Part shown: positions 1-64,000 of the stretch, piece by piece
How the letters are laid out: every line of letters starts with the position of its first letter
How positions within the stretch are numbered: the stretch's first letter is position 1
Source of the DNA: Cordylochernes scorpioides
Lineage: Eukaryota; Arthropoda; Arachnida; Pseudoscorpiones; Chernetidae
Length of the DNA: 64,000 nt
Direction: 5' to 3'
Assembly: GCA_030710605.1 (NCBI GenBank)
Contig: CP092872.1
Span: 12,177,120-12,241,119, forward strand
The notes under the pieces: model-generated
Databases searched by the model: none
The model's input: only the letters and a program-made list of their open reading frames with translations
What the model was told of the DNA's origin: nothing
Position numbers and translations under genes: made by a program

Positions 1-165
1 CTTCCGCCGTCCAACTGCAAGTTCTGCGGCGCGAGGCACTGGCACAGCGAATGCCGACATCGACCAGTCCCGACGGCCCACGAAAAAGTGCGGACAGTGC
101 AAACAGTCCCACAACAACCAAGTCAAGCCAGAGACCCCCCAGCCGAGCAGACTTTTCGAGACTAA
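1..165 (+). pseudogene. Gypsy G1 gag, C-terminal fragment with zinc knuckle
   Basis: The first codon of the window is in frame with G2 gag, and 54 codons run to a TAA at 163-165. The fragment holds a CX3-spaced knuckle, CKFCGARHWHSEC, with spacing CX2CX3HX4C, one residue shorter than the usual CX2CX4HX4C. Gag proteins of this type package the element RNA in virus-like particles. The pol frame follows in the +1 frame. The 5' part of gag lies outside the window, so nothing can be said about its integrity. Confidence 0.8.
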
Positions 166-180
166 GGTAGGCACCCCCCT

Positions 181-2100
181 ATGGCGTCAAGAATTGACTT
201 TGAACTCTTACCTAACCCTACCTACCCCTTTAACCATGTATCTAAACATGTACCAAATGAATGCAAGCACGGGCTAGACCAAAACCTGTCCCAAAGGACT
301 TGTACAGCACACAAAGCTTTCACACATGGAAACCCTTGCCTGCATTCATTGCCCAAACCTCAAATATTTACATGCCACCATTCTAATCTCACACCACGCA
401 ACTTTTCATGCCCACAACATATAAAGCCACCACGACTTCAACCTACAATTCCAATAATGCCCAAAAAAGTGTCCGTACACCGACACAGCTCACCCACTTA
501 CCACGCAAATGTACCTCACAACATACACGCACCCATACGTCACCACGCGACAAACACGCACAACCCGCACAACAAATGCAACACGCGCGCCAAAAGACAA
601 CACCAACAAACAAGCGCATGCACAACCGTTAAGAATAATACAATCATCCCGTCTACACAAAACATAGAAAAAATTCACGCCACCAAACAACCACACAATC
701 GAAAAACATTGCGATCTTTCCTAAAAGCTGTGAACGCCTATAAAGAGTTCATTCCGGACCACGCCCGCTTGCGGACGCCACTTGTCAACCTTCTAAAAAA
801 GGATGTCGTGTGGGTCTGGAGTGACGAATGCCAGAAAGCGTTCACTAACCTGAAAGAAAGCCTTACCACACACCCCACATTATACCTTTACCAAGAAGGT
901 CTGCCATGCCAGGTGTACTGTAACACCTCAACATTCGGCATTGCAGGCATTCTTAAACAAGTCTACCCTGATGGGAAGACATACCCAGTTCAACATTTCA
1001 GCCGCTCTCTGCGTGGTCACGAGCGAAATTATTCAGACTTGGAACTACAATGCCTAGCCATTGTGGAAAGTGTGGATAACTTCCGCGCCTGTCTAATGGG
1101 CAGAAAGTTTACAATACTTTCTGACCATCCTGCATTGCAGTGGTTGAAAGAGATCAAAGCCCCGTCAGGCAGATTGTTTCGATGGAGGTTAAGACTGTCA
1201 AGATACGAATATGAGGTCCGTAGCATAAATGGAGTACAACAATATGAAACGGGCGTTGTAACTCGTATCCCATTTTGTGGCTTTCTAGATGCGCCACTCA
1301 TACAGAGCCAACAGTCTTCTCCACCGGGAAAATCTCGCGTGACTATGGATCACAATAAACTGCGCACCGTCTCCCGAAAAGGAGTACTTAAAACTATAGT
1401 CCCAAGTTCACTTACAACCAGACTTCTTAAGTCCGTACACACACAACACCACCACCCAAACATCTCCAAGATGACGAGACTCATCTCGTCACAATATTAT
1501 TGGCAGAACATGACACAAGACATCGCAAAACAGGTAAAAACCTGCCCCACCTGCCGATTCGCTAGAAGAATCGATGAATACAACCAACCTTCACGTAAAA
1601 ATACCGACACAGGCCCCAAAGCAAAACAGAATTCGTACATAAAGCACAGCGTACACACAACACAAACAATGCCAAAATTACACCACCCACGTCAGAACGA
1701 TCACACAGCTCAACCTAAATCAATTACCACCGACATATCGCTAATAAAACCATTAACGATCAAACAGGAGAACTGCGAACCTACCAATCATTCAAATTCT
1801 ACAATTAATAAGGTTCGAACAAATATTTCAGAGTCCCCATTTACAAAATTATGGGAGAACATGGGGCAATACCCTATCTTTCATCTGATTTTCATCCTTT
1901 GTGTGTTAGTTCTACCATACAAATGTATCCCAATTTTATTCCTTAATTATTTATTTATCTATACCATGTCCTCTCATAAAATTTTCGAACTACAAGAGGC
2001 AGTTTTTAATTTTGGACAAGCATTTATAAAACTTCTCATAATTTTAGGAACCATTTTTGCAGAAAATCTAAATAAACTCCGAAGAGATAGAAGTAACTGA
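181..2100 (+). pseudogene. Gypsy G1 pol remnant: RNase H and HHCC finger kept, RT and integrase catalytic cores missing
   Basis: A 639-codon frame is open from an ATG just after the gag stop to TGA at 2098-2100. Compared with G2 pol, residues 1-160 are a Thr/Asn/His-rich linker. The RT fingers, palm and YFDD box are deleted, with the junction near window position 650. Residues 170-365 are the RT connection and RNase H. RNase H has lost catalytic residues seen in G2: Asp to Asn at 248, Glu to Gln at 290, Asp to Gly at 358; Asp315 remains. Residues 420-458 keep the HX4H and CPTC zinc ligands of integrase. The DDE core is then deleted in frame near 1560-1575. The tail has the same hydrophobic segment as G2. 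It cannot encode an active polymerase or integrase. The open frame may simply reflect recent deletion. Confidence 0.85.
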
Positions 2101-3609
2101 AAGATGACCAACCAATGTCGGAGAAGTCATACTCCAAAAACAAGACCCGAGCCGCACCCCAAAATAAATAAGCGGCAGGAAGTGAGAATTTTGAGACACC
2201 GCGACAGGAAGTGTAGTCCGCGGCGATAAATTCGGCCTAAGCAAACAAAGGGGAGCGCCTCGTCCGATCTCCAATTTCATTCCCTCTCTTTTGCCCGACA
2301 CACCCCACTTCCGTATCTCTAATTACAATGAGAAGGTCCCCTATTGAGGTCAACTGGGAACCTCTCTATGCCACCGATTTTGGATTCCAGTTCGAGTCTA
2401 CATATCGATTTTTACCATCCAATTCCACATCCACAAGACGACACATAAACATTCTAAATGAGTTCACATCCCTATTATAAGTAATCAATTACTTTACAGA
2501 CTTCTAACATTTTCCACAACACACACAAAGACAAAAAATTTATAGGGCATAATTGAGCAATTAAAAAATTTTATAGGGCATGTAGATACAAAAGGGTCCA
2601 AACCAATACACCTTATTTTTCATATTAATCATTTTCATTATTTTTTCTCAATTAAAATTTAAATATATAATCAATTTATCAATTTATTCAACTTATTATC
2701 ACTTTTAATCATTAATTATCATTTTTTTTTACCAATTAGTTTATATTATCATAATTTCAAATCAACGAGAACTCATTGGTTTTCTTTTAAAATTGGATAT
2801 TATATTTTATTTTGATTTACAAAAACATTCTTTTTTTTTTCCCTATTTCTTTTTCCACCATGCAACAAAACATTTATTTTTTCCCACCATGCAACCAAGC
2901 ATTCACTTTGATTCCTTCCAACTTTTTATTTTTCTTTGATTTCTTCCAACCTTTATTTTTATTTTTTGATTTCTCAAAAGACCTAATAAAATTCCCTCGA
3001 TTTCCATTCCCAATTCCGAGCGAGAATATGGTTAGGCATTTTTCCTTTTTTTTTCACCATGCACCAAGCATTCACTTTGATTTCTTCCAACTTTTTATTT
3101 TTATTTTTATTTTTGATTTCTCAAAAGACCTTATGAAATTTCCTCGATTTCTTTTCCCAAAATTCGAGCAAAAAATTAGTTAGGCATTTTTCTTTTTTTT
3201 ACCATGCAACAAAGCATTTTTTTTTCCCCACCATGCAACCAAGCATTTACTTTGATTTCTTCCAACTTTTCATTTTTATTTTTGATTTCTCAAAAGCCCT
3301 AATAGAACTCCCTCGTTATTATCTCCAATTTCGAGTAGAAATTAGTTAGGCGCATTTTCCTTTCTTTTTAATCCACTATGTACCATAGCATTCATTTTGA
3401 TTTCTTACAATTAAAAAATTTTTGATTTCTATTAATTATACTCAACCTATATCATCAACACCATTCTATTTTACTTCTTATATCGCCACCAATGCTTGTA
3501 TATAGACTCTCAATACCCACAACTAATTTTCCCACAAATTTATTTTTCACCTTACAGAATTCTCTCAGGCTAACCCCTTCTTGAATTCTTCACATGTAGG
3601 GGGCGCATC
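2101..3609 (+). repeat. Gypsy G1 3' noncoding region with T-rich tandem units
   Basis: There is no plausible gene here. From about 2830 to 3400 there are three imperfect units of roughly 150-200 bp. Each carries CACCATGCAAC-like, TTTGATTTCTTCCAACTTTT-like and CCTCGATTT-like stretches and ends in TTAGGCATTTT. G2 has about four such units at the same place, so unit number varies between copies. The region ends in a short G-rich polypurine stretch immediately before the LTR. Confidence 0.8.
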
Positions 3610-4467
3610 TGTCATAATTTGTATATAATCGTATGCCCCCCGACCCACTATGCATGTACAATGTATGATTTTCAAAGATTTAATAAAGAATAAGGTAACT
3701 GGAGGAAAGAAAGTAACAAAAAGACATAGGAGGTAGATCTAGAAGAGAACATAATTATTAATAACGTCACAGTTAACCTTCTGACCCCGGAAACCCTGCG
3801 AGCTAAGTTTAAACCAATATTTCCGGACAAGACAGGACGTATCTGGTGACCAGAAGTTATAAAAGTTTGAGAGACGCCCAATTTCCGGAACAAGACCGGA
3901 CGTATTTGATACCGCGGAAGTGAAATAGAGTCGAACTAACACGATACTTCCTGACCCAGGCCGGGCGTATCTTCCATCAAAGCAGCCGCCGGTCCAATTA
4001 GGAAGCAACCACTAAGTAGGTCAACCAATAGGAAAACGGGCACGTTCTATCCCTCGACCAATGGGAAAGAAGCCAACTCGTGGTGTTAAATCGAAAAGCA
4101 AGAATTGTCAGTAACGATTTGGCTCTCATAGGAACAACACCTACAGTAGTGACTTGGCTTCCACCGAGTTCGGATCAGTAGTGCTTTGGCTCCCAAGGAG
4201 GTGACATCTGCTCTGGATCTCTCTCCCTCTGCTCATCCCATAGCTAAGTACAATCACCGCCATGTGATCAGATAATTAACAATCAAAATCGCTCCGCTCT
4301 TCTCAAGCTTTCTTTCCTCCAACCCAGTTGCCTTTTATTTTCAAACCCCATCACGTGTCCTGATTATTCCTAACTGTATGCTTCAACTTCCACTCAAACG
4401 ACTGCGTTTCAACCAAATCTCACCATTCTCATCGAGCAACAAGAAATTCCGCAACGATATTGTCACA
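3610..4467 (+). repeat. LTR of Gypsy copy G1 (TGT...ACA)
   Basis: It starts TGTCATAATTTG and ends ATTGTCACA, like the two LTRs of G2, from which it has clearly diverged. An ATG at 4378 opens the gag frame inside the LTR, 90 bases before its end, as in G2. Several related blocks containing CTTCCTGAC...GGACGTAT or CGGGCGTAT mark the enhancer-like part. Bases 4468-4488 continue with internal-region sequence rather than flanking DNA. Confidence 0.85.
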
Positions 4468-4479
4468 GAACGGTTAAGC

Positions 4480-4617
4480 CGACAGGATTCTACAACAGTG
4501 TAATACATCAAATATTGCAGTGTAATAACTTTGGATTATATTACAATAGAGTCGACAGGATTCTACAACAGTGTAATAGATCAAATATTGCAGTGTAATA
4601 ACTTTGGATTATATTAC
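4480..4617. repeat. Two tandem copies of a ~74-bp unit at the truncated G1 end
   Basis: GACAGGATTCTACAACAG recurs at 4481 and about 4555, and both copies run to TTGGATTATATTACA. The first bases (GACAGGAT) are shared with the Gypsy internal region, so the duplication formed across the truncation junction of G1. Confidence 0.75.
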
Positions 4618-4790
4618 ATACACTCATGGACAAAACTTAAGGAGGTTATAGCTTTTAGCATGTATATCAGGATTTAGACAATAACACTGAAAGATGCACT
4701 CATGGACAAAACTTAAGGAAGTTGTACCTTTTAGCATGTATATCAGGATTCAGACAATAACTCTGAAAGATATTACAGTGACCTTTATTA
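4618..4790. repeat. 76-bp minisatellite, about two units (block A)
   Basis: CACTCATGGACAAAACTTAA recurs about every 75 bp, with GTATATCAGGATT between. It is the reverse complement of the long array at 54950-56350, and the family recurs at 15240-15640, 16944-16985, 17700-18135 and 40555-41070. Confidence 0.85.
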
Positions 4791-5146
4791 AAGACATTTG
4801 TGATATCCAAGTGTAAACAAAATTGCCCCTGTCTCCTTCCAAAAACAGACTTCCAGCGGCATTTTAGACGTTCCACTTTCTTAAGTTTTGTCCATGAGTG
4901 TATGTGATGAAGCGGTATCGATACTGAGGAAAATTGTGATAAAGTTACTTCATATCGTGCTGTAGGCTTATTAATTATGCTACGAGATGCTGTAAAACCT
5001 AGATTGGGGATCTTATGATTATCGAAAAATAAAAGAGACGACATACATAGAGCTCCTATGTCATCTTTTCACAAACGCGAGTATCATTGAGGCTGTCTCA
5101 GGTCATACTGACCTGTAGAGATATCATATATAGGTTTGTTTGTTTT

Positions 5147-5463
5147 GAAAATAGAGCAATCCATATTTAATTCATTAGATAATAAAAATACATATATTGG
5201 ATTTAATAAAATATTTATTTTGCCAATATTTCGGCTGGCTGAACGCCAACCTTTATCGAGGTATTACATTTTTGTATAAACAAACTCAGCGCCGCATAGT
5301 GTTATTGTGTTTATAGTATATTATAGGTTATAACACTATGCGGCGCTGGGTTTGTTTATACAAAAATGTAATGCCTTGATGAAGGTTGGCATTCAGCCAA
5401 CCGAAATATTGGCATAATAAATCTTTAATTAAATCCAATATATGCCTTTTTATTATTTAATAT
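5147..5463. mobile_element. Palindromic foldback/MITE element, family X
   Basis: Two long arms of about 150 bp face each other. The left arm reads GCATATATTGG-like, then GCCAATATTTCGGCTGGC, CAACCTTTATCGAGG, ACAAACTCAGCGCC. The right arm repeats these in reverse order and complement. There is no coding capacity. Other copies are at 6053-6416, 10185-10486, 41447-41782 and 45515-45823, with short ones at 7027-7112 and 44637-44742. The arm contains a stem followed by CGAAA that resembles the hammerhead core of Penelope-like termini but lacks an intact CTGANGA box. Confidence 0.8.
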
Positions 5464-5479
5464 ATGTTTATATTATGTA

Positions 5480-6050
5480 AAACCTAAAGGGACTAGTTAA
5501 TGGCATTATTCCAAGCTTTTGACTTCCTTAAAGAAGGGAAATCGATGGAGCCAGACATTTTGGACTAGCTAGTACTAAAATCATCAGACCTATTCCTAAT
5601 CTGCGTTCACTCTCTTCCCCAAGAGAAAATGGAGTGCCAATTGGAGAGTCAATTCGATTCAAATATATGCTAATTTAGCACAATAAAGCTATAGAGCGTG
5701 TTAAATTTACCAGAGAAATGGTGAATGTAGCTTACAGTGTAACAGAACTTACTTGCTTAAAAAAACAGAAGTAAATAATAAATTGGGATATTTTCCCGTT
5801 TATTTTTTTGTTCCGGGTGTGAAACAACCTATATAATGATAGGATTTACATGAAAAATGCCCTTGAATTAAATTCTGGGAAACTGCAACTATCTTATAAT
5901 GTAGAAAATTAGAGAAATACAAACTTAAGGATGACACGGCTAAAAAGGTTTGGTTAGAACACAATTCATAAAATACCAGAAAGAAATTGAGGGAAAATTT
6001 GTACAGAGTAACAAAAAATAAATATAAAAATTAATAATCTATATATAAAA
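5480..6050. other. AT-rich duplicated sequence without recognisable gene
   Basis: It matches 41790-42380 in block B. No open frame, RNA or repeat structure could be supported. Confidence 0.6.
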
Positions 6051-6052
6051 TA

Positions 6053-6416
6053 ATCTTTAATTAAAAAGACATATATTGGATCAAAATATCATTTATTTTA
6101 CTAATATTTCAGTTGGCTGAACGCCAACCTTTATCAAGGTATTACAACATATTTAATGTGTGTCAGAAACAAACTCCGCGCCACATAACGTCAACAGAAT
6201 TAAGTTTTAAAAATATTTTGTCATAACTTTTTAAAACTTAATTCTGTTGACGTTATGTGGCGCTGAGTTTGTTGTTGACACACATTAAATATGTTGTAAT
6301 ACCTTGATAAAGGTTGGCGTTCAGCCAACTGAAATATTAGTAAAATAAATGATATTTTGATCCAATATATGTCTTTTTAATTAAAGATGTATTTATGGAT
6401 CGCTCTATTTTCAAAA
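6053..6416. mobile_element. Family X foldback element, second copy
   Basis: Near-perfect inverted arms surround a short centre near 6225, with AATTCTGTTGACGTTATGTG and its complement, then CCAACCTTTATCAAGG and its complement. It is absent at the matching point of block B (42380 to 44020), where other insertions lie. Confidence 0.8.
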
Positions 6417-6715
6417 TATTAAATCATTAATATTTTTCTACAATATCTCTATTATACTTAATTGATAACCAAAAATTATATATTTGTTCTTTATAATCGC
6501 TATTAATATTATTGTGTTTGTGTCTTATGTAAAATTTTCAAATAATACTATTGGATGGTATTGAAACGAGTAAATGCTTCCTTTAAATAAAATATATATT
6601 TTAAAAAATTATTCTGTAATATGTTATTTTAAATAAAATAATAGCATGAGACATATGTTCTCTATTCATTATAAAATTGTGAAAAAAGTTTTAAAATTAT
6701 AAAATATTTTTTCTC

Positions 6716-6872
6716 AAAATGAGTTTCTTTTAATTACAAAACGCTAGCTTTCAAGTGATTATCATTCTTTTAAATATATTATATAAAATATATAAGCGAT
6801 TAAGCCCGTTGAAGAGCGATTATCACTTGAAAGCTAGCGTTTTGTAATAAAAAGAAACTCATTGTAAGAAAA
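6716..6872. repeat. Hairpin-forming inverted repeat
   Basis: Arms of about 50 bp, containing AAAACGCTAGCTTTCAAGTG and its complement, flank about 45 AT-rich bases. The sister copy is at 44318-44476. It is a probable MITE or its relic; no target duplication was identified. Confidence 0.7.
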
Positions 6873-7593
6873 TATTTTGTAATTTTAAGACATATGTTTA
6901 TTTTGATAAATGTAAAATATCTGATAACTTACCTTTTTTTAAATTTCTCAAATAATAAGTTGAATACTATTTTAAAATATTTAAAAGCATGTATTTTATT
7001 TTGTTTATAGTATTATTTATTATTTTGAAAATAGAGCAATCCATACTTAATAACATTTATTAAATATTATTAAATCCAATATATGCCTTTTATTATCTAA
7101 TTATTTATTATGAGAAAACATTATATTACAATATATATATACAATACTAACAACATGTATACGTTTTCCTAAAAAAAAAAATAGCAATTAGATAAATGAT
7201 AATATAAAAAATACCAAAAGAAAAATAAATGGCATTCATTGGTGACGGTTAACAGAAGATAAATTGACATTAATTAAAACGCTTCCCTCTCTCGTATGTT
7301 TTTAATTAAAATTATGAAAGAGAATTACCAAAAGATTACAAAATGGTGAAATCCAATTTTTACTCAAACGATTAGTTTTTTTTCCTTTCAAAAGTCAATT
7401 ATTTGTTTAGTTTTATTGTTGAAAAATAATGGATTTTATGTTGTCTCATATATTATTTTCTAGGCACGATGTACCTCTATATCAAAATGATTAGCTGTTA
7501 AATATTCAAAAGATTTTCAAATAAAAGATGTAATTCATTATTTTTCTTCATTTCTCAAATATATAGAAATATATAATATACAATACTATAATA
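6873..7593. other. AT-rich duplicated sequence with a short family X copy
   Basis: It matches 44477-45233 in block B. It includes a short inverted family X derivative at 7027-7112. No gene was seen. Confidence 0.6.
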
Positions 7594-7960
7594 TCTACTA
7601 ATATAATTGCCTTATTCTGTCTGTGTGAATTTCACGGATAGATTTTGGTCATCAACGCGCGCATCATCATTATGATCATTATCATTATCTAATGATAATA
7701 ATTATAATAATTATTATTATTATACTTATATATATCTACTTATATAATTGCCTTATTCTGTCTGTGTGAAGTTCACTGTGTGAAGTTCACACAGACAGAA
7801 TAAGGCAATTATATAAGTAGATATATATAAGTATAATAATAATAATTATTATAATTATTATCATTAGATAATGATAATGATCTTATATATATCTACTTAT
7901 ATAATTGCCTTATTCTGTCTGTGTGAAGTTCACTGTGTGAAGTTCACGGATATATTTTGG
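7594..7960. repeat. Helitron 5' end repeated in direct and inverted copies
   Basis: The TATAATTGCCTTATTCTGTC terminus occurs at about 7607, 7745 and 7903 on the + strand, and inverted near 7795-7838. The second and inverted copies form a near-perfect palindrome around 7785. A (TAA)n tract and TCATTAGATAATGATAATGA-like sequence lie between the copies. Confidence 0.8.
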
Positions 7961-7986
7961 TCAGAATGGATAAAATAAAAAAAGTG

Positions 7987-8058
7987 TCAAGGGATGGGAA
8001 TCGAACCCACGACCTTCCGCTTACCGGGCAGATGCCATGACCACTAGGCTACCCTGGA
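7987..8058 (-). ncRNA. tRNA-derived SINE head (family S1)
   Basis: Read on the minus strand, 72 nt fold like a tRNA: acceptor TCCAGGG with CCCTTGA, A box TAGCCTAGTGG, anticodon stem TCTGC/GCGGA, T arm with B box GGTTCGATTCC. Position 33 is C rather than U, and the same sequence recurs with similar downstream tails at 36775 and 43934, so a pol III SINE head or pseudo-tRNA is more likely than a working tRNA gene. Confidence 0.75.
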
Positions 8059-8308
8059 CATATTTTTCCGTTCATAAAGTTAATATATGATGCCAATATA
8101 TATAATAATTGTATAAACGAATGCAAGACAAAATCACCGCGAATGTTTCTTTTTTTTTTTAAGGCAATTTCTTTTTAAGGCAATTATCGTTTTGCACAAT
8201 TACTTAATCTTTTAAAATAAATAACAATACTTAAATGAAAATATGTTTCTTTAAATATAATAAAATAAAATTTTAAATCGGTAACCTTTATGAGAACCTT
8301 TAAATATA

Positions 8309-9727
8309 CACTGCGTGACATTGAAAATGGAACACCAAGAAATAGTGGCCAGAAAATTATGCAAATTTCAGGGTAGACGCGCCTAACCGAGTTATGCAAA
8401 TGATGTAAAATGCGCAGCTCTCGTGCGCACATGGAGTAAGATATAAGGGAAGGAACTTGCAGAAAGGACAGTATTCGTGTCGTTATTTCTTCAAGGAAAA
8501 TCATTGTAGAAATTTTGTTCTTGTGTCAAAAGACACGTGTAATAACAGAGAATGCCAGGTCATCGTAAACGGAGGCAGTTCAAGCAGACAGACGCTTTTA
8601 CGAGGGGCATGGTGATCGGACTGAAAAGGGCAGGTTGGTCCATACGTCAAATCGCAGCTGATACACACCTTGGTGCGTCCACGGTGCACCGACTGTGGAG
8701 AAGATGGTTGGAACAAGGAAATGTGGCAATTTATAGGAATGTCGGTGCAACCAGAGTGACGTCAGCACGTGTGGATCGGCGTATCCTTCGACAAGCAGTG
8801 GCGGCCCCACAAGCCACTTGTACCGCCATCCTGCAACATGTGCAAGACACCCTAGATCATTCCATCTCGACCAGAACCATTTCCCGTCGATTGGTTGCTA
8901 ATGGCTTGCACTCATGCCGTCCGCTAAGAAGACTGCCATTGACCCCACCGAATAGGCGCCAACGTTTGGAATGGTGCCGGGCTAGATCGACGTGGATGAC
9001 GGAATGGCACAGGGTCGTGTTCTCAGATGAGTCGCGTTTCTGCTTGTCCAGTGATAGTCGCCGTGTACGCGTGTGGCGTCGACGTGGAGAAAGATCCAAT
9101 CCGGCAGCAATTGTGGAACGCCCCACCGTGCGACAACGTGGAATCATGGTTTGGGGCGCAATCGCGTATGATTCCAGGTTACCTTTACTTCGTATTCAGG
9201 GCACTATGACGGCCCAACGATACATTGATGATGTGCTGCGACCGGTGACACTCCCCTACCTTCAGGGGGTACCCAATGCCCTTTATCAGCAGGATAACGC
9301 CCGACCGCACACTGCTCGCATTAGCCAACAAGCTCTGCAAGATGTACAGATGCTTCCCTGGCCACCGTACTCTCCTGACCTCTCACCAATCGAGCACGTC
9401 TGGGACATCATTGGACGCCGTTTGCATGCCTTGCCACAGCCGCGTTCAGAAGACGAACTGTGGCAAATGGTTGAGAGGGAATGGAGAGCCATCCCTCAGG
9501 ACGCCATCCGTACTCTGATTGACTCTCTACCTAGACGTGTTGCTGCGTGCATCGCCGTCCGCGGTGGTCCTACTTGCTACTAAGCCGACGCCGTTCTCGC
9601 TCTGTATTATGACTATCATTTTGAAATAAAGATCACTTATTGTTCGTCCCTGTCTCTCTCTGTCTGCCGAGTTTCATCACTTTCTGGCCACTATTTCTTG
9701 GTGTTCCATTTTCAATGTCACGCAGTG
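8309..9727 (+). mobile_element. Tc1-like DNA transposon, structurally complete
   Basis: Perfect terminal inverted repeats of about 47 bp begin CACTGCGTGACATTGAAAAT. TA duplications lie at 8307-8308 and 9728-9729. It encodes one uninterrupted transposase and is nested in the Helitron, so it arrived later. The matching terminal repeats and intact frame suggest a recent insertion. Confidence 0.95.
8552..9583 (+). CDS. Tc1-like transposase, intact, 343 aa
   Basis: This cut-and-paste transposase binds the element's inverted repeats and inserts at TA. Residues 1-60 hold a helix-turn-helix (IRQIAADTHLGASTVHRLWR), followed by a second HTH-like region to about 125. The catalytic triad is visible: D159 in VFSDESRF, D248 in QQDNARPHTA, E281 in SPIEHVWD. 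By my count 32 residues separate the second Asp and the Glu, two fewer than the 34 usual in Tc1 proteins, owing to a shorter stretch before LPWPPYSPD. The length of 343 aa is normal for the family. The start ATG at 8552 is the first in frame and lies about 240 bp inside the left end. There is no stop or frameshift, and it could be functional. Confidence 0.95.
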   Translation: MPGHRKRRQFKQTDAFTRGMVIGLKRAGWSIRQIAADTHLGASTVHRLWRRWLEQGNVAIYRNVGATRVTSARVDRRILRQAVAAPQATCTAILQHVQDTLDHSISTRTISRRLVANGLHSCRPLRRLPLTPPNRRQRLEWCRARSTWMTEWHRVVFSDESRFCLSSDSRRVRVWRRRGERSNPAAIVERPTVRQRGIMVWGAIAYDSRLPLLRIQGTMTAQRYIDDVLRPVTLPYLQGVPNALYQQDNARPHTARISQQALQDVQMLPWPPYSPDLSPIEHVWDIIGRRLHALPQPRSEDELWQMVEREWRAIPQDAIRTLIDSLPRRVAACIAVRGGPTCY

Positions 9728-10184
9728 TATATAAGTACCTTTAATCGATAATCTTTATAAGAATAAAATATGTAGTGTATTTTAAAAACACACAGTTTGG
9801 AACGGGACGTTTCACAAGAGTGACATCCATGGCGCCAATTTATAATTGTAACGAATAGTATTTGAATTAAAACGTTTTTAAAATATATACGCACTCGGGT
9901 AAAACCCGGGCGTTGCCCGGGCCATTCGTCTAGTATATACATAAAATTCAAAACACTTTCATTTATAAAGTTGTATTCATTCAAATTATACCTTTTTGAT
10001 ATTATAAAGAACATTTTCGATAAAAGACATGTTGTATATATATAATTATTTTCCACTTTTAAAATACATTTTATAGTATATTATATATCAACAAGAAACA
10101 TTTTAAAGTTTAATATGTAGGTTATATTTTATGATTTTATAACAAAACATTGAAAAATATTTAACAACGACATTTTAAGGTTTA

Positions 10185-10486
10185 GAAAATAAAAAGGCAT
10201 ATATTGAATTTAATAAAATATTTATTTTGCCATTATTTCGGCTGGCTTAAACGCCAACCTTTATCGAGGCATAACATCTTTGCATACACAAACTCAGCGC
10301 CACATAGTGTTATAATATCACAGTTGAACTCATTTAAAATACAAAGTAGGTGGGGGAAATTTGTGCATGAAAAAAATATTCAAAAATTACAATCAGAAAT
10401 ATTGGCAAAATAAATATTTTATTAAATCCAATATATGCCTTTTTATTATCTAATGAATTAAATATGGATTACTCTATTTTCAAAAC
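10185..10486. mobile_element. Family X element, partly asymmetric copy (block A)
   Basis: The left arm carries the CGGCTGGC...CGCCAACCTTTATCGAGG stretch; the right arm keeps only AATATTGGCAAAATAAATAT and the ATATATGCC terminus. The centre differs from other copies (CAAAGTAGGTGGGGGAAAT). The sister copy is at 45515-45823. Confidence 0.75.
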
Positions 10487-10584
10487 GATTTTAAGGTTTA
10501 ATATCGACATTAATAAATTTCAAAATCGCATTGATGTGAAATTAAATTTTATAGTTTAAAATAACATTGTAAAAAATTAAATAA

Positions 10585-10840
10585 TATATAGGTTTTTAAC
10601 TTTTAATTAGACAATTTCAATTTATATTTCGACACTTTTCATTTTAATTTAGACACTTTCATTTTAATTTTAGACATTTTTCATTTTAATTTAGACATTT
10701 TTCATTTTAATTTCAGACATTTTTCATTTTAATTTAGACACATGGGCTTTTCTATAAAAAGCCCATGTGTCTAAATTAAAATGAAAAATGTCTGAATATA
10801 AATTAAAATTGATAAATTAAAAGTTAAAACCTATATATGG
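10585..10840. repeat. Palindrome with embedded short tandem repeats
   Basis: Nearly perfect arms at about 10712-10751 and 10756-10795 meet at a GGGCTTTTCTATAAAAAGCCC centre. Outside them TTTAGACATTTTTCATTTTA is repeated several times and TAGGTTTTTAACTTTTAATT has its complement on the other side. It is probably a foldback element. It is missing from block B. Confidence 0.7.
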
Positions 10841-11121
10841 AATATTCTTATTGAAACCGTTTTAGTAACCTTTATATTTATTTTATTCAATAAAATCTGT
10901 TCACATTAAAAGTAAAATGATTTTGTTATCATATAAAATTGAATTCTTTAAGTGAAAACGGTTATGCACAAATATATATCTAATTTATCTTTTATCAACT
11001 AAATAAAATATCCATAATAAAATAAAAAGATCAACCGGTTTTGTATCATTATCACCTATTATACTTTTGGTACTTGCCTGATAGCCAAAAATACATTATT
11101 TTATTTTTTTAATGCATTTAA

Positions 11122-12434
11122 CCCTTAGTTACTCGCGCCATTTTACTGACGTTGTTACTCGCGCGGGTCTCGTAGACCCCAATATTCTACAATGGATAAA
11201 ATACTTTAAAAAATAAAAAATAGATATAATATTTGCTTGCAGCCAAAAGAATACAGTCTCTAGTTTAAAAATATATCAATTTATCATAAAAACCTACATT
11301 ATTAATTATTTTTATTTGATAAAATTGGTAATATGGCAAAAAATCTAAACTATCGATATATAAAAACAATTTACTTTAAAATATAAATGAAAATCTAAAT
11401 TATCCTTGTGCATACTTCTTGCAAAGTGTTGTTGAGTGTCCAGTATGAATGTGTTTAATGCATTTAGCACACATAATTTTGTATTTTCGGTCTTTGGAGC
11501 GATCACAATATTGGCAGCACTTCCGTTTCGCTGATATGACCCTGGCCGATTTTCTTCCTAAAGAAACAAGAACTTTATATCTGTCAATTAATTATAACAT
11601 TTTAAAACTTTACTTGTTGTAGCTTATCTGTAGAAATATGTGTAAAAATAATCTTTTTGATTTCTTTTGCCAGAAAACTTTTTTTTTTTTTTCGTTTTTG
11701 TAGGTTTGGGTCAATTATCCAAAATGCAATCTTTTCAATGAGCGATCTTCATTTTAATATTTTCAAATTTTTGTTTCTTTTTTTTATAACTTTTGTTGAA
11801 ACATTGATGAGATCGAAAAAGAGGCACAATAGCCATCTCCTTGTCCTCCTACTTTGGAATTTTACACAATTGATCAACTACATCAACACCTGATTCATTT
11901 CATTACATTTATTTTATCTCTGATTTAGAATTTACACCAGATTTTCAGAATTTATTTGTTTTGTGGAGACCATGATTGAAATTAAAATAACTGCTTTGGA
12001 CTTTTTGGTACATATGAAACAAGTGTACTCTCTATTTTCTTGAATCCAAAAATGGAAGAGTGAGCTGAACGTAGTTTTCGTAGCAAAAAATTGGGGGAAT
12101 TTCCGTTTTATTTTTATTTATTGTTCATAAAAAAACTAAGTCAAAGTCATAGATAAAATATATAAAGTGTTACCGAGCTATAAGGCAGCTTACCTATTTC
12201 ATCATACTTGAAAATTAAAGTTATGTTATTACTCGCGCGGTGTACAATGGACCCCAACTCCATTGTATTGTATATTATAGGGCAACAAAATTAAGTTAAT
12301 ATATGTTTACATATTCATTGTCATATAAAATTAAGCTATTAAAGTTTTGATCTCCAAATGTTTTATAGAATTCTAGATATTTAATGAAATAAGTCTGTCT
12401 GGGGTCTATCAGACCCCGCGCGAGTACTTAAGGG
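11122..12434 (-). mobile_element. piggyBac-like element remnant (block A)
   Basis: The ends are CCCTTAGTTACTCGCGC and GCGCGAGTACTTAAGGG, flanked by TTAA on the left and TTAG on the right. TTAA targets and CCCT-type ends mark piggyBac elements. Subterminal CTCGCGCGGG / AGACCCC motifs occur near both ends. Only the 3' part of a transposase gene is recognisable, on the minus strand. Confidence 0.75.
11400..11605 (-). pseudogene. piggyBac-like transposase, C-terminal cysteine-rich domain only
   Basis: Minus-strand translation ends at TAA (11400-11402) and reads SAKRKCCQYCDRSKDRKYK, then KIMCAKCIKHIHTGHS, then TTLCKKYAQG. The CX2C...CX2C...H...H...C pattern fits the terminal RING/PHD-like zinc module of piggyBac transposases, which recognises the element ends. 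The catalytic DDD core is not present upstream in any frame I read. A stop codon closes the frame on the 5' side at about 11605. A near-identical copy lies at 50470-50670. Confidence 0.65.
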
Positions 12435-12467
12435 TTAGAAATATAGGTATGGGTAATTAGAATAATT

Positions 12468-12686
12468 CTTATTGGCTTTTATAATACCAAGTTTACAACG
12501 AACCTTGGAAATTCTAAGGGTTTATTTTAATCAAAAATTGGAGTGGTTGAGGACTCTAGCTGTCATTGTGGCAACGAATCCCAGGACTCAAGACACCTAC
12601 TGCTGGAATGTCCACTCTTCTTTATCGCTAGACAACTGAGAGTAAATAATGTTGTAGATCTATATCAATTTGTCACTATCTTATAA
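12468..12686 (+). pseudogene. Non-LTR retrotransposon ORF2 C-terminal fragment (block A)
   Basis: The translated sequence contains SSCHCGNESQDSRHLLLECP, a CX1CX8HX4C zinc motif of the type found at the end of R1/Jockey-group LINE polyproteins, and stops at TAA (12684-12686). There is no RT core. The better-preserved sister copy is at 51580-51804. Both copies arrived by block duplication rather than by separate insertions. Confidence 0.65.
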
Positions 12687-12921
12687 ATCTATATATTTAT
12701 CTTTCTAGCCTGAAATGATCACAGGTTCCTAATATATAATATTATCAAATTATGTTTTTTTTTTATATATTCCTCTAGTTAAATTAAAGCAATTACTGAT
12801 CAAAAATATTTTTTTTATTATTATATTTTTAAGATTTTTACCACGACTGCATCACCAATACCATTTTTAATGAGAATAATTTTTAACGCCTTGCTAAATG
12901 TTTTAATTTTTGTTTGCTCCT

Positions 12922-12962
12922 GACGAGGACAAAAGCTTTTTGTCGGAACGTCGAGGTAATGA
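12922..12962 (+). ncRNA. Degenerate hammerhead-like motif (block A)
   Basis: CTGACGAGGACAAAAGC is followed by TTTTTGTCGGAACGTC. The sister at 52025-52060 has the intact GAAACGTC. The helix GACAAAA/TTTTGTC lies one base off the canonical core register and stem I is weak, so this looks like a fossil of a Penelope-type terminus. Confidence 0.45.
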
Positions 12963-13099
12963 AAAGATTTATACTGGCCGAAGTATCTTTTTTCAAGAAA
13001 TTAGTATTAAAAAGAACCAGCAAATAACTCCATAGCATAATACTCAAGATAATCAAAAATCAAGCAGAAAAAAATATATTTTTTTAAATAATATATATA

Positions 13100-13560
13100 A
13101 TAAATATATAGAATGCAATTCTTTTTCAGGTAATATATCTCTCAATTGAGGTTAGATCCCGGCAATCAGCGCCCCACAAGGGAAAAGACAAAAGAGTTCA
13201 TTATTTAAACAAGCTTGGAGTTTCTAATGACGTGCTTTCAGTGACTGGAAACTTTACTGAATTACTTAACTCTCTTTCTACACCTCTTTGTTTTTTGTTT
13301 ATCCCGTCTTACCGTGGTATAGGGATTGGAGATATTGAGAGTTTGATTTATTCTTGTAACCTTTTCACTACAATCCACGTTCCTTTTATTATCTTTAGAA
13401 TTAAACAGGCCATCTATATTCAGAAAATAAAAATATTCAAAAATAGTTTTCGTTTACTAATGTCGTGTTTTCTAACTATTGGTTACCTCAAATCTCAGAC
13501 ACGATAAAAGACATGCTTTCATTTTGACAAATTCAACTCTCTTTCCATCAGCACATAACA
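13100..13560. other. Duplicated sequence of unknown nature
   Basis: It matches 52220-52620. A short open stretch exists in both copies (from 13232, 91 codons), but its length and frame end differ between the copies and it resembles no family I know, so it is not called as a gene. Confidence 0.5.
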
Positions 13561-13959
13561 ACACCATATTGTTGCACTGGGCTGCGGTTTGGCAGATTCT
13601 TCAGTCTTGAGTCTCTCCTCAGACGTGTCTTGCATCTTTCCAGAGCGTGTTTCAACCATCCTACAAATTTATATGAGGGAATAATGAGATAAGTCTACTT
13701 TAAGTAGCCTCCAGAATAATTTATTTATTTTCTCACATCAAAGAGAGCAGTGAAGTCACACGTGTACCTAAATACAAATGATGATATTCTAAATAATCTG
13801 TTTTAAATAAATATCATAGAATATAAAAATAAATAAATTTATAATTTAAATTTCCAATATATTAAAAATAATATAAGAAATACGCCATTAATCATGATGT
13901 AACAATATATATAATTTTATATTTACATAATTTTTCTTTTTTTTTTTCTCATGCAATAT

Positions 13960-14300
13960 ATATGTTATGAATATTTTGTTGTTGTTGTTAGATAAAGGGT
14001 TGATAAGACAAAGGATCGATAAGATAAAGGGTTGAGGTGCAGTCGTGATAAAAAACAGATAATTATTTTCCATCAAGTAGCTTTTATTTTCAATTACTTG
14101 AGGAAATATTACACATTATTTATTTTCACATTATATAGAATTTATAAAGTTAATCCTATATTAGTGATTTAAAAGGATAGATATGTTAACTACGCATATT
14201 TACAACAAAACTGAAAGTCTTTCTAAAAACGATGATAACAAAAGTAAAATTATCAATGAATAAAATAAAATATCTATTTTTCAAAATATAGAAATATTTG
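13960..14300. repeat. Inverted duplicate of 53290-53600
   Basis: The GATAAAGGGTTGAGGTGCAG, GGATAGATATGTTAACTACG and AAACGATGATAACAAAAGT stretches recur as reverse complements at 53300-53590. No gene is present. Part of it also resembles the 1.16-kb satellite units (GAGGTGCAGTCGTG). Confidence 0.75.
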
Positions 14301-14454
14301 AATTTTTTGATTATATAATATATATACATAGTTACATATTTACTGCATTTTTTCTTTAAATAAAGAGAAAAAACTAAGAATATGGAATTACTACAACAAA
14401 GGAAACACTCTCTACTGTCTTTATTGATGAGCTTAGGATTCTCAACATTTATTA

Positions 14455-15065
14455 TTACATATAAAATAAAAGGATTTAAAAGCGCGAATGTTTCTTTTAT
14501 ACATAAAACGAACTTCTACTGTCCTTACTGCGATGAAAAATATATTGGGAGGGCTTGTTTCATCAGTGGTGAACCCTTCCAGCGGTTTCGCCAATTTAAT
14601 CCACCAGACCGCTTCTCAGAGCTCTAATACTGTATTTACTGTAATAATAAATTAACACAAAGCAATAACGCGCCATCATGCTTTGTGTTAATTTATTCCT
14701 AACTGGCCTTGTCTTTATAGTTTGCTGAAGAGCATTGCTCGATGCAAATATTTGAATATAATTCTACTGTCCTATAAGCTTATGTCCATAGTTTACTTGA
14801 AAACCATTTCTAAGATTCCATCCTTCAATGTAGCATATAAAAGCAGAATGATCCAATACAATATTAGAGCTCTGAGAAGCGGTCTGGTGGATTAAATTGG
14901 CGAAACCGCAGGGAGGGTTCACCACTGATGAGCCAAGCCCTCCCAATATATTTTTTCATCGCAGTAAGGACAGTAGAAGTTCGTTTTATGTATAAAAGAA
15001 ACATTCGCGCTTTTAAATCCTTTTATTTTATATGTATAGATGGCGCGTTATTGCTTTGTGTTAAT
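14455..15065. mobile_element. MITE with 27-bp terminal inverted repeats plus an inverted internal copy
   Basis: TTAACACAAAGCAATAACGC at about 14652 and its complement near 15045-15063 form a terminal repeat ending in CGCCATC. Bases 14455-14627 are an inverted copy of 14862-15037 (CCACCAGACCGCTTCTCAGA and its complement). Dispersed relatives occur at 35185-35565. Confidence 0.7.
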
Positions 15066-15239
15066 ATATATGTTATGATTATTTTTTTGTTTTGTTGTTG
15101 AAAAGAGGTGCAGTCGTGAAAAAGTAAAGATAATTATTTACCTTTCAAGTAGTTTTTATTTTGAATTACTTGAAGTAAAATTACACATAAAATTATTTAT
15201 CACAGCAATATAGAATTTATAGAATGAATTCTATAATCG

Positions 15240-15640
15240 TGATTTAAATTATTGTCTGAGTCCCGATATACATGCTGAAAGGTACAACTTTCTTATGTAT
15301 TGTCTTTGATTGTGGTTCACACTCGGTTATCTCGTATGTCTTCAATAAAGGTCACTGTAATATCTTTCAGAATTATTGTCTGAATCCCGATATACATGTT
15401 AAAAGTTACAACTTCCTTAAGTTTTGTCCATGATTGTATACACACTTGGTTATCTCGTATGTCTTCAATAAAGGTCAGTGTAATATCTTCCAGAGTTATT
15501 GTCTCAATCCCGATATACATGTTAAAAGTTACAACTTCCTTAAGTTTTGTCCATGATTGTATACACACTTGGTTATCTCGTATGTCTTCAATAAAGGTCA
15601 CTGTAATATCTTTCAGAATTATTGTCTGAATCCCGATATA
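15240..15640. repeat. 120-bp tandem repeat related to the 76-bp minisatellite
   Basis: GTATGTCTTCAATAAAGGTC recurs at about 15338, 15458 and 15578. Each unit combines the 76-bp sequence (TTCCTTAAGTTTTGTCCATG) with about 44 extra bases. Open frames on both strands here are periodic by-products of the repeat. Confidence 0.85.
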
Positions 15641-16943
15641 CAGGGTCCATTATGAAAGTAATGAGCATAATGTTATTGTGACGCGACGATAGATGGCAGC
15701 ACGGTAAAACCGTGGGAAATGTGGAGGAGGGATATGCCCTTTCAATCAATCCGGGGGTCAGTTGAGTTCGAGCAGTGTGAGGGGAGATACATGCCTCCGC
15801 TTGAAGTGTGTTTTCAACTTTTGTAACATAGCGCGATGGAGCGTTCGCTTGAACAACGATACGCCATAAAGTTTTGCGTGAGGCTTGGAAAAAATGCAAC
15901 CGAAACATTCCAGATGCTGCAAAAAGCCTTCAAGGACTATTTCATTTCAAGATCACAGTCTGGGAAGTGGCACAAGGCGTTCAAGGAAGCCGGGAGGAGG
16001 TCGCCGAAGAACCGCGTTAAGGACGCCCAACAACGGCCAGAACTGACGAGAACGTGGATCGTGTGCTCGAAGTTTTGCGTACCGACCGTCGTTTAAGCAT
16101 CCAGCAAATTGCTGACACATTACACATGTCCACATTTGTGATACATGGGATAGTGACCGAAGATCTGCAAATGCATAAGGTCTGTGCGAAGCTTGTGCCG
16201 AAAGTGTTGACGCAAGACCAGAAAGAACTTAGAGTTTTGCGCTGTTAAGAATTGTTGGATTTGATTCAAAATGAACCGGACTTTCTGAACTCTGTAGTAA
16301 CCGGAGACGAATCCTGGATGTTTGAATCGAAAAGGCAGAGCTGTGCATGGCACACAAAATCATCCCCACGCCCCAAGAAAGGGCGAATGAGCAAGTCGCG
16401 CATCAAAACGATGATCATTGTCTCTTTTGACATCCGAGGAATAGTCCATTGTGAGTTTGTGCCGCAGGGACAAACTGTAAACTCAGCCTTTTACCTGGAG
16501 GTGCTCAGGAGATTGAAACGCCCGATCGCACGCGTGAGGACTGACATTAAAGACACGGTCAAGCTCCACCATGACAATGGCACCAGCCACACAGCCTTCA
16601 TCATTACCAACTTCCTGGCCCGGAACAACACCTCGATGCTTCCTCACCCCCCTTACAGTCCCGACTTTGCTCCATGTGACTTCTTTTTGTTTCCGCGACT
16701 CAAGAGAGAGATGAAAGGAAAACATTTGGAAACCGTGGAAAACATCCAACACCATGTTACAACGTTCCTGAGAAGCATTCCTGTCGAGGAGTTTCAGGGT
16801 GCCTTTCAGGCGTGGCAAACGCGTCTCCGCAAGTGTATTGATGCAGGAGGAATGTATTTTGAAGAATATTGAACATTTGCACAAATTACGATCAATAAAT
16901 GTATTTTGCCAGTAAATGCTCATTACTTTCATAATGGACCCTG
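15641..16943 (+). mobile_element. mariner element, full length, damaged
   Basis: The length is 1303 bp, with perfect 28-bp terminal inverted repeats beginning CAGGGTCCATTATGAAAGTA and TA duplications at 15639-15640 and 16944-16945. The sister unit at about 18105-18112 has CCCGATATATATGCTGAAAG without the element and is the empty site. Confidence 0.95.
15836..16872 (+). pseudogene. mariner transposase (DD34D), one frameshift and one stop
   Basis: This cut-and-paste transposase begins MERSLEQRYAIKFCVRLGKN at 15836. The N-terminal HTH region is broken by a frameshift near 16030-16060. A TAA at 16246-16248 interrupts the frame again. The catalytic half is intact: TGDESW, HHDNGTSHTA and YSPDFAPCDFFLFP, with 34 residues between the last two aspartates. 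The total length equivalent is about 345 codons, normal for mariner. The end is at TGA after MYFEEY. It could be supplied with transposase in trans through its intact ends. Confidence 0.9.
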
Positions 16944-17096
16944 TATATGCTGAAAGTACAACTTTTGTCCATGAGTGTACTTACTCATCATCTCTAAATC
17001 CTTAGTAAATTTACCTTTCTATCAGAGACTTGGGCGATATTTTAAGAAATAAACCTCTCTCTCCACAACTCTATTTTTTAAATTAAACTTTTCAAA

Positions 17097-18258
17097 CTGT
17101 ATTTACTGTAATAATAAATTAACACAAAGCAATAACGCGCCATCATGCTTTGTGTTAATTTATTCCTAACTGGCCTTGTCTTTATAATTTGCTGAAGAGC
17201 ATTGCTCGAAGCAAATATTTGAATGTATTTCTACTGTCCTATAAGCTTATGTCCATAGTTTACTTGAAAACCATTTCTGAGATTCCATCCTTCAGTGTAG
17301 CATATAAAAGCAGAATGATCCAATACAGTATTAGAGCTCTGAGAAGCGGTCTGGTGGATTAAATTGGCGAAACCGCAGGGAGGGTTCACCACTGATGAGC
17401 CAAGCCCTCCCAATATATTTTTTCATCGCAGTAAGGACAGTAGAAGTTCGTTTTATGTATAAAAGAAACATTCGCGCTTTTAAATCCTTTTATTTTATAT
17501 GTATAGATGGCGCGTTATTGCTTTGTGTTAATATATATGTTATGATTATTTTTTTGTTTTGTTGTTGAAAAGAGGTGCAGTCGTGAAAAAGTAAAGATAA
17601 TTATTTACCTTTCAAGTAGTTTTTATTTTGAATTACTTGAAGTAAAATTACACATAAAATTATTTATCACAGCAATATAGAATTTATAGAATGAATTCTA
17701 TAATCGTGATTTAAATTATTGTCTGAGTCCCGATATACATGCTGAAAGGTACAACTTTCTTATGTATTGTCTTTGATTGTGGTTCACACTCGGTTATCTC
17801 GTATGTCTTCAATAAAGGTCACTGTAATATCTTTCAGAATTATTGTCTGAATCCCGATTTACATGGTAAAAGGTACAACTTCCTTAAGTTTTGTCCATGA
17901 TTGTATACACAATTGGTTATCTCGTATGTCTTCAATAAAGGTCAGTGTAATATCTTCCAGAGTTATTGTCTCAATCCCGATATACATGTTAAAAGTTACA
18001 ACTTCCTTAAGTTTTGTCCATGATTGTATACACACTTGGTTATCTCGTATGTCTTCAATAAAGGTCACTGTAATATCTTTCAGAATTATTGTCTGAATCC
18101 CGATATATATGCTGAAAGTACAACTTTTGTCCATGAGTGTACTTACTCATCATCTCTAAATCCTTAGTAAATTTACCTTTCTATCAGAGACTTGGGCGAT
18201 ATTTTAAGAAATAAACCTCTCTCTCCACAATTCTATTTTTTAAATTAAACTTTTCAAA
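17097..18258. repeat. Satellite-like unit 2, complete
   Basis: This unit of 1162 bp matches unit 1 without the mariner. It holds the hairpin (17111-17162), the MITE-like 27-bp inverted ends (about 17116 and 17509) and the 120-bp minisatellite (17700-18135). Confidence 0.85.
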
Positions 18259-19042
18259 CTGTATTTACTGTAATAATAAATTAACACAAAGCAATAACGC
18301 GCCATCATGCTTTGTGTTAATTTATTCCTAACTGGCCTTGTCTTTATAGTTTGCTGAAGAGCATTGCTCGAAGCAAATATTTGAATGTATTTCTACTGTC
18401 CTATAAGCTTATGTCCATAGTTTACTTGAAAACCATTTCTGAGATTCCATCCTTCAGTGTAGCATATAAAAGCAGAATGATCCAATACAGTATTAGAGCT
18501 CTGAGAAGCGGTCTGGTGGATTAAATTGGCGAAACCGCAGGGAGGGTTCAACACTGATGAGCCAAGCCCTCCCAATATATTTTTTCATCGCAGTAAGGAC
18601 AGTAGAAGTTCTTTTTATGTATAAAAGAAACATTCGCGCTTTTAAATCCTTTTATTTTATATATGTATAGATGGCGCGTTATTGCTTTGTGTTAATTTAT
18701 TCCCAATTACCTTGTCTTTATAGTTTGCTGAAGAGCATTGCTCGAAGCAAATATTTGAATATAATTCTACTGTCCTATAAGCTTATGTCCATAGTTTACT
18801 TGAAAACCATTTCTAAGATTCCACCCTTCAGTGTAGCATATAAAGGCAGAATGATCCAATACAATATTAGAGCTCTGAGAAGCGGTCTGGTGGATTAAAT
18901 TGGCGAAACCGCAGGGAGGGTTGACCACTGATGAGCCAAGCCCTCCCAATATATTTTTTCATCGCAGTAAGGACAGTAGAAGTTCGTTTTATGTATAAAA
19001 GAAACATTCGCGCTTTTAAATCCTTTTATTTTATAACATATA
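18259..19042. repeat. Satellite-like units 3 and 4, shortened, cut by Gypsy G2
   Basis: Unit 3 (18259 to about 18695) lacks the minisatellite part and passes at the inverted terminus straight into unit 4 (about 18696-19042). Unit 4 is interrupted by the TATA-flanked Gypsy insertion. Confidence 0.8.
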
Positions 19043-19899
19043 TGTCATAATTTGTATATAATTAAATGCAACCCCGACCCACTATGTATGTACCATGTAT
19101 GATTTTCAAAGATTTAATAAAAGAATAAGGTAACTGGAGGAAAGAAAGTAACAAAAGACATAGGAAATAGGCCTAAAGCTGGCACGACTATTCTGGGCAC
19201 CCCTGTGTCAATATTGCAGGGGCAGAGACCGGACGTCTCTAGTGACCGCAGAAGTTATATTAGTCGCGAATCACTCAATACTTCCTGACAAAGCAGGACG
19301 TATCTGGTATCCACAGAAGTTATATTAGTCAAGATGCACTCAATACTTCCTGACAAAGCAGGACGTATTTTGATAACGCGGAAGTAAATAAAATCGAAAT
19401 AGCAACCGACACTTCCTATCAGGCAGGCCATATCTTTCACCAAAGAGAACCGCGAGCCAATCAGAAGACAGCACCTTAAGTAGGTCAACCAATAGGAAAA
19501 GATCATGTGATCATCTCTCAACCAATCAGAGAGAAACTGAGTCTTGGTGTTAAATCGAAAAGCAAGACTGGTCAGTAGTGTTTTAGCTCTCATAGGAACA
19601 ACACCTAGAGTTGTGATTCCGCTTCCAACAAGGTAACATCTACTCTAGGGATCTCTCTCTCTCCGCTCATTTCATCTAAATCCAATCATCGCCATGTGAT
19701 CAACTAATTAATAAGTCAAATCGCTCAGCTCTTCTCAAGCTTTCTTCCCTCCAACCCAGTTGCCTTTTATTTTCAAACCCAATCACGTGTCCTGATTATT
19801 CCTAATTGTATGCTTAAACTTCCACTCAAACGACTGCGTTTCAACCAATCCTCACCATTCAAATCGAACAACAAGAAACCCCGCAACGATATTGTCACA
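19043..19899 (+). repeat. 5' LTR of Gypsy G2
   Basis: The length is 857 bp. It contains two copies of a 65-bp unit (starting about 19274 and 19339, CTCAATACTTCCTGACAAAG); the 3' LTR has one. TATATAA lies close to the left end and AATAAA at about 19117. The gag ATG (19810) is inside the LTR, so its last 90 bases are coding. Confidence 0.95.
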
Positions 19900-20859
19900 G
19901 AAATGTTAAGTCGACAGGATAAAGAGATGGAATTAAATCAGGATCCCATAGGCGTAAAGTCAGACGGTCCGACGGAAACCATGGAAAGAAGGCAAGAAGT
20001 AAGAGAGAGCGAACCGACAGGAGAAAGACAGGAGGTGACCGGCCGAGAGACAACTGCGCCCCTAGCGGACGCCATCAACCAGCTGTCAACGCTCCTGACC
20101 CGGGTAAAAATTTCTGATGGAGCGGAGTCGGCGATCCCACCTTTCGACGGCGCATACAGCGCGACACAGTTTTTCCAGACGTTCGACCGAAAAATGGAAG
20201 ACGCATCCATGGGAGAACAAGAAAAATTACTGCGCCTGCCAAGCTACCTGGTGCGACAACCCCTGGAACTCTTCAGGAAACTTCGACTGGCCGACCGGAG
20301 CTATTTCCAGGTGAGACAAACCCTCCTAGATCTCTACCCTGAATCAAGCGAAGCATCCTTTGCGAAATATTTCGCCATGAAACTTACTGGACAAGCCAAC
20401 CTAGAGACCTACTACCGGGAAAAAACCGCCATGGGATTGCAACTAGGACTTCCACAAGAGGTGATCCTCGAGACGCTGACAGAAGGACTGCCATTCAACG
20501 ACCAGCGCCTAGTCCGCGTAGTACCTCCCGAGAACCTAGGAGAATGGTTCCGACTGGTACAGCGGATCCACGGGCCCAGTGTACCGACAACGCGACCCAG
20601 AGAAGATCAACCACCCACAATGTCGGGTCCGTACCACAGCACACCCCGACGCCCAGGTGCATGGAATGCACCTCTTCCGCCGTCCAACTGCAAGTTCTGC
20701 GGCGCGAGACATTGGCACAGCGAATGCCGACGTCGACCAGTCCCGACGACCCACGAAAAAGTGCGGACGGTGCAAACAGTCCCAAAACAACCAACCACGA
20801 TTCCACAACAACCAAGTCAAGTCAGGGACATCCCAGCCGAGCAGCCCTTTCGAGACTGA
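19810..20859 (+). CDS. gag: Gypsy G2 Gag, 349 aa
   Basis: This is the structural polyprotein of the element's particle. The first 30 residues are encoded by the 5' LTR and are basic. Residues 30-95 are charged and low complexity. Residues 110-255 form a capsid-like helical region (FFQTFDRKMEDASMGEQEKL, YYREKTAMGLQLGLPQEVIL) of the Ty3/Gypsy type. A zinc knuckle CKFCGARHWHSEC lies at 294-306 with spacing CX2CX3HX4C. The frame is intact and ends at TGA (20857-20859). The pol frame lies in +1 and overlaps it by about 280 bp, so pol expression would need a frameshift or reinitiation. Upstream in-frame codons offer no better start than 19810. Confidence 0.85.
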   Translation: MLKLPLKRLRFNQSSPFKSNNKKPRNDIVTEMLSRQDKEMELNQDPIGVKSDGPTETMERRQEVRESEPTGERQEVTGRETTAPLADAINQLSTLLTRVKISDGAESAIPPFDGAYSATQFFQTFDRKMEDASMGEQEKLLRLPSYLVRQPLELFRKLRLADRSYFQVRQTLLDLYPESSEASFAKYFAMKLTGQANLETYYREKTAMGLQLGLPQEVILETLTEGLPFNDQRLVRVVPPENLGEWFRLVQRIHGPSVPTTRPREDQPPTMSGPYHSTPRRPGAWNAPLPPSNCKFCGARHWHSECRRRPVPTTHEKVRTVQTVPKQPTTIPQQPSQVRDIPAEQPFRD

Positions 20860-23800
20860 GGTAGGATTCCTAAACCAACTGACTGGACTTTTCCCCGCAT
20901 CCCAACTTTCCGCCTATGACAACCATTGCGTGCATTCATTGAGAAAAACCCACTTATCTACATGCCCCTTTTTCACTAAAGCCAATTGCCCTTTTTACAT
21001 GCCCTCAAATAATCAAACCACAACAACTTCAACTTATGAACCTGTCCAAAACGCACCCACCCAGCGGGATAACTCGCATACCAAAAACATAGGTGATCAC
21101 ACACCGTTGCACAACTCTCACATGACCAACCCACACAACGAACTCGACACTCACACTAATACACAACAAAACCCTTTACCACATGCATACTACAACACAA
21201 CACCTAACACTCACTATACACCACAGTTCACAACACTTCTACAAAGGTACACTCATATTTTTTCACAGGACAAATTCAACGTACCATGCTTACGGATTCC
21301 ACCAGTAAAAATACCCACGAATTCCAAAAAAATAATCATCATACGTCCATATCGTGTTCCGATATGTGACCAACAAGAAATCCGTAACCAAATACAACAA
21401 ATGCTGGAGAACGGCATCTAAGAGCAATCTTTTTCACCTTTCTCGAGCCCTGTCACCCTCGTCACTAAGCGCGACAAGACCAAACGGTTTTGTATCGATT
21501 ATAGGAAGGTGAATGAGCTAATCAGCTCTGATGTCCATCCCCTCCCGAGAATCGAGGATATCCTAGACCGCCTCGCACAGGCCAAATATTTCTCCACGGC
21601 CGACATATCCTCTGCGTATTGGCAAGTCCCAATACACCCCGATTCTCGACCACTGTTAGCATTTGCCACCTTTGAAGGATTATACCAACCCACTCGATTA
21701 CCTTTCGGGTTAAAAACCAGTCCTCAGATTTACGAACGAGCCATAAGTCAGGTCCTACAGAGACACGGACTTGACTGTGTGGCACATTACTTTGATGATT
21801 TCATCATTTACTCCAACACATTGGAGGAACATCAAAACCACCTGCGACAATTTTTCGCCTTTTGCGAAGCGGAGAAGTTACAACTTAACTTCGCGAAATG
21901 CGAATTTTTTAAGCAATCCATAAATTTTCTAGGTTACACCATCACAGCTGGTACAATTACACCACTTACACGCAATACCGACATCATCCACGCCATTAAA
22001 CAACCACACAACCGAAAAACACTACAATCCTTCTTAGGCGCTGTGAACGTCTATAACAAATTCATCCCGGAATACGCTCGCTTGCGAGCACCACTCAATA
22101 ACCTCCTCAAAAAGGATGTCGTGTGGAACTGGAATGAAGTTTGTCAAAAGGCGTTCATTGACCTGAAAGGAAACCTCACACAACACCCCATTTTACACCT
22201 TTACAAAGAAGGTCTGCCATGCCAAGTGTATTGCGATGCATCCACCCTCGGTATAGCAGGCATTCTCAAACAAGTTCACCCTGACGGGAACGTATATCCA
22301 GTTCAGTATTTCAGCCGAACATTGCGCCCACACGAGAAAAACTACTCCATCTCTGAACTTGAGTGCTTAGCAATCGTTGAGAGTGTGGAGAAGTTTCGCA
22401 TCTATCTTATGGGCAGAAAATTTACTATATTTTCTGACCATCACGCATTGCAGTGGCTGAAAACCATCAAAAACCCGTCCGGCAGACTGTTTCGATGGAG
22501 TTTACGACTATCGAGTTACGAATATGAGGTCCGCTACATAAAGGGAAAACTACAATATGAAGCAGATCTCTTGTCCCGTAACCCGTTTTGTGGATTCTTG
22601 GACGCCACCCTTATCAAGACCCACCAACCTCCTCCATCGAAAGAGTCTAGTTTGACCATTGATCGTAATGGATTACATACAGTTTCCCGAAAAGGTATAA
22701 CCAAGATTATACTTCCAAAACCACTCATACAACAACTCTTACAAACAGTACACACACAATACAATCACCCCGGTATTTCACAAATGTCACGAATCATCTC
22801 CACACAATATTACTGGCAAGGTATGTCAAAAGATATTAAACAAAAAGTTAAAACCTGTCCCACCTGCCAATTAACAAAACGTCCAGTAGGACCCACTTAC
22901 GGAGAATTAAGTCAACCTCCGGAATCTAAAGAACCCTTCGACCTTTTATCTCTGGACACCATAGCAGGATTTGCCAAATATGGCAACACCAAGATATATC
23001 TCCATGTGGTAGTCGATCATTTTTCACGCTACGCATGGGCTTTTCCATCTAAATCCACCAGTACCACCACCTACCAACAGGTACTTAAGCGAGTATCCCA
23101 GGATGGCTCTCCAAAACGCCTTCTTACGGATAGAGCCCCTGCCTTCACTTCACCCAAATTTCGTAGTTTCCTACTTAATAGAAATATTCACCCATTGCTC
23201 ACAACCAGCAACAATCCACAGGCCAACGGTCTATGTGAACGCCTGAACGCCACCCTCACGGGAAAACTTAGGTTATTACACCTAGAAAATCCTAAGGTCG
23301 CATGGACCAAGTTGGTCAAGAAGGTTACACTTATATATAACAAGACACCCCACTCTACCACAGGTTTTCCACCCATATACTTAATGTTTGGTATCCTACC
23401 CCCAGAAATCTCTAATCATAACACACCGTACCCAGATATCGACAAAGCTAGAAAAATTGCACACACACGCACACAAAACAAACATTTACAAGACAAAAAC
23501 ACTTATGACCAACGACACAAGCAACCACATTTCGAAGTAGGTGATCTAGTGTTAGTAAAATTATATCACCACCCAAATACAGGGAAACTTGCGACATATT
23601 TCACAGGACCTCACACAATATTAGAAATTATTTCACCAAATGTGGTCCGCATAGATCGACCAAATCAACCACTTCAAAGAAACACTGACACAATCCACGT
23701 CAACAAACTTAAACTGTATACAGAAAAAATCCATTATATATTACCACCCGCCGTTATCACATATCATATAAAGCACAACCCCAATTACACGTTCCCTTTC

Positions 23801-24304
23801 AAACATTTAACACCCGAATTATTCCAAACAGAGTCATTAAGGCTCAAACCCACCAGCAGCGAACCTTTCAGGCATTTAGACCCTGCCATTTTTACAACAA
23901 GACGATTTGCATCACTCTTCCCCGATGTTAAAAACTGCAAACCTGACAACCAGCTCAATCATCTCACACCACTTCCTAAAGATATCAAACAGGAGAACTG
24001 CGAACCTACCAATCATTCAAATTCTACAATTCATAAGGTTCAAGCAAATATTTCAGAGTCCCCAGTTACAAAAATGTGGACGAACATGGGGCAATATCCT
24101 ATCTTTCATCTGATTTTTATCCTCTGTTTGTTAGTTCTACCATACAACTGTATCCCAATTTTAATCATTAATCACTTGTTTATCTATACCATGCCCGCTC
24201 GTAAAATCTTCGAACTACAAGAGGCAGTTTTTAATTTTGGACAAACATTAGGAATCATCTTTGCAGAAAATCTAAAAAGACTCCGAAGAGATAGAAGTGA
24301 TTGA
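20579..24304 (+). pseudogene. pol: Gypsy G2 Pol: RT, RNase H, integrase; one in-frame stop
   Basis: The frame runs through a Thr/Asn/His-rich linker to a TAA at 21419-21421, then continues in the same frame to TGA at 24302-24304. Counting from the ATG at 21509: RT motif A Asp32, LPFGL 64-68, YFDD 94-97; RNase H Asp243, Glu285, Asp310, Asp353; integrase HX4H 415-420, CX2C 450-453, catalytic Asp483, Asp541, Glu577 (35 residues apart). A GPY/F-type module near 690-720 (YFTGPHTILEI) follows; no chromodomain was seen. A hydrophobic stretch lies at 866-895. No aspartic protease D-S/T-G box was found between gag and RT. The stop lies just before the RT domain. All catalytic residues downstream are present. 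Confidence 0.9.
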
Positions 24305-26147
24305 AGAATGACCAACCAATGTCGGAGAAGTCACACTCCAAAAACAAGATGCAAATAGCGATTAGGCGGACAGGAAACGTAGTTCCCCCACTTCCTGATC
24401 CAATTACATGCAAATAGTGTGGGAGGGTAATTTTAGGATCGGACCTCGCGTCCCCGACACGTCCCACTTCCGGCGTCTCATTACAAGGCCCCGCTCATCC
24501 AAATTAGATCACCGCTCTCCCCAGCCACAGATTCCTCTATGCCACCAATTTTTGATTCCAGTTCGAGTCTACATATCGATTTTTACCACCCAATTCCACA
24601 TCCACAAGACAACACATAGAACTAGCCCACACATTTCTTACACAACAGACTTCTAACATTTTTTCACAACACACACAAAGACAAAAAATTACACATAAAG
24701 GTTATATAGATTTCCATGTCTCCTGTACACATAACATAAACGCACTTGAGGGTTAGAATCACGTTTTCACCTAAGTGTCGCAACAGATGAGACAAAAAAT
24801 TTATAGGGCATAATTGAGCAATTAAAACATTTATAGGGCAAAATGGAACAATCAATACATTTAGATCAGGGCATGTAGATACCAAAGGGTTCAAGCCAAT
24901 ACACCTTATTTTTCATATTAATCACTTTCATTATTTTCTCTCAATTAAAAATGTAAATACTTAATCAATTTATCAATTTATCCAACTTATTATCACTTTT
25001 AATCATTAATTATCATTTTTTTCCAATTAGTTTATATTATCATTTTTATTTATCAATTATCATTCTATTTACCACTTAGCTTATATTGCCACAACTCAAT
25101 TATCAACGAAAACTCATTGGTTTTCGATTAAACTAAAAACATTAAATCACCCTTTGTTGTTGGAACCTTTTTATTTTTCATTTTTCTTTTTTTTTTTCTC
25201 CAAGCACTCAACTTTGATTTCGCTCAACCACTTTTTATTTTTATTTGATTTCAAAATACCTTATAAAATTTTATTTTTATTTTTATTTTGATTTCTCAAA
25301 AGACCTAATGAAACCCCCTCGATTTCATTCCCAATCTCAAGTAGGATAGTAATTAGGCAATTCTTTTCTTTTTCACCCATGCTACAAAGCACCTTTTTTT
25401 CACCAACGCAACAAAGCATTTTCTCTTTTTTCCATACAACAAGGCTTTTTCTTTTTTTGTGCAACCAAGCCTTCACTTTGATTTCATTCAACTTTTATTT
25501 TTATTTTTGATTTCTCAAAAGTCCTAATAAAATTCCCTCGGTCTCCATTCCCAATTTCGAGCTAGAATATGGTTAGGCATTTTTCCTTTTTTTTTTCACC
25601 ATTCAACCAAGTACTCAACTTTGATTTCGCTCAAAAACCTTTTATTTTATTTTGTTTTGATTTCAAAGCGCCTTATGAAATTTCCTCGATTTCTTTTCTC
25701 AAAATTCGAGCAAAAAAGTAACTAAGCAGTTGTCTTTGTCACCATACAACAAAACAATTTTTCTTTTTTTCAACCAAACACACTCAATTTTGATTTCATT
25801 CAACTATTTTTATATTATTTTTATTTTGATTTCAAAAGTCTTAATAGAACTCCCTCGAATTCATTTCTTATCTCGAGTAGAATTCGTTTAGGCGCATTTT
25901 CCTTTTTTTTTAGCCCACTATGTACCATAGCATTCATTGATTTCTTACAATTAAAAATTTTTGATTTCTATTAATTATACTCAACCTATATCATCAACAC
26001 CATTCTATTTTACTTTTATATCACCAGCAATGTTTGTATATAGCCCCTCCATACCCACAACTAATTTTCCCACAAAATTATTTTTCACTTTACAGAATTC
26101 TCTCAGGCTAACCCCTTCTTGAATTCTTCACATGTAGGGGGCGCATC
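24305..26147 (+). repeat. Gypsy G2 3' noncoding region with T-rich tandem units
   Basis: No gene was seen. A short repeat AATTTATAGGGCA occurs near 24790-24840. About four imperfect units (CCTCG at 25317, 25537, 25686, 25851) carry the same CACCATGCAAC, TTTGATTTC and TTAGGCA blocks as G1. The stretch GTAGGGGGCG at 26134-26143, six bases before the LTR, is the likely polypurine tract for plus-strand priming. Confidence 0.8.
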
Positions 26148-26939
26148 TGTCATAATTTGTATATAATTAAATGCAACCCCGACCCACTATGTATGTACCA
26201 TGTATGATTTTCAAAGATTTAATAAAAGAATAAGGTAACTGGAGGAAAGAAAGTAACAAAAGACATAGGAAATAGGCCTAAAGCTGGCACGACTATTCTG
26301 GGCACCCCTGTGTCAATATTGCAGGGGCAGAGACCGGACGTCTCTAGTGACCGCAGAAGTTATATTAGTCGCGAATCACTCAATACTTCCTGACAAAGCA
26401 GGACGTATTTTGATAACGCGGAAGTAAATAAAATCGAAATAGCAACCGACACTTCCTATCAGGCAGGCCATATCTTTCACCAAAGAGAACCGCGAGCCAA
26501 TCAGAAGACAGCACCTTAAGTAGGTCAACCAATAGGAAAAGATCATGTGATCATCTCTCAACCAATCAGAGAGAAACTGAGTCTTGGTGTTAAATCGAAA
26601 AGCAAGACTGGTCAGTAGTGTTTTAGCTCTCATAGGAACAACACCTAGAGTTGTGATTCCGCTTCCAACAAGGTAACATCTACTCTAGGGATCTCTCTCT
26701 CTCCGCTCATTTCATCTAAATCCAATCATCGCCATGTGATCAACTAATTAATAAGTCAAATCGCTCAGCTCTTCTCAAGCTTTCTTCCCTCCAACCCAGT
26801 TGCCTTTTATTTTCAAACCCAATCACGTGTCCTGATTATTCCTAACTGTATGCTTAAACTTCCACTCAAACGACTGCGTTTCAACCAATCCTCACCATTC
26901 AAATCGAACAACAAGAAACCCCGCAACGATATTGTCACA
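26148..26939 (+). repeat. 3' LTR of Gypsy G2
   Basis: The length is 792 bp, 65 bp shorter than the 5' LTR because it holds one instead of two CTCAATACTTCCTGACAAAG units. It includes the gag start (ATG at 26850) and 30 codons, ending where the LTR ends. Confidence 0.95.
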
Positions 26940-26943
26940 TATA

Positions 26944-27256
26944 TATATTTAAATTATTATTTCTAGTACACGTGGTATAGGCCATGATGATCATGGTTGT
27001 TAGAAGTAGGCTACTGCTTTCACTGTAAAGGCACCACATGTTTACACATGAGAAAAGCAGTTCGACTTTGCACCTAAAAATGTGTCAGATCCCCGTTTGG
27101 TTACTTGCACTCACTGGTAGGGTTCGATTTTTTCAAGAATCAGGGACCATTGGAATTTTTTTTTTTTTCAATTAGAGAAAGTGTCCAGTGCGGGATTCGA
27201 TCCCGGGTCGTAGCGGTCGTAAACCAACGGTTTAGACCATCCTTCCACCGACCCCC
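26944..27256 (-). mobile_element. tRNA-derived SINE, family S2
   Basis: The minus strand begins with a tRNA-like head (about 27181-27256): a TGGTCTAAACCGTTGG A-box-like stretch and GGGATCGAATCCC, close to a B box. The body includes AGTGAGTGCAAGTAACCA and ends near CACGTGTACTAG. Relatives are at 54140-54700 and, split by a LINE, at 56640-58176. Confidence 0.65.
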
Positions 27257-27727
27257 TATATTAAATTCTATATTGACATAAATAAACATATGGCTAACCT
27301 CATTGGTTGCTGTGGCAATGTTTTTCCCGACAACACGGGAAGTTAACAATCTTAAACCAATTAAAATCAGCCACACTTTCATTAAACGCTCCACACGACT
27401 CTATAAGAAAACATATCGAAGTTATATAACCTTATATCGGACATCAATATGTCACAAATCATACTAGATCAATATGGTTCGATTACCTTATTATCGTTAA
27501 ATTATCCCTTTCCTGTCAAAAATATCAAAATTTTATGGGAAATTGCCATGTGAACTGTCTACTTCAAATATCTATGAAGGTTTGTCTATCTGGTTTGTCT
27601 CAAGCCTCTTTGGATGAAACAATTTTACCATAATCTAAAGATAAAAAAATAAAGGTCATACAAATGTAGCTTGATTATTTTAAAATCAGCACATTTCTAA
27701 CTGTCTATTATATTGCGAACATATATA
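27257..27727. repeat. Duplicated sequence D (sister at 58177-58644)
   Basis: CAACACGGGAAGTTAACAAT, TTATATCGGACATCAATA and TCAAGCCTCTTTGGATGAAA recur in the same order in the sister copy. No gene was found. Confidence 0.85.
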
Positions 27728-28848
27728 CGAGGGCCATCCAATAAATAGGTTTCCCTATTTTTTAACAAATAAACAACATTATTTACAATTATGCAGTTAT
27801 TTGATTTTCATTATACAACTCATAGACTACCTCTCTACATAATCACCATTTCTGTCTAAACATTTTTGGTACCGTTGTAGCAATTATTTGATACCACTGT
27901 TGTACCAAGCCGTGTCCTGTCTTCGTAGCCAGTGGTTCGCCTTCGCCTGCACTTCATCATCATTCGGAAAGTGCTTGCCTCCAAGGTGCAACTTGAGTGC
28001 TGGAAAAAGATGGAAGTCGCTTGGGGAAAGATCCGAAGAATAAGGTGGATGTGTGAAAATTTCCCATTTGAAGTTTTCCAGCAACGTTTGGGTCGTTCGA
28101 GCTGCGTGTGGGCGAGCATTGTTATGGACGAGTAACACTTTCCGAGACAAAAGTCCAGGACGTTTCCGTTTTATTGCAGCTCTGAGTTTAGTGAGGACTT
28201 CGCAGTACCTCGCAGCGTTAACCGTAGTGTTTGGGGGCAGGTAGTCAACCAATAAAACACCCTTACAGTCCCAAAAGACGATAGCCATAACTTTGCCTGC
28301 AGAGATTGTGACCTTCGCCTTTTTTTGGTGCACTTTCCTCAGGCTTCTCCACACCATGCTTTGTCGTTTTGTTGATTCCAGAAGGCAGTCGAATCATTAT
28401 TTCGTCAATGGTGACGCGGCGATCTGCTTCCACCACATTCCGAACAGCAGCAACGGCTGCATTGTCCGTAACGGGCCTGCCGCTTCGCTCGTCATCATGC
28501 ACGTTTTGCCGTCCTTCCAAGAACCATGAACGCCATCGGCGAACCATTTGGATGCTCATACATCTTTCACCATACACTGACTCTAAATTGCGATGAATAT
28601 TGACCGCAGTTTCATTTTTCGCCGTGAAAAAACGAATTACAGAACGGAGTTCGCAAGTGGACACGTTCACCAGTGGTAGTTCCATGGAAACTGAAGCGCT
28701 ACGGACTTGCGCGTACGAGTAGCGTGATTTTGAAGGTCACTCGCTTCCAACGCATCCTAGTGACCATTTCTTACACTATTAACTAATTTTTACAACGTTT
28801 CGTTCGCAGAAAAAAAAATAGGGAAACTTATTTATTGGATGGCCCTCG
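27728..28848 (-). mobile_element. mariner element with internal deletion
   Basis: The length is 1121 bp. Terminal inverted repeats begin CGAGGGCCATCCAATAAATA, with a mismatch at base 21 or 22, and TA flanks at 27726-27727 and 28849-28850. The tandem units at 60914 onward contain the same host sequence without insertion. Confidence 0.95.
27856..28685 (-). pseudogene. mariner transposase, deleted and mutated
   Basis: It begins MELPLVNVSTCELRSVIRFF at 28685 and keeps the N-terminal HTH to about codon 105. A deletion of roughly 60 codons then removes the region that carries the first catalytic Asp (the TGDE box), and a frameshift follows. The second motif reads VHNNARPHAA, with Asn in place of the catalytic Asp. 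The third, YSSDLSPSDFHLFP, is present. A TAA interrupts the C-terminus after SGIK. It is certainly inactive. Confidence 0.9.
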
Positions 28849-29060
28849 TATATACATGAAAAATGAGCTCTCTACTAAGTCGTACTATTTTTCACATTGT
28901 TTCGTTTTTTCACGCACTTCTGGCCTTAACTACCCGTTTCCTGATTTTTAAAGATGCCTAAATGACCAGTTTTTTTTTTTTGTCATTGAGGTACAACTTG
29001 CACCTGGCGTACGTAGTTAGCCTTTCTTGATCAATCAAGAATGGAATAATTAAAAAAAAA
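28849..29060. repeat. Duplicated host segment H (sister of 59950-60140 and of the tandem units)
   Basis: GCTCTCTACTAAGTCGTACT, TTCACGCACTTCTGGCCTTA and GGTACAACTTGCACCTGGCG recur in every unit of the 58610-64000 array. In the tandem units a LINE tail follows TTGATTAATCAAG; here the sequence continues as ATGGAATAATT. Confidence 0.85.
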
Positions 29061-29162
29061 ACAACGAATAGTTGATATTTATTCCGATAGATGGCGTAAG
29101 TTATCAGAAACTTTTAGTTGCACGATCAGGAGATGTATTTTTTTCTTAAGATATATGTACAT

Positions 29163-29505
29163 GTACCAAAATAGGCACCTCTCCCTTTTAAAAATGTATT
29201 AAAACAATGCAGTTTGTTTTTCAAATTATTACAAAGCGTAATGGTAGTAATGAAGAATATGCTGCAACACCAATTTTGGAAAATTCAGACAACAACCTGT
29301 ATATCATGGTTTGATTATATGACCCTCATCAGTACAGGGGTGGCTTCGATTTCATAACATTCTATGAGAGAAGTTATGTAATCGGTCGAATTTTCCAAAA
29401 AGATGTTTGAGCTGATGAAGTGGCAAGGACCGATTTTCAGTACATAATACAACATAAAACGTTCGAGGGAATAATATTGATGTACTAAAATAGACACCTC
29501 TCCCA
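29163..29505 (-). mobile_element. Retrozyme-like repeat unit with degenerate hammerhead
   Basis: Direct repeats ACC/TAAAATAGGCACCTCTCCC-like at 29165 and 29483 define a unit of about 318 bp. Inside it, on the minus strand at about 29300-29350, CTGATGAGGGTC is followed after a loop by AAACCATGATA, with CCTGTA and TACAGG placed to form stem I. The core GAAA is altered, so cleavage is unlikely. It resembles the unit at 52657-53034. Confidence 0.6.
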
Positions 29506-29659
29506 TTGAAATACAATCTTTAATCAGCTTTATATTGTATTCATGCGTCGGACCTGAAGGCTGTTGGGTTCTGTGCTGCCTGGAGTATAGGAGCTCCATC
29601 TATGGTTCCTTCCTGTGGTGAATCTGTATAAGACCGGTGGTCTTAATAAAGCTGAGTGT

Positions 29660-31050
29660 ATATTCTGGACTTTAAATAGGTAAACCATCTTCAAATATTA
29701 TTCAATACAATATTTTAAGATGATAGACCAAGTTTATAATACAATATAATGTGGCTTATGATTGTAGAACGAAGTTTAAAATTATACCGCAAATGTTTCT
29801 TTTGAACGAAAAATCTAAATTTATTTTATGGAGAACTACCGACTATTTCTATCCTTAGGGATGAAGTATGATAAGATGAATTGTGAAGAGTAATGATAAA
29901 CGGAAAAATAAAGTGTCCAGGTTTACAGAACCTACATCCAAACATGGCAGAACCGATGAAGGATATTTCAGTCCTGTATCAAGGTGTCAGAAATATCCAC
30001 ACAATTTACATATTTAAAAGCATAAACATAAAAAGATAAGAGGAGCTTCTTTTATAAATTTTAATGCGCAAGCTTTCGGACTAGACGTCCTTCTACAGGC
30101 ATGGATAGTGGTAATACTAAGTATGCGTTTAAACCAATTATTAAGAGTTGCTAATCGTTTGATATAAACAATTTACATATTTACTGATTTTTGACTTCCA
30201 TTTACCATCCAAATATAACAACAGTTTTCCTATAAGAATTAATTGGAAAAAGGTTACTAAAATAATTCAAAATTTTAATCAACTCTAATTTACTCAGAAA
30301 TTATTAATTAGGGACAAAGTGACAATATGCATTTAAGTATCCATGCTGAAATAGCATCTATGCAAATACAATTTTGAAGATATTCGGCTGTAAAAGGAAC
30401 TAGGGCGTTGTCACGTGACGAGGAAGATATGTTGCCAGATATTAGTTATTTAATGAAAAGCCATCTGGCAACCCTGCAAAGGTTCATTAGTCTCAAACAT
30501 AATTAACGTAAGCTCACGGAGTCTCCATGGAATTTGCATAGACATTCTACGAGTAGATATTTACTGATTATTTTTATACTCACTGTTAAATAAAGCCAAG
30601 GTGGTAGGTTGGAATTTTGATTAACTCGATTTGATGACTTCATCAACTTTTTTTATAAACTTTTTTTTGTCCTTTTTTGACCTTTCGGCGACACACTGTC
30701 TACTTTTGAAAGGTTTTCCACCTTTTTGAAAGGGAGGACATTCGGTCGTCGAAACGTCAAAAGGACAATAAACGTGTTGGATCGTTTTTGAAGACAACTC
30801 TCAGGTTTATAAAATAATTCATTAAACTTTAAACATTTTTAGATATAGAGAGAGAAACGAGTTAATTACCTCGTATTTAAGGCAACAAAAGAATCATCTA
30901 ATTTACATACATCGTTCTAACCAGATTCAACTTGTGCAAAACAGACGACAAAGAAAAATAAACAAATTAATAATAGAGGGTAAGTTCCTATTTTTTTACA
31001 CATTTTCACACTCAAAGAATATTCAATTTCTTGCGTCAAAACGTTTATAA
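29660..31050. other. AT-rich sequence with fossil Penelope-type termini
   Basis: No gene. At 30040-30110 GCTTCTTTTATAAATTTTAA, GCAAGCTTTCGGACTAG and CGTCCTTCTACAGGC match the end of the Penelope-like element at 45940-46010. At 30740-30770 GGTCGTCGAAACGTC is another such end. A tail of SINE S1 (AGAGTAATGATAAACGGAAA) is at 29885-29925. Confidence 0.5.
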
Positions 31051-31270
31051 ATAAAAATATTAAAAAGGAATCTCCTTATCGTGCAACTGAAAGTTTCTGA
31101 TGGCTTGCGCCATCTATCGGAATAAATTTATACTATTCGTTGATTTTTAATTATATTCCAGAATTGGCCAAATACTCATTCTTGATTAATCAAGAAAAGC
31201 TAACCATGTACGCGTTTCGGGCTGTTGGCCCTCATCAGTGTGATGCAAGCTGTACCTCAACGACCAGCTC
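31050..31270 (-). ncRNA. Hammerhead-like core in an inverted relative of segment H
   Basis: The minus strand has CTGATGAGGGCCAACA followed by GCCCGAAAC, an ideal hammerhead core with a four-pair stem II (31212-31237). Stem I is not convincing: the flanks CATCACA and AGCTTTTC do not pair directly. Flanking sequence is an inverted match to 28975-29130, in which the core is replaced by a shorter CACCTGGCG. Confidence 0.5.
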
Positions 31271-31864
31271 AAAGTTTGAATCCTCTCAATTTGAGTTAAA
31301 GATCAATAACAAAATATATTATAAATATTACTGATATTGTCGGCTTTTATTTAATACTTTGATGTAACTACTGAGATATAACCACTGAGATATGGAATAA
31401 GCTCGCTTATTAGCTATTTCAATGCTGATTGGCTGGTTAAGGCCACATTATTGGAGACAACCAATCAGTGATCGAATAAACTGGACACCATATATATGTT
31501 ATATTAAAATATAATTCTATTTAAAATTATATTTCATAGATTCAAATACTCTGTTAAATCGACCGCCAGAGGTCATGCTTCCCCTATAAAAACTCGGTGT
31601 TCTTTCCCGATGGCCGGCTCAAACCTTTTGTACATTATGTAAATATTCCACTGGTCCGCAAAATTAAAGGAACAACATATTTTTTTTTTCATTTATCTCA
31701 AATTTTATTGAACATTTATCAATGAAATTTCATACACAAATTTTTTATTCCATTATTGATTAGAATACCCGAAATCAAATAATTCTAACACGTATTTTAT
31801 GCAAATTAGCCGGTCAAACAATGATCTTCTTGCAGTCAGTGTATAAATATCTTGGAAATTTTTG

Positions 31865-32590
31865 TTAATATGGGGTGTGATCGCCTTTAACTGATAGACA
31901 GGTTCTACATCGGCGACCCATACTAAGAATTAGGGAGTTTATCAGCCCCTGTGGAATCAACGCCCACTCTTGTGTTAAGGCTGTTTCTAGCTCATGAGTG
32001 TTTCTAGGAGGGGGTTGGAGGGATGAAATCCGCCGTCCTAGGTTGTCCCATACATGCTCAATGGGATTTAGGTCTGGGGATCGAGCTGGCCAATTCATCC
32101 GAGCAATTGCATGGTTTTGGAGAAAAGTGTCGAACACACCAGCCCTATGTGGACGGGCATTATCATCCATTATAAGAAGGTTTTCTACCATTTCTAATGA
32201 TTGAGGCATCACATATGCTGCCAAGATCTCGTCCCGATACCTCTGTCCAGTCAGGATTCCTTGCCGAAAAATGTGGAGTGCTGTGTGACCGCCCAAGGAG
32301 ATTTCCGCCCAGACCATAAAACATTGGCTTCTGTAGAGATCCCTTTCAACCATATTTCGGGGATTATTTCTGGTTCCTACCTCTCCCCAGACAAAGACAC
32401 GACGATAATAGCTGTTTAAAGAGAATCTGGACTCATCAGTGAACATTACATGGTTCCATTAATCTGGATTCCAAGCGACATGTTGTCTGCGCCAAAGTTC
32501 CCTTGCTCTCTTTTGAGGTGGTGTCAACGGCACACAAATTATGGGTCGTCGAGCATAGAGGCCCTTCATGTGAAGCCTTCTGGGTATTGT
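31865..32590 (-). pseudogene. Tc1-like transposase, C-terminal two thirds
   Basis: The reading begins in LYARRPIICVPLTPPQKRA, meets a stop just after WNPD (near 32460), then is open from 32446 to 31865. Visible motifs are FTDESRFSL (first Asp), MDDNARPHRA (second Asp) and NPIEHVWDN (Glu), with 34 residues between the last two. The N-terminal DNA-binding domain is missing because the strand turns into the opposite half. It would be inactive for end recognition. Confidence 0.85.
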
Positions 32591-32600
32591 ATCAGTTGAA

Positions 32601-32927
32601 ATGGAAGAAAACTTTCTTCTAGTGGATGATAATTCCCGTCCACATAGGGCTGATGTGGTCGACACTTTTCTCCAAAACTATGCAATTGCTCGGATGAATT
32701 GGCCAGCTCGATCTCCAGACCTAAATCCCATTGAGCATGTATGGGACAACCTAGGACGATGGACCTCATCCCTCCAACCCTCTCCTAGAAACACTCATGA
32801 GCTAGAAACAGCCTTAACACAAGAGTGGGCGTTGATTCCACAGGAGCTGATAAACTCCCTAATTCTTAGTATGGGTCGCCGATGTAGAGCCTGTCTATCA
32901 ATTAAAGGCGATCACACCCCATATTAA
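32601..32927 (+). pseudogene. Tc1-like transposase, C-terminal third, inverted copy
   Basis: This is the same protein as the neighbour on the other strand, from VDDNSRPHRADVVD through NPIEHVWDNLG to GDHTPY and TAA. It retains the second Asp and the Glu but no first Asp. The two halves differ at several residues (NSRPH against NARPH, KGDHTPY shared), so they have diverged since joining or came from two copies. Confidence 0.85.
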
Positions 32928-33138
32928 CAACAATTTCCAAGATATTTATACACTGACTGCAAGAAGATCATTGTTTGACCGGCTAATTTGCATAAAATAC
33001 GTGTTCGATTTCTTTGATTTCGGGTATTTTAATCAATAATGAAATAATAAATTTGTATATAAAATTTCAATGATAAATGTTCGATAAAATTTGAGATATA
33101 TGGAAAAAATATGCTGTTCCTTTAATTTTGCGGGCCAG

Positions 33139-33535
33139 TGTCTTTTGTTTTCTTTGTTCTACTCGCCTTAAGCCAGGCAGTACTTTTATCAAATTATGTC
33201 TTTTTTACATTACTCAGCTCAATTAAATCAATTTCTAATATTGACTATTTTTATTATTTTACTTTCAAGATTCTTGCCACGACTGCATCACCAATACCAT
33301 TTAGTACTAAAAAGAACCAGCAAATAACTCCATGGCATAATCCTCAACATGATCTAAATTCAAACAGAAAATCTCGTCTTTTTTTATTTATAACATACAT
33401 ATTGTCACGAAGGTGAATAAGGCAGAAGTAAGTTTTATACAAGTATTTTTTAAATTACAAAATGGCGTTTAGTATCTTTAAGATAATTGCATAAATACAC
33501 ACAGATATGCAATAAAGTTATATGTAATAGGTGAT
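33139..33535. other. Noncoding; partial match to the 12830-13060 region
   Basis: CCACGACTGCATCACCAATA and AAAGAACCAGCAAATAACTC match block A, but the hammerhead-like stretch between them is missing here. Confidence 0.5.
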
Positions 33536-33539
33536 TGAA

Positions 33540-33740
33540 GTGATAAACAATAAGCCATAACACCAGTTTTGGTAAATTCTGACAGAAAGCCAACAACCAG
33601 TATACCATGGATACGGATTATGGCTCTCATCAGTACAGGGACGGCTTCGATTCCATAACATCCTACGAAAGGGATTATGAAATCAGTCGAATTGACAAAA
33701 AAAGATGTTTGAGTTGGTGAAGTGGTTACACAGGACCATT
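33540..33740 (-). repeat. Retrozyme-like fragment
   Basis: It is related to 29230-29430 (GGCTTCGATTCCATAACAT, GTGAAGTGG). The minus strand shows CTGATGAGAGCCATAA and CCATGGTATACTGG, but the GAAA box reads GTAT, so the hammerhead is dead. Confidence 0.55.
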
Positions 33741-33918
33741 ATGTAATATAGCTATTTATATAACTGTTATAAAACGGTAGCAATTAGCAGATCAAAAGTC
33801 ATTTTATTTATCATTATTTTAATTGGAAATAAGGGATTCTTCATAAAGATACAAAATGTAATGTTTGTATCGTTTGCAATTAAATAGATGTAAAATATCT
33901 TCGAGATAAATGTCTATA

Positions 33919-34157
33919 CAGTAAACTCTCCTATAACGCGAGTTTTTACAACACGATAAAAAAAATTGCGACAAATTTATTTATACAACGCGAATTTTCG
34001 TATAACGCGTTATAAAATAAATACATGATATTTGTCACTAACAATTTACCCTAACAACATTCGCGTTATACAAGTTTTATTTCGTACAACGCGAATTCCT
34101 ATAACGCGATTTCATACAACACGGAACACATTAATCGCGTTATAGGAGAGTTTACTG
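33919..34157. mobile_element. Pogo/Tigger-type MITE
   Basis: The length is 239 bp. Terminal inverted repeats of at least 23 bp begin CAGTAAACTCTCCTATAACG, flanked by TA (33917-33918, 34158-34159). CAGT ends with a TATAACG stretch and a TA target fit Tigger-like elements. Internal CAACGCGAAT motifs are repeated. It is noncoding. Confidence 0.85.
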
Positions 34158-34539
34158 TATATACATTTTAGAATATTGTTTAAATATATTGTATTTCGAT
34201 GTATTAGCGTGCCATCTGTTATGCAAATTCGAAACTATTATAGATACGTATGATTCTTTTAAAATTAAACAATTATTATTACCCTTACTGATGGTTCACT
34301 ACTGATGAACCAGGGGCCCTCCCATTAATTTTTCCATTGCAGTAAGGACAGTAGAAATTAAACGAAAAATTAAACAGTAGAAATTGTTTATTTTTAAAAA
34401 AGAATCATACACGTCTATAATAGTTTCGAAATTTCATATATTGTATTTAACAAATTTAATCAAAAATAAAACAAAAAAGAGAGAATAACATACTTGTAAA
34501 TTTGTTCATAAAGGGCACATCTTGGATTCAATAAATAAT

Positions 34540-34705
34540 CTTTTTATTTCCGATATTTCGATGGGCTAAACGACCATCTTGTTCTAGGATCTCATCCCTT
34601 TATGAACTGATTATTTGATGGAATTTGGGCCGGGAGGAAATTGATCTAAAGAGACAAAGGTTGCCTCTCCCGTCAAAATAGACGTCAATACCAGACGCCA
34701 TCTAT
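34540..34705 (-). repeat. Degenerate retrozyme-like or Penelope-terminal fragment
   Basis: CTCTCCCGTCAAAATAGACG followed by GACGCCATCTATC matches the direct repeats of the 52657-53034 unit, and GATATTTCGATGGGC is a decayed hammerhead side. Confidence 0.5.
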
Positions 34706-34791
34706 CACTTGTAAATATGAAAAATGTTATTTCTCTCTCTTTCTCCGAAACGTATTCATTTACACATTTCCTACACGCTTGTACACGCTTG

Positions 34792-34944
34792 TTCGGCGGT
34801 ACATATACTACAATAGGAACGATACAGAGAATATTAGCATGGCCTCTGTGTTCGGCGGTACAACTACTACAATAGGAACGATACAGAGAAGATTAGCATG
34901 GCCCCTGCGCAAGGAAGACACGCAAAATCGTGAAGCGTTCCATA
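34792..34944 (+). pseudogene. U6 snRNA pseudogene with internal tandem duplication
   Basis: U6 is the catalytic RNA of the spliceosome. TTCGGCGGTACA, AATAGGAACGATACAGAGA, GATTAGCATGGCCCCTGCGC and CGTGAAGCGTTCCATA follow the conserved U6 order. A 59-bp segment (34792-34850) is repeated in tandem (34851-34909), so the ACAGAGA box and AGC triad occur twice. The 3' end lacks the oligo-T terminator of a U6 gene and no upstream TATA/PSE is evident, which argues for a processed pseudogene. Confidence 0.9.
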
Positions 34945-35184
34945 CACATTTCCTTCTGTATTCTATTTACATATTACGGCGTTGACCAATTGTCAAATTA
35001 TCAAATTTTTGAAAAAAAAAGTATATTTTATTAAATAAAACCTCAATGATTAACTTCAATCATAAAAAATGGTTTTGATTTACGAATTCTTTCACTCAAT
35101 ATGAAACAATAACGCTCTATCTATGTACAGCAAATGTAAACATTAAGGCGCGAATGTTTCTTTCATACATATAAATCACATATT

Positions 35185-35565
35185 TTTTTAACACAAAGCA
35201 ATAACGCGCCATCTATACATATAAAATGAAAGGATTTAAAAGCACGAATTGTTTGCTCGATGCAAATATTTGAATGTAATTCTACTGTTCTATAAGCTTA
35301 TGTTCATAGTTTTCTTGAAAACCATTTCTGAGATTCCATCCTTCAGTGCTGCGTATATAAGCAAAATCGTCCAATACAGTATTAGAGCTCTGAGAAGCGG
35401 TCTGGTGGATTAAATTGGCGAAACCGCTGGGAGGGTTCACCACTGATGAGCCAAGCCCCCCCCCCCCCAATATATTTTTTGCATCGTAGTAAGGACAGTA
35501 GAAGTTTGTATTATGTATAAAAGAAACATTCGTGCTTTTAAATCCTTTCATTTTATACATAATTC
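35185..35565. repeat. Dispersed copy of the 1.16-kb unit's MITE part
   Basis: The left end AACACAAAGCAATAACGCGC and the right part CCTTCAGTG...CATTCGTGCTTTTAAATCC match 14764-15037. It includes an 11-base C run near 35460. Confidence 0.75.
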
Positions 35566-35719
35566 TTTACTCTATTTCATAACGATCTTTATTTTAACCT
35601 CCACAAGCTGTAAAGGTTGTCTATATTCATGACAGTCTCAAACTCCACCTTTGCCGGTCCCAAGCTCGGATAAAAAAGGAGGAGGGGGAGCAGTAACAAG
35701 CTCACTAAAAAACCTGGGC

Positions 35720-35819
35720 NNNNNNNNNNNNNNNNNNNNNNNNNNNNNNNNNNNNNNNNNNNNNNNNNNNNNNNNNNNNNNNNNNNNNNNNNNNNNNNNN
35801 NNNNNNNNNNNNNNNNNNN
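35720..35819. other. Assembly gap, 100 N
   Basis: A run of exactly 100 undetermined bases is the usual placeholder for a scaffold gap of unknown size; order across it rests on the assembly. Confidence 0.99.
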
Positions 35820-36740
35820 TTTAAAATATTTTTTATAAAAATGAATGGTTAATATTATAATGATATATAATTGAATTTCGTTTAACCTAATTGATTTTTT
35901 TTCAATAAATGTTTGTCTAGTAAAGGCGATGTTATATATGTATATATGTTGATCTTATATATTGGTAAATAATTTGTTATAAATATATGTTGTAAATAAT
36001 TTTACCATATTATTTTCTACATAAATTATATTTTTATTAATACTTTATTGTTTATTTCATAGATGAACTCTGTGACGCCGAGAAGTCCAGACGGCGCTGA
36101 TGTAGATATAAATATTGTTTTTTTTTTGCTTAGTCGAGTTAGTTAGACTTTTTTTGTTATCCAATATGAAAATTTACTATATTTTTGTTTAATTAAGTTT
36201 TTTTCTCTCAAGATGAGGTATTCTACCTGTTAAGATTCCTCAGGTTTGTTATTACCATTTATTTTGTAAAACTTTGACGATTGGTTACTAAATAAACCCG
36301 TCAAGAGTGGAGTGTTTTGATCTTCTTTAATCAAAAGGCCTCGACTGCTCAATCTCACCACCAGCACCATTTCTTTTAAAAATAGAAATTAAATAAAATA
36401 TATATTCTTTAATAATTAATTATTAATAAGAGCATATGAATATTATCTCACTACGGGGACAGTATTCGACCTATCATCATAAATGTAAATAGTGTAGTTT
36501 CAAGAAAATACTACTTATATTTGCATATCAAAAAAAAAAAAAAAAAAACTTTCTGTATAGTAACAACTGGTGAAAATTTCCTTTCATTTTACTTAAAAAG
36601 ATGAAACACCTAAAAGTTATTATAAACAACACTTGAAGTTACATCGCATGAGTTTCTTTTCAATTAAAAATCAAAATTTATTTCAAGGTGAAATATTGAC
36701 TATTTCTAACCTTTTTGGATGTGGTATAAAAGGGTGAATT
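35820..36740. other. AT-rich sequence without recognisable feature
   Basis: There is low-complexity A/T and a poly-A of about 20 at 36529-36548. No gene, RNA or repeat could be supported. Confidence 0.5.
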
Positions 36741-36774
36741 ATGAAGAGTAATGATAAACGGAAAAATAAAAGTG

Positions 36775-36840
36775 TCCAGGGATGGGAATCGAACCCACAA
36801 TGTTCCGCCTACCGGGCAGATACCATGTCCCTAAGCTAAT
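36775..36840 (-). ncRNA. tRNA-derived SINE head S1, truncated
   Basis: GGTTCGATTCCC B-box region and GCCCGGTAGGCGGAAC anticodon region are seen on the minus strand; the A box side is altered (TTAGCTTAGGGACATGG). The tail CACTTTTATTTTTCCGTTTA matches other S1 copies. Confidence 0.65.
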
Positions 36841-36951
36841 AGGTATTATTTACAAAAGTTGTTTTTCTAGTTAAAAGGTGGTGAATCTATATGAAAATAT
36901 TTCCTATTCTAATCATGAAAATAGTACATTTGAGCAGCGTTTATACTCCAC

Positions 36952-37035
36952 TAGCCGAATGACCCGGGCAACGCCCGTGTTTTACCCGATTGAATGTTTT
37001 GATTCAAATACTATTTGTTACAATTATAAATTGGC
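36952..37035 (-). mobile_element. Helitron 3' end
   Basis: Read on the minus strand: GGCGCCAATTTATAATTGTA, then CGGGTAAAACACGGGCGTTG, CCCGGG hairpin and CTAG. It matches 9832-9933. The 5' end of this copy could not be placed. Confidence 0.7.
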
Positions 37036-38045
37036 GCCTTAAATAATTGCATATGTTAGTTAATAACTATAGCCTATGTGCTTTATCTGTCTATGTACTG
37101 TTGGCTTCCGTAGGCGTCTCTTACTGGGAAAATGAAAGAGAGGTTTCTATTTGGTTATTATATAATATATGCATTTATTTAGGGAGCGACCCGCTCCAAC
37201 ACAATAGTTACAAAGACGAAATAGCGAGTGGGGGGGGGGGGCAAAGGTGGCGTGACCGTAGCCAACCAATAGGAGGGCGCCATTCCAAAAAAAATGCAAA
37301 CGGTGACAGAGATGAAAACTGATGACTGATTGATTAGGAGATGAGGAATGACGCTCGTAACTGTATATAGAATGTTAGGAGCGGCTGTACATGGCGTCTG
37401 TTCCTCATGTCAGAGGCGGCCATTTCTTTTGGAGCTAAAACGGCCTGCCACTGAGTAGTGCTCCCAGTCTTAATGACAAAGGCAGACACATTCTACTTCA
37501 CCCAGTCATGATGGTTGTCAAACAGACACCATCAACAACTCTACAAGCTTGATACCCTAATATGATTGAGTGGAGATAAGAAAGAAGAAGAAGTGCATAT
37601 ATATATATATATTTAATCCTCTTTGCAAATAGAAATGTATTATATACATGTACGATCTTCTGGAAGTAATTTTAAGAGACGCAAAAATAAACAATTGAAC
37701 TCAATTAATGTAAGGGGGGGTAGAGGGGGGGGGGGGGATAAAAATTAAAAATCAATAAATAGACTAATTAATCACGTGACCACTTAATTAACCATTTATC
37801 ACAAGGAAATAATTAAGTTTTGAATTATGTAAAGGGTGTAGTCAGCCAAATATCTCGTCTGCTATTGGAGGAACTCGGTAGCGTTCTCTGCAATATGATT
37901 GGTTATTGATCTGATTGAAGGAATGTTGATGATTTGTGACTGTTTGGCGTTCCTTTCTGATTTATCTAGAAATAAACTATAGACCGTGTTAATCCACATA
38001 TTGTTTTTTTTATTGCCAGTATTTCTTTTATATTTTCGTTGTTGT
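37036..38045. other. Noncoding, no recognised element
   Basis: It holds G runs (37222-37231, 37720-37738), a short (AT)n and unique-looking sequence. No coding frame of note. Confidence 0.4.
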
Positions 38046-38050
38046 TATTT

Positions 38051-38670
38051 TCGTGTCCAATGAAGAGCCTCAGATGTCCCCATGCATCTCTATCACAGCA
38101 GTCGCAATGTCCTATATCTTGGGTGTGTAAAGCTGCTGTTCTGGGTCCATGTCAATTCTCTGTTGTTGTTTTTGTTGTTGTCGTGTCCAATGGAGAGCCT
38201 CAGATGTCCCCATGCATCTCTATCACAGCAGTTGCAATGTACTATATCTTGGGTGTGTGAAGCTGATGTTCTGGGTCCATGTCAATTCTCTGTTGTTGTT
38301 GTTGTCGTGTCCAATGAAGAGTCTCAGATGTCTCCATATATCTCTATCACAGCAGTTGCAATGTCCTATATCTTGGGTGTGTAAAGCTGCTGTTCTGGGT
38401 CCATGTCAATTCTCTGTTGTTGTTGTTGTCGTGTCCAACGAAGAGCCTCAGATGTCTCCATGCATCTCTATCACAGCAGTAGCAATGTCCACATCTTGGG
38501 TGTGTAAAGCTGCTGTTCTGGGTCCATGTCAATTCTCTGTTGTTGTTGTTGTCGCGTCCAATGAAGAGCCTCAGATGTCTCCATGCATCTCTATCACAGC
38601 AGTTGCAATGTCCTATATCTTGGGTGTGTAAAGCTGCTGTTCTGGGTCCATGTCAATTTTCTGCAAGGCT
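38051..38670. repeat. Tandem repeat, five units of about 124 bp
   Basis: TCGTGTCCAATGAAGAGCCT recurs at 38051, 38181, 38305, 38429 and 38552 (periods 130, 124, 124, 123). Between units lies a variable (TTG)n run. Because 124 is not a multiple of three, the same unit is open in all three frames and yields several overlapping frames; I do not call these genes. The minus strand reads DRDAWRHLRLF, which might derive from a retroelement tail. Confidence 0.85.
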
Positions 38671-38997
38671 GCGGCCATTGCTGGGCATGATAATATGTGT
38701 TAGTTCCACACTAGGACAGTTGTTACATGTCCTATAGGTTCTTGTGCCATCTGGTTGTATTGTCATTCCTTTTATTTTAGTGATATTAAAGTAAGTCAAT
38801 AATATTCGATTAGTTTGCACTAAAATATAAAAGATAGATTGTTCGTTTGTTCTACATTCATTTCCAAAATATTCAATGCATCGTATCGACACTTTGGCAC
38901 TATATTTCGATGTATATGAAAAGAGACACTATCATAGGTCAGAAACTGCAAATGAACTCGATAATGACCTAATTAACATAGTTTAGTTATTCCACAT
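38671..38997. other. Noncoding, no recognised element
   Basis: No supported feature before the LINE target duplication. Confidence 0.4.
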
Positions 38998-39012
38998 ATG
39001 TCACAAAAAATA

Positions 39013-40175
39013 CACACACACACAAAAGCCTTTATTAAGACACACAGGTCTTACAGAGGATTCTCCTTGGGGTTACAAAACGGAGAAACCTATGAAAGTG
39101 GGAAATAAAAAATGGAGAAAGATTATATACATTTGGTAAATATATACAGATTATAAGAAAGAATAAAAAATAAGAAGAATAAAAAAAAATCAAAAAAAGA
39201 GAAAAAAAAAATTTTTTTGGAAATATGGATGGGAGAAGTGGAGAGCGAAAAGAGGAAAGAAAACAGGTATTTACATATGGAGCAAGACCATTTAAGCTCT
39301 CACACAGCACAGGTGGGCCATGTATTTTTTAAGAAATCTTTAAGAGATTTCCCAGGAAATCCTCGTGTTCAGGGTTGTAAGGTAAACACCGTTTTATCAT
39401 TGTTAACTTATCGTATCTGCCTAAACAAATAATTGGATGTTGGTTCTGTCTTTCTCATCAAACAGAAATTTTTGGTATGTTTGAATGTTCGGTTAAGTCT
39501 TTCTTTTTTACAGCATTTTTATGGAAGTTATATAGATTTAGAGCTACTGAACTATTGTCTATAAAGTTGGATAATAAAGAATATAATGTGAAGTGTGTAT
39601 GGCCTATCTTAGAGAAGAGTATTTTTCTTTCCGTGTCAAGAGGCATGCATTCAAATATATAATGTTCTAATTCATTTTCGGTTCTATTTTTGCATAGTTG
39701 GCAATACAAGTCTTCTGTCCTTAGATATTTTATATGGTCTTCTCGATATAAAACAAATAGAATTCTCAATTGCGCAATGAGGCGTTTAGCCGGCAGTGGG
39801 AGTTCACTTAGTAGATAGTTCTCTGCTGCGAATGTTTTATGTAAATATTTGTAGTGTGTGTGTAGCTTCGAATTGGTTATTCTTGATTGGTCGGTTTGGA
39901 TAGACTGTTCTATAGTGATTCTGATAATTTGAGGTATTGCTTTCTGTAGAATATTGGGGTCTGAACAATTCTTTAACCACATGAATCCAGTTGAGTTTAG
40001 GATATTCATTAAATTTTCTGTAAAACCTATAAAGGCATTCGTCAGAGTGGACGTTTCCCATAATTGGGCTAGACAGATTGCGGGCAATCTGGATTTTTCC
40101 ATTTTAATATTCTTAACCAGAACTTTAGAATTAGTTTGGTTGCTGTGACTCCTAGTGAGAAGCGTCCGGTTTCCA
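39013..40175 (-). mobile_element. 5'-truncated LINE (family L1a) with 15-bp target duplication
   Basis: ATGTCACAAAAAATA lies on both sides (38998-39012 and 40176-40190). The 3' end on the minus strand is a short (TG)n tail after AATAAAGGCTTTTG. It is nearly identical to 56804-58043. The 5' truncation and tail repeat are typical of target-primed reverse transcription. Confidence 0.9.
39458..40175 (-). pseudogene. LINE ORF2 C-terminal fragment, one frameshift
   Basis: The sequence carries the end of a non-LTR retrotransposon polyprotein. Its signature is YCQLCKNRTENELEHYIFEC, a CX2CX9HX4C zinc motif after the RT thumb region. Upstream, GRFSLGVTATKLILKFW is in another frame because one A is missing in a run near 40105 relative to the sister copy. 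The RT and endonuclease domains are lost by 5' truncation. The stop is at 39458-39460. Confidence 0.8.
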
Positions 40176-40190
40176 ATGTCACAAAAAATA

Positions 40191-40554
40191 TAGTGCATTA
40201 GATAGTGATTTTGATGCAACTTCCTTAAGTGTTGTACATGAGTGCAATTGTTGGTCATTCATTCGCTTTAACAGGTAGAAGCTAAGTTGGTGGTTTACTA
40301 CATACATATTTACATATATATATTAGTTCAATATTATTTACAATTATGCAAATAAAGAAAAAGATCAAAGAACTGAACTAAGGACGTAAAGATATCTATT
40401 GATTATGGAACCAGAAAAGAAATGAACCAACCGTTGATTTCCGATAATTATTGGTCAATAGTTTTATTCTGGAAAAAAATCAACGTTTAGTTATCAATTA
40501 TTCCTATAGATGGCGACATTATTATTTTTTACAACGGGTAATTTCCAGATATTG
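40191..40554. other. Noncoding, no recognised element
   Basis: The start resembles minisatellite (CAACTTCCTTAAGTGTTGTA at 40211), otherwise unique AT-rich sequence. Confidence 0.4.
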
Positions 40555-41070
40555 TGTCGGTTTCTGAACTGATTCATGGACAAACCTTAAGGAAGTTATA
40601 TCTTTCAGCATGTATATCGGGATTGAGACAATAACTCTGAAAGATACACTCATGGACAAAACTTAAGGAAGTTGTACCTTTTAGCATGTATATCGGGATT
40701 ATAGTTCTGAAAGATACACTCATGGACAGAACTTAAGGAAGTTGTACCTTTCAGCATGTATATCAGGATTCAGACAATAACTCTGAAAGATACACTCATG
40801 GACAAAACTTAAGGAAGTTGTACCTTTTACATGTATATCGGTATTAAGACAATAACTTTGAAAGATACACTCATGGACAAAACTTTCAGCATGTATACCA
40901 GGATTCAGACAATAATTATGAAAGATGCACTCAAGGATAAAACTTAAGGAAGTTGTACCTTTTAACATGTATATCAGGATTCAGACAATAACTCTGAAAG
41001 ATACACTCATGGACAAAACTTAAGGAAGTTATACCTTTCAGCATGTATATCGGGATTTAGACAATAAAAC
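40555..41070. repeat. 76-bp minisatellite, about seven units (block B)
   Basis: ACTCATGGACAAAACTTAAG recurs with AAGTTGTACCTTTTAGCATG. Some units are shortened (near 40880). Orientation is as in block A and opposite to 54950-56350. Confidence 0.9.
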
Positions 41071-41446
41071 TGAAAGATATTACAGTGACCTTTTTTTAAA
41101 GACATTTGTGATATCCAAGTGTAAACAAAATTGCCTCTGTCTCCTTCCAAAAACAGACTTCCAGTAACATCTTAGACGTTCCACTTTCTTAAGTTTTGTC
41201 CATTGGTGTATGTGATGAAGCGATACTGAGGAAAATTGTGATAGAGTTACTTCATATCGTGCTGTAGGCTTAGGAATTATGCTACGAGATTCTGTAAAAC
41301 TTAGATTTGGGATCTTATGATTATCGAAAAATAAAAAAGACGACATACATAGGGCTCCTATGTCATATTTTCACAAAGGCGCGTATCATGAAGGCTGTCT
41401 CAGGTCATACTGTCCTGCAGAGATATCATATATTGGTTTGTTTGTT

Positions 41447-41782
41447 TTGAAAATAGAGAAATCCATATTTAATTCATTATATAATAAAAAGGCATATATC
41501 GGTTTTGATAAAAGATTTATTTGCCAATATTTCGGCTGGCAGAACGCCAACCTTTATCGAGGTATTACATTTTTGTATAAACAAACTCAGCGCCCATAGT
41601 GTTATTGTGTTTATAGTTTATTATGGTGTTATATATTATAGTGTTATAACACTATACGGCGCTGAGTTTGTTTATACAAAAATGTAATGCCTCGATAAAG
41701 GTTGGCATTCAGCCAACCGAAATATTGGCAAAATAAATCTTTTATTAAATCCAATATATGCCTTTTATTATCTAATATAGGT
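41447..41782. mobile_element. Family X foldback element (block B)
   Basis: It has the same arms as 5147-5463 (TTTCGGCTGGC and its complement), with a slightly different centre containing an extra GTGTTATATATTATA. Confidence 0.8.
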
Positions 41783-42538
41783 TCATATTATGTAAAACCT
41801 AAAGGGACCAGTTACTGGCCTTATTCTAAGCTTTTGACTTCCTTAAAGAAGGGAAATCGATGGAACCAGACATTTTAGACTAGCTAATACTAAAATCATC
41901 AGACATTTCTCTAGTCTGTGTACGCTCTCTTCACCAAAAGAAAATGGAGTGCCAATTGGAGAGTCAATTCGATTCAAATATATGCAAATTTAGCACAATA
42001 AGGCTACAGAGCGTGTTAAATTTACCATAGAAATGGTGAATGTAGCTTACAGTGTAACAGAATTTACTTGCTACATTTATTTCCTTAAAAAAACAGAAGT
42101 AAATAATAAATTGGGATATTTTTCCCGTTTATTATTTTGTTCCGGGTGTGAAACAACCTATATAATGATAAGATTTACATGAAAAATGCCCTTGAATTAA
42201 ATTCTGGGAAACTGCAACTATCTTATAATGTAGAAAATTAGAGAAATACAAACTTCAGGATGACACGGCTAAATAGGTTTGGTTAGAACACAATTTATAA
42301 AATACCAGAAAGAAATTGAGAGAAGTTTACAGAGTAACAAAAAATAAATATATAAATTAATAATCTATATATAAAAATATTTATACTTATAAATGACTGC
42401 GGCGTATAATTATAAAGCTATACAACCAGTTTAACCGCATAAGTTTCTTTTTTATTTATGAAAAATCATTTTTAATTTCAAAGAGAAATAATTTAATATT
42501 TCTAACTTTTTGGATGACGTATGAAAAGGTTGAATATA
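41783..42538. other. AT-rich duplicated sequence
   Basis: To 42380 it matches 5480-6045; from there it is sequence flanking the mariner that seems to belong to the S1 SINE tail. No gene. Confidence 0.5.
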
Positions 42539-43846
42539 CAAGGTATGTCCCATAAGTTCCCGGACTGGGTCCATAAAAAAAAGGTAAGATTTAAAAAAAT
42601 ATATTTTATTAAAACTTTTCAAAGTAATCCCCCCTTGCTTCAACGCACCAGCGCCATCGTTTCTCCCAATTGTCGAAACAGTTTTTATAAGGCTCTTTTG
42701 GAATGCTCTTCAATGCTAACGGCGATTTTTCTATTATGTCATCCCTGGTGTCAAAATGTCTTCCTTTTAGAACTGCTTTAAGTTTGGGGAACAGGAAAAA
42801 GTCATTTGGTGCGATGTCTGGGAAATAGGGTGGTTGAAGTAGGATTTTTGTCCCGTTTTTCGCCAAAAAGCTAGTCATCAAGTGCGCTGTGTGAGGGCGA
42901 GCATTGTCATGGTGTAGGATCCAGCCACCATTAGTCCATTTTTCTGGCCTTTTTTTTTCGAATCGCTTCCCTTAGACGGCGAAGAATGCCCAAATACATT
43001 TCCTTAATAACTGTTTGGCCTGCAGGAAGAAACTCGTGATGAAAAATGCCCTTGTTATCCGAAAAAGCGACCAGCAACACCTTGTTTCTGGATTTTTTGG
43101 GTTTAGGCTCACCCTAACCTCTCCACTCGGCAGATTGAGGTTTGGTTTCAGGGTCATAGCCATAGACCCATGTCTCGTCGCCTGTGATTATCTTGTCTTT
43201 CCATTCTGGATCCGTTCTTGTCATTTCCATCATGTCCTCACAGGTTGCAAGCCGACACAGTTTTTGCTCATTGGTGAGGAATCTTGGAATGAATTTTGCA
43301 GGAGTCTTTTTGAGCTTCAAATCTTCGGTTACGATCCTTCCAATCGTTGTTTTAGAGATGCCTGTGTCTTGCTCTAGCTCCAGCAAAGTGGTTCGAGGAT
43401 TTTCTTTTATCAAATCGGTGATTTTTTGCACATTTTCATCAGTCCTTTGAAATTTTGGGCGTCCTTGACGAGGATCATCTTCAATGGAAATTCTGCCAGC
43501 TTTAAATCTAGAATGCCATTCAAAAACAGTTGTTCTCTTTGAGGCGTCATTGGGGAATGCTTTATTAAGCATTTCAAAAGTTTCGGTTGCTGATATTTGA
43601 AGTTTCACACAAAATTCTATGCAAATCCTCTGCTTCAATTTTTGTTCCATCGTAAAATCGCCGCAGCGCTAGGTGTGACCTTTAAATAAATTAGAATAAC
43701 CTTGGCGCGCGCGCAAGTACCGCCTCGATATTGGTACCACCGTGTAGCCAGATATTTTTTCTATAATAAAAAGTCAAATTCATTTACATTTTTCATTTAT
43801 TTATTTTTTTATGGACCCAGTCCGGGAACTTATGGGACATACCTTG
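42539..43846 (-). mobile_element. mariner element, full length, damaged
   Basis: The length is 1308 bp. Terminal inverted repeats of more than 30 bp begin CAAGGTATGTCCCATAAGTT, with TA at 42537-42538 and 43847-43848. Confidence 0.95.
42609..43650 (-). pseudogene. mariner transposase (DD34D), frameshifted
   Basis: It starts MEQKLKQRICIEFCVKLQIS at 43650. The paired N-terminal HTH domains are intact (TTLLELEQDTGISKTTIGRI). ITGDETWVYGYD carries the first Asp near codon 155. Frame breaks follow near 43115 and 42975. The last part gives HHDNARPHTA and PPYFPDIAPNDFFLFPKLK, the second and third Asp, and ends YFEKF. All three catalytic residues survive, but the frame breaks abolish the protein. Confidence 0.9.
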
Positions 43847-43933
43847 TATGAAGAGTGATGGTCTATATATGAATGGATGACGTATGGAGGGTGAAAAATA
43901 TGAAGAGTAATGGCGAACGGAAAAATAAAAGTG

Positions 43934-44005
43934 TCCAGGAGCGGGAATCGAACCCACAACCTTCTGCTTACCGGGCAGGTGCCATGTCCACTAGGCTATC
44001 CTGGA
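43934..44005 (-). ncRNA. tRNA-derived SINE head S1, best preserved
   Basis: The acceptor TCCAGGA pairs with TCCTGGA; A box TAGCCTAGTGG; anticodon arm CCTGC-CCGGTAA-GCAGA; T arm GTGGG-TTCGATT-CCCGC. A 3' tail CACTTTTATTTTTCCGTTCG follows. It has a pol III internal promoter. Position 33 is C and the anticodon stem has a mismatch, so a SINE head is preferred over a tRNA gene. Confidence 0.75.
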
Positions 44006-44317
44006 CTATTTCTCCGTTATATATTTTTTTCTACAATATCTCGATTATACTCTCTTAATTGATAACCAAAAAATTCAAAACCAGTGAAATTATATATTTG
44101 TTCTTTTGGATCGATATTAATATTATTGTGTGTGTGTTATGTAAAATTTTAAAATAATACTATTGGATGGCATTGAAACGAGGAAATGCTTTCTTAAAAC
44201 AAAATATATATTTTAAAATTATTCTGTGATATTTTAAATAAAATAATAGCATGAGACATATGTTCTCTATTCATGATAATATTGTGAAAAAGGTTTTAAA
44301 ATTACAAAATATTTTCT

Positions 44318-44742
44318 CACAATGAATTTCTTTTTCATTACAAAACGATAGCTTTCAAGTGATTATCGCTCTTTTAGATATAATATATAAAATATATAAG
44401 CGATTAAGCCCGTTGAAGAGCGATTATCACTTGAAAGCTAGCGTTTTATAATAAAAAGAAACTCTTTGTAAGAATATATTCTGTAATTTTAAGACATATG
44501 TTTATTTTGATAAATTTAAAATATCTGATAACTTACCTTTTTTTAAATTTCTCAAATAATAAGTTAAATACTATTTTAAAATATTTAAAAGCATGTATTT
44601 TATTTTGTTTATAGTATTATTTATTATTTTGAAAATAGAGCAAATCATACTTAATTCATTAGATAATAAAAGGCATATATTGGATTTAATAATATTTAAT
44701 AAATGTTATTAAATCCAATATATGCCTTTTATTATCTAATTA
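44318..44742. repeat. Hairpin repeat and short family X palindrome (block B)
   Basis: 44318-44476 is the sister of 6716-6872. 44665-44726 is a near-perfect palindrome built of two GGCATATATTGGATTTAATA ends. Confidence 0.75.
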
Positions 44743-45514
44743 TTTATTATGAGAAAACATTATATTACAATATATCTATACAATACTAACAACATGTATA
44801 CGTTTTCCTAATAGAAAAAAATAGCAATTAGATAAATGATAATATAAAAAATACCAAAAGAAAAATAAATGGCATTCATTGGTGACGGTTAACAGAAGAT
44901 AAATTGACATTAATTAAAACGCTTCCCTCTCTCGTATGTTTTTAATTAAAATTATGAAAGAGAAATACCAAAAGATTACAAAATGGTGAAATCCAATTTT
45001 TACTCAAACGATTAGTTTTTTTTCTTTCAAAAGTCAATAATTTGTTTAGTTTTATTGTTTAAAAATAATGGATTTTATGTTGTTTCATATATTATTTTCT
45101 AGGCACGATGTACCTCTATATCAAAATGATTAGCTGTTAAATATTCAAAAGATTTTTAAATAAAAGAAGTAAATTATTATTTTTCTTCATTTCTCAGATA
45201 TATAGAAATATATAATATACAATACAATAATATATACATAAAATTCAAAACACTTTCATTGGAAATAAAGTTGTATTTATTCAAATTATACCTTTTTATT
45301 ATTATTAAGAACATTTTCGATAAAAGACATGTTGATTATATATAATTATTTTACACTTTTTAAATACATTTTATAGTATAATATATATATTTTTAATTAT
45401 CAATAGTATAATATATATCAACAAGAAACATTTTAAAGTTTAATATGTAGGTTATATTTTAAGATTTTATAACAAAACATTGAAAAATATTTAACAACGA
45501 CATTTTAAGGTTTA
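44743..45514. other. AT-rich duplicated sequence including the empty Helitron site
   Basis: It matches 7110-7593 joined to 9934-10184. The junction near 45233 corresponds to the Helitron insertion point in block A. Confidence 0.75.
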
Positions 45515-45823
45515 GATAATTAAAAGGCATATATTGGATTTAATAAAATATTTATTTTGCCATTATTTCGGCTGGCTGAACGCCAACCTTTATCGAGGCA
45601 TTACATCTTTGTATACACAAACTCAGCGCCACATAGTGTTATAATATCACAGTTGAACTCATTTAAAATACAAAGTAGGTGGGGGAAATATGTGCATGAA
45701 AAAAAATATTCAAAAATTACAATCAGAAATATTGGCAAAATAAATATTTTATTAAATCCAATATATGGCTTTTTATTATCTAATGAATTAAATATGGATT
45801 GCTCTATTTTCAAAACGAATTTA
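45515..45823. mobile_element. Family X element (block B sister of 10185-10486)
   Basis: It has the same asymmetric arms and CAAAGTAGGTGGGGGAAAT centre. Confidence 0.75.
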
Positions 45824-45896
45824 AGGTTTAATATCGACATTAATAAACTTTAAAATCGCATTGATGTGAAATTATATTTTATAGTTTAAAATAACA

Positions 45897-48598
45897 TTAA
45901 GTAGAACTGCTCTTCACTGAAGGTTAATAACGAGTTTACAAAGTGGGAAGAGGAGCTTCTTTTTATTAGCATGCACACAAGCTTTCGGACATATCGTCCT
46001 TCATCAGGTAAGAGTAATAAACGCGCTGAGGATCCATATATACACAAAGCTGAAAAGAAAATTTACATAACTGCAAAAGATAAAAGTATTTAAAGATAAA
46101 AATAAGAACCAAATATGCTAAAAAGATTATAGGGATTAAATGCTAATAAATCTGGACTAAGTACATATGCACTATGAATGGTGTTAATCAAGGGCAGGTA
46201 AATGCAACCTATGGCTATTCACATAACATATGGTATTGTTCTGGTATATCTATATGCCTGTTGATGCTGTTTGTTTTTATTGACACAAATGCCTCTAGTA
46301 AAAGTCTTTGGTACTTATTATTGATATTGTTGTATAGAATGGATGGCTTTGTTAGATTGAATGTATGACCGGTTTGCATAGAATGACTGTAAATAGGGGA
46401 ATTTTGGTTTTTATTAGAGATGTTTCTGGAATGCTCAACCATTCTGATGGCGACGGATCTACCCGTCTCCCCGACATAAGTGGCATTGCATTGGTCGCAA
46501 GAGACGGAATAGACAGCACCACCAGAACGGAGAGAACTCGCATGAAGGGAAGATCTGGTAATGGGGTGTCGGATTAGTGTGGCGATGTTAGGTGGGTTCT
46601 GGAAGTATGTTGTAATGCCATGTTGCCTTAAAAACCTGGCTATGGTGATAGACTGGGGGCAAAAAGGAAGGGAGCAAATATTTCTGTGTATAGCTGGAGC
46701 ACTGTTGTGGTGAGGGTCATGCATGTGTTTAAGAATGAAGGGGGTCGGGTAGCCGGATTTGGATAAATATGAAAATATTTTAGCCTTTTCTATTGTTTGG
46801 AATAACGGGAGGGAACAATGAGTAAAGATACGTTTAGTGAGAGCTCTAACTGTATTGATTTTGTGTGGTGTTGGGCAATGTGACCGGAAGTCTGTGTGGT
46901 GTGGGGGTGTGTTGTTTTTATAGTATACTGTGGTATGGAAACTGCTGGGGGTGCGTATGACTAGTGTATCTAGGAAAGGTAGGACTGAGTGATTTTCTGT
47001 TTCATGGGTGAAGGCTATGTCTGGGTGGAAGGAGTTGAGGTCAGATAGGATGTGAGAGGCAGATACCTCACTTACCAAGCAAAAGGTATCATCGATGTAC
47101 CGCCTCCATAGAAAGATGTCTGAAGAATGGCGTGAAGTGATCCATTGGTCCAGTGACCTCATGACAACCTCAGCCACCACGGTTGAGAGGGGGCTACCCA
47201 TGGGGGAGCCCTTGGTCTGCTTGAAAAACTGGGTATCAAATGTGAAGGTGGACATGCCTAGGCATATGGAAGTGAGCTCGACAACCGTCTCCGCGGTGAG
47301 GGTGTCTAACAGGGGGGCATTTTCGAGGAAAGTGCGTAAACTATTAATGATCAAGGGGTGGGCAAGTGAGAGATATAGAGACGTTACATCGAAAGAAACC
47401 ATTATGGACCTGGGGGGAGGTGTGAGGCTGGTGATATAGGACACAAACGAGGGGGAGTTTGCAATGGTATATTCCCATGGGGGAGACTGTAGAAGGAGGG
47501 TCAAGAAGTTGGACAAAAATTTTGACAGGGTATATGCCGGAGAGAGATGGTAAGATATGATTGGTCGGAGGGGAACATCGGGCTTGTGGATTTTTGGAAG
47601 GCCGTAAATGTAGGCTATTTGGGCGAGGTTAGCTGTGAAGTCGTTATATTGCTCTTTAGTGATCTGCTGGGACCTTTTTAATCTTAACAATAGTAAACGG
47701 AAATTCTTAACGGATGTTTTATGTTCCTGTTCAGTGATGGCAGAAAAAATGGAGTGTTGGTCGAGAACGTTTTGCATTTTTTGCTTGTAAACGGTAGTGT
47801 TGAGAATTACGGTCTGTGAGCCTTTGTCGGATTTTGTTATGACTATGTCTCTATTGTGTTTAAGACGGGAGATAACCCTATTCATGGCTAGGGACGGTTT
47901 AGGGATATTGTAGGGTCGTTGAAGGGTGGAGGTGACAAAATGCCTGATCCTATGGGTGTCTTGGTGGTTAAGGCCTCTGAGAGCGGGTTCCACACCAGCT
48001 ATGATGCGAGGAATATCAGAAGGCCCAGGCAGTCTGTATTTTAGGCCCAATGACAGAATCTCAGCATCAGCAGATGGCAAGACATAGTCCGAGAGGTTGA
48101 CCACTCCTTGGGGTGACTGGGGAAGATAGGCTTCTAGTAGATAGGCAGGGAAGTTGTACTTCTTGATCCAGTGATGAAGCTTGGAGTTGTGACGTTGCGT
48201 TATATCGTTCTTCTGGTGCCGAATGTCCCTTGTGATGGATTGCAACAGATCGGCCATTTCTGGATTGGTTAGTAGCTGAGAGACCAGAAAGATCAATCCC
48301 TTGACGGATTTAGAAATAAATCGGATATTGGAGTGGCAACCTTTAATTCTAGACGATAACAGATGGAGTTGGGCGCGGCGTATGACGACGGATGAAAATG
48401 GATTGCGAACAGGATCCCTGATTCGAAGGGATGGAGGTATAAAATCAGCCGTTTCACACAGTTTGTTAAAGTTCAAATGGAGGCGCCATCTTGACAACTG
48501 TAACGATTTCTTTCGCAACTGATAGGTATAACGAGGTAGGTCTTCAGCGGAAGGATTCATGATGAATTCCAGGATAAAAAGCGTAAAAATGAGCGAAT
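45897..48598 (-). mobile_element. Penelope-like retroelement copy P1, full coding capacity
   Basis: The minus strand reads a short leader, one 781-codon frame, then a 3' segment of about 310 bp ending CAGTTCTACTTA. The same 3' segment from copy P2 lies directly upstream, giving the head-to-tail arrangement with terminal-repeat-like flanks usual for Penelope-like elements. The terminal part contains CCTGATGAAGGACGATATG followed by TCCGAAAGC, a hammerhead-like relic. No clear target duplication. Confidence 0.9.
46215..48560 (-). CDS. Penelope-like element protein: reverse transcriptase plus GIY-YIG endonuclease, 781 aa, intact
   Basis: It copies element RNA into DNA and nicks the target. Residues 1-300 are the N-terminal region with the KSDKG motif (244-248). 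RT: LPKIHKP 321-327, SFDVTSLY 389-396 with Asp391, GSPMGSPLS 451-459, YIDD 488-491. GIY-YIG domain from about 680: VYSVSCDQC with a CX2C pair (688, 691), YVGETGRS (695-702), Arg706, His710, and Glu756 in LLLEAF, preceded by His726 and His732 as candidate zinc ligands. The start ATG at 48558-48560 lies 38 bases from the upstream copy's end. All catalytic residues I know for the family are present and there is no stop, so it may be active. Confidence 0.93.
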   Translation of the reverse strand: MNPSAEDLPRYTYQLRKKSLQLSRWRLHLNFNKLCETADFIPPSLRIRDPVRNPFSSVVIRRAQLHLLSSRIKGCHSNIRFISKSVKGLIFLVSQLLTNPEMADLLQSITRDIRHQKNDITQRHNSKLHHWIKKYNFPAYLLEAYLPQSPQGVVNLSDYVLPSADAEILSLGLKYRLPGPSDIPRIIAGVEPALRGLNHQDTHRIRHFVTSTLQRPYNIPKPSLAMNRVISRLKHNRDIVITKSDKGSQTVILNTTVYKQKMQNVLDQHSIFSAITEQEHKTSVKNFRLLLLRLKRSQQITKEQYNDFTANLAQIAYIYGLPKIHKPDVPLRPIISYHLSPAYTLSKFLSNFLTLLLQSPPWEYTIANSPSFVSYITSLTPPPRSIMVSFDVTSLYLSLAHPLIINSLRTFLENAPLLDTLTAETVVELTSICLGMSTFTFDTQFFKQTKGSPMGSPLSTVVAEVVMRSLDQWITSRHSSDIFLWRRYIDDTFCLVSEVSASHILSDLNSFHPDIAFTHETENHSVLPFLDTLVIRTPSSFHTTVYYKNNTPPHHTDFRSHCPTPHKINTVRALTKRIFTHCSLPLFQTIEKAKIFSYLSKSGYPTPFILKHMHDPHHNSAPAIHRNICSLPFCPQSITIARFLRQHGITTYFQNPPNIATLIRHPITRSSLHASSLRSGGAVYSVSCDQCNATYVGETGRSVAIRMVEHSRNISNKNQNSPIYSHSMQTGHTFNLTKPSILYNNINNKYQRLLLEAFVSIKTNSINRHIDIPEQYHMLCE

Positions 48599-50440
48599 TA
48601 AGTAGAACTGCTCTTCACTGAAGGTTAATAACGAGTTTACAAAGTGGGAAGAGGAGCTTCTTTTTATTAGCATGCACACAAGCTTTCGGACATATCGTCC
48701 TTCATCAGGTAAGAGTAATAAACGCGCTGAGGATCCATATATACACAAAGCTGAAAAGAAAATTTACATAACTGCAAAAGATAAAAGTATTTAAAGATAA
48801 AAATAAGAACCAAATATGCTAAAAAGATTATAGGGATTAAATGCTAATAAATCTGGACTAAGTACATATGCACTATGAATGGTGTTAATCTTTGGTACTT
48901 ATTATTGATATTGTTGTATAGAATGGATGGCTTTGTTAGATTGAATGTATGACCGGTTTGCATAGAATGACTGTAAATAGGGAAATTTTGGTTTTTATTA
49001 GAGATGTTTCTGGAATGCTCAACCATTCTGATGGCGACGGATCTACCCGTCTCCCCGACATAAGTGGCATTGCATTGGTCGCAAGAGACGGAATAGACAG
49101 CACCACCAGAACGGAGAGAACTCGCATGAAGGGAAGATCTGGTAATGGGGTGTCGGATTAGTGTGGCGATGTTAGGTGGGTTCTGGAAGTATGTTGTAAT
49201 GCCATGTTGCCTTAAAAAACCTGGCTATGGTGATAGACTGGGGGCAAAAAGGAAGGGAGCAAATATTTCTGTGTATAGCTGGAGCACTGTTGTGGTGAGG
49301 GTCATGCATGTGTTTAAGAATGAAGGGGGTCGGGTAGCCGGATTTGGATAAATATGAAAATATTTTAGCCTTTTCTATTGTTTGGAATAACGGGAGGGAA
49401 CAATGAGTAAAGATACGTTTAGTGAGAGCTCTAACTGTATTGATTTTGTGTGGTGTTGGGCAATGTGACCAGAAGTCTGTGTGGTGTGGGGGTGTGTTGT
49501 TTTTATAGTATACTGTGGTATGGAAACTGCTGGGGGTGCGTATGACTAGTGTATCTAGGAAAGGTAGGACTGAGTGATTTTCTGTTTCATGGGTGAAGGC
49601 TATGTCTGGGTGGAAGGAGTTGAGGTCAGATAAGATGTGAGAGGCAGATACCTCACTTTCCAAGCAAAAGGTATCATCGATGTACCGCCTCCATAGAAAG
49701 ATGTCTGAAGAATGGCGTGAAGTGATCCATTGGTCCAGTGACCTCATGACAACCTCAGCCACCACGGTTGAGAGGGGGCTACCCATGGGGGAGCCCTTGG
49801 TCTGCTTGAAAAACTGGGTATCAAATGTGAAGGTGGACATGCCTAGGCATATGGAAGTGAGCTCGACAACCGTCTCCGCGGTGAGGGTGTCTAACAGGGG
49901 GGCATTTTCGAGGAAAGTGCGTAAACTATTAATGATCAAGGGGTGGGCAAGTGAGAGATATAGAGACGTTACATCGAAAGAAACCATTATGGACCTGGGG
50001 GAGGTGTGAGGCTGGTGATATAGGACACAAACGAGGGGGAGTTTGCAATGGTATATTCCCATGGGGGAGACTGTAGAAGGGGGGTCAAGAAGTTGGACAA
50101 AAATTTTGACAGGGTATATGCCGGAGAGAGATGGTAAGATATGATTGGTCGGAGGGGAACATCGGGCTTGTGGATTTTTGGAAGGCCGTAAATGTAGGCT
50201 ATTTGGGCGAGGTTAGCTGTGAAGTCGTTATATTGCTCTTTAGTGATCTGCTGGGACCTTTTTAATCTTAACAATAGTAAACGGAAATTCTTAACGGATG
50301 TTTTATGTTCCTGTTCAGTGATGGCAAAATCCGACAAAGGCTCACAGACCGTAATTCTCAACACTACCGTTTACAAGCAAAAAATGCAAAACGTTCTCGA
50401 CCAACACTCCATTTTTTCTGCCATCACTGAACAGGAACAT
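48599..50440 (-). mobile_element. Penelope-like copy P2, truncated, with inverted 5' segment
   Basis: The minus-strand body covers roughly codon 274 to the 3' end. At its 5' edge, 50325-50440 is the same element inverted (codons about 243-280 on the plus strand). About 112 bp near 48890 are missing relative to P1. Confidence 0.9.
48844..50350 (-). pseudogene. Penelope-like RT/GIY-YIG pseudogene (P2)
   Basis: The RT part is readable with LPKIHKP, SFDVTSLY, GSPMGSPLS and YIDD. Two single-base indels shift the frame: one G lost near 49998 (CTGGGGGAGG) and one A gained near 49213 (CTTAAAAAACC). The GIY-YIG part retains GRRVD-side sequence in complement and YVGETGRS, but the 112-bp deletion removes the C-terminus including the catalytic Glu. 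The N-terminal 270 codons are missing. Inactive. Confidence 0.9.
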
Positions 50441-51552
50441 TTACTTTAAAATATAAATGAAAATCTAAATTATCCTTGTGCACACTTCTTGCAAAGTGTT
50501 GTTGAGTGTCCAGTATAAATGTGTTTAATGCATTTAGCACACATAATTTTGGATTTTCGGTCTTTGGAGCGATCACAATATTGGCAGCACTTCCGTTTCG
50601 CTGATGTGGCCCTGGCCGATTTTCTTCCTAAAGAAACAAGAACTTTATATCTGTCAATTAATTATAACATTTTAAAACTTTACTTGTTGTAGCTTATCTG
50701 TAGAAACATGTGTAAAAATAATCTTTTTGATTTCTTTTGCCAGAAAACATTTATTTTTCCGTTTTTGTAGGTTTGGGTCAATTATCCAAAATGCAATCTT
50801 TTCAATGAGCGATCTTCATTTTAATATTTTCAAATTTTTGTTTCTTTTATTTATAACTTTTGTTGAAACATTGATGAGATCGAAAAGAGGCACAATAGCC
50901 ATCTCCTTGTCCTCCTACTTACTGTGGAATTTTACACACAATTGAACAACAACACACACTCAACACACACACAACCAACACACACACAACACACAACTAC
51001 ATCAACACCTGATTAATTTCATTACATTTATTTTATCTCTGATTTAGATTTTCCACCAGAATCAGAATCTATTTGCTTTGTGGAGTCCATGATTGAAATT
51101 AAAATAACTGCTTTGGATTTTTTGGTACATATGAAACCAGTGTACTCTCTCTTTTCTTGAATCCAAAAATGGATGAGTGAGCTGAACGTAGCTTTTGTAG
51201 CAGAAAATTGGGGGAATTTCCGTTTTATTTTTATTTATTGTTCATAAAAAACTAAGTCAAAGTCATAGATAAAATATATAAAGTGTTACCGAGCTATAAG
51301 GCAGCCTACCTATTTCCCCATACTTGAAAATTAAAGTTATGTTATTACTCACGCGGGGTCCAATGTACCCCAACTCCATTGTATTGTATATTATAGGGCA
51401 ACAAAATTAAGTTAATATAGGTTTACATATTCATTGTCATATAAAATTAAGCTACTAAAGTTTTGATCTCCAAATGTTTTATAGAATTCTAAATATTTAT
51501 TGAAATATAAGTCTGTCTGGGGTCTATCAGACCCTGCGCGAGTACTTAAGGG
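50441..51552 (-). mobile_element. piggyBac-like remnant (block B), left end lost
   Basis: It matches 11369-12434. The right end is GCGCGAGTACTTAAGGG followed by an intact TTAA (51553-51556). The left end was removed at the Penelope insertion. A (CA)n-rich insert of about 60 bp lies at 50936-51000. Confidence 0.75.
50470..50670 (-). pseudogene. piggyBac-like transposase C-terminal cysteine-rich domain (block B)
   Basis: It has the same zinc-binding tail as 11400-11605, including KRKCCQYCDRSKDRK, CAKCIKHI and TLCKK, with a few substitutions. It ends at TAA (50470-50472). It lacks the catalytic domain. Confidence 0.65.
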
Positions 51553-51579
51553 TTAAAAATATAGGTATGTGTAATTAGA

Positions 51580-51804
51580 ATGATTCTTATTGGCTTTTAT
51601 AATACCCAGTTTACAACGAACCTTGGAAATTCTAAGGGTTTTTTTTTATCAAAATTTGGAGTGGTTGAGGACTCTAGCTGTCATTGTGGCAACGAATCCC
51701 AGGACTCAAGACACCTACTGCTGGAATGTCCACTCTTCTTTATCGCTAGACAACTGAGAGTAAATAATGTTGTAGATCTATATCAATTTGTCACTATCTT
51801 ATAA
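51580..51804 (+). pseudogene. LINE ORF2 C-terminal fragment (block B)
   Basis: Seventy-four codons include FGVVEDSSCHCGNESQD and RHLLLECPLFFIARQL, a CX1CX8HX4C motif, ending VTIL and TAA. Only the tail downstream of RT remains. It is the sister of 12468-12686. Confidence 0.65.
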
Positions 51805-52024
51805 ATCTATATATTTATGGTTATCTTTCTAGCCTGAAATGATCACAGGTTCCTAATATATAATATTATCAAATTATGTTTTTTTTTATATATTCCTCTA
51901 GTTAAATTAAAGCAATTACAGATCAAAAATATTTTTTATTATTATATTTTTAAGATTTTTGCCACGACTGCATCACCAATACCATTTTTAACGCCTTGCT
52001 AAATGTTTTAATTATTGTTTGCTC

Positions 52025-52062
52025 CTGACGAGGACAAAAGCTTTTTGTCGAAACGTCGAGGT
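52025..52062 (+). ncRNA. Hammerhead-like motif with intact core boxes
   Basis: CTGACGAGGACAAAAGC, then TTTTTGTCGAAACGTC and GAGG. Core boxes CTGACGA and GAAA and a GTC cleavage triplet are present. The GACAAAA/TTTTGTC helix is displaced by one base, and stem I is three pairs (CTC/GAG). Activity is doubtful. Confidence 0.5.
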
Positions 52063-52656
52063 AATAAAAAGATTTATACTGGCCGAAGTATCTTTTTTCA
52101 AGAAATTAGTATTAAAAAGAACCAGCAAATAACTCCATAGCATAATACTCAAGATAATCAAAAATCAAGCAGAAAATCTCTTTTTTTTTTTTCAAATAAT
52201 ATATATAATAAATAAATAGAATGAAATTCAGGTAATATATCTCTCAATTGAGGTTAGATCCCGGCAATCAGCGCCCCACAAGGGAAAAGACAAAAGAGTT
52301 CATTATTTAAACAAGCTTGGAGTTTCTAATGACGTGCTTTCAGTGACTGGAAACTTTACTGAATTACTTAACTCTCTTTCTACACCTCTTTGTTTTTTGT
52401 TTATCCCGTCTTACCGTGGTATAGGGATTGGAGATATTGAGAGTTTGATTTCTTCTTTTAACCTTTTCACTACAATCCACATTAATTTTGTTATTATCTT
52501 TAGAATTAAACACGCCATTTATATTCAAAAAGATTTTTCGTTGACCAATGTCGTGTTTTCTACCTAATGTTTTCCTTAAATATCAGACACGATAAAAGAC
52601 AATCTTTTATTTTGGCAAAATAGATTCAATATTTTCACCAACAACACCACATATAT

Positions 52657-53034
52657 ATAGAAGCAATGGGCGCTTCTCCCGTCAAAATAAACGTCAGAAT
52701 CTGACGCCATCTATTGACCGTCCCCTTAACTAGCGGTATCGGGTCGATGACAAAGCCACAAACACCAACTTTGGCAAGCTGATAAGCGTCCACCTAGAGA
52801 CCATGGTTTCGGGCTAATGGCCCTCGTCAGTCTAGGGCGGACTTTATTCCATGAGATCCACACGGGATCTAATGGAATCCTCACAATCTACCAAAGAGGT
52901 GTTTTGCTGGCAATGTGGCTGGGCCAAATCTATGGCTAGAACATAGATGGAAAATTTGCTGGGAGGAAACTAATCCATAGAAGCAATGGTCGCCTCTTCC
53001 GTCAAAATAAACGTCAGAATCCGACGCCATCTCT
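52657..53034 (-). mobile_element. Retrozyme-like element: 320-bp unit with flanking direct repeats
   Basis: ATAGAAGCAATGGGCGCTTC-like at 52657 and ATAGAAGCAATGGTCGCCTC at 52977 start direct repeats of about 57 bp, period 320, both containing GTCAAAATAAACGTCAGAAT. One complete unit plus the start of a second is present. It is noncoding. The unit contains the hammerhead at 52788-52842, as in small ribozyme-bearing retrotransposons (retrozymes). Confidence 0.75.
52788..52842 (-). ncRNA. Type I hammerhead ribozyme
   Basis: On the minus strand: stem I CCTAGA (52831-52836) with TCTAGG (52793-52798), extended after a GC/T internal loop by GTCC/GGAC; core CTGACGA (52824-52830); stem II GGGC-CATTA-GCCC (52811-52823); GAAA (52807-52810); minimal stem III CC-AT-GG (52801-52806); cleavage triplet GTC, cut after the C at 52799. 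The two-pair stem III is the form known from Penelope-like elements and animal retrozymes, which work best as dimers. Confidence 0.85.
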
Positions 53035-53039
53035 CATGC

Positions 53040-54140
53040 AATATTGTAGCGAAATATGTATTTTTACAAATTATTAATTTTGATATTTATATTTTGCTAC
53101 TCTGTATACCTCTTTTATTGCTTCTATTGTATTTCATAAATTTTAGTCTATTCTTGTGCCTTTAATAAATTTCTGCGTCAGTCTGAAGTTCTCCTTTCCT
53201 AATTTTCTATTTTACAATATATATATATATATATTATATAATCTAAAAACTAAAATATTTATATATTTTAAAAATATATATATTTTATTTATTCATTGAT
53301 AATTTTACTTTTGTTATCATCGTTTTTAGAAAGACTTTCAGTTTTTGTTGTATAGTTTTGTTGTAAATATGCGTAGTTAACATATCTATCCTTTTAAATC
53401 ACTAATATAGGATTAACTTTATAATTTCTATATAATGTGAAAATAACTAATGTGTAATCTTTCCTCAAGTAATTGAAAATAAAAACTACTTGACGGTAAA
53501 TAATTATCTTTTTCTTATCACGACTGCACCTCAACCCTTTATCTTATCGATCCTTTGTCTTATTAACCATTTATCTAACAACAACAACAAATTATTCATA
53601 ACATATATATATTTATTGAATATTTCTTCTTATAAAAAAAAACAAATTATTTTGACGAATTGACGTTCGAAATATCGGAGTTCTACTGTACTTATATTGT
53701 TATATGGATTGAGGGAGATTGAACAAAATATCAGACGACTGTGGGCTCTCAGTATTTTTAAACAAATATTTCGTAAAATTTGTAAAGAGACGAACTTTTG
53801 CGTTGCCTCTGTGTGGGTTGTTCATTACCAGGCCACTACATTCTCTTAGAATTTATTAGAACACTAACTTCTACAATATGGACTGACTGACTGACTGACT
53901 AACAACTTGTAACGCTATTTATACATGAAGTCAGAAATGAGTATGCAAAGAGGATATTTGTATTTCTACAAATATCCCAAGTATGCAAATACACAACACG
54001 AACAGAACGACAGACTGAGAAAACATAATAAATAAAAACGTTATAAAAATACATAATACATCATTTTAAAAAGTAGGAATATAAAATTAAATACATATTT
54101 TCACCTTGCATATAAAATATAAGAATTATAGGAATTTTTT
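53040..54140. other. AT-rich sequence, mostly unassigned
   Basis: 53290-53600 is the inverted partner of 13960-14300. A (GACT)n run lies at 53880-53900. No gene was seen. Confidence 0.5.
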
Positions 54141-54715
54141 TTATTATCCCTAGTACACGTGGAACAGACCATGATAATCATGATGGGTAGAAGTTGGCGA
54201 CTGCTCTTTTGCACTTACAAATTTGCCAGAGTCCTGTAGGGGCGGCTGCAGGCGTGTTACAATATATATATAATTCAAGAATTAATTACTAAATCACATT
54301 AAATTCAGCTAGTGTAATTTTATTATCGTTTTTATACGGAAACAAGCGTGTTCTTTGTCTACAACAATAACAAGAGAATTAATGATGATAATATTTTTTA
54401 GAATTAAGCTGTTGTTTTTTATTTTGGTATTTACAATTATTGATTTAAAATAATAAGAAATATAAATTATATGAAATAAAATAATATGATTTAAAATTAT
54501 AAGAAATAAAATGATATGATTTCCTATACAGTCCCGTTTGATTACTTGCACTCGCTGGTGGGGTTGGACATTTTCAAAAATCGGGGGTCATTTAATCTTT
54601 TTTTTTTTATTATAAAAAAAAAGGTGCTCAATGAGGGATTCGATCCCAGGTCAAGGCGATCGATATAAATGGCTTAGATCATTCGTCCACCGACCGTCCT
54701 GAAATATAGAACTTA
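54140..54715 (-). mobile_element. SINE S2 copy with AT-rich insertion
   Basis: It has the same ends as 26944-27256: CTAGTACACGTGG, ATAATCATGATGGGTAGAAG on one side, tRNA-like GGGATTCGATCCC and ACCGACC on the other (54623-54700). About 270 bp of AT-rich DNA (54255-54525) separates the body. Confidence 0.6.
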
Positions 54716-54949
54716 GTGTGGTAGATATAGCTGTAGAGTGATGACGTCATGATGAAGACTTGTTGTATTAATGGATACAATATAACATATACTAAGACAA
54801 ATAGCTTCATCTGATAACTTGTTGTTAGTGTTCATCATGTCCACTCTTGGTGACAACACTCATGGATAATTTGAAATAATTCGAAAGTATTTGATGTTGT
54901 CGGTCGTCTGGTTTTTTAAGGAGACAGACGCAATTTTGTCCATACTTGG
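54716..54949. other. Noncoding, no recognised element
   Basis: No feature supported before the minisatellite; AACACTCATGGATAATTTG is a decayed first unit. Confidence 0.4.
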
Positions 54950-56355
54950 TAACTCGTGTGTATTCAAAAATGGTTACTGTAATATCTTTCATAGTTATTG
55001 TCTGAATCCCGGTATATATTATAAAAGGTACAACTTCCTTAAGTTTTGTCCATGAGTGTATCTTTCATAGTTATTGTCTGAATCCCGTTATACATGCTAA
55101 AAGGTACAACTTCCTTAAGTTTTGTCCATGAGTGTATCTTTCAGAGTTATTGTCTGAATCCTGTTATACATACTAAAAGGTACAACTTCCTTAAGTTTTG
55201 TCCATGAGTGTATCTTTCATAGTTATTGTCTGAATCCCGTTATACCTGCTAAAAGGTACAACTTCCTTAAGTTTTGTCCATGAGTGTATCTTTCAGAGTT
55301 ATTGTCTGAATCCTGTTATACATACTAAAAGGTACAACTTCCTTAAGTTTTGTCCATGGGTGTATCTTTCATAGTTATTGTCTGAATCCCGTTATACATG
55401 CTAAAAAGTACAACTTCCTTAAGTTTTGTCCATGAGTGTATATTTCAGAATTATTGTCTGAATACCGATATATATGCTAAAAGGTACAACTTCCTTTATA
55501 GTTTTGTCCATGAGTGTATCTTTCATAGTTATTGTCTGAATCCCAATATATATGGTAAAAGGTACAACTTCCTTAAGATTTGTCCATGAGTGTATCTTTT
55601 AGAGTTATTGTCTGAATCCCGATATACATGAAAAAAGGTACAAGTTCCTTAAGTTTTGTCCATGAGTGTATCTTTCAGAGTTATTGTCTAAATCCCGTTA
55701 TACATGCTAAAAGTTACAACTTCCTTAAGTTTTGTCCATGAGTGTATCTTTCAGAGTTATTGTCTGAATCCCGATATACATGGTAAAAGGTACAACTTCC
55801 TTAAGTTTTGTCCATGAGTGTATCTTTCAGAGGTATTGTCTGAATCCCGATATATATGCTAAAAGGTACAACTTCCTTAAGTTTTGTCCATGAGTGTATC
55901 TTTCGGAGGTATTGTCTGAATCCCGATATATATGGTAAAAGGTACAACTTCCTTAAGTTTTGTCCATGAATGTATCTTTCAGAGTTATTGTCTGAATCCC
56001 AATATATATGGTAAAAGGTACAACTTCCTTAAGTTTTGTCCATGAGTGTATCTTTCATAGTTATTGTCTGAATCCCGTTATTTATACTAAAAGGTACAAC
56101 TTCCTTAAGTTTTGTCCATGAGTGTATCTTTCGGAGGTATTGTCTGAATCCCGATATATATGGTAAAAGGTACAACTTCCTTAAGTTTTGTCCATGAGTG
56201 TATCTTTCAGAGTTATTGTCTGAATCCCAATATATATGGTAAAAGGTACAACTTCCTTAAGTTTTGTCCATGAGTGTATCTTTCATAGTTATTGTCTGAA
56301 TCCCGTTATATATACTAAAAGGTACAACTTCCTTAAGTTTAGTCCATGAGTGTAT
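54950..56355. repeat. 76-bp minisatellite, about 18 units
   Basis: CTTCCTTAAGTTTTGTCCAT, GAGTGTATCTTTCAGAGTTA and TTGTCTGAATCCCG recur with period 76. Units differ by small substitutions, and groups of units share variants (CGGAGGTATT at 55913 and 56136), pointing to multi-unit duplication. Confidence 0.95.
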
Positions 56356-56499
56356 ATAGAATTTCAACCTTCTAAAATAATTCTCCATAAATGAAATAAG
56401 GTAAGCAATATCTTTCTTTATTTCAACATAGAAATAGCTTTCGGAAATCTTTAGCTTTCGAAATCAACTTCTAACCAACAATTTATTTTCAAAACTCCG

Positions 56500-56580
56500 T
56501 GTTTTTTTAATTAGATTTAGCGAGCTTTCGGACATGTAGTATCCTTCAAAAGGTAACATAGCTATGAATTTGACAAATAT
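56500..56580 (-). repeat. Fossil Penelope-type terminus
   Basis: GCGAGCTTTCGGACATGTAG and ATCCTTCAAAAGGT parallel the P1 end (AAGCTTTCGGACATATCG). Confidence 0.45.
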
Positions 56581-56639
56581 AAGAAGGATAGCATTTAATA
56601 TATAGCTATGCCTGTGAAGAAAACAATAAATTTACGAAA

Positions 56640-56803
56640 TCTATTTCTATTGCACGTCTATTACAGGCCATGATAATAATGGTGGGTAGAAGTTGACGAC
56701 TTCTTTTACTGTAAGTGCACCACATGTTTACACATGTGAAATGCAGTGCCAGAGCTCCGTGTGGTTACTTGCACTCGCTGGTAGGGTTCGATTTTTTCAA
56801 AAA
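56640..56803 (-). mobile_element. SINE S2, part one, split by the LINE
   Basis: GGTGGGTAGAAGTTGACGAC, ACATGTTTACACATG and TTGCACTCGCTGGTAGGGTT match 26990-27135. The remainder, with the tRNA-like head, continues at 58044-58176. Confidence 0.65.
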
Positions 56804-58043
56804 ATTCAGAATAACTATCTCCGACGACTATTGAACTTGCCGAGTAACACACCAGGCTACATACTACGCATGGAAACCGGACGCTTCTCACTAGGAGTCA
56901 CAGCAACCAAACTAATTCTAAAGTTCTGGTTAAGAATATTAAAAATGGAAAAATCCAGATTGCCCGCAATCTGCCTAGCCCAATTATGGGAAACGTCCAC
57001 TCTGACGAATGCCTTTATAGGTTTTACAGAAAATTTAATGAATATCCTAAACTCAACTGGATTCATGTGGTTAAAGAATTGTTCAGACCCCAATATTCTA
57101 CAGAAAGCAATACCTCAAATTATCAGAATCACTATAGAACAGTCTATCCAAACCGACCAATCAAGAATAACCAATTCGAAGCTACACACACACTACAAAT
57201 ATTTACATAAAACATTCGCAGCAGAGAACTATCTACTAAGTGAACTCCCACTGCCGGCTAAACGCCTCATTGCGCAATTGAGAATTCTATTTGTTTTATA
57301 TCGAGAAGACCATATAAAATATCTAAGGACAGAAGACTTGTATTGCCAACTATGCCAAAATAGAACCGAAAATGAATTAGAACATTATATATTTGAATGC
57401 ATGCCTCTTGACACGGAAAGAAAAATACTCTTCTCTAAGATAGGCCATACACACTTCACATTATATTCTTTATTATCCAACTTTATAGACAATAGTTCAG
57501 TAGCTCTAAATCTATATAACTTCCATAAAAATGCTGTAAAAAAGAAAGACTTAACCGAACATTCAAACATACCAAAAATTTCTGTTTGATAAGAAAGACA
57601 GAACCAACATCCAATTATTTGTTTAGGCAGATACGATAAGTTAACAATGATAAAACGGTGTTTACCTTACAACCCTGAACACGAGGATTTCCTGGGAAAT
57701 CTCTTAAAGATTCCTTAAAAAATACATGGCCCACCTGTGCTGTGTGAGAGCTTAAATGGTCTTGCTCCATATGTAAATACCTGTTTTCTTTCCTCTTTTC
57801 GCTCTCCACTTCTCCCATCCATATTTCCAAAATTTTTTTTTTTTTTCTCTTTTTTTGATTTTTTTTATTCTTCTTATTTTTTATTCTTTCTTATAATCTG
57901 TATATATTTACCAAATGTATATAATCTTTCTCCATTTTTTATTTCCCACTTTCATAGGTTTCTCCGTTTTGTAACCCCAAGGAGAATCCTCTGTAAGACC
58001 TGTGTGTCTTAATAAAGGCTTTTGTGTGTGTGTGTGTGTGTGT
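56804..58043 (+). mobile_element. 5'-truncated LINE (same family as 39013-40175)
   Basis: It is flanked by GATTTTTTCAAAAA at 56790-56803 and 58044-58057. The 3' end is a (TG)n tail of about 24 bases after AATAAAGGCTTT. It is inserted in SINE S2. Very similar to the 39-kb copy but extends about 70 bp further 5'. Confidence 0.9.
56806..57589 (+). pseudogene. LINE ORF2 C-terminal fragment, frame open
   Basis: It is readable from NNYLRRLLNLPSNTPGYILR and GRFSLGVTATKLILKFW through LHTHYKYLHKTFAAENYLLS to YCQLCQNRTENELEHYIFEC, then TGA at 57587-57589. The CX2CX9HX4C motif is the terminal zinc finger of non-LTR polyproteins; the preceding part is the post-RT domain. RT and endonuclease are absent. 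An ATG upstream at 56693 lies in the SINE and is not part of the gene. Confidence 0.85.
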
Positions 58044-58176
58044 GATTTTTTCAAAAATCTGGAACCATCAGAGAATTATTTTTTTATTTTAAATTAGAGA
58101 AAGTGCCCATTGAGGGATTATATCCCGGGTCATAGCGGTCGTAAACCAACGGTTTAGATCATCCTTCCATCGATCA
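58044..58176 (-). mobile_element. SINE S2, part two (tRNA-like head)
   Basis: GGGATATAATCCC and ACCGTTGGTTTACGACCGCT on the minus strand match 27181-27256 with a damaged B box. Confidence 0.6.
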
Positions 58177-58644
58177 CCTATATTAAATTCTATATTGACA
58201 TAAATAAACATATTGCTAACCTCATTGGTTGCAGTGGCAATGTTTTTCCCGACAACACGGGAAGTTAACAATCTTAAACCAATTAAAATCAAGCCACCGT
58301 TTCATTAAACGCTCCATACGACTCTATAAGAAAACATAAGTTATATAACCTTATATCGGACATCAATAAGTCACAAATCATACCAGATCAATATGGTTCG
58401 ATCACCTTATTATCGTTAAATTATCCCTTTCCTGTCAAAAATATCATAATTTTATGGCAAATTGCCATAAACTGTTTACTTCAAATTTCTATGAAGGTTT
58501 GTCTGTCTGGTTTGTCTCAAGCCTCTTTGGATGAAACAATTTTACAAGAATCTAAAGATAAAAAAATAAAGGTCATACAAATGTAGCTTGATTATTTTAG
58601 AATCAGCACATTTCTAACTGGCTATAATATTGCGAACATATATA
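58177..58644. repeat. Duplicated sequence E (sister of 27257-27727)
   Basis: It is colinear and highly similar; it ends at the same TA where the sister carries a mariner. Confidence 0.85.
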
Positions 58645-59949
58645 CAGGGTGTACCAGGTAAATTGGGAATTTCAACAATGGTATTTTAACTGAAATTTTT
58701 TGCAAGTAAAAATTAAAATATCCGAATGAAATTTGACACAGTAGTAGATAAAAGGATATAGTTTTTATTTATTCAATGTAGTTTCCATTATTAGCTACAA
58801 CAGTCTCGAGGCGAGTGCGGAATGAAGCACAGGCCTTGGCGACGATGACCTTGTCCATTTGGGTCATCACCGTGTGAACTGCTTTCTTGACAGACTGGAT
58901 GGTGGTATGAGGAGCTTTGTTGACATCTCTCTCAACAACGCCCCATACATAGTAGTCGAGGGGATTGCAATCTGGAGAATTAGGGGGCCAAATATCAGGA
59001 CCCCAGTGACTAGGGACGTTAAGTGTCAGCCACGATTGTGTCTTTTTTGCCTTATGGGCTGGAGCTGAGTCCTGTTGGAAGACATACTTCCTTCCTGCGG
59101 CCACCATGTCCATCCAAGGCTTCACAACGGTCTCCAGAACATTGATGTAGGTGTCAGCGTTCATCCTAAGGCCCTTCTCAAAGAAATGGGGAGGCATGAC
59201 ATCACCTTCACTGCTGATAACGCCAAGGACCATTACGGAGGCAGGAAATTTCGTGTGCATCACGACAGGTATCTCTGAGGGGTCTTTACAGATCCAGCGA
59301 TCATTCCTGGGATTTACCTTTTGGTCCACGTCAAAGTTCTTTTCGTCAGAGAAGAACCTTAGCATGCCAAAAGAGTCGTGTTTCAGGTTGTTGAGGAGGG
59401 CAGCAGCCTTTCCTTTTCTGTTATTCTTCATATTCTCAGTCAGCAACTGACCTTTCCGAAGGGCATAAGACTTGAGACCAAGGTCCTCATGGATAGTTCT
59501 GACAATTGTCATAGAGCCAACGTCCATTTCCTTGGCTATGGCCCTCATGCTCTTCCCAGGGTTTCCATCAATCTTCTCCTTGACATTTTTGACAAATTCT
59601 TCGCCTCTTACCCTGTCCGATCGACGCGAGTGCTTTTTCCTTGTAGCTATCCCCTCTTTGTTACTGTCGGCCTCATCAAACTGCTTCTTGACACGATAAA
59701 TAGTGGTTTTGGGCAACTTAAGAAAATCCACTATCTCTTTGGGGCTCCTTCCGGCGCGCAGAGCAACGATGATGGCAGCTCGATTTTCAAATTCTCGGTT
59801 ACTCTTCATCACTACACTGCGCACACATGTACTGTTGCATTTTACATGAATATGGCTACGTAATGAAAAAAAAAAACAAGTTTTTAATCTCAAGTAGTTT
59901 TTGTTTTATGGACTGTCAAAGTTAGTCCCAATTTACCTGGTACACCCTG
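58645..59949 (-). mobile_element. DD37D (maT-like) transposon, intact
   Basis: The length is 1305 bp. Terminal inverted repeats of 24 bp begin CAGGGTGTACCAGGTAAATT; TA duplications at 58643-58644 and 59950-59951. Sister units are empty at this site. Confidence 0.95.
58769..59809 (-). CDS. DD37D transposase of the Tc1/mariner superfamily, intact, 346 aa
   Basis: This is a cut-and-paste transposase acting on the element's 24-bp ends at TA. I choose the second Met (MKSNREFENRAAIIVALRAG) because it gives the usual length and starts at the HTH domain; an ATG 28 codons upstream at 59893 would add a non-conserved leader. HTH: PKEIVDFLKLPKTTIYRVKK; second HTH about 85-110 (MRAIAKEMDVGSMTIVRTI). Catalytic: Asp155 in FFSDEKNF, Asp247 in QQDSAPAH, Asp285 in SPDCNPLDYY, with 37 residues between the last two. 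That spacing defines the maT/DD37D group. The frame is uninterrupted to TAA. Confidence 0.93.
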   Translation of the reverse strand: MKSNREFENRAAIIVALRAGRSPKEIVDFLKLPKTTIYRVKKQFDEADSNKEGIATRKKHSRRSDRVRGEEFVKNVKEKIDGNPGKSMRAIAKEMDVGSMTIVRTIHEDLGLKSYALRKGQLLTENMKNNRKGKAAALLNNLKHDSFGMLRFFSDEKNFDVDQKVNPRNDRWICKDPSEIPVVMHTKFPASVMVLGVISSEGDVMPPHFFEKGLRMNADTYINVLETVVKPWMDMVAAGRKYVFQQDSAPAHKAKKTQSWLTLNVPSHWGPDIWPPNSPDCNPLDYYVWGVVERDVNKAPHTTIQSVKKAVHTVMTQMDKVIVAKACASFRTRLETVVANNGNYIE

Positions 59950-60141
59950 TATAAATGAAAAATTAGCTCTCTACTAAGTCGTACTATTTTTCACATTGTT
60001 TCGATTTTTCACGCACTTCTGGCCTTAACTACCCGTTTCCTTATTTTTAAAGATGCCTAAATGACCAGTTTTTTTTTTTTTTGTCATTGAGGTACAACTT
60101 GCACCTGGCGTACGTGTGATTAGCTTTTCTTGATTAATCAA

Positions 60142-60913
60142 GAGAGAGAGAGAGAGAGAGAGAGATTGAGAGAGATTGAAACTGATTTATTTTAACGTCC
60201 ATATAAGATTATATAAGATTAAATACAGAATAAATAAAAATATGTATAAATAAGATTATATAATGAAAAATACATGAATAAATAGATATAAATATATAAA
60301 GTAATAGATAAATATACATATATATAAAATATATACAAGGTCTTCATTGGTGGCGCCCACCGCGAGAAAGACTCCGCCACCGATGGACTGCGAGAGTTCT
60401 TTCCCACAGGGTGGGCAGGTCGATGTGTTGGCTGGCATTACCCAACTCAAGACCAAGATGGTACTTGTAGATGGTAGCCTTCGCCACACTTGTTAGCTTC
60501 ACTGCCTCGGGATGGAGGCCGACGCCGAAGAGCCAGGCCTGCAGATCCAGGGGCAAGTCGCAGAAAGCGAACACCTCCCGGAGCAGGGTTCGCACGGCTC
60601 GGCAACTCCAATATCTGTGGGTCAGCGACCCGTCGCTGGACCCACAGGCGGCACAGTTGGCACGCCTCGAGGCAGGATGGTCAGGATGTGGTAGGGCATG
60701 GAGGGCCAGCCGTAGGGCGACATCTGCGTCGTGACCCGAGAAGCAGTTCCGACGCAGGTCGGCCCAGGGGATGGAGCGGGGCACATCCACGGTGGGGGTC
60801 CACCGGGCAGCCAGCTCTGCAGTAGGATGGGCCTGGAGCCGTGCCGAGTCCAATGCCCGGCGCGCCCTCTGGCTGGGTAGGCGGGTGATGGGGGTCGCCG
60901 ATCCCCGCAGGAC
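60142..60913 (-). mobile_element. 5'-truncated GC-rich LINE tail, unit 1
   Basis: The minus strand runs from the coding C-terminus into an AT-rich 3' UTR and a (TC)n tail at 60141-60175. The coding part is strongly GC-rich in an AT-rich window. Confidence 0.85.
60344..60913 (-). pseudogene. LINE ORF2 C-terminal fragment, unit 1
   Basis: The frame reads DSARLQAHPTAELAARWTPT, then SHPHPDHPASRRANC-like sequence with zinc motif CAACGSSDGSLTHRYWSC (CX2CX8HX4C), then FGVGLHPEAVKLTSVAKATI, LELGNASQHIDLPTLW, ending SRGGRHQ and TGA at 60344-60346. It is the post-RT tail of a non-LTR polyprotein. RT is lost at the repeat junction. GC-rich coding sequence unlike its surroundings. Confidence 0.8.
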
Positions 60914-61328
60914 ATTTCTAACTGGCTATTATATTGCGAACATATATATACATGAAAAATTAGCTCTCTACTAAGTCGTACTATTTTTCACATTGTTTCG
61001 ATTTTTCACGCACTTCTGGCCTTAACTACCCGTTTCCTTATTTTTAAAGATGCCTAAATGACCAGTTTTTTTTTTTGTCATTGAGGTACAACTTGCACCT
61101 GGCGTACGTGTGGTTAGCTTTTCTTGATTAATCAAGAGAGAGAGAGAGAGAGAGAGAGATTGAGATTGAAACTGATTTATTTAAACGTCCATATAAGATT
61201 TTATAAGGTTAAATACAGAATAAATAAAAATATGAATAAATAAGATTATATATAGTGAAAAATAAATAGATATAAATATATAAAGTAATTGATAAATATA
61301 CATATATATAAAATATATACAAGGTCTT

Positions 61329-61898
61329 CATTGGTGGCGCCCACCGCGAGAAAGACTCCGCCACCGATGGACTGCGAGAGTTCTTTCCCACAGAGTGGGC
61401 AGGTCGATGTGTTGGCTGGCATTACCCAACTCAAGACCAAGATGGTACTTGTAGATGGTAGCCTTCGCCACACTTGTTAGTTTCACTGCCCTCGGGATGG
61501 AGGCCGACGCCGAAGAGCCAGGCCTGCAGATCCAGGGGCAAGTCGCAGGAAGCGAACACCTCCCGGAGCAGGGTTCGCACGGCTCGGCAACTCCAATATC
61601 TGTGGGTCAGCGACCCGTCGCTGGACCCACAGGCGGCACAGTTGGCACGCCTCGAGGCAGGATGGTCAGGATGTGGTAGGGCATGGAGGGCCAGCCGTAG
61701 GGCGACATCTGCGTCGTGACCCGAGAAGCAGTTCCGACGCAGGTCGGCCCAGGGGATGGAGCGGGGCACATCCACGGTGGGGGTCCACCGGGCAGCCAGC
61801 TCTGCAGTAGGATGGGCCTGGAGCCGTGCCGAGTCCAATGCCCGGCGCGCCCTCTGGCTGGGTAGGCGGGTGATGGGGGTCGCCGATCCCCGCAGGAC
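61329..61898 (-). pseudogene. LINE ORF2 C-terminal fragment, unit 2 (frameshifted)
   Basis: It is the same as unit 1 except for an extra C near 61490 (TGCCCTCGGG), which shifts the frame after GVGLHPEG. The zinc motif is intact. Confidence 0.8.
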
Positions 61899-62314
61899 AT
61901 TTCTAACTGGCTATTATATTGCGAACATATATATACATGAAAAATTAGCTCTCTACTAAGTCGTACTATTTTTCACATTGTTTCGATTTTTCACGCACTT
62001 CTGGCCTTAACTACCCGTTTCCTTATTTTTAAAGATGCCTAAATGACCAGTTTTTTTTTTTTTGTCATTGAGGTACAACTTGCACCTGGCGTACGTGTGG
62101 TTAGCTTTTCTTGATTAATCAAGAGAGAGAGAGAGAGAGAGAGAGATTGAGATTGAAACTGATTTATTTAAACGTCCATATAAGATTTTATAAGGTTAAA
62201 TACAGAATAAATAAAAATATGAATAAATAAGATTATATATAGTGAAAAATAAATAGATATAAATATATAAAGTAATTGATAAATATACATATATATAAAA
62301 TATATACAAGGTCT

Positions 62315-62884
62315 TCATTGGTGGCGCCCACCGCGAGAAAGACTCCGCCACCGATGGACTGCGAGAGTTCTTTCCCACAGAGTGGGCAGGTCGATGTGTT
62401 GGCTGGCATTACCCAACTCAAGACCAAGATGGTACTTGTAGATGGTAGCCTTCGCCACACTTGTTAGTTTCACTGCCTCGGGATGGAGGCCGACGCCGAA
62501 GAGCCAGGCCTGCAGATCCAGGGGCAAGTCGCAGGAAGCGAACACCTCCCGGAGCAGGGTTCGCACGGCTCGGCAACTCCAATATCTGTGGGTCAGCGAC
62601 CCGTCGCTGGACCCACAGGCGGCACAGTTGGCACGCCTCGAGGCAGGATGGTCAGGATGTGGTAGGGCATGGAGGGCCAGCCGTAGGGCGACATCTGCGT
62701 CGTGACCCGAGAAGCAGTTCCGACGCAGGTCGGCCCAGGGGATGGAGCGGGGCACATCCACGGTGGGGGTCCACCGGGCAGCCAGCTCTGCAGTAGGATG
62801 GGCCTGGAGCCGTGCCGAGTCCAATGCCCGGCGCGCCCTCTGGCTGGGTAGGCGGGTGATGGGGGTCGCCGATCCCCGCAGGAC
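62315..62884 (-). pseudogene. LINE ORF2 C-terminal fragment, unit 3
   Basis: The frame is open like unit 1, with VFASCDLPLD where unit 1 has VFAFCDLPLD. It stops at 62315-62317 after SRGGRHQ. Confidence 0.8.
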
Positions 62885-63299
62885 ATTTCTAACTGGCTAT
62901 TATATTGCGAACATATATATACATGAAAAATTAGCTCTCTACTAAGTCGTACTATTTTTCACATTGTTTCGATTTTTCACGCACTTCTGGCCTTAACTAC
63001 CCGTTTCCTTATTTTTAAAGATGCCTAAATGACCAGTTTTTTTTTTTTGTCATTGAGGTACAACTTGCACCTGGCGTACGTGTGGTTAGCTTTTCTTGAT
63101 TAATCAAGAGAGAGAGAGAGAGAGAGAGAGATTGAGATTGAAACTGATTTATTTAAACGTCCATATAAGATTTTATAAGGTTAAATACAGAATAAATAAA
63201 AATATGAATAAATAAGATTATATATAGTGAAAAATAAATAGATATAAATATATAAAGTAATTGATAAATATACATATATATAAAATATATACAAGGTCT

Positions 63300-64000
63300 T
63301 CATTGGTGGCGCCCACCGCGAGAAAGACTCCGCCACCGATGGACTGCGAGAGTTCTTTCCCACAGAGTGGGCAGGTCGATGTGTTGGCTGGCATTACCCA
63401 ACTCAAGACCAAGATGGTACTTGTAGATGGTAGCCTTCGCCACACTTGTTAGTTTCACTGCCTCGGGATGGAGGCCGACGCCGAAGAGCCAGGCCTGCAG
63501 ATCCAGGGGCAAGTCGCAGGAAGCGAACACCTCCCGGAGCAGGGTTCGCACGGCTCGGCAACTCCAATATCTGTGGGTCAGCGACCCGTCGCTGGACCCA
63601 CAGGCGGCACAGTTGGCACGCCTCGAGGCAGGATGGTCAGGATGTGGTAGGGCATGGAGGGCCAGCCGTAGGGCGACATCTGCGTCGTGACCCGAGAAGC
63701 AGTTCCGACGCAGGTCGGCCCAGGGGATGGAGCGGGGCACATCCACGGTGGGGGTCCACCGGGCAGCCAGCTCTGCAGTAGGATGGGCCTGGAGCCGTGC
63801 CGAGTCCAATGCCCGGCGCGCCCTCTGGCTGGGTAGGCGGGTGATGGGGGGTCGCCGATCCCCGCAGGACGATGGTCTCCGCCTCGTACTCCGCATGATA
63901 GCTGGAGCTGGCGTTTTCCCGCAGGAGACGTTGGCAGAAGGCCCCCAGGTGCTGCGCATCTAGGAGCGCGGCCCGCGTTGAGCGCGCAAGTGCAGGGGCG
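63300..64000 (-). pseudogene. LINE ORF2 C-terminal region, unit 4, extends beyond the window
   Basis: It has the same tail as units 1-3. Upstream of the repeat junction (63870) the LINE goes on to the window edge (about 130 further bases, GC-rich), so this is the parental, longer insertion. An extra G near 63850 (GGGGGG) changes the frame relative to the other units. Whether RT lies just beyond the edge cannot be seen. Confidence 0.75.

What the first reader, a model, noticed from the sequence alone, without database searches (positions are those of the whole stretch)
52657..53034. Retrozyme-like element with a well-formed type I hammerhead ribozyme
A 320-bp noncoding unit with about 57-bp direct repeats carries, at 52788-52842 on the minus strand, every hammerhead part: CTGACGA, GAAA, GTC, a ten-pair two-part stem I, four-pair stem II and a two-pair stem III. 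A minimal stem III is known from Penelope-like elements and animal retrozymes. At least two decayed relatives (29163-29505, 33540-33740) show a family in this genome. It may be a self-circularising RNA element mobilised by LINE or Penelope RT.
Basis: partly seen in the sequence, partly recalled or inferred. Interest (0 to 1): 0.75.

Follow-up and report, generated by a model that had tools for sequence, protein, structure and literature searches.

The report
Ribozyme retroelement with Penelope-style insertion signature
This 320-base non-coding DNA repeat encodes a hammerhead ribozyme motif and belongs to a very large family in its animal genome, and the way sampled copies sit in the DNA matches the insertion habits of Penelope-type reverse transcriptases, which points to the long-sought engine that moves such elements.

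Summary
The window copy (52657-53032, minus) is a 1.17-unit retrozyme: 320-nt unit, 56-bp overlap repeats and a complete type I hammerhead at 52788-52842, the only descriptor hit in 64 kb (0.12 expected). Rfam does not report it, and its helices show no compensatory changes. The genome holds 10,259 exact copies of the 25-nt ribozyme core.

Of 52 non-redundant loci, 30 are two arms joined head-to-head. Of 79 visible 3' ends, 71 fall at two sites 34 nt apart, the PLE 'tail'. In 22 of 28 two-armed loci with both ends visible, one arm starts at each site (same site twice: 1; other sites: 5). Duplications of 8-14 bp exceed chance. A PLE in this window follows the same rule: of 37 two-armed loci on contig C1, 30 have exactly one tailed arm, 7 none, 0 both. 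Arm lengths differ in 27 of 28 loci, against fold-back priming.

Best reading: a metazoan retrozyme whose RNA, probably circular, is copied by a PLE-type enzyme from both nicked target strands. Ribozyme activity, circularity and the helper's identity were not tested.

The parts
52657..53032 (-). Retrozyme copy, 376 bp, 1.17 units; ribozyme-sense 3' end at 52657 (site S1, no tail), 5' end at 53032 (unit position about 86); a single arm without a visible target duplication
52788..52842 (-). Type I hammerhead ribozyme motif; predicted cleavage between 52799 and 52798
   Evidence: the same motif in relatives
52657..52712 (-). 56-bp repeat, 3' copy (overlap of the second lap)
52977..53032 (-). 56-bp repeat, 5' copy
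52943..52976 (-). 34-nt segment between the two preferred 3' termini S1 and S2; at the 3' end of other copies it is the optional 'tail'
52943..53032 (-). Predicted stem-loop (unit u84-u175; the first 2 nt are missing in this copy) that contains S1 and ends at S2; candidate recognition and initiation element for the reverse transcriptase
   Evidence: fold (made on the family consensus); pair counts
52650..52656 (.). AT-rich target flank (catatat) next to the 3' end
34615..34705 (-). Truncated older relative covering unit positions 84-174
29305..29514 (-). Decayed relative
33604..33727 (-). Decayed relative
31205..31292 (-). Decayed fragment (weak)
45896..50440 (-). Penelope-like element insertion: one full unit (45896-48596), an upstream 5'-truncated tandem unit (48597-50329) and a 124-nt inverted segment at the 5' end (50317-50440), whose outer end is at neither of the two preferred sites. 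Representative of a candidate helper family
46215..48614 (-). [quoted passage not shown]

Best explanation
The element is a metazoan non-LTR retrozyme. Multi-unit genomic copies are transcribed and the hammerhead cuts the transcript into 319-320-nt units (inferred). The units are probably closed to circles by a host ligase (inferred from published work on other animals). A Penelope-type RT/endonuclease dimer binds the stem-loop u84-u175, cuts both strands of an AT-rich target some 8-14 bp apart, and starts one cDNA on each target strand. It uses a different one of two adjacent start sites (S1 = u141, S2 = u175) for each strand, on the same RNA. Each cDNA runs a variable distance, in the two-armed loci from part of a unit to nearly three laps, and the two cDNAs are joined head-to-head. 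This leaves an inverted pair of arms, one with the 34-nt tail and one without. Single-arm copies such as the one in this window would come from extension of one strand only. Shown here: the motif, family size, two-site ends, one-site-per-arm pairing, head-to-head arms of unequal length, target duplications, AT-rich flanks, haplotypes mostly shared within a locus, and the same anatomy in a PLE of this genome. Inferred: cleavage, circularity, the enzyme, the dimer, and the way the arms are joined.
For: 10,259 exact 25-nt core matches, reversed-pattern control 0. Of 52 non-redundant loci (60 fetched; 3 dropped as the same place, 5 as segmental duplicates) 30 are two-armed; 3' ends S1 38, S2 33, other 8 of 79; of 28 two-armed loci with both ends visible: S1/S2 22, S1/S1 1, S2/S2 0, with another site 5 (22 of the 23 that use only S1 and S2, p=6e-6 against p=0.5). 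First 100 places listed in position order on contig C1, not ranked by similarity: neighbouring exact ribozyme cores under 1 kb apart are head-to-head 11, tandem 2, tail-to-tail 0; retrozyme two-armed loci with exactly one tailed arm 24, none 7, both 2 of 33, one of the 24 irregular in strand order (p=0.005); if only loci are counted whose two terminal arms both show the upstream word, 16, 7 and 1 of 24. PLE of this window: 42 C1 loci, 37 two-armed, all head-to-head; exactly one tail 30, none 7, both 0 (p=4e-5). PLE word counts fall 1100 -> 744 -> 174 across its two end sites. Exact target duplications >=8 bp in 19 of 49 loci (3 of 52 lacked flank) against 11.7% for shuffled flanks; excluding pure microsatellites 15 of 49 against 4.5%. 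Haplotype agreement at two diagnostic bases among laps and arms: 25 of 27 multi-copy C1 loci, permuted mean 9.2, maximum 17. Within-locus divergence is below between-locus divergence in 15 of 18, 31 of 34, 6 of 7 and 9 of 13 loci for four stretches of the unit. One PLE array (C22) has the same deletion (p1906/p2193) in several laps and in both arms. Predicted circle 72% paired, z -6 against 100 shuffles. Published PLE biochemistry: cleavage and extension of both strands, AT-rich targets, two internal start sites that bound the 30-40-bp tail (PMC11167929, first two of four parts and passages). Published PLE anatomy: inverted repeats, mostly head-to-head, tail optionally on one of the two inverted pLTRs, 8-10-bp duplications in the examples seen and none in others (PMC3846280, passages).
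Against: Retrozyme and window PLE share no detectable sequence in the same sense (blastn at E<=10 gave nothing), so this PLE family need not be the helper. Homogeneous linear multimers would give the same lap homogeneity as circles. Some loci mix haplotypes: at least the window copy itself (L001), L002, L014 and L030, and 2 of 27. By nearest copy, homogeneity is weak: same locus nearest for 18 copies, tie 50, another locus nearer 37 over u86-141; 11, 29, 20 over u1-80; 7, 18, 6 over u177-250; 11, 22, 11 over u226-319. No compensatory changes in the ribozyme, no Rfam hit, no clear excess conservation of the ribozyme in the first sample (1.55% divergence against 1.40% left and 2.61% right). The window copy has no visible target duplication, and the window PLE's inverted segment ends at neither preferred site. 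7 of 33 and 7 of 37 two-armed C1 loci show no exact tail. The stem-loop's covariation exceeds shuffles, but one slid control comes near it. 30 of 60 loci were fetched by similarity to the whole window copy and 30 to its ribozyme region, a bias.
Confidence: 0.77

Rival explanations
1. Retrozyme mobilised by a LINE through ordinary target-primed reverse transcription with twin priming.
For: Twin priming also yields outward-facing 3' ends and inverted 5' segments (recalled). Target duplications of 8-14 bp do not exclude LINEs.
Against: Two preferred start sites 34 nt apart, mostly shared out one per arm (22 of 28; 24 of 33), match PLEs and not what I recall of LINEs. I saw no poly(A) at the element ends printed, by eye. 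The PLE of this genome shows the same rule.
Confidence: 0.1
2. The inverted arms arise by fold-back (self-primed) synthesis, as proposed in 2013 for Penelope elements.
For: Proposed in PMC3846280 from palindromes at inverted junctions (passages). 19 of 30 junctions here show 1-25 nt of overlap, 11 none or a gap.
Against: Self-priming predicts mirror-image arms ending at the same site. Arm lengths differ by more than 60 nt in 27 of 28 loci (median 257) and the arms end at different preferred sites in 22 of 28, at the same one in 1.
Confidence: 0.05
3. The template is a linear, uncleaved multimeric transcript, and the ribozyme is not needed for mobility (compatible with PLE mobilisation).
For: In vitro, ribozyme mutants of a PLE still insert and unprocessed RNA is the main substrate (PMC11167929). 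Many copies end near u76-92 after about 1.2 laps, which could mark an RNA 5' end (the first sample's query ended at u86, so that sample is biased).
Against: The ribozyme core is exact in 10,259 places, and retrozyme circles are abundant in other animals (PMC7229834, parts read).
Confidence: 0.2
4. An ordinary satellite or SINE in which the hammerhead is a chance or relic motif.
For: No Rfam hit and no covariation in the helices.
Against: Chance expectation 0.12 per window; 95.8% of 576 cells of the 16 pairs form standard pairs in a set chosen for variants; 10,259 exact cores; insertion ends and target duplications show retrotransposition rather than satellite growth.
Confidence: 0.03

Closest known systems
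Metazoan non-LTR retrozymes (Cervera and de la Pena 2020, PMC7229834)
   Same: Type I hammerhead, unit of about 320 nt, GC below 50%, tandem copies, thousands of genomic copies, duplications longer than 4 bp, highly self-paired predicted circle, a PLE in the same genome.
   Different: Head-to-head two-armed insertions, the two 3' sites with a 34-nt tail and the one-site-per-arm rule are not in the parts of that paper that I read; it describes tandem repeats and names PLEs only as a strong candidate.
Penelope-like elements (PAc from Anolis, PMC11167929; Adineta vaga Penelope, PMC3846280; the PLE of this window)
   Same: Head-to-head inverted copies, optional 30-40-bp tail on one arm, partial tandems, short duplications, AT-rich targets, two internal start sites; in PAc, extension of both target strands.
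   Different: The retrozyme unit is 320 nt instead of 2.7 kb, has no long open frame and shares no detectable sequence with the window PLE. Its start sites lie 141 and 175 nt after the ribozyme cut.
Amphibian satellite retrozymes (axolotl Amex1/Amex2, in PMC7229834)
   Same: About 330-350-bp units; Amex2 has a stem III of two pairs under a tetraloop. Here the stem III segment ACCATGGT is palindromic, so a dimeric ribozyme is conceivable.
   Different: Different unit; two-armed anatomy is not described in the parts read. Sequences were not compared.
Plant LTR retrozymes
   Same: Non-autonomous, hammerhead-bearing, circular RNA.
   Different: Type III hammerheads, LTRs, 4-bp duplications, probably Gypsy machinery (as stated in PMC7229834).

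Membership tests
Metazoan non-LTR retrozyme | Type I hammerhead core with three helices | tested here: met
Metazoan non-LTR retrozyme | Unit of 170-400 nt in tandem copies | tested here: met
   unit 319-320 nt; L044 at least 3.1 kb of tandem units; 27 of 55 C1 clusters have more than one copy, of which same-direction neighbours occur in several
Metazoan non-LTR retrozyme | Low GC (text: below 50%; figure legend: below 45%) | tested here: inconclusive
   49.2% for the family consensus, 47.9% for the window copy: below 50, not below 45
Metazoan non-LTR retrozyme | Target duplication longer than 4 bp when present | tested here: met
   8-14 bp in 15 of 49 loci excluding microsatellites, shuffled 4.5%
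Metazoan non-LTR retrozyme | No LTR, primer binding site or polypurine tract | not tested
   the 56-bp repeats are explained as lap overlap; the other two motifs were not sought
Metazoan non-LTR retrozyme | Self-cleavage | not testable with these tools
   needs in vitro transcription
Metazoan non-LTR retrozyme | Linear and circular unit RNAs in tissue | not testable with these tools
   no RNA data
Metazoan non-LTR retrozyme | Loop 1-loop 2 tertiary contacts | not tested
   loop 2 is CATTA and the stem I internal loop is GC/T; contacts were not modelled
Rfam RF00163 Hammerhead_1 | Score above the gathering threshold | tested here: not met
   no match at the gathering score or E<=10 in the window. 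The genome search gave 0, but its controls rang in 0 of 14 genomes and it scored only 74 of 285,298 candidates, so it is uninformative
PLE-type insertion product (signature, not membership of the PLE family) | 30-40-bp tail on one of two inverted copies | tested here: met
   the PLE of the same genome
PLE-type insertion product (signature, not membership of the PLE family) | AT-rich target | tested here: met
   first 20 nt of flanks 77% AT against 66% further out, 49 loci
[quoted passage not shown]
   by eye many insertions lie in (AT)n and both sites end in ...AT, so microhomology with the target is possible here, unlike PAc; not tested formally
Penelope-like element | Encodes RT and GIY-YIG endonuclease | tested here: not met
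   no open frame of 120 aa or more at 52657-53034; it can only be a passenger. The separate PLE frame at 46215-48614 has RVT_1 and a sub-threshold GIY-YIG match

The most novel reading that the evidence does not exclude
A PLE enzyme dimer copies one circular RNA from both nicked target strands at once, one start site per strand, so that the optional 'tail' and the inverted arms of Penelope elements are two faces of the same event. Animal retrozymes are RNA parasites of this process: they mimic only the two-site stem-loop and supply a ribozyme to make the circle.
Probability: 0.5. Interest if true: 0.85.

Novelty: new member of a known kind. Interest (0 to 1): 0.72.

Why it matters
Which reverse transcriptase moves animal retrozymes has been an open question: the 2020 paper calls PLEs a strong candidate (Discussion read), a 2022 guide says retrozymes may rely on PLEs (passages), and a 2024 review says LINEs or PLEs (passages). 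Here sampled genomic copies carry a mark that PMC11167929 describes as unique to PLEs. The one-site-per-arm rule, found in both the retrozyme and a PLE of the same genome, also gives a concrete model for the inverted copies of Penelope elements and argues against fold-back priming. It can be tested with purified PLE protein and a short RNA.

Tried and rejected
A chance hammerhead was rejected on Markov resamples. A fixed 376-bp SINE-like element (the first hits ended where the query ended) was rejected: this was an artefact of the query, as arrays extend beyond it and a second, differently placed query gave other lengths. Sequence kinship between retrozyme and window PLE: none found. Compensatory changes in the ribozyme: none (one search was the same count with the stem III columns wrongly placed). 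Purifying selection on the ribozyme was not shown: in sample 1 its divergence (1.55%) lies between those of the left (1.40%) and right (2.61%) flanks; in sample 2 it is below both (3.55% against 4.44% and 7.23%), but that sample was fetched with a ribozyme query. The window PLE has a hammerhead-like string CTGATGA...GAAA in its 3' region, but an unpaired A breaks stem II and my relaxed descriptor does not accept it, so I do not claim a PLE ribozyme. The Rfam family search of the whole genome was uninformative. Rows chosen or dropped: alignment A2 holds 37 of the 101 rows, mostly variant-bearing and including three loci that I elsewhere dropped as segmental duplicates; A1 holds 29 of the 48 rows; at L012 only the right-hand array was counted; the last, cut PLE cluster on C1 was dropped.

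Full report
WHAT IS THERE. The finding is correct in its essentials. The minus strand of 52657-53032 holds 1.17 copies of a 320-nt unit, so that 56 bp are repeated at its ends (93% identical). At 52788-52842 minus it holds a complete type I hammerhead with a two-pair stem III. My descriptor hits nowhere else in the 64 kb and is expected 0.12 times by chance. Rfam lists nothing there, even at E<=10; I attribute this to the short stem III, untested.

FAMILY. An exact search for the 25-nt ribozyme core gives 10,259 places and none for the reversed pattern. I studied 60 loci: 30 of the best to the whole element (40 of 3668 candidates scored) and 30 of the best to the ribozyme region (40 of 149 scored). 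After dropping 3 that repeat the same place and 5 segmental duplicates, 52 remain. Both sets are ranked by similarity to the window copy, which is a bias. The position-ordered listings on contig C1 (first 100 places each) do not have it, but need exact words.

ANATOMY OF INSERTIONS. In ribozyme sense (u1 = first base after the cut), 3' ends cluster at S1 (u129-151, mode 141) and S2 (u168-179, mode 175): 38 and 33 of 79 visible ends, 8 elsewhere. In 30 of 52 loci two arms meet head-to-head. Both ends are visible in 28: 22 use S1 in one arm and S2 in the other, one uses S1 twice, none uses S2 twice, and 5 involve another site. Single-arm loci use S1 10 times, S2 10 times, another site once; one locus (L044) showed no end. 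Arms differ by more than 60 nt in 27 of 28 loci; 19 of 30 junctions show 1-25 nt of overlap and 11 none or a gap. Flanks are AT-rich, in many loci (AT)n, and carry exact duplications of 8 bp or more in 19 of 49 loci (shuffled 11.7%), or 8-14 bp in 15 of 49 when pure microsatellites are left out (shuffled 4.5%). On C1, of 33 two-armed loci 24 have exactly one tailed arm, 2 both and 7 none by exact word; among the 24 whose terminal arms both show the upstream word it is 16, 1 and 7; one locus has an irregular strand order. Neighbouring exact cores within 1 kb are 11 head-to-head, 2 tandem, 0 tail-to-tail.

THE PLE. The window also holds a Penelope-like element: tandem units, an inverted 5' segment, an RT domain and a weak GIY-YIG match. 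The 40 places scored out of 1355 candidates for a 411-bp query are all listed at 100% identity (rounded), and the 30 fetched loci map mostly at 99-100%, so the family is young. Of 42 C1 loci among the first 100 places, 37 are two-armed, all head-to-head; 30 have exactly one tailed arm, 7 none, 0 both, and in three of the seven the internal laps lack the exact tail word too. Word counts fall in two steps across sites about 30 nt apart (1100, 744, 174). Five PLE 3' ends were read directly: p2671, p2673, p2699, p2701 and one at p19 of the next unit; the window PLE's inverted segment has its outer end elsewhere, near p876. In five C1 loci with two lap spacings, four have equal spacings and one differs by a base. 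A C22 array has the same deletion in several laps and in both arms.

READING. Two internal start sites bounding an optional 30-40-bp tail, and extension of both target strands, are published features of PLE reverse transcription (PMC11167929, first two of four parts and a term search). Inverted, mostly head-to-head copies with the tail optionally on one of them were described for Adineta Penelope elements, where self-priming was proposed (PMC3846280, passages). The retrozyme shows this pattern. I therefore conclude that a PLE-type enzyme inserts it, using one RNA for both strands and one start site per strand. The predicted stem-loop u84-u175 ends at S2 and contains S1. On 29 rows its pair counts exceed shuffles (cells changed on both sides 13 against 4.6, reached in 1 of 500; covariation score reached in 0 of 500; pairs with such a change 5 against 2.7, reached in 46 of 500), and one slid control has 10 such cells and 5 such pairs. 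It is the candidate recognition element, with moderate support.

TEMPLATE. At two diagnostic bases, laps and arms of one locus agree in 25 of 27 multi-copy C1 loci (permuted mean 9.2, maximum 17). Mean divergence within loci is below that between loci on all four stretches tested (for example 3.4% against 8.0% over u86-141), but many copies have an equally near or nearer relative in another locus. This fits one circular template but also a homogeneous linear multimer. The window copy is an exception: its two overlap repeats carry different haplotypes.

KNOWN OR NEW. As an element it is a new family within the metazoan retrozymes (PMC7229834: abstract, first of six parts of the text, two of three Results parts and Discussion read). 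The tail signature and two-armed anatomy of retrozymes were not found in the papers seen through the searches. Of those papers I opened, besides the three named above, only passages of PMC7761336, PMC8969392, PMC11722881 and PMC6431247; the rest I saw as listings. The library lacks most subscription journals, and three papers on PLEs or PLE hammerheads are not held. Twin priming is recalled.

LIMITS. No RNA data, no biochemistry, and the helper family is not identified.

Noticed in passing
window 35636-35690 (+), beside a run of N: Match to the type-P1 twister ribozyme family, E 1.5e-5 but 41 bits against a gathering score of 67.2; only its sequence was printed.
   Followed up: no
window 45000-45898 and 50439-51499 versus 7360-12383: The flanks of the PLE insertion match another part of the window at 91-94%, so the window holds an old duplication whose other copy lacks this PLE.
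   Followed up: partly
window 46007-45981 (-), and the same string in the upstream PLE unit near 48708 (-): PLE 3' region carries CTGATGAAGGACGATATGTCCGAAAGC, hammerhead-like but with an unpaired A at the base of stem II.
   Followed up: partly
L015:217-270 and L048:2454-2508: Strongly diverged ribozyme-like copies (the L048 relative is about 71% identical to the unit), hinting at older retrozyme subfamilies; the L048 one has lost the GAAA.
   Followed up: no
window 8546-9583 (+): Long open frame with Tc1/mariner-type transposase domains.
   Followed up: no
window 60344-63959 (-): Four similar copies of one open frame, about 985 bp apart.
   Followed up: no
retrozyme 5' ends near u76-92: Many copies stop near the 5' foot of the u84-u175 stem-loop; the first sample is biased by its query, but several arms in the second sample stop there too.
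   Followed up: partly
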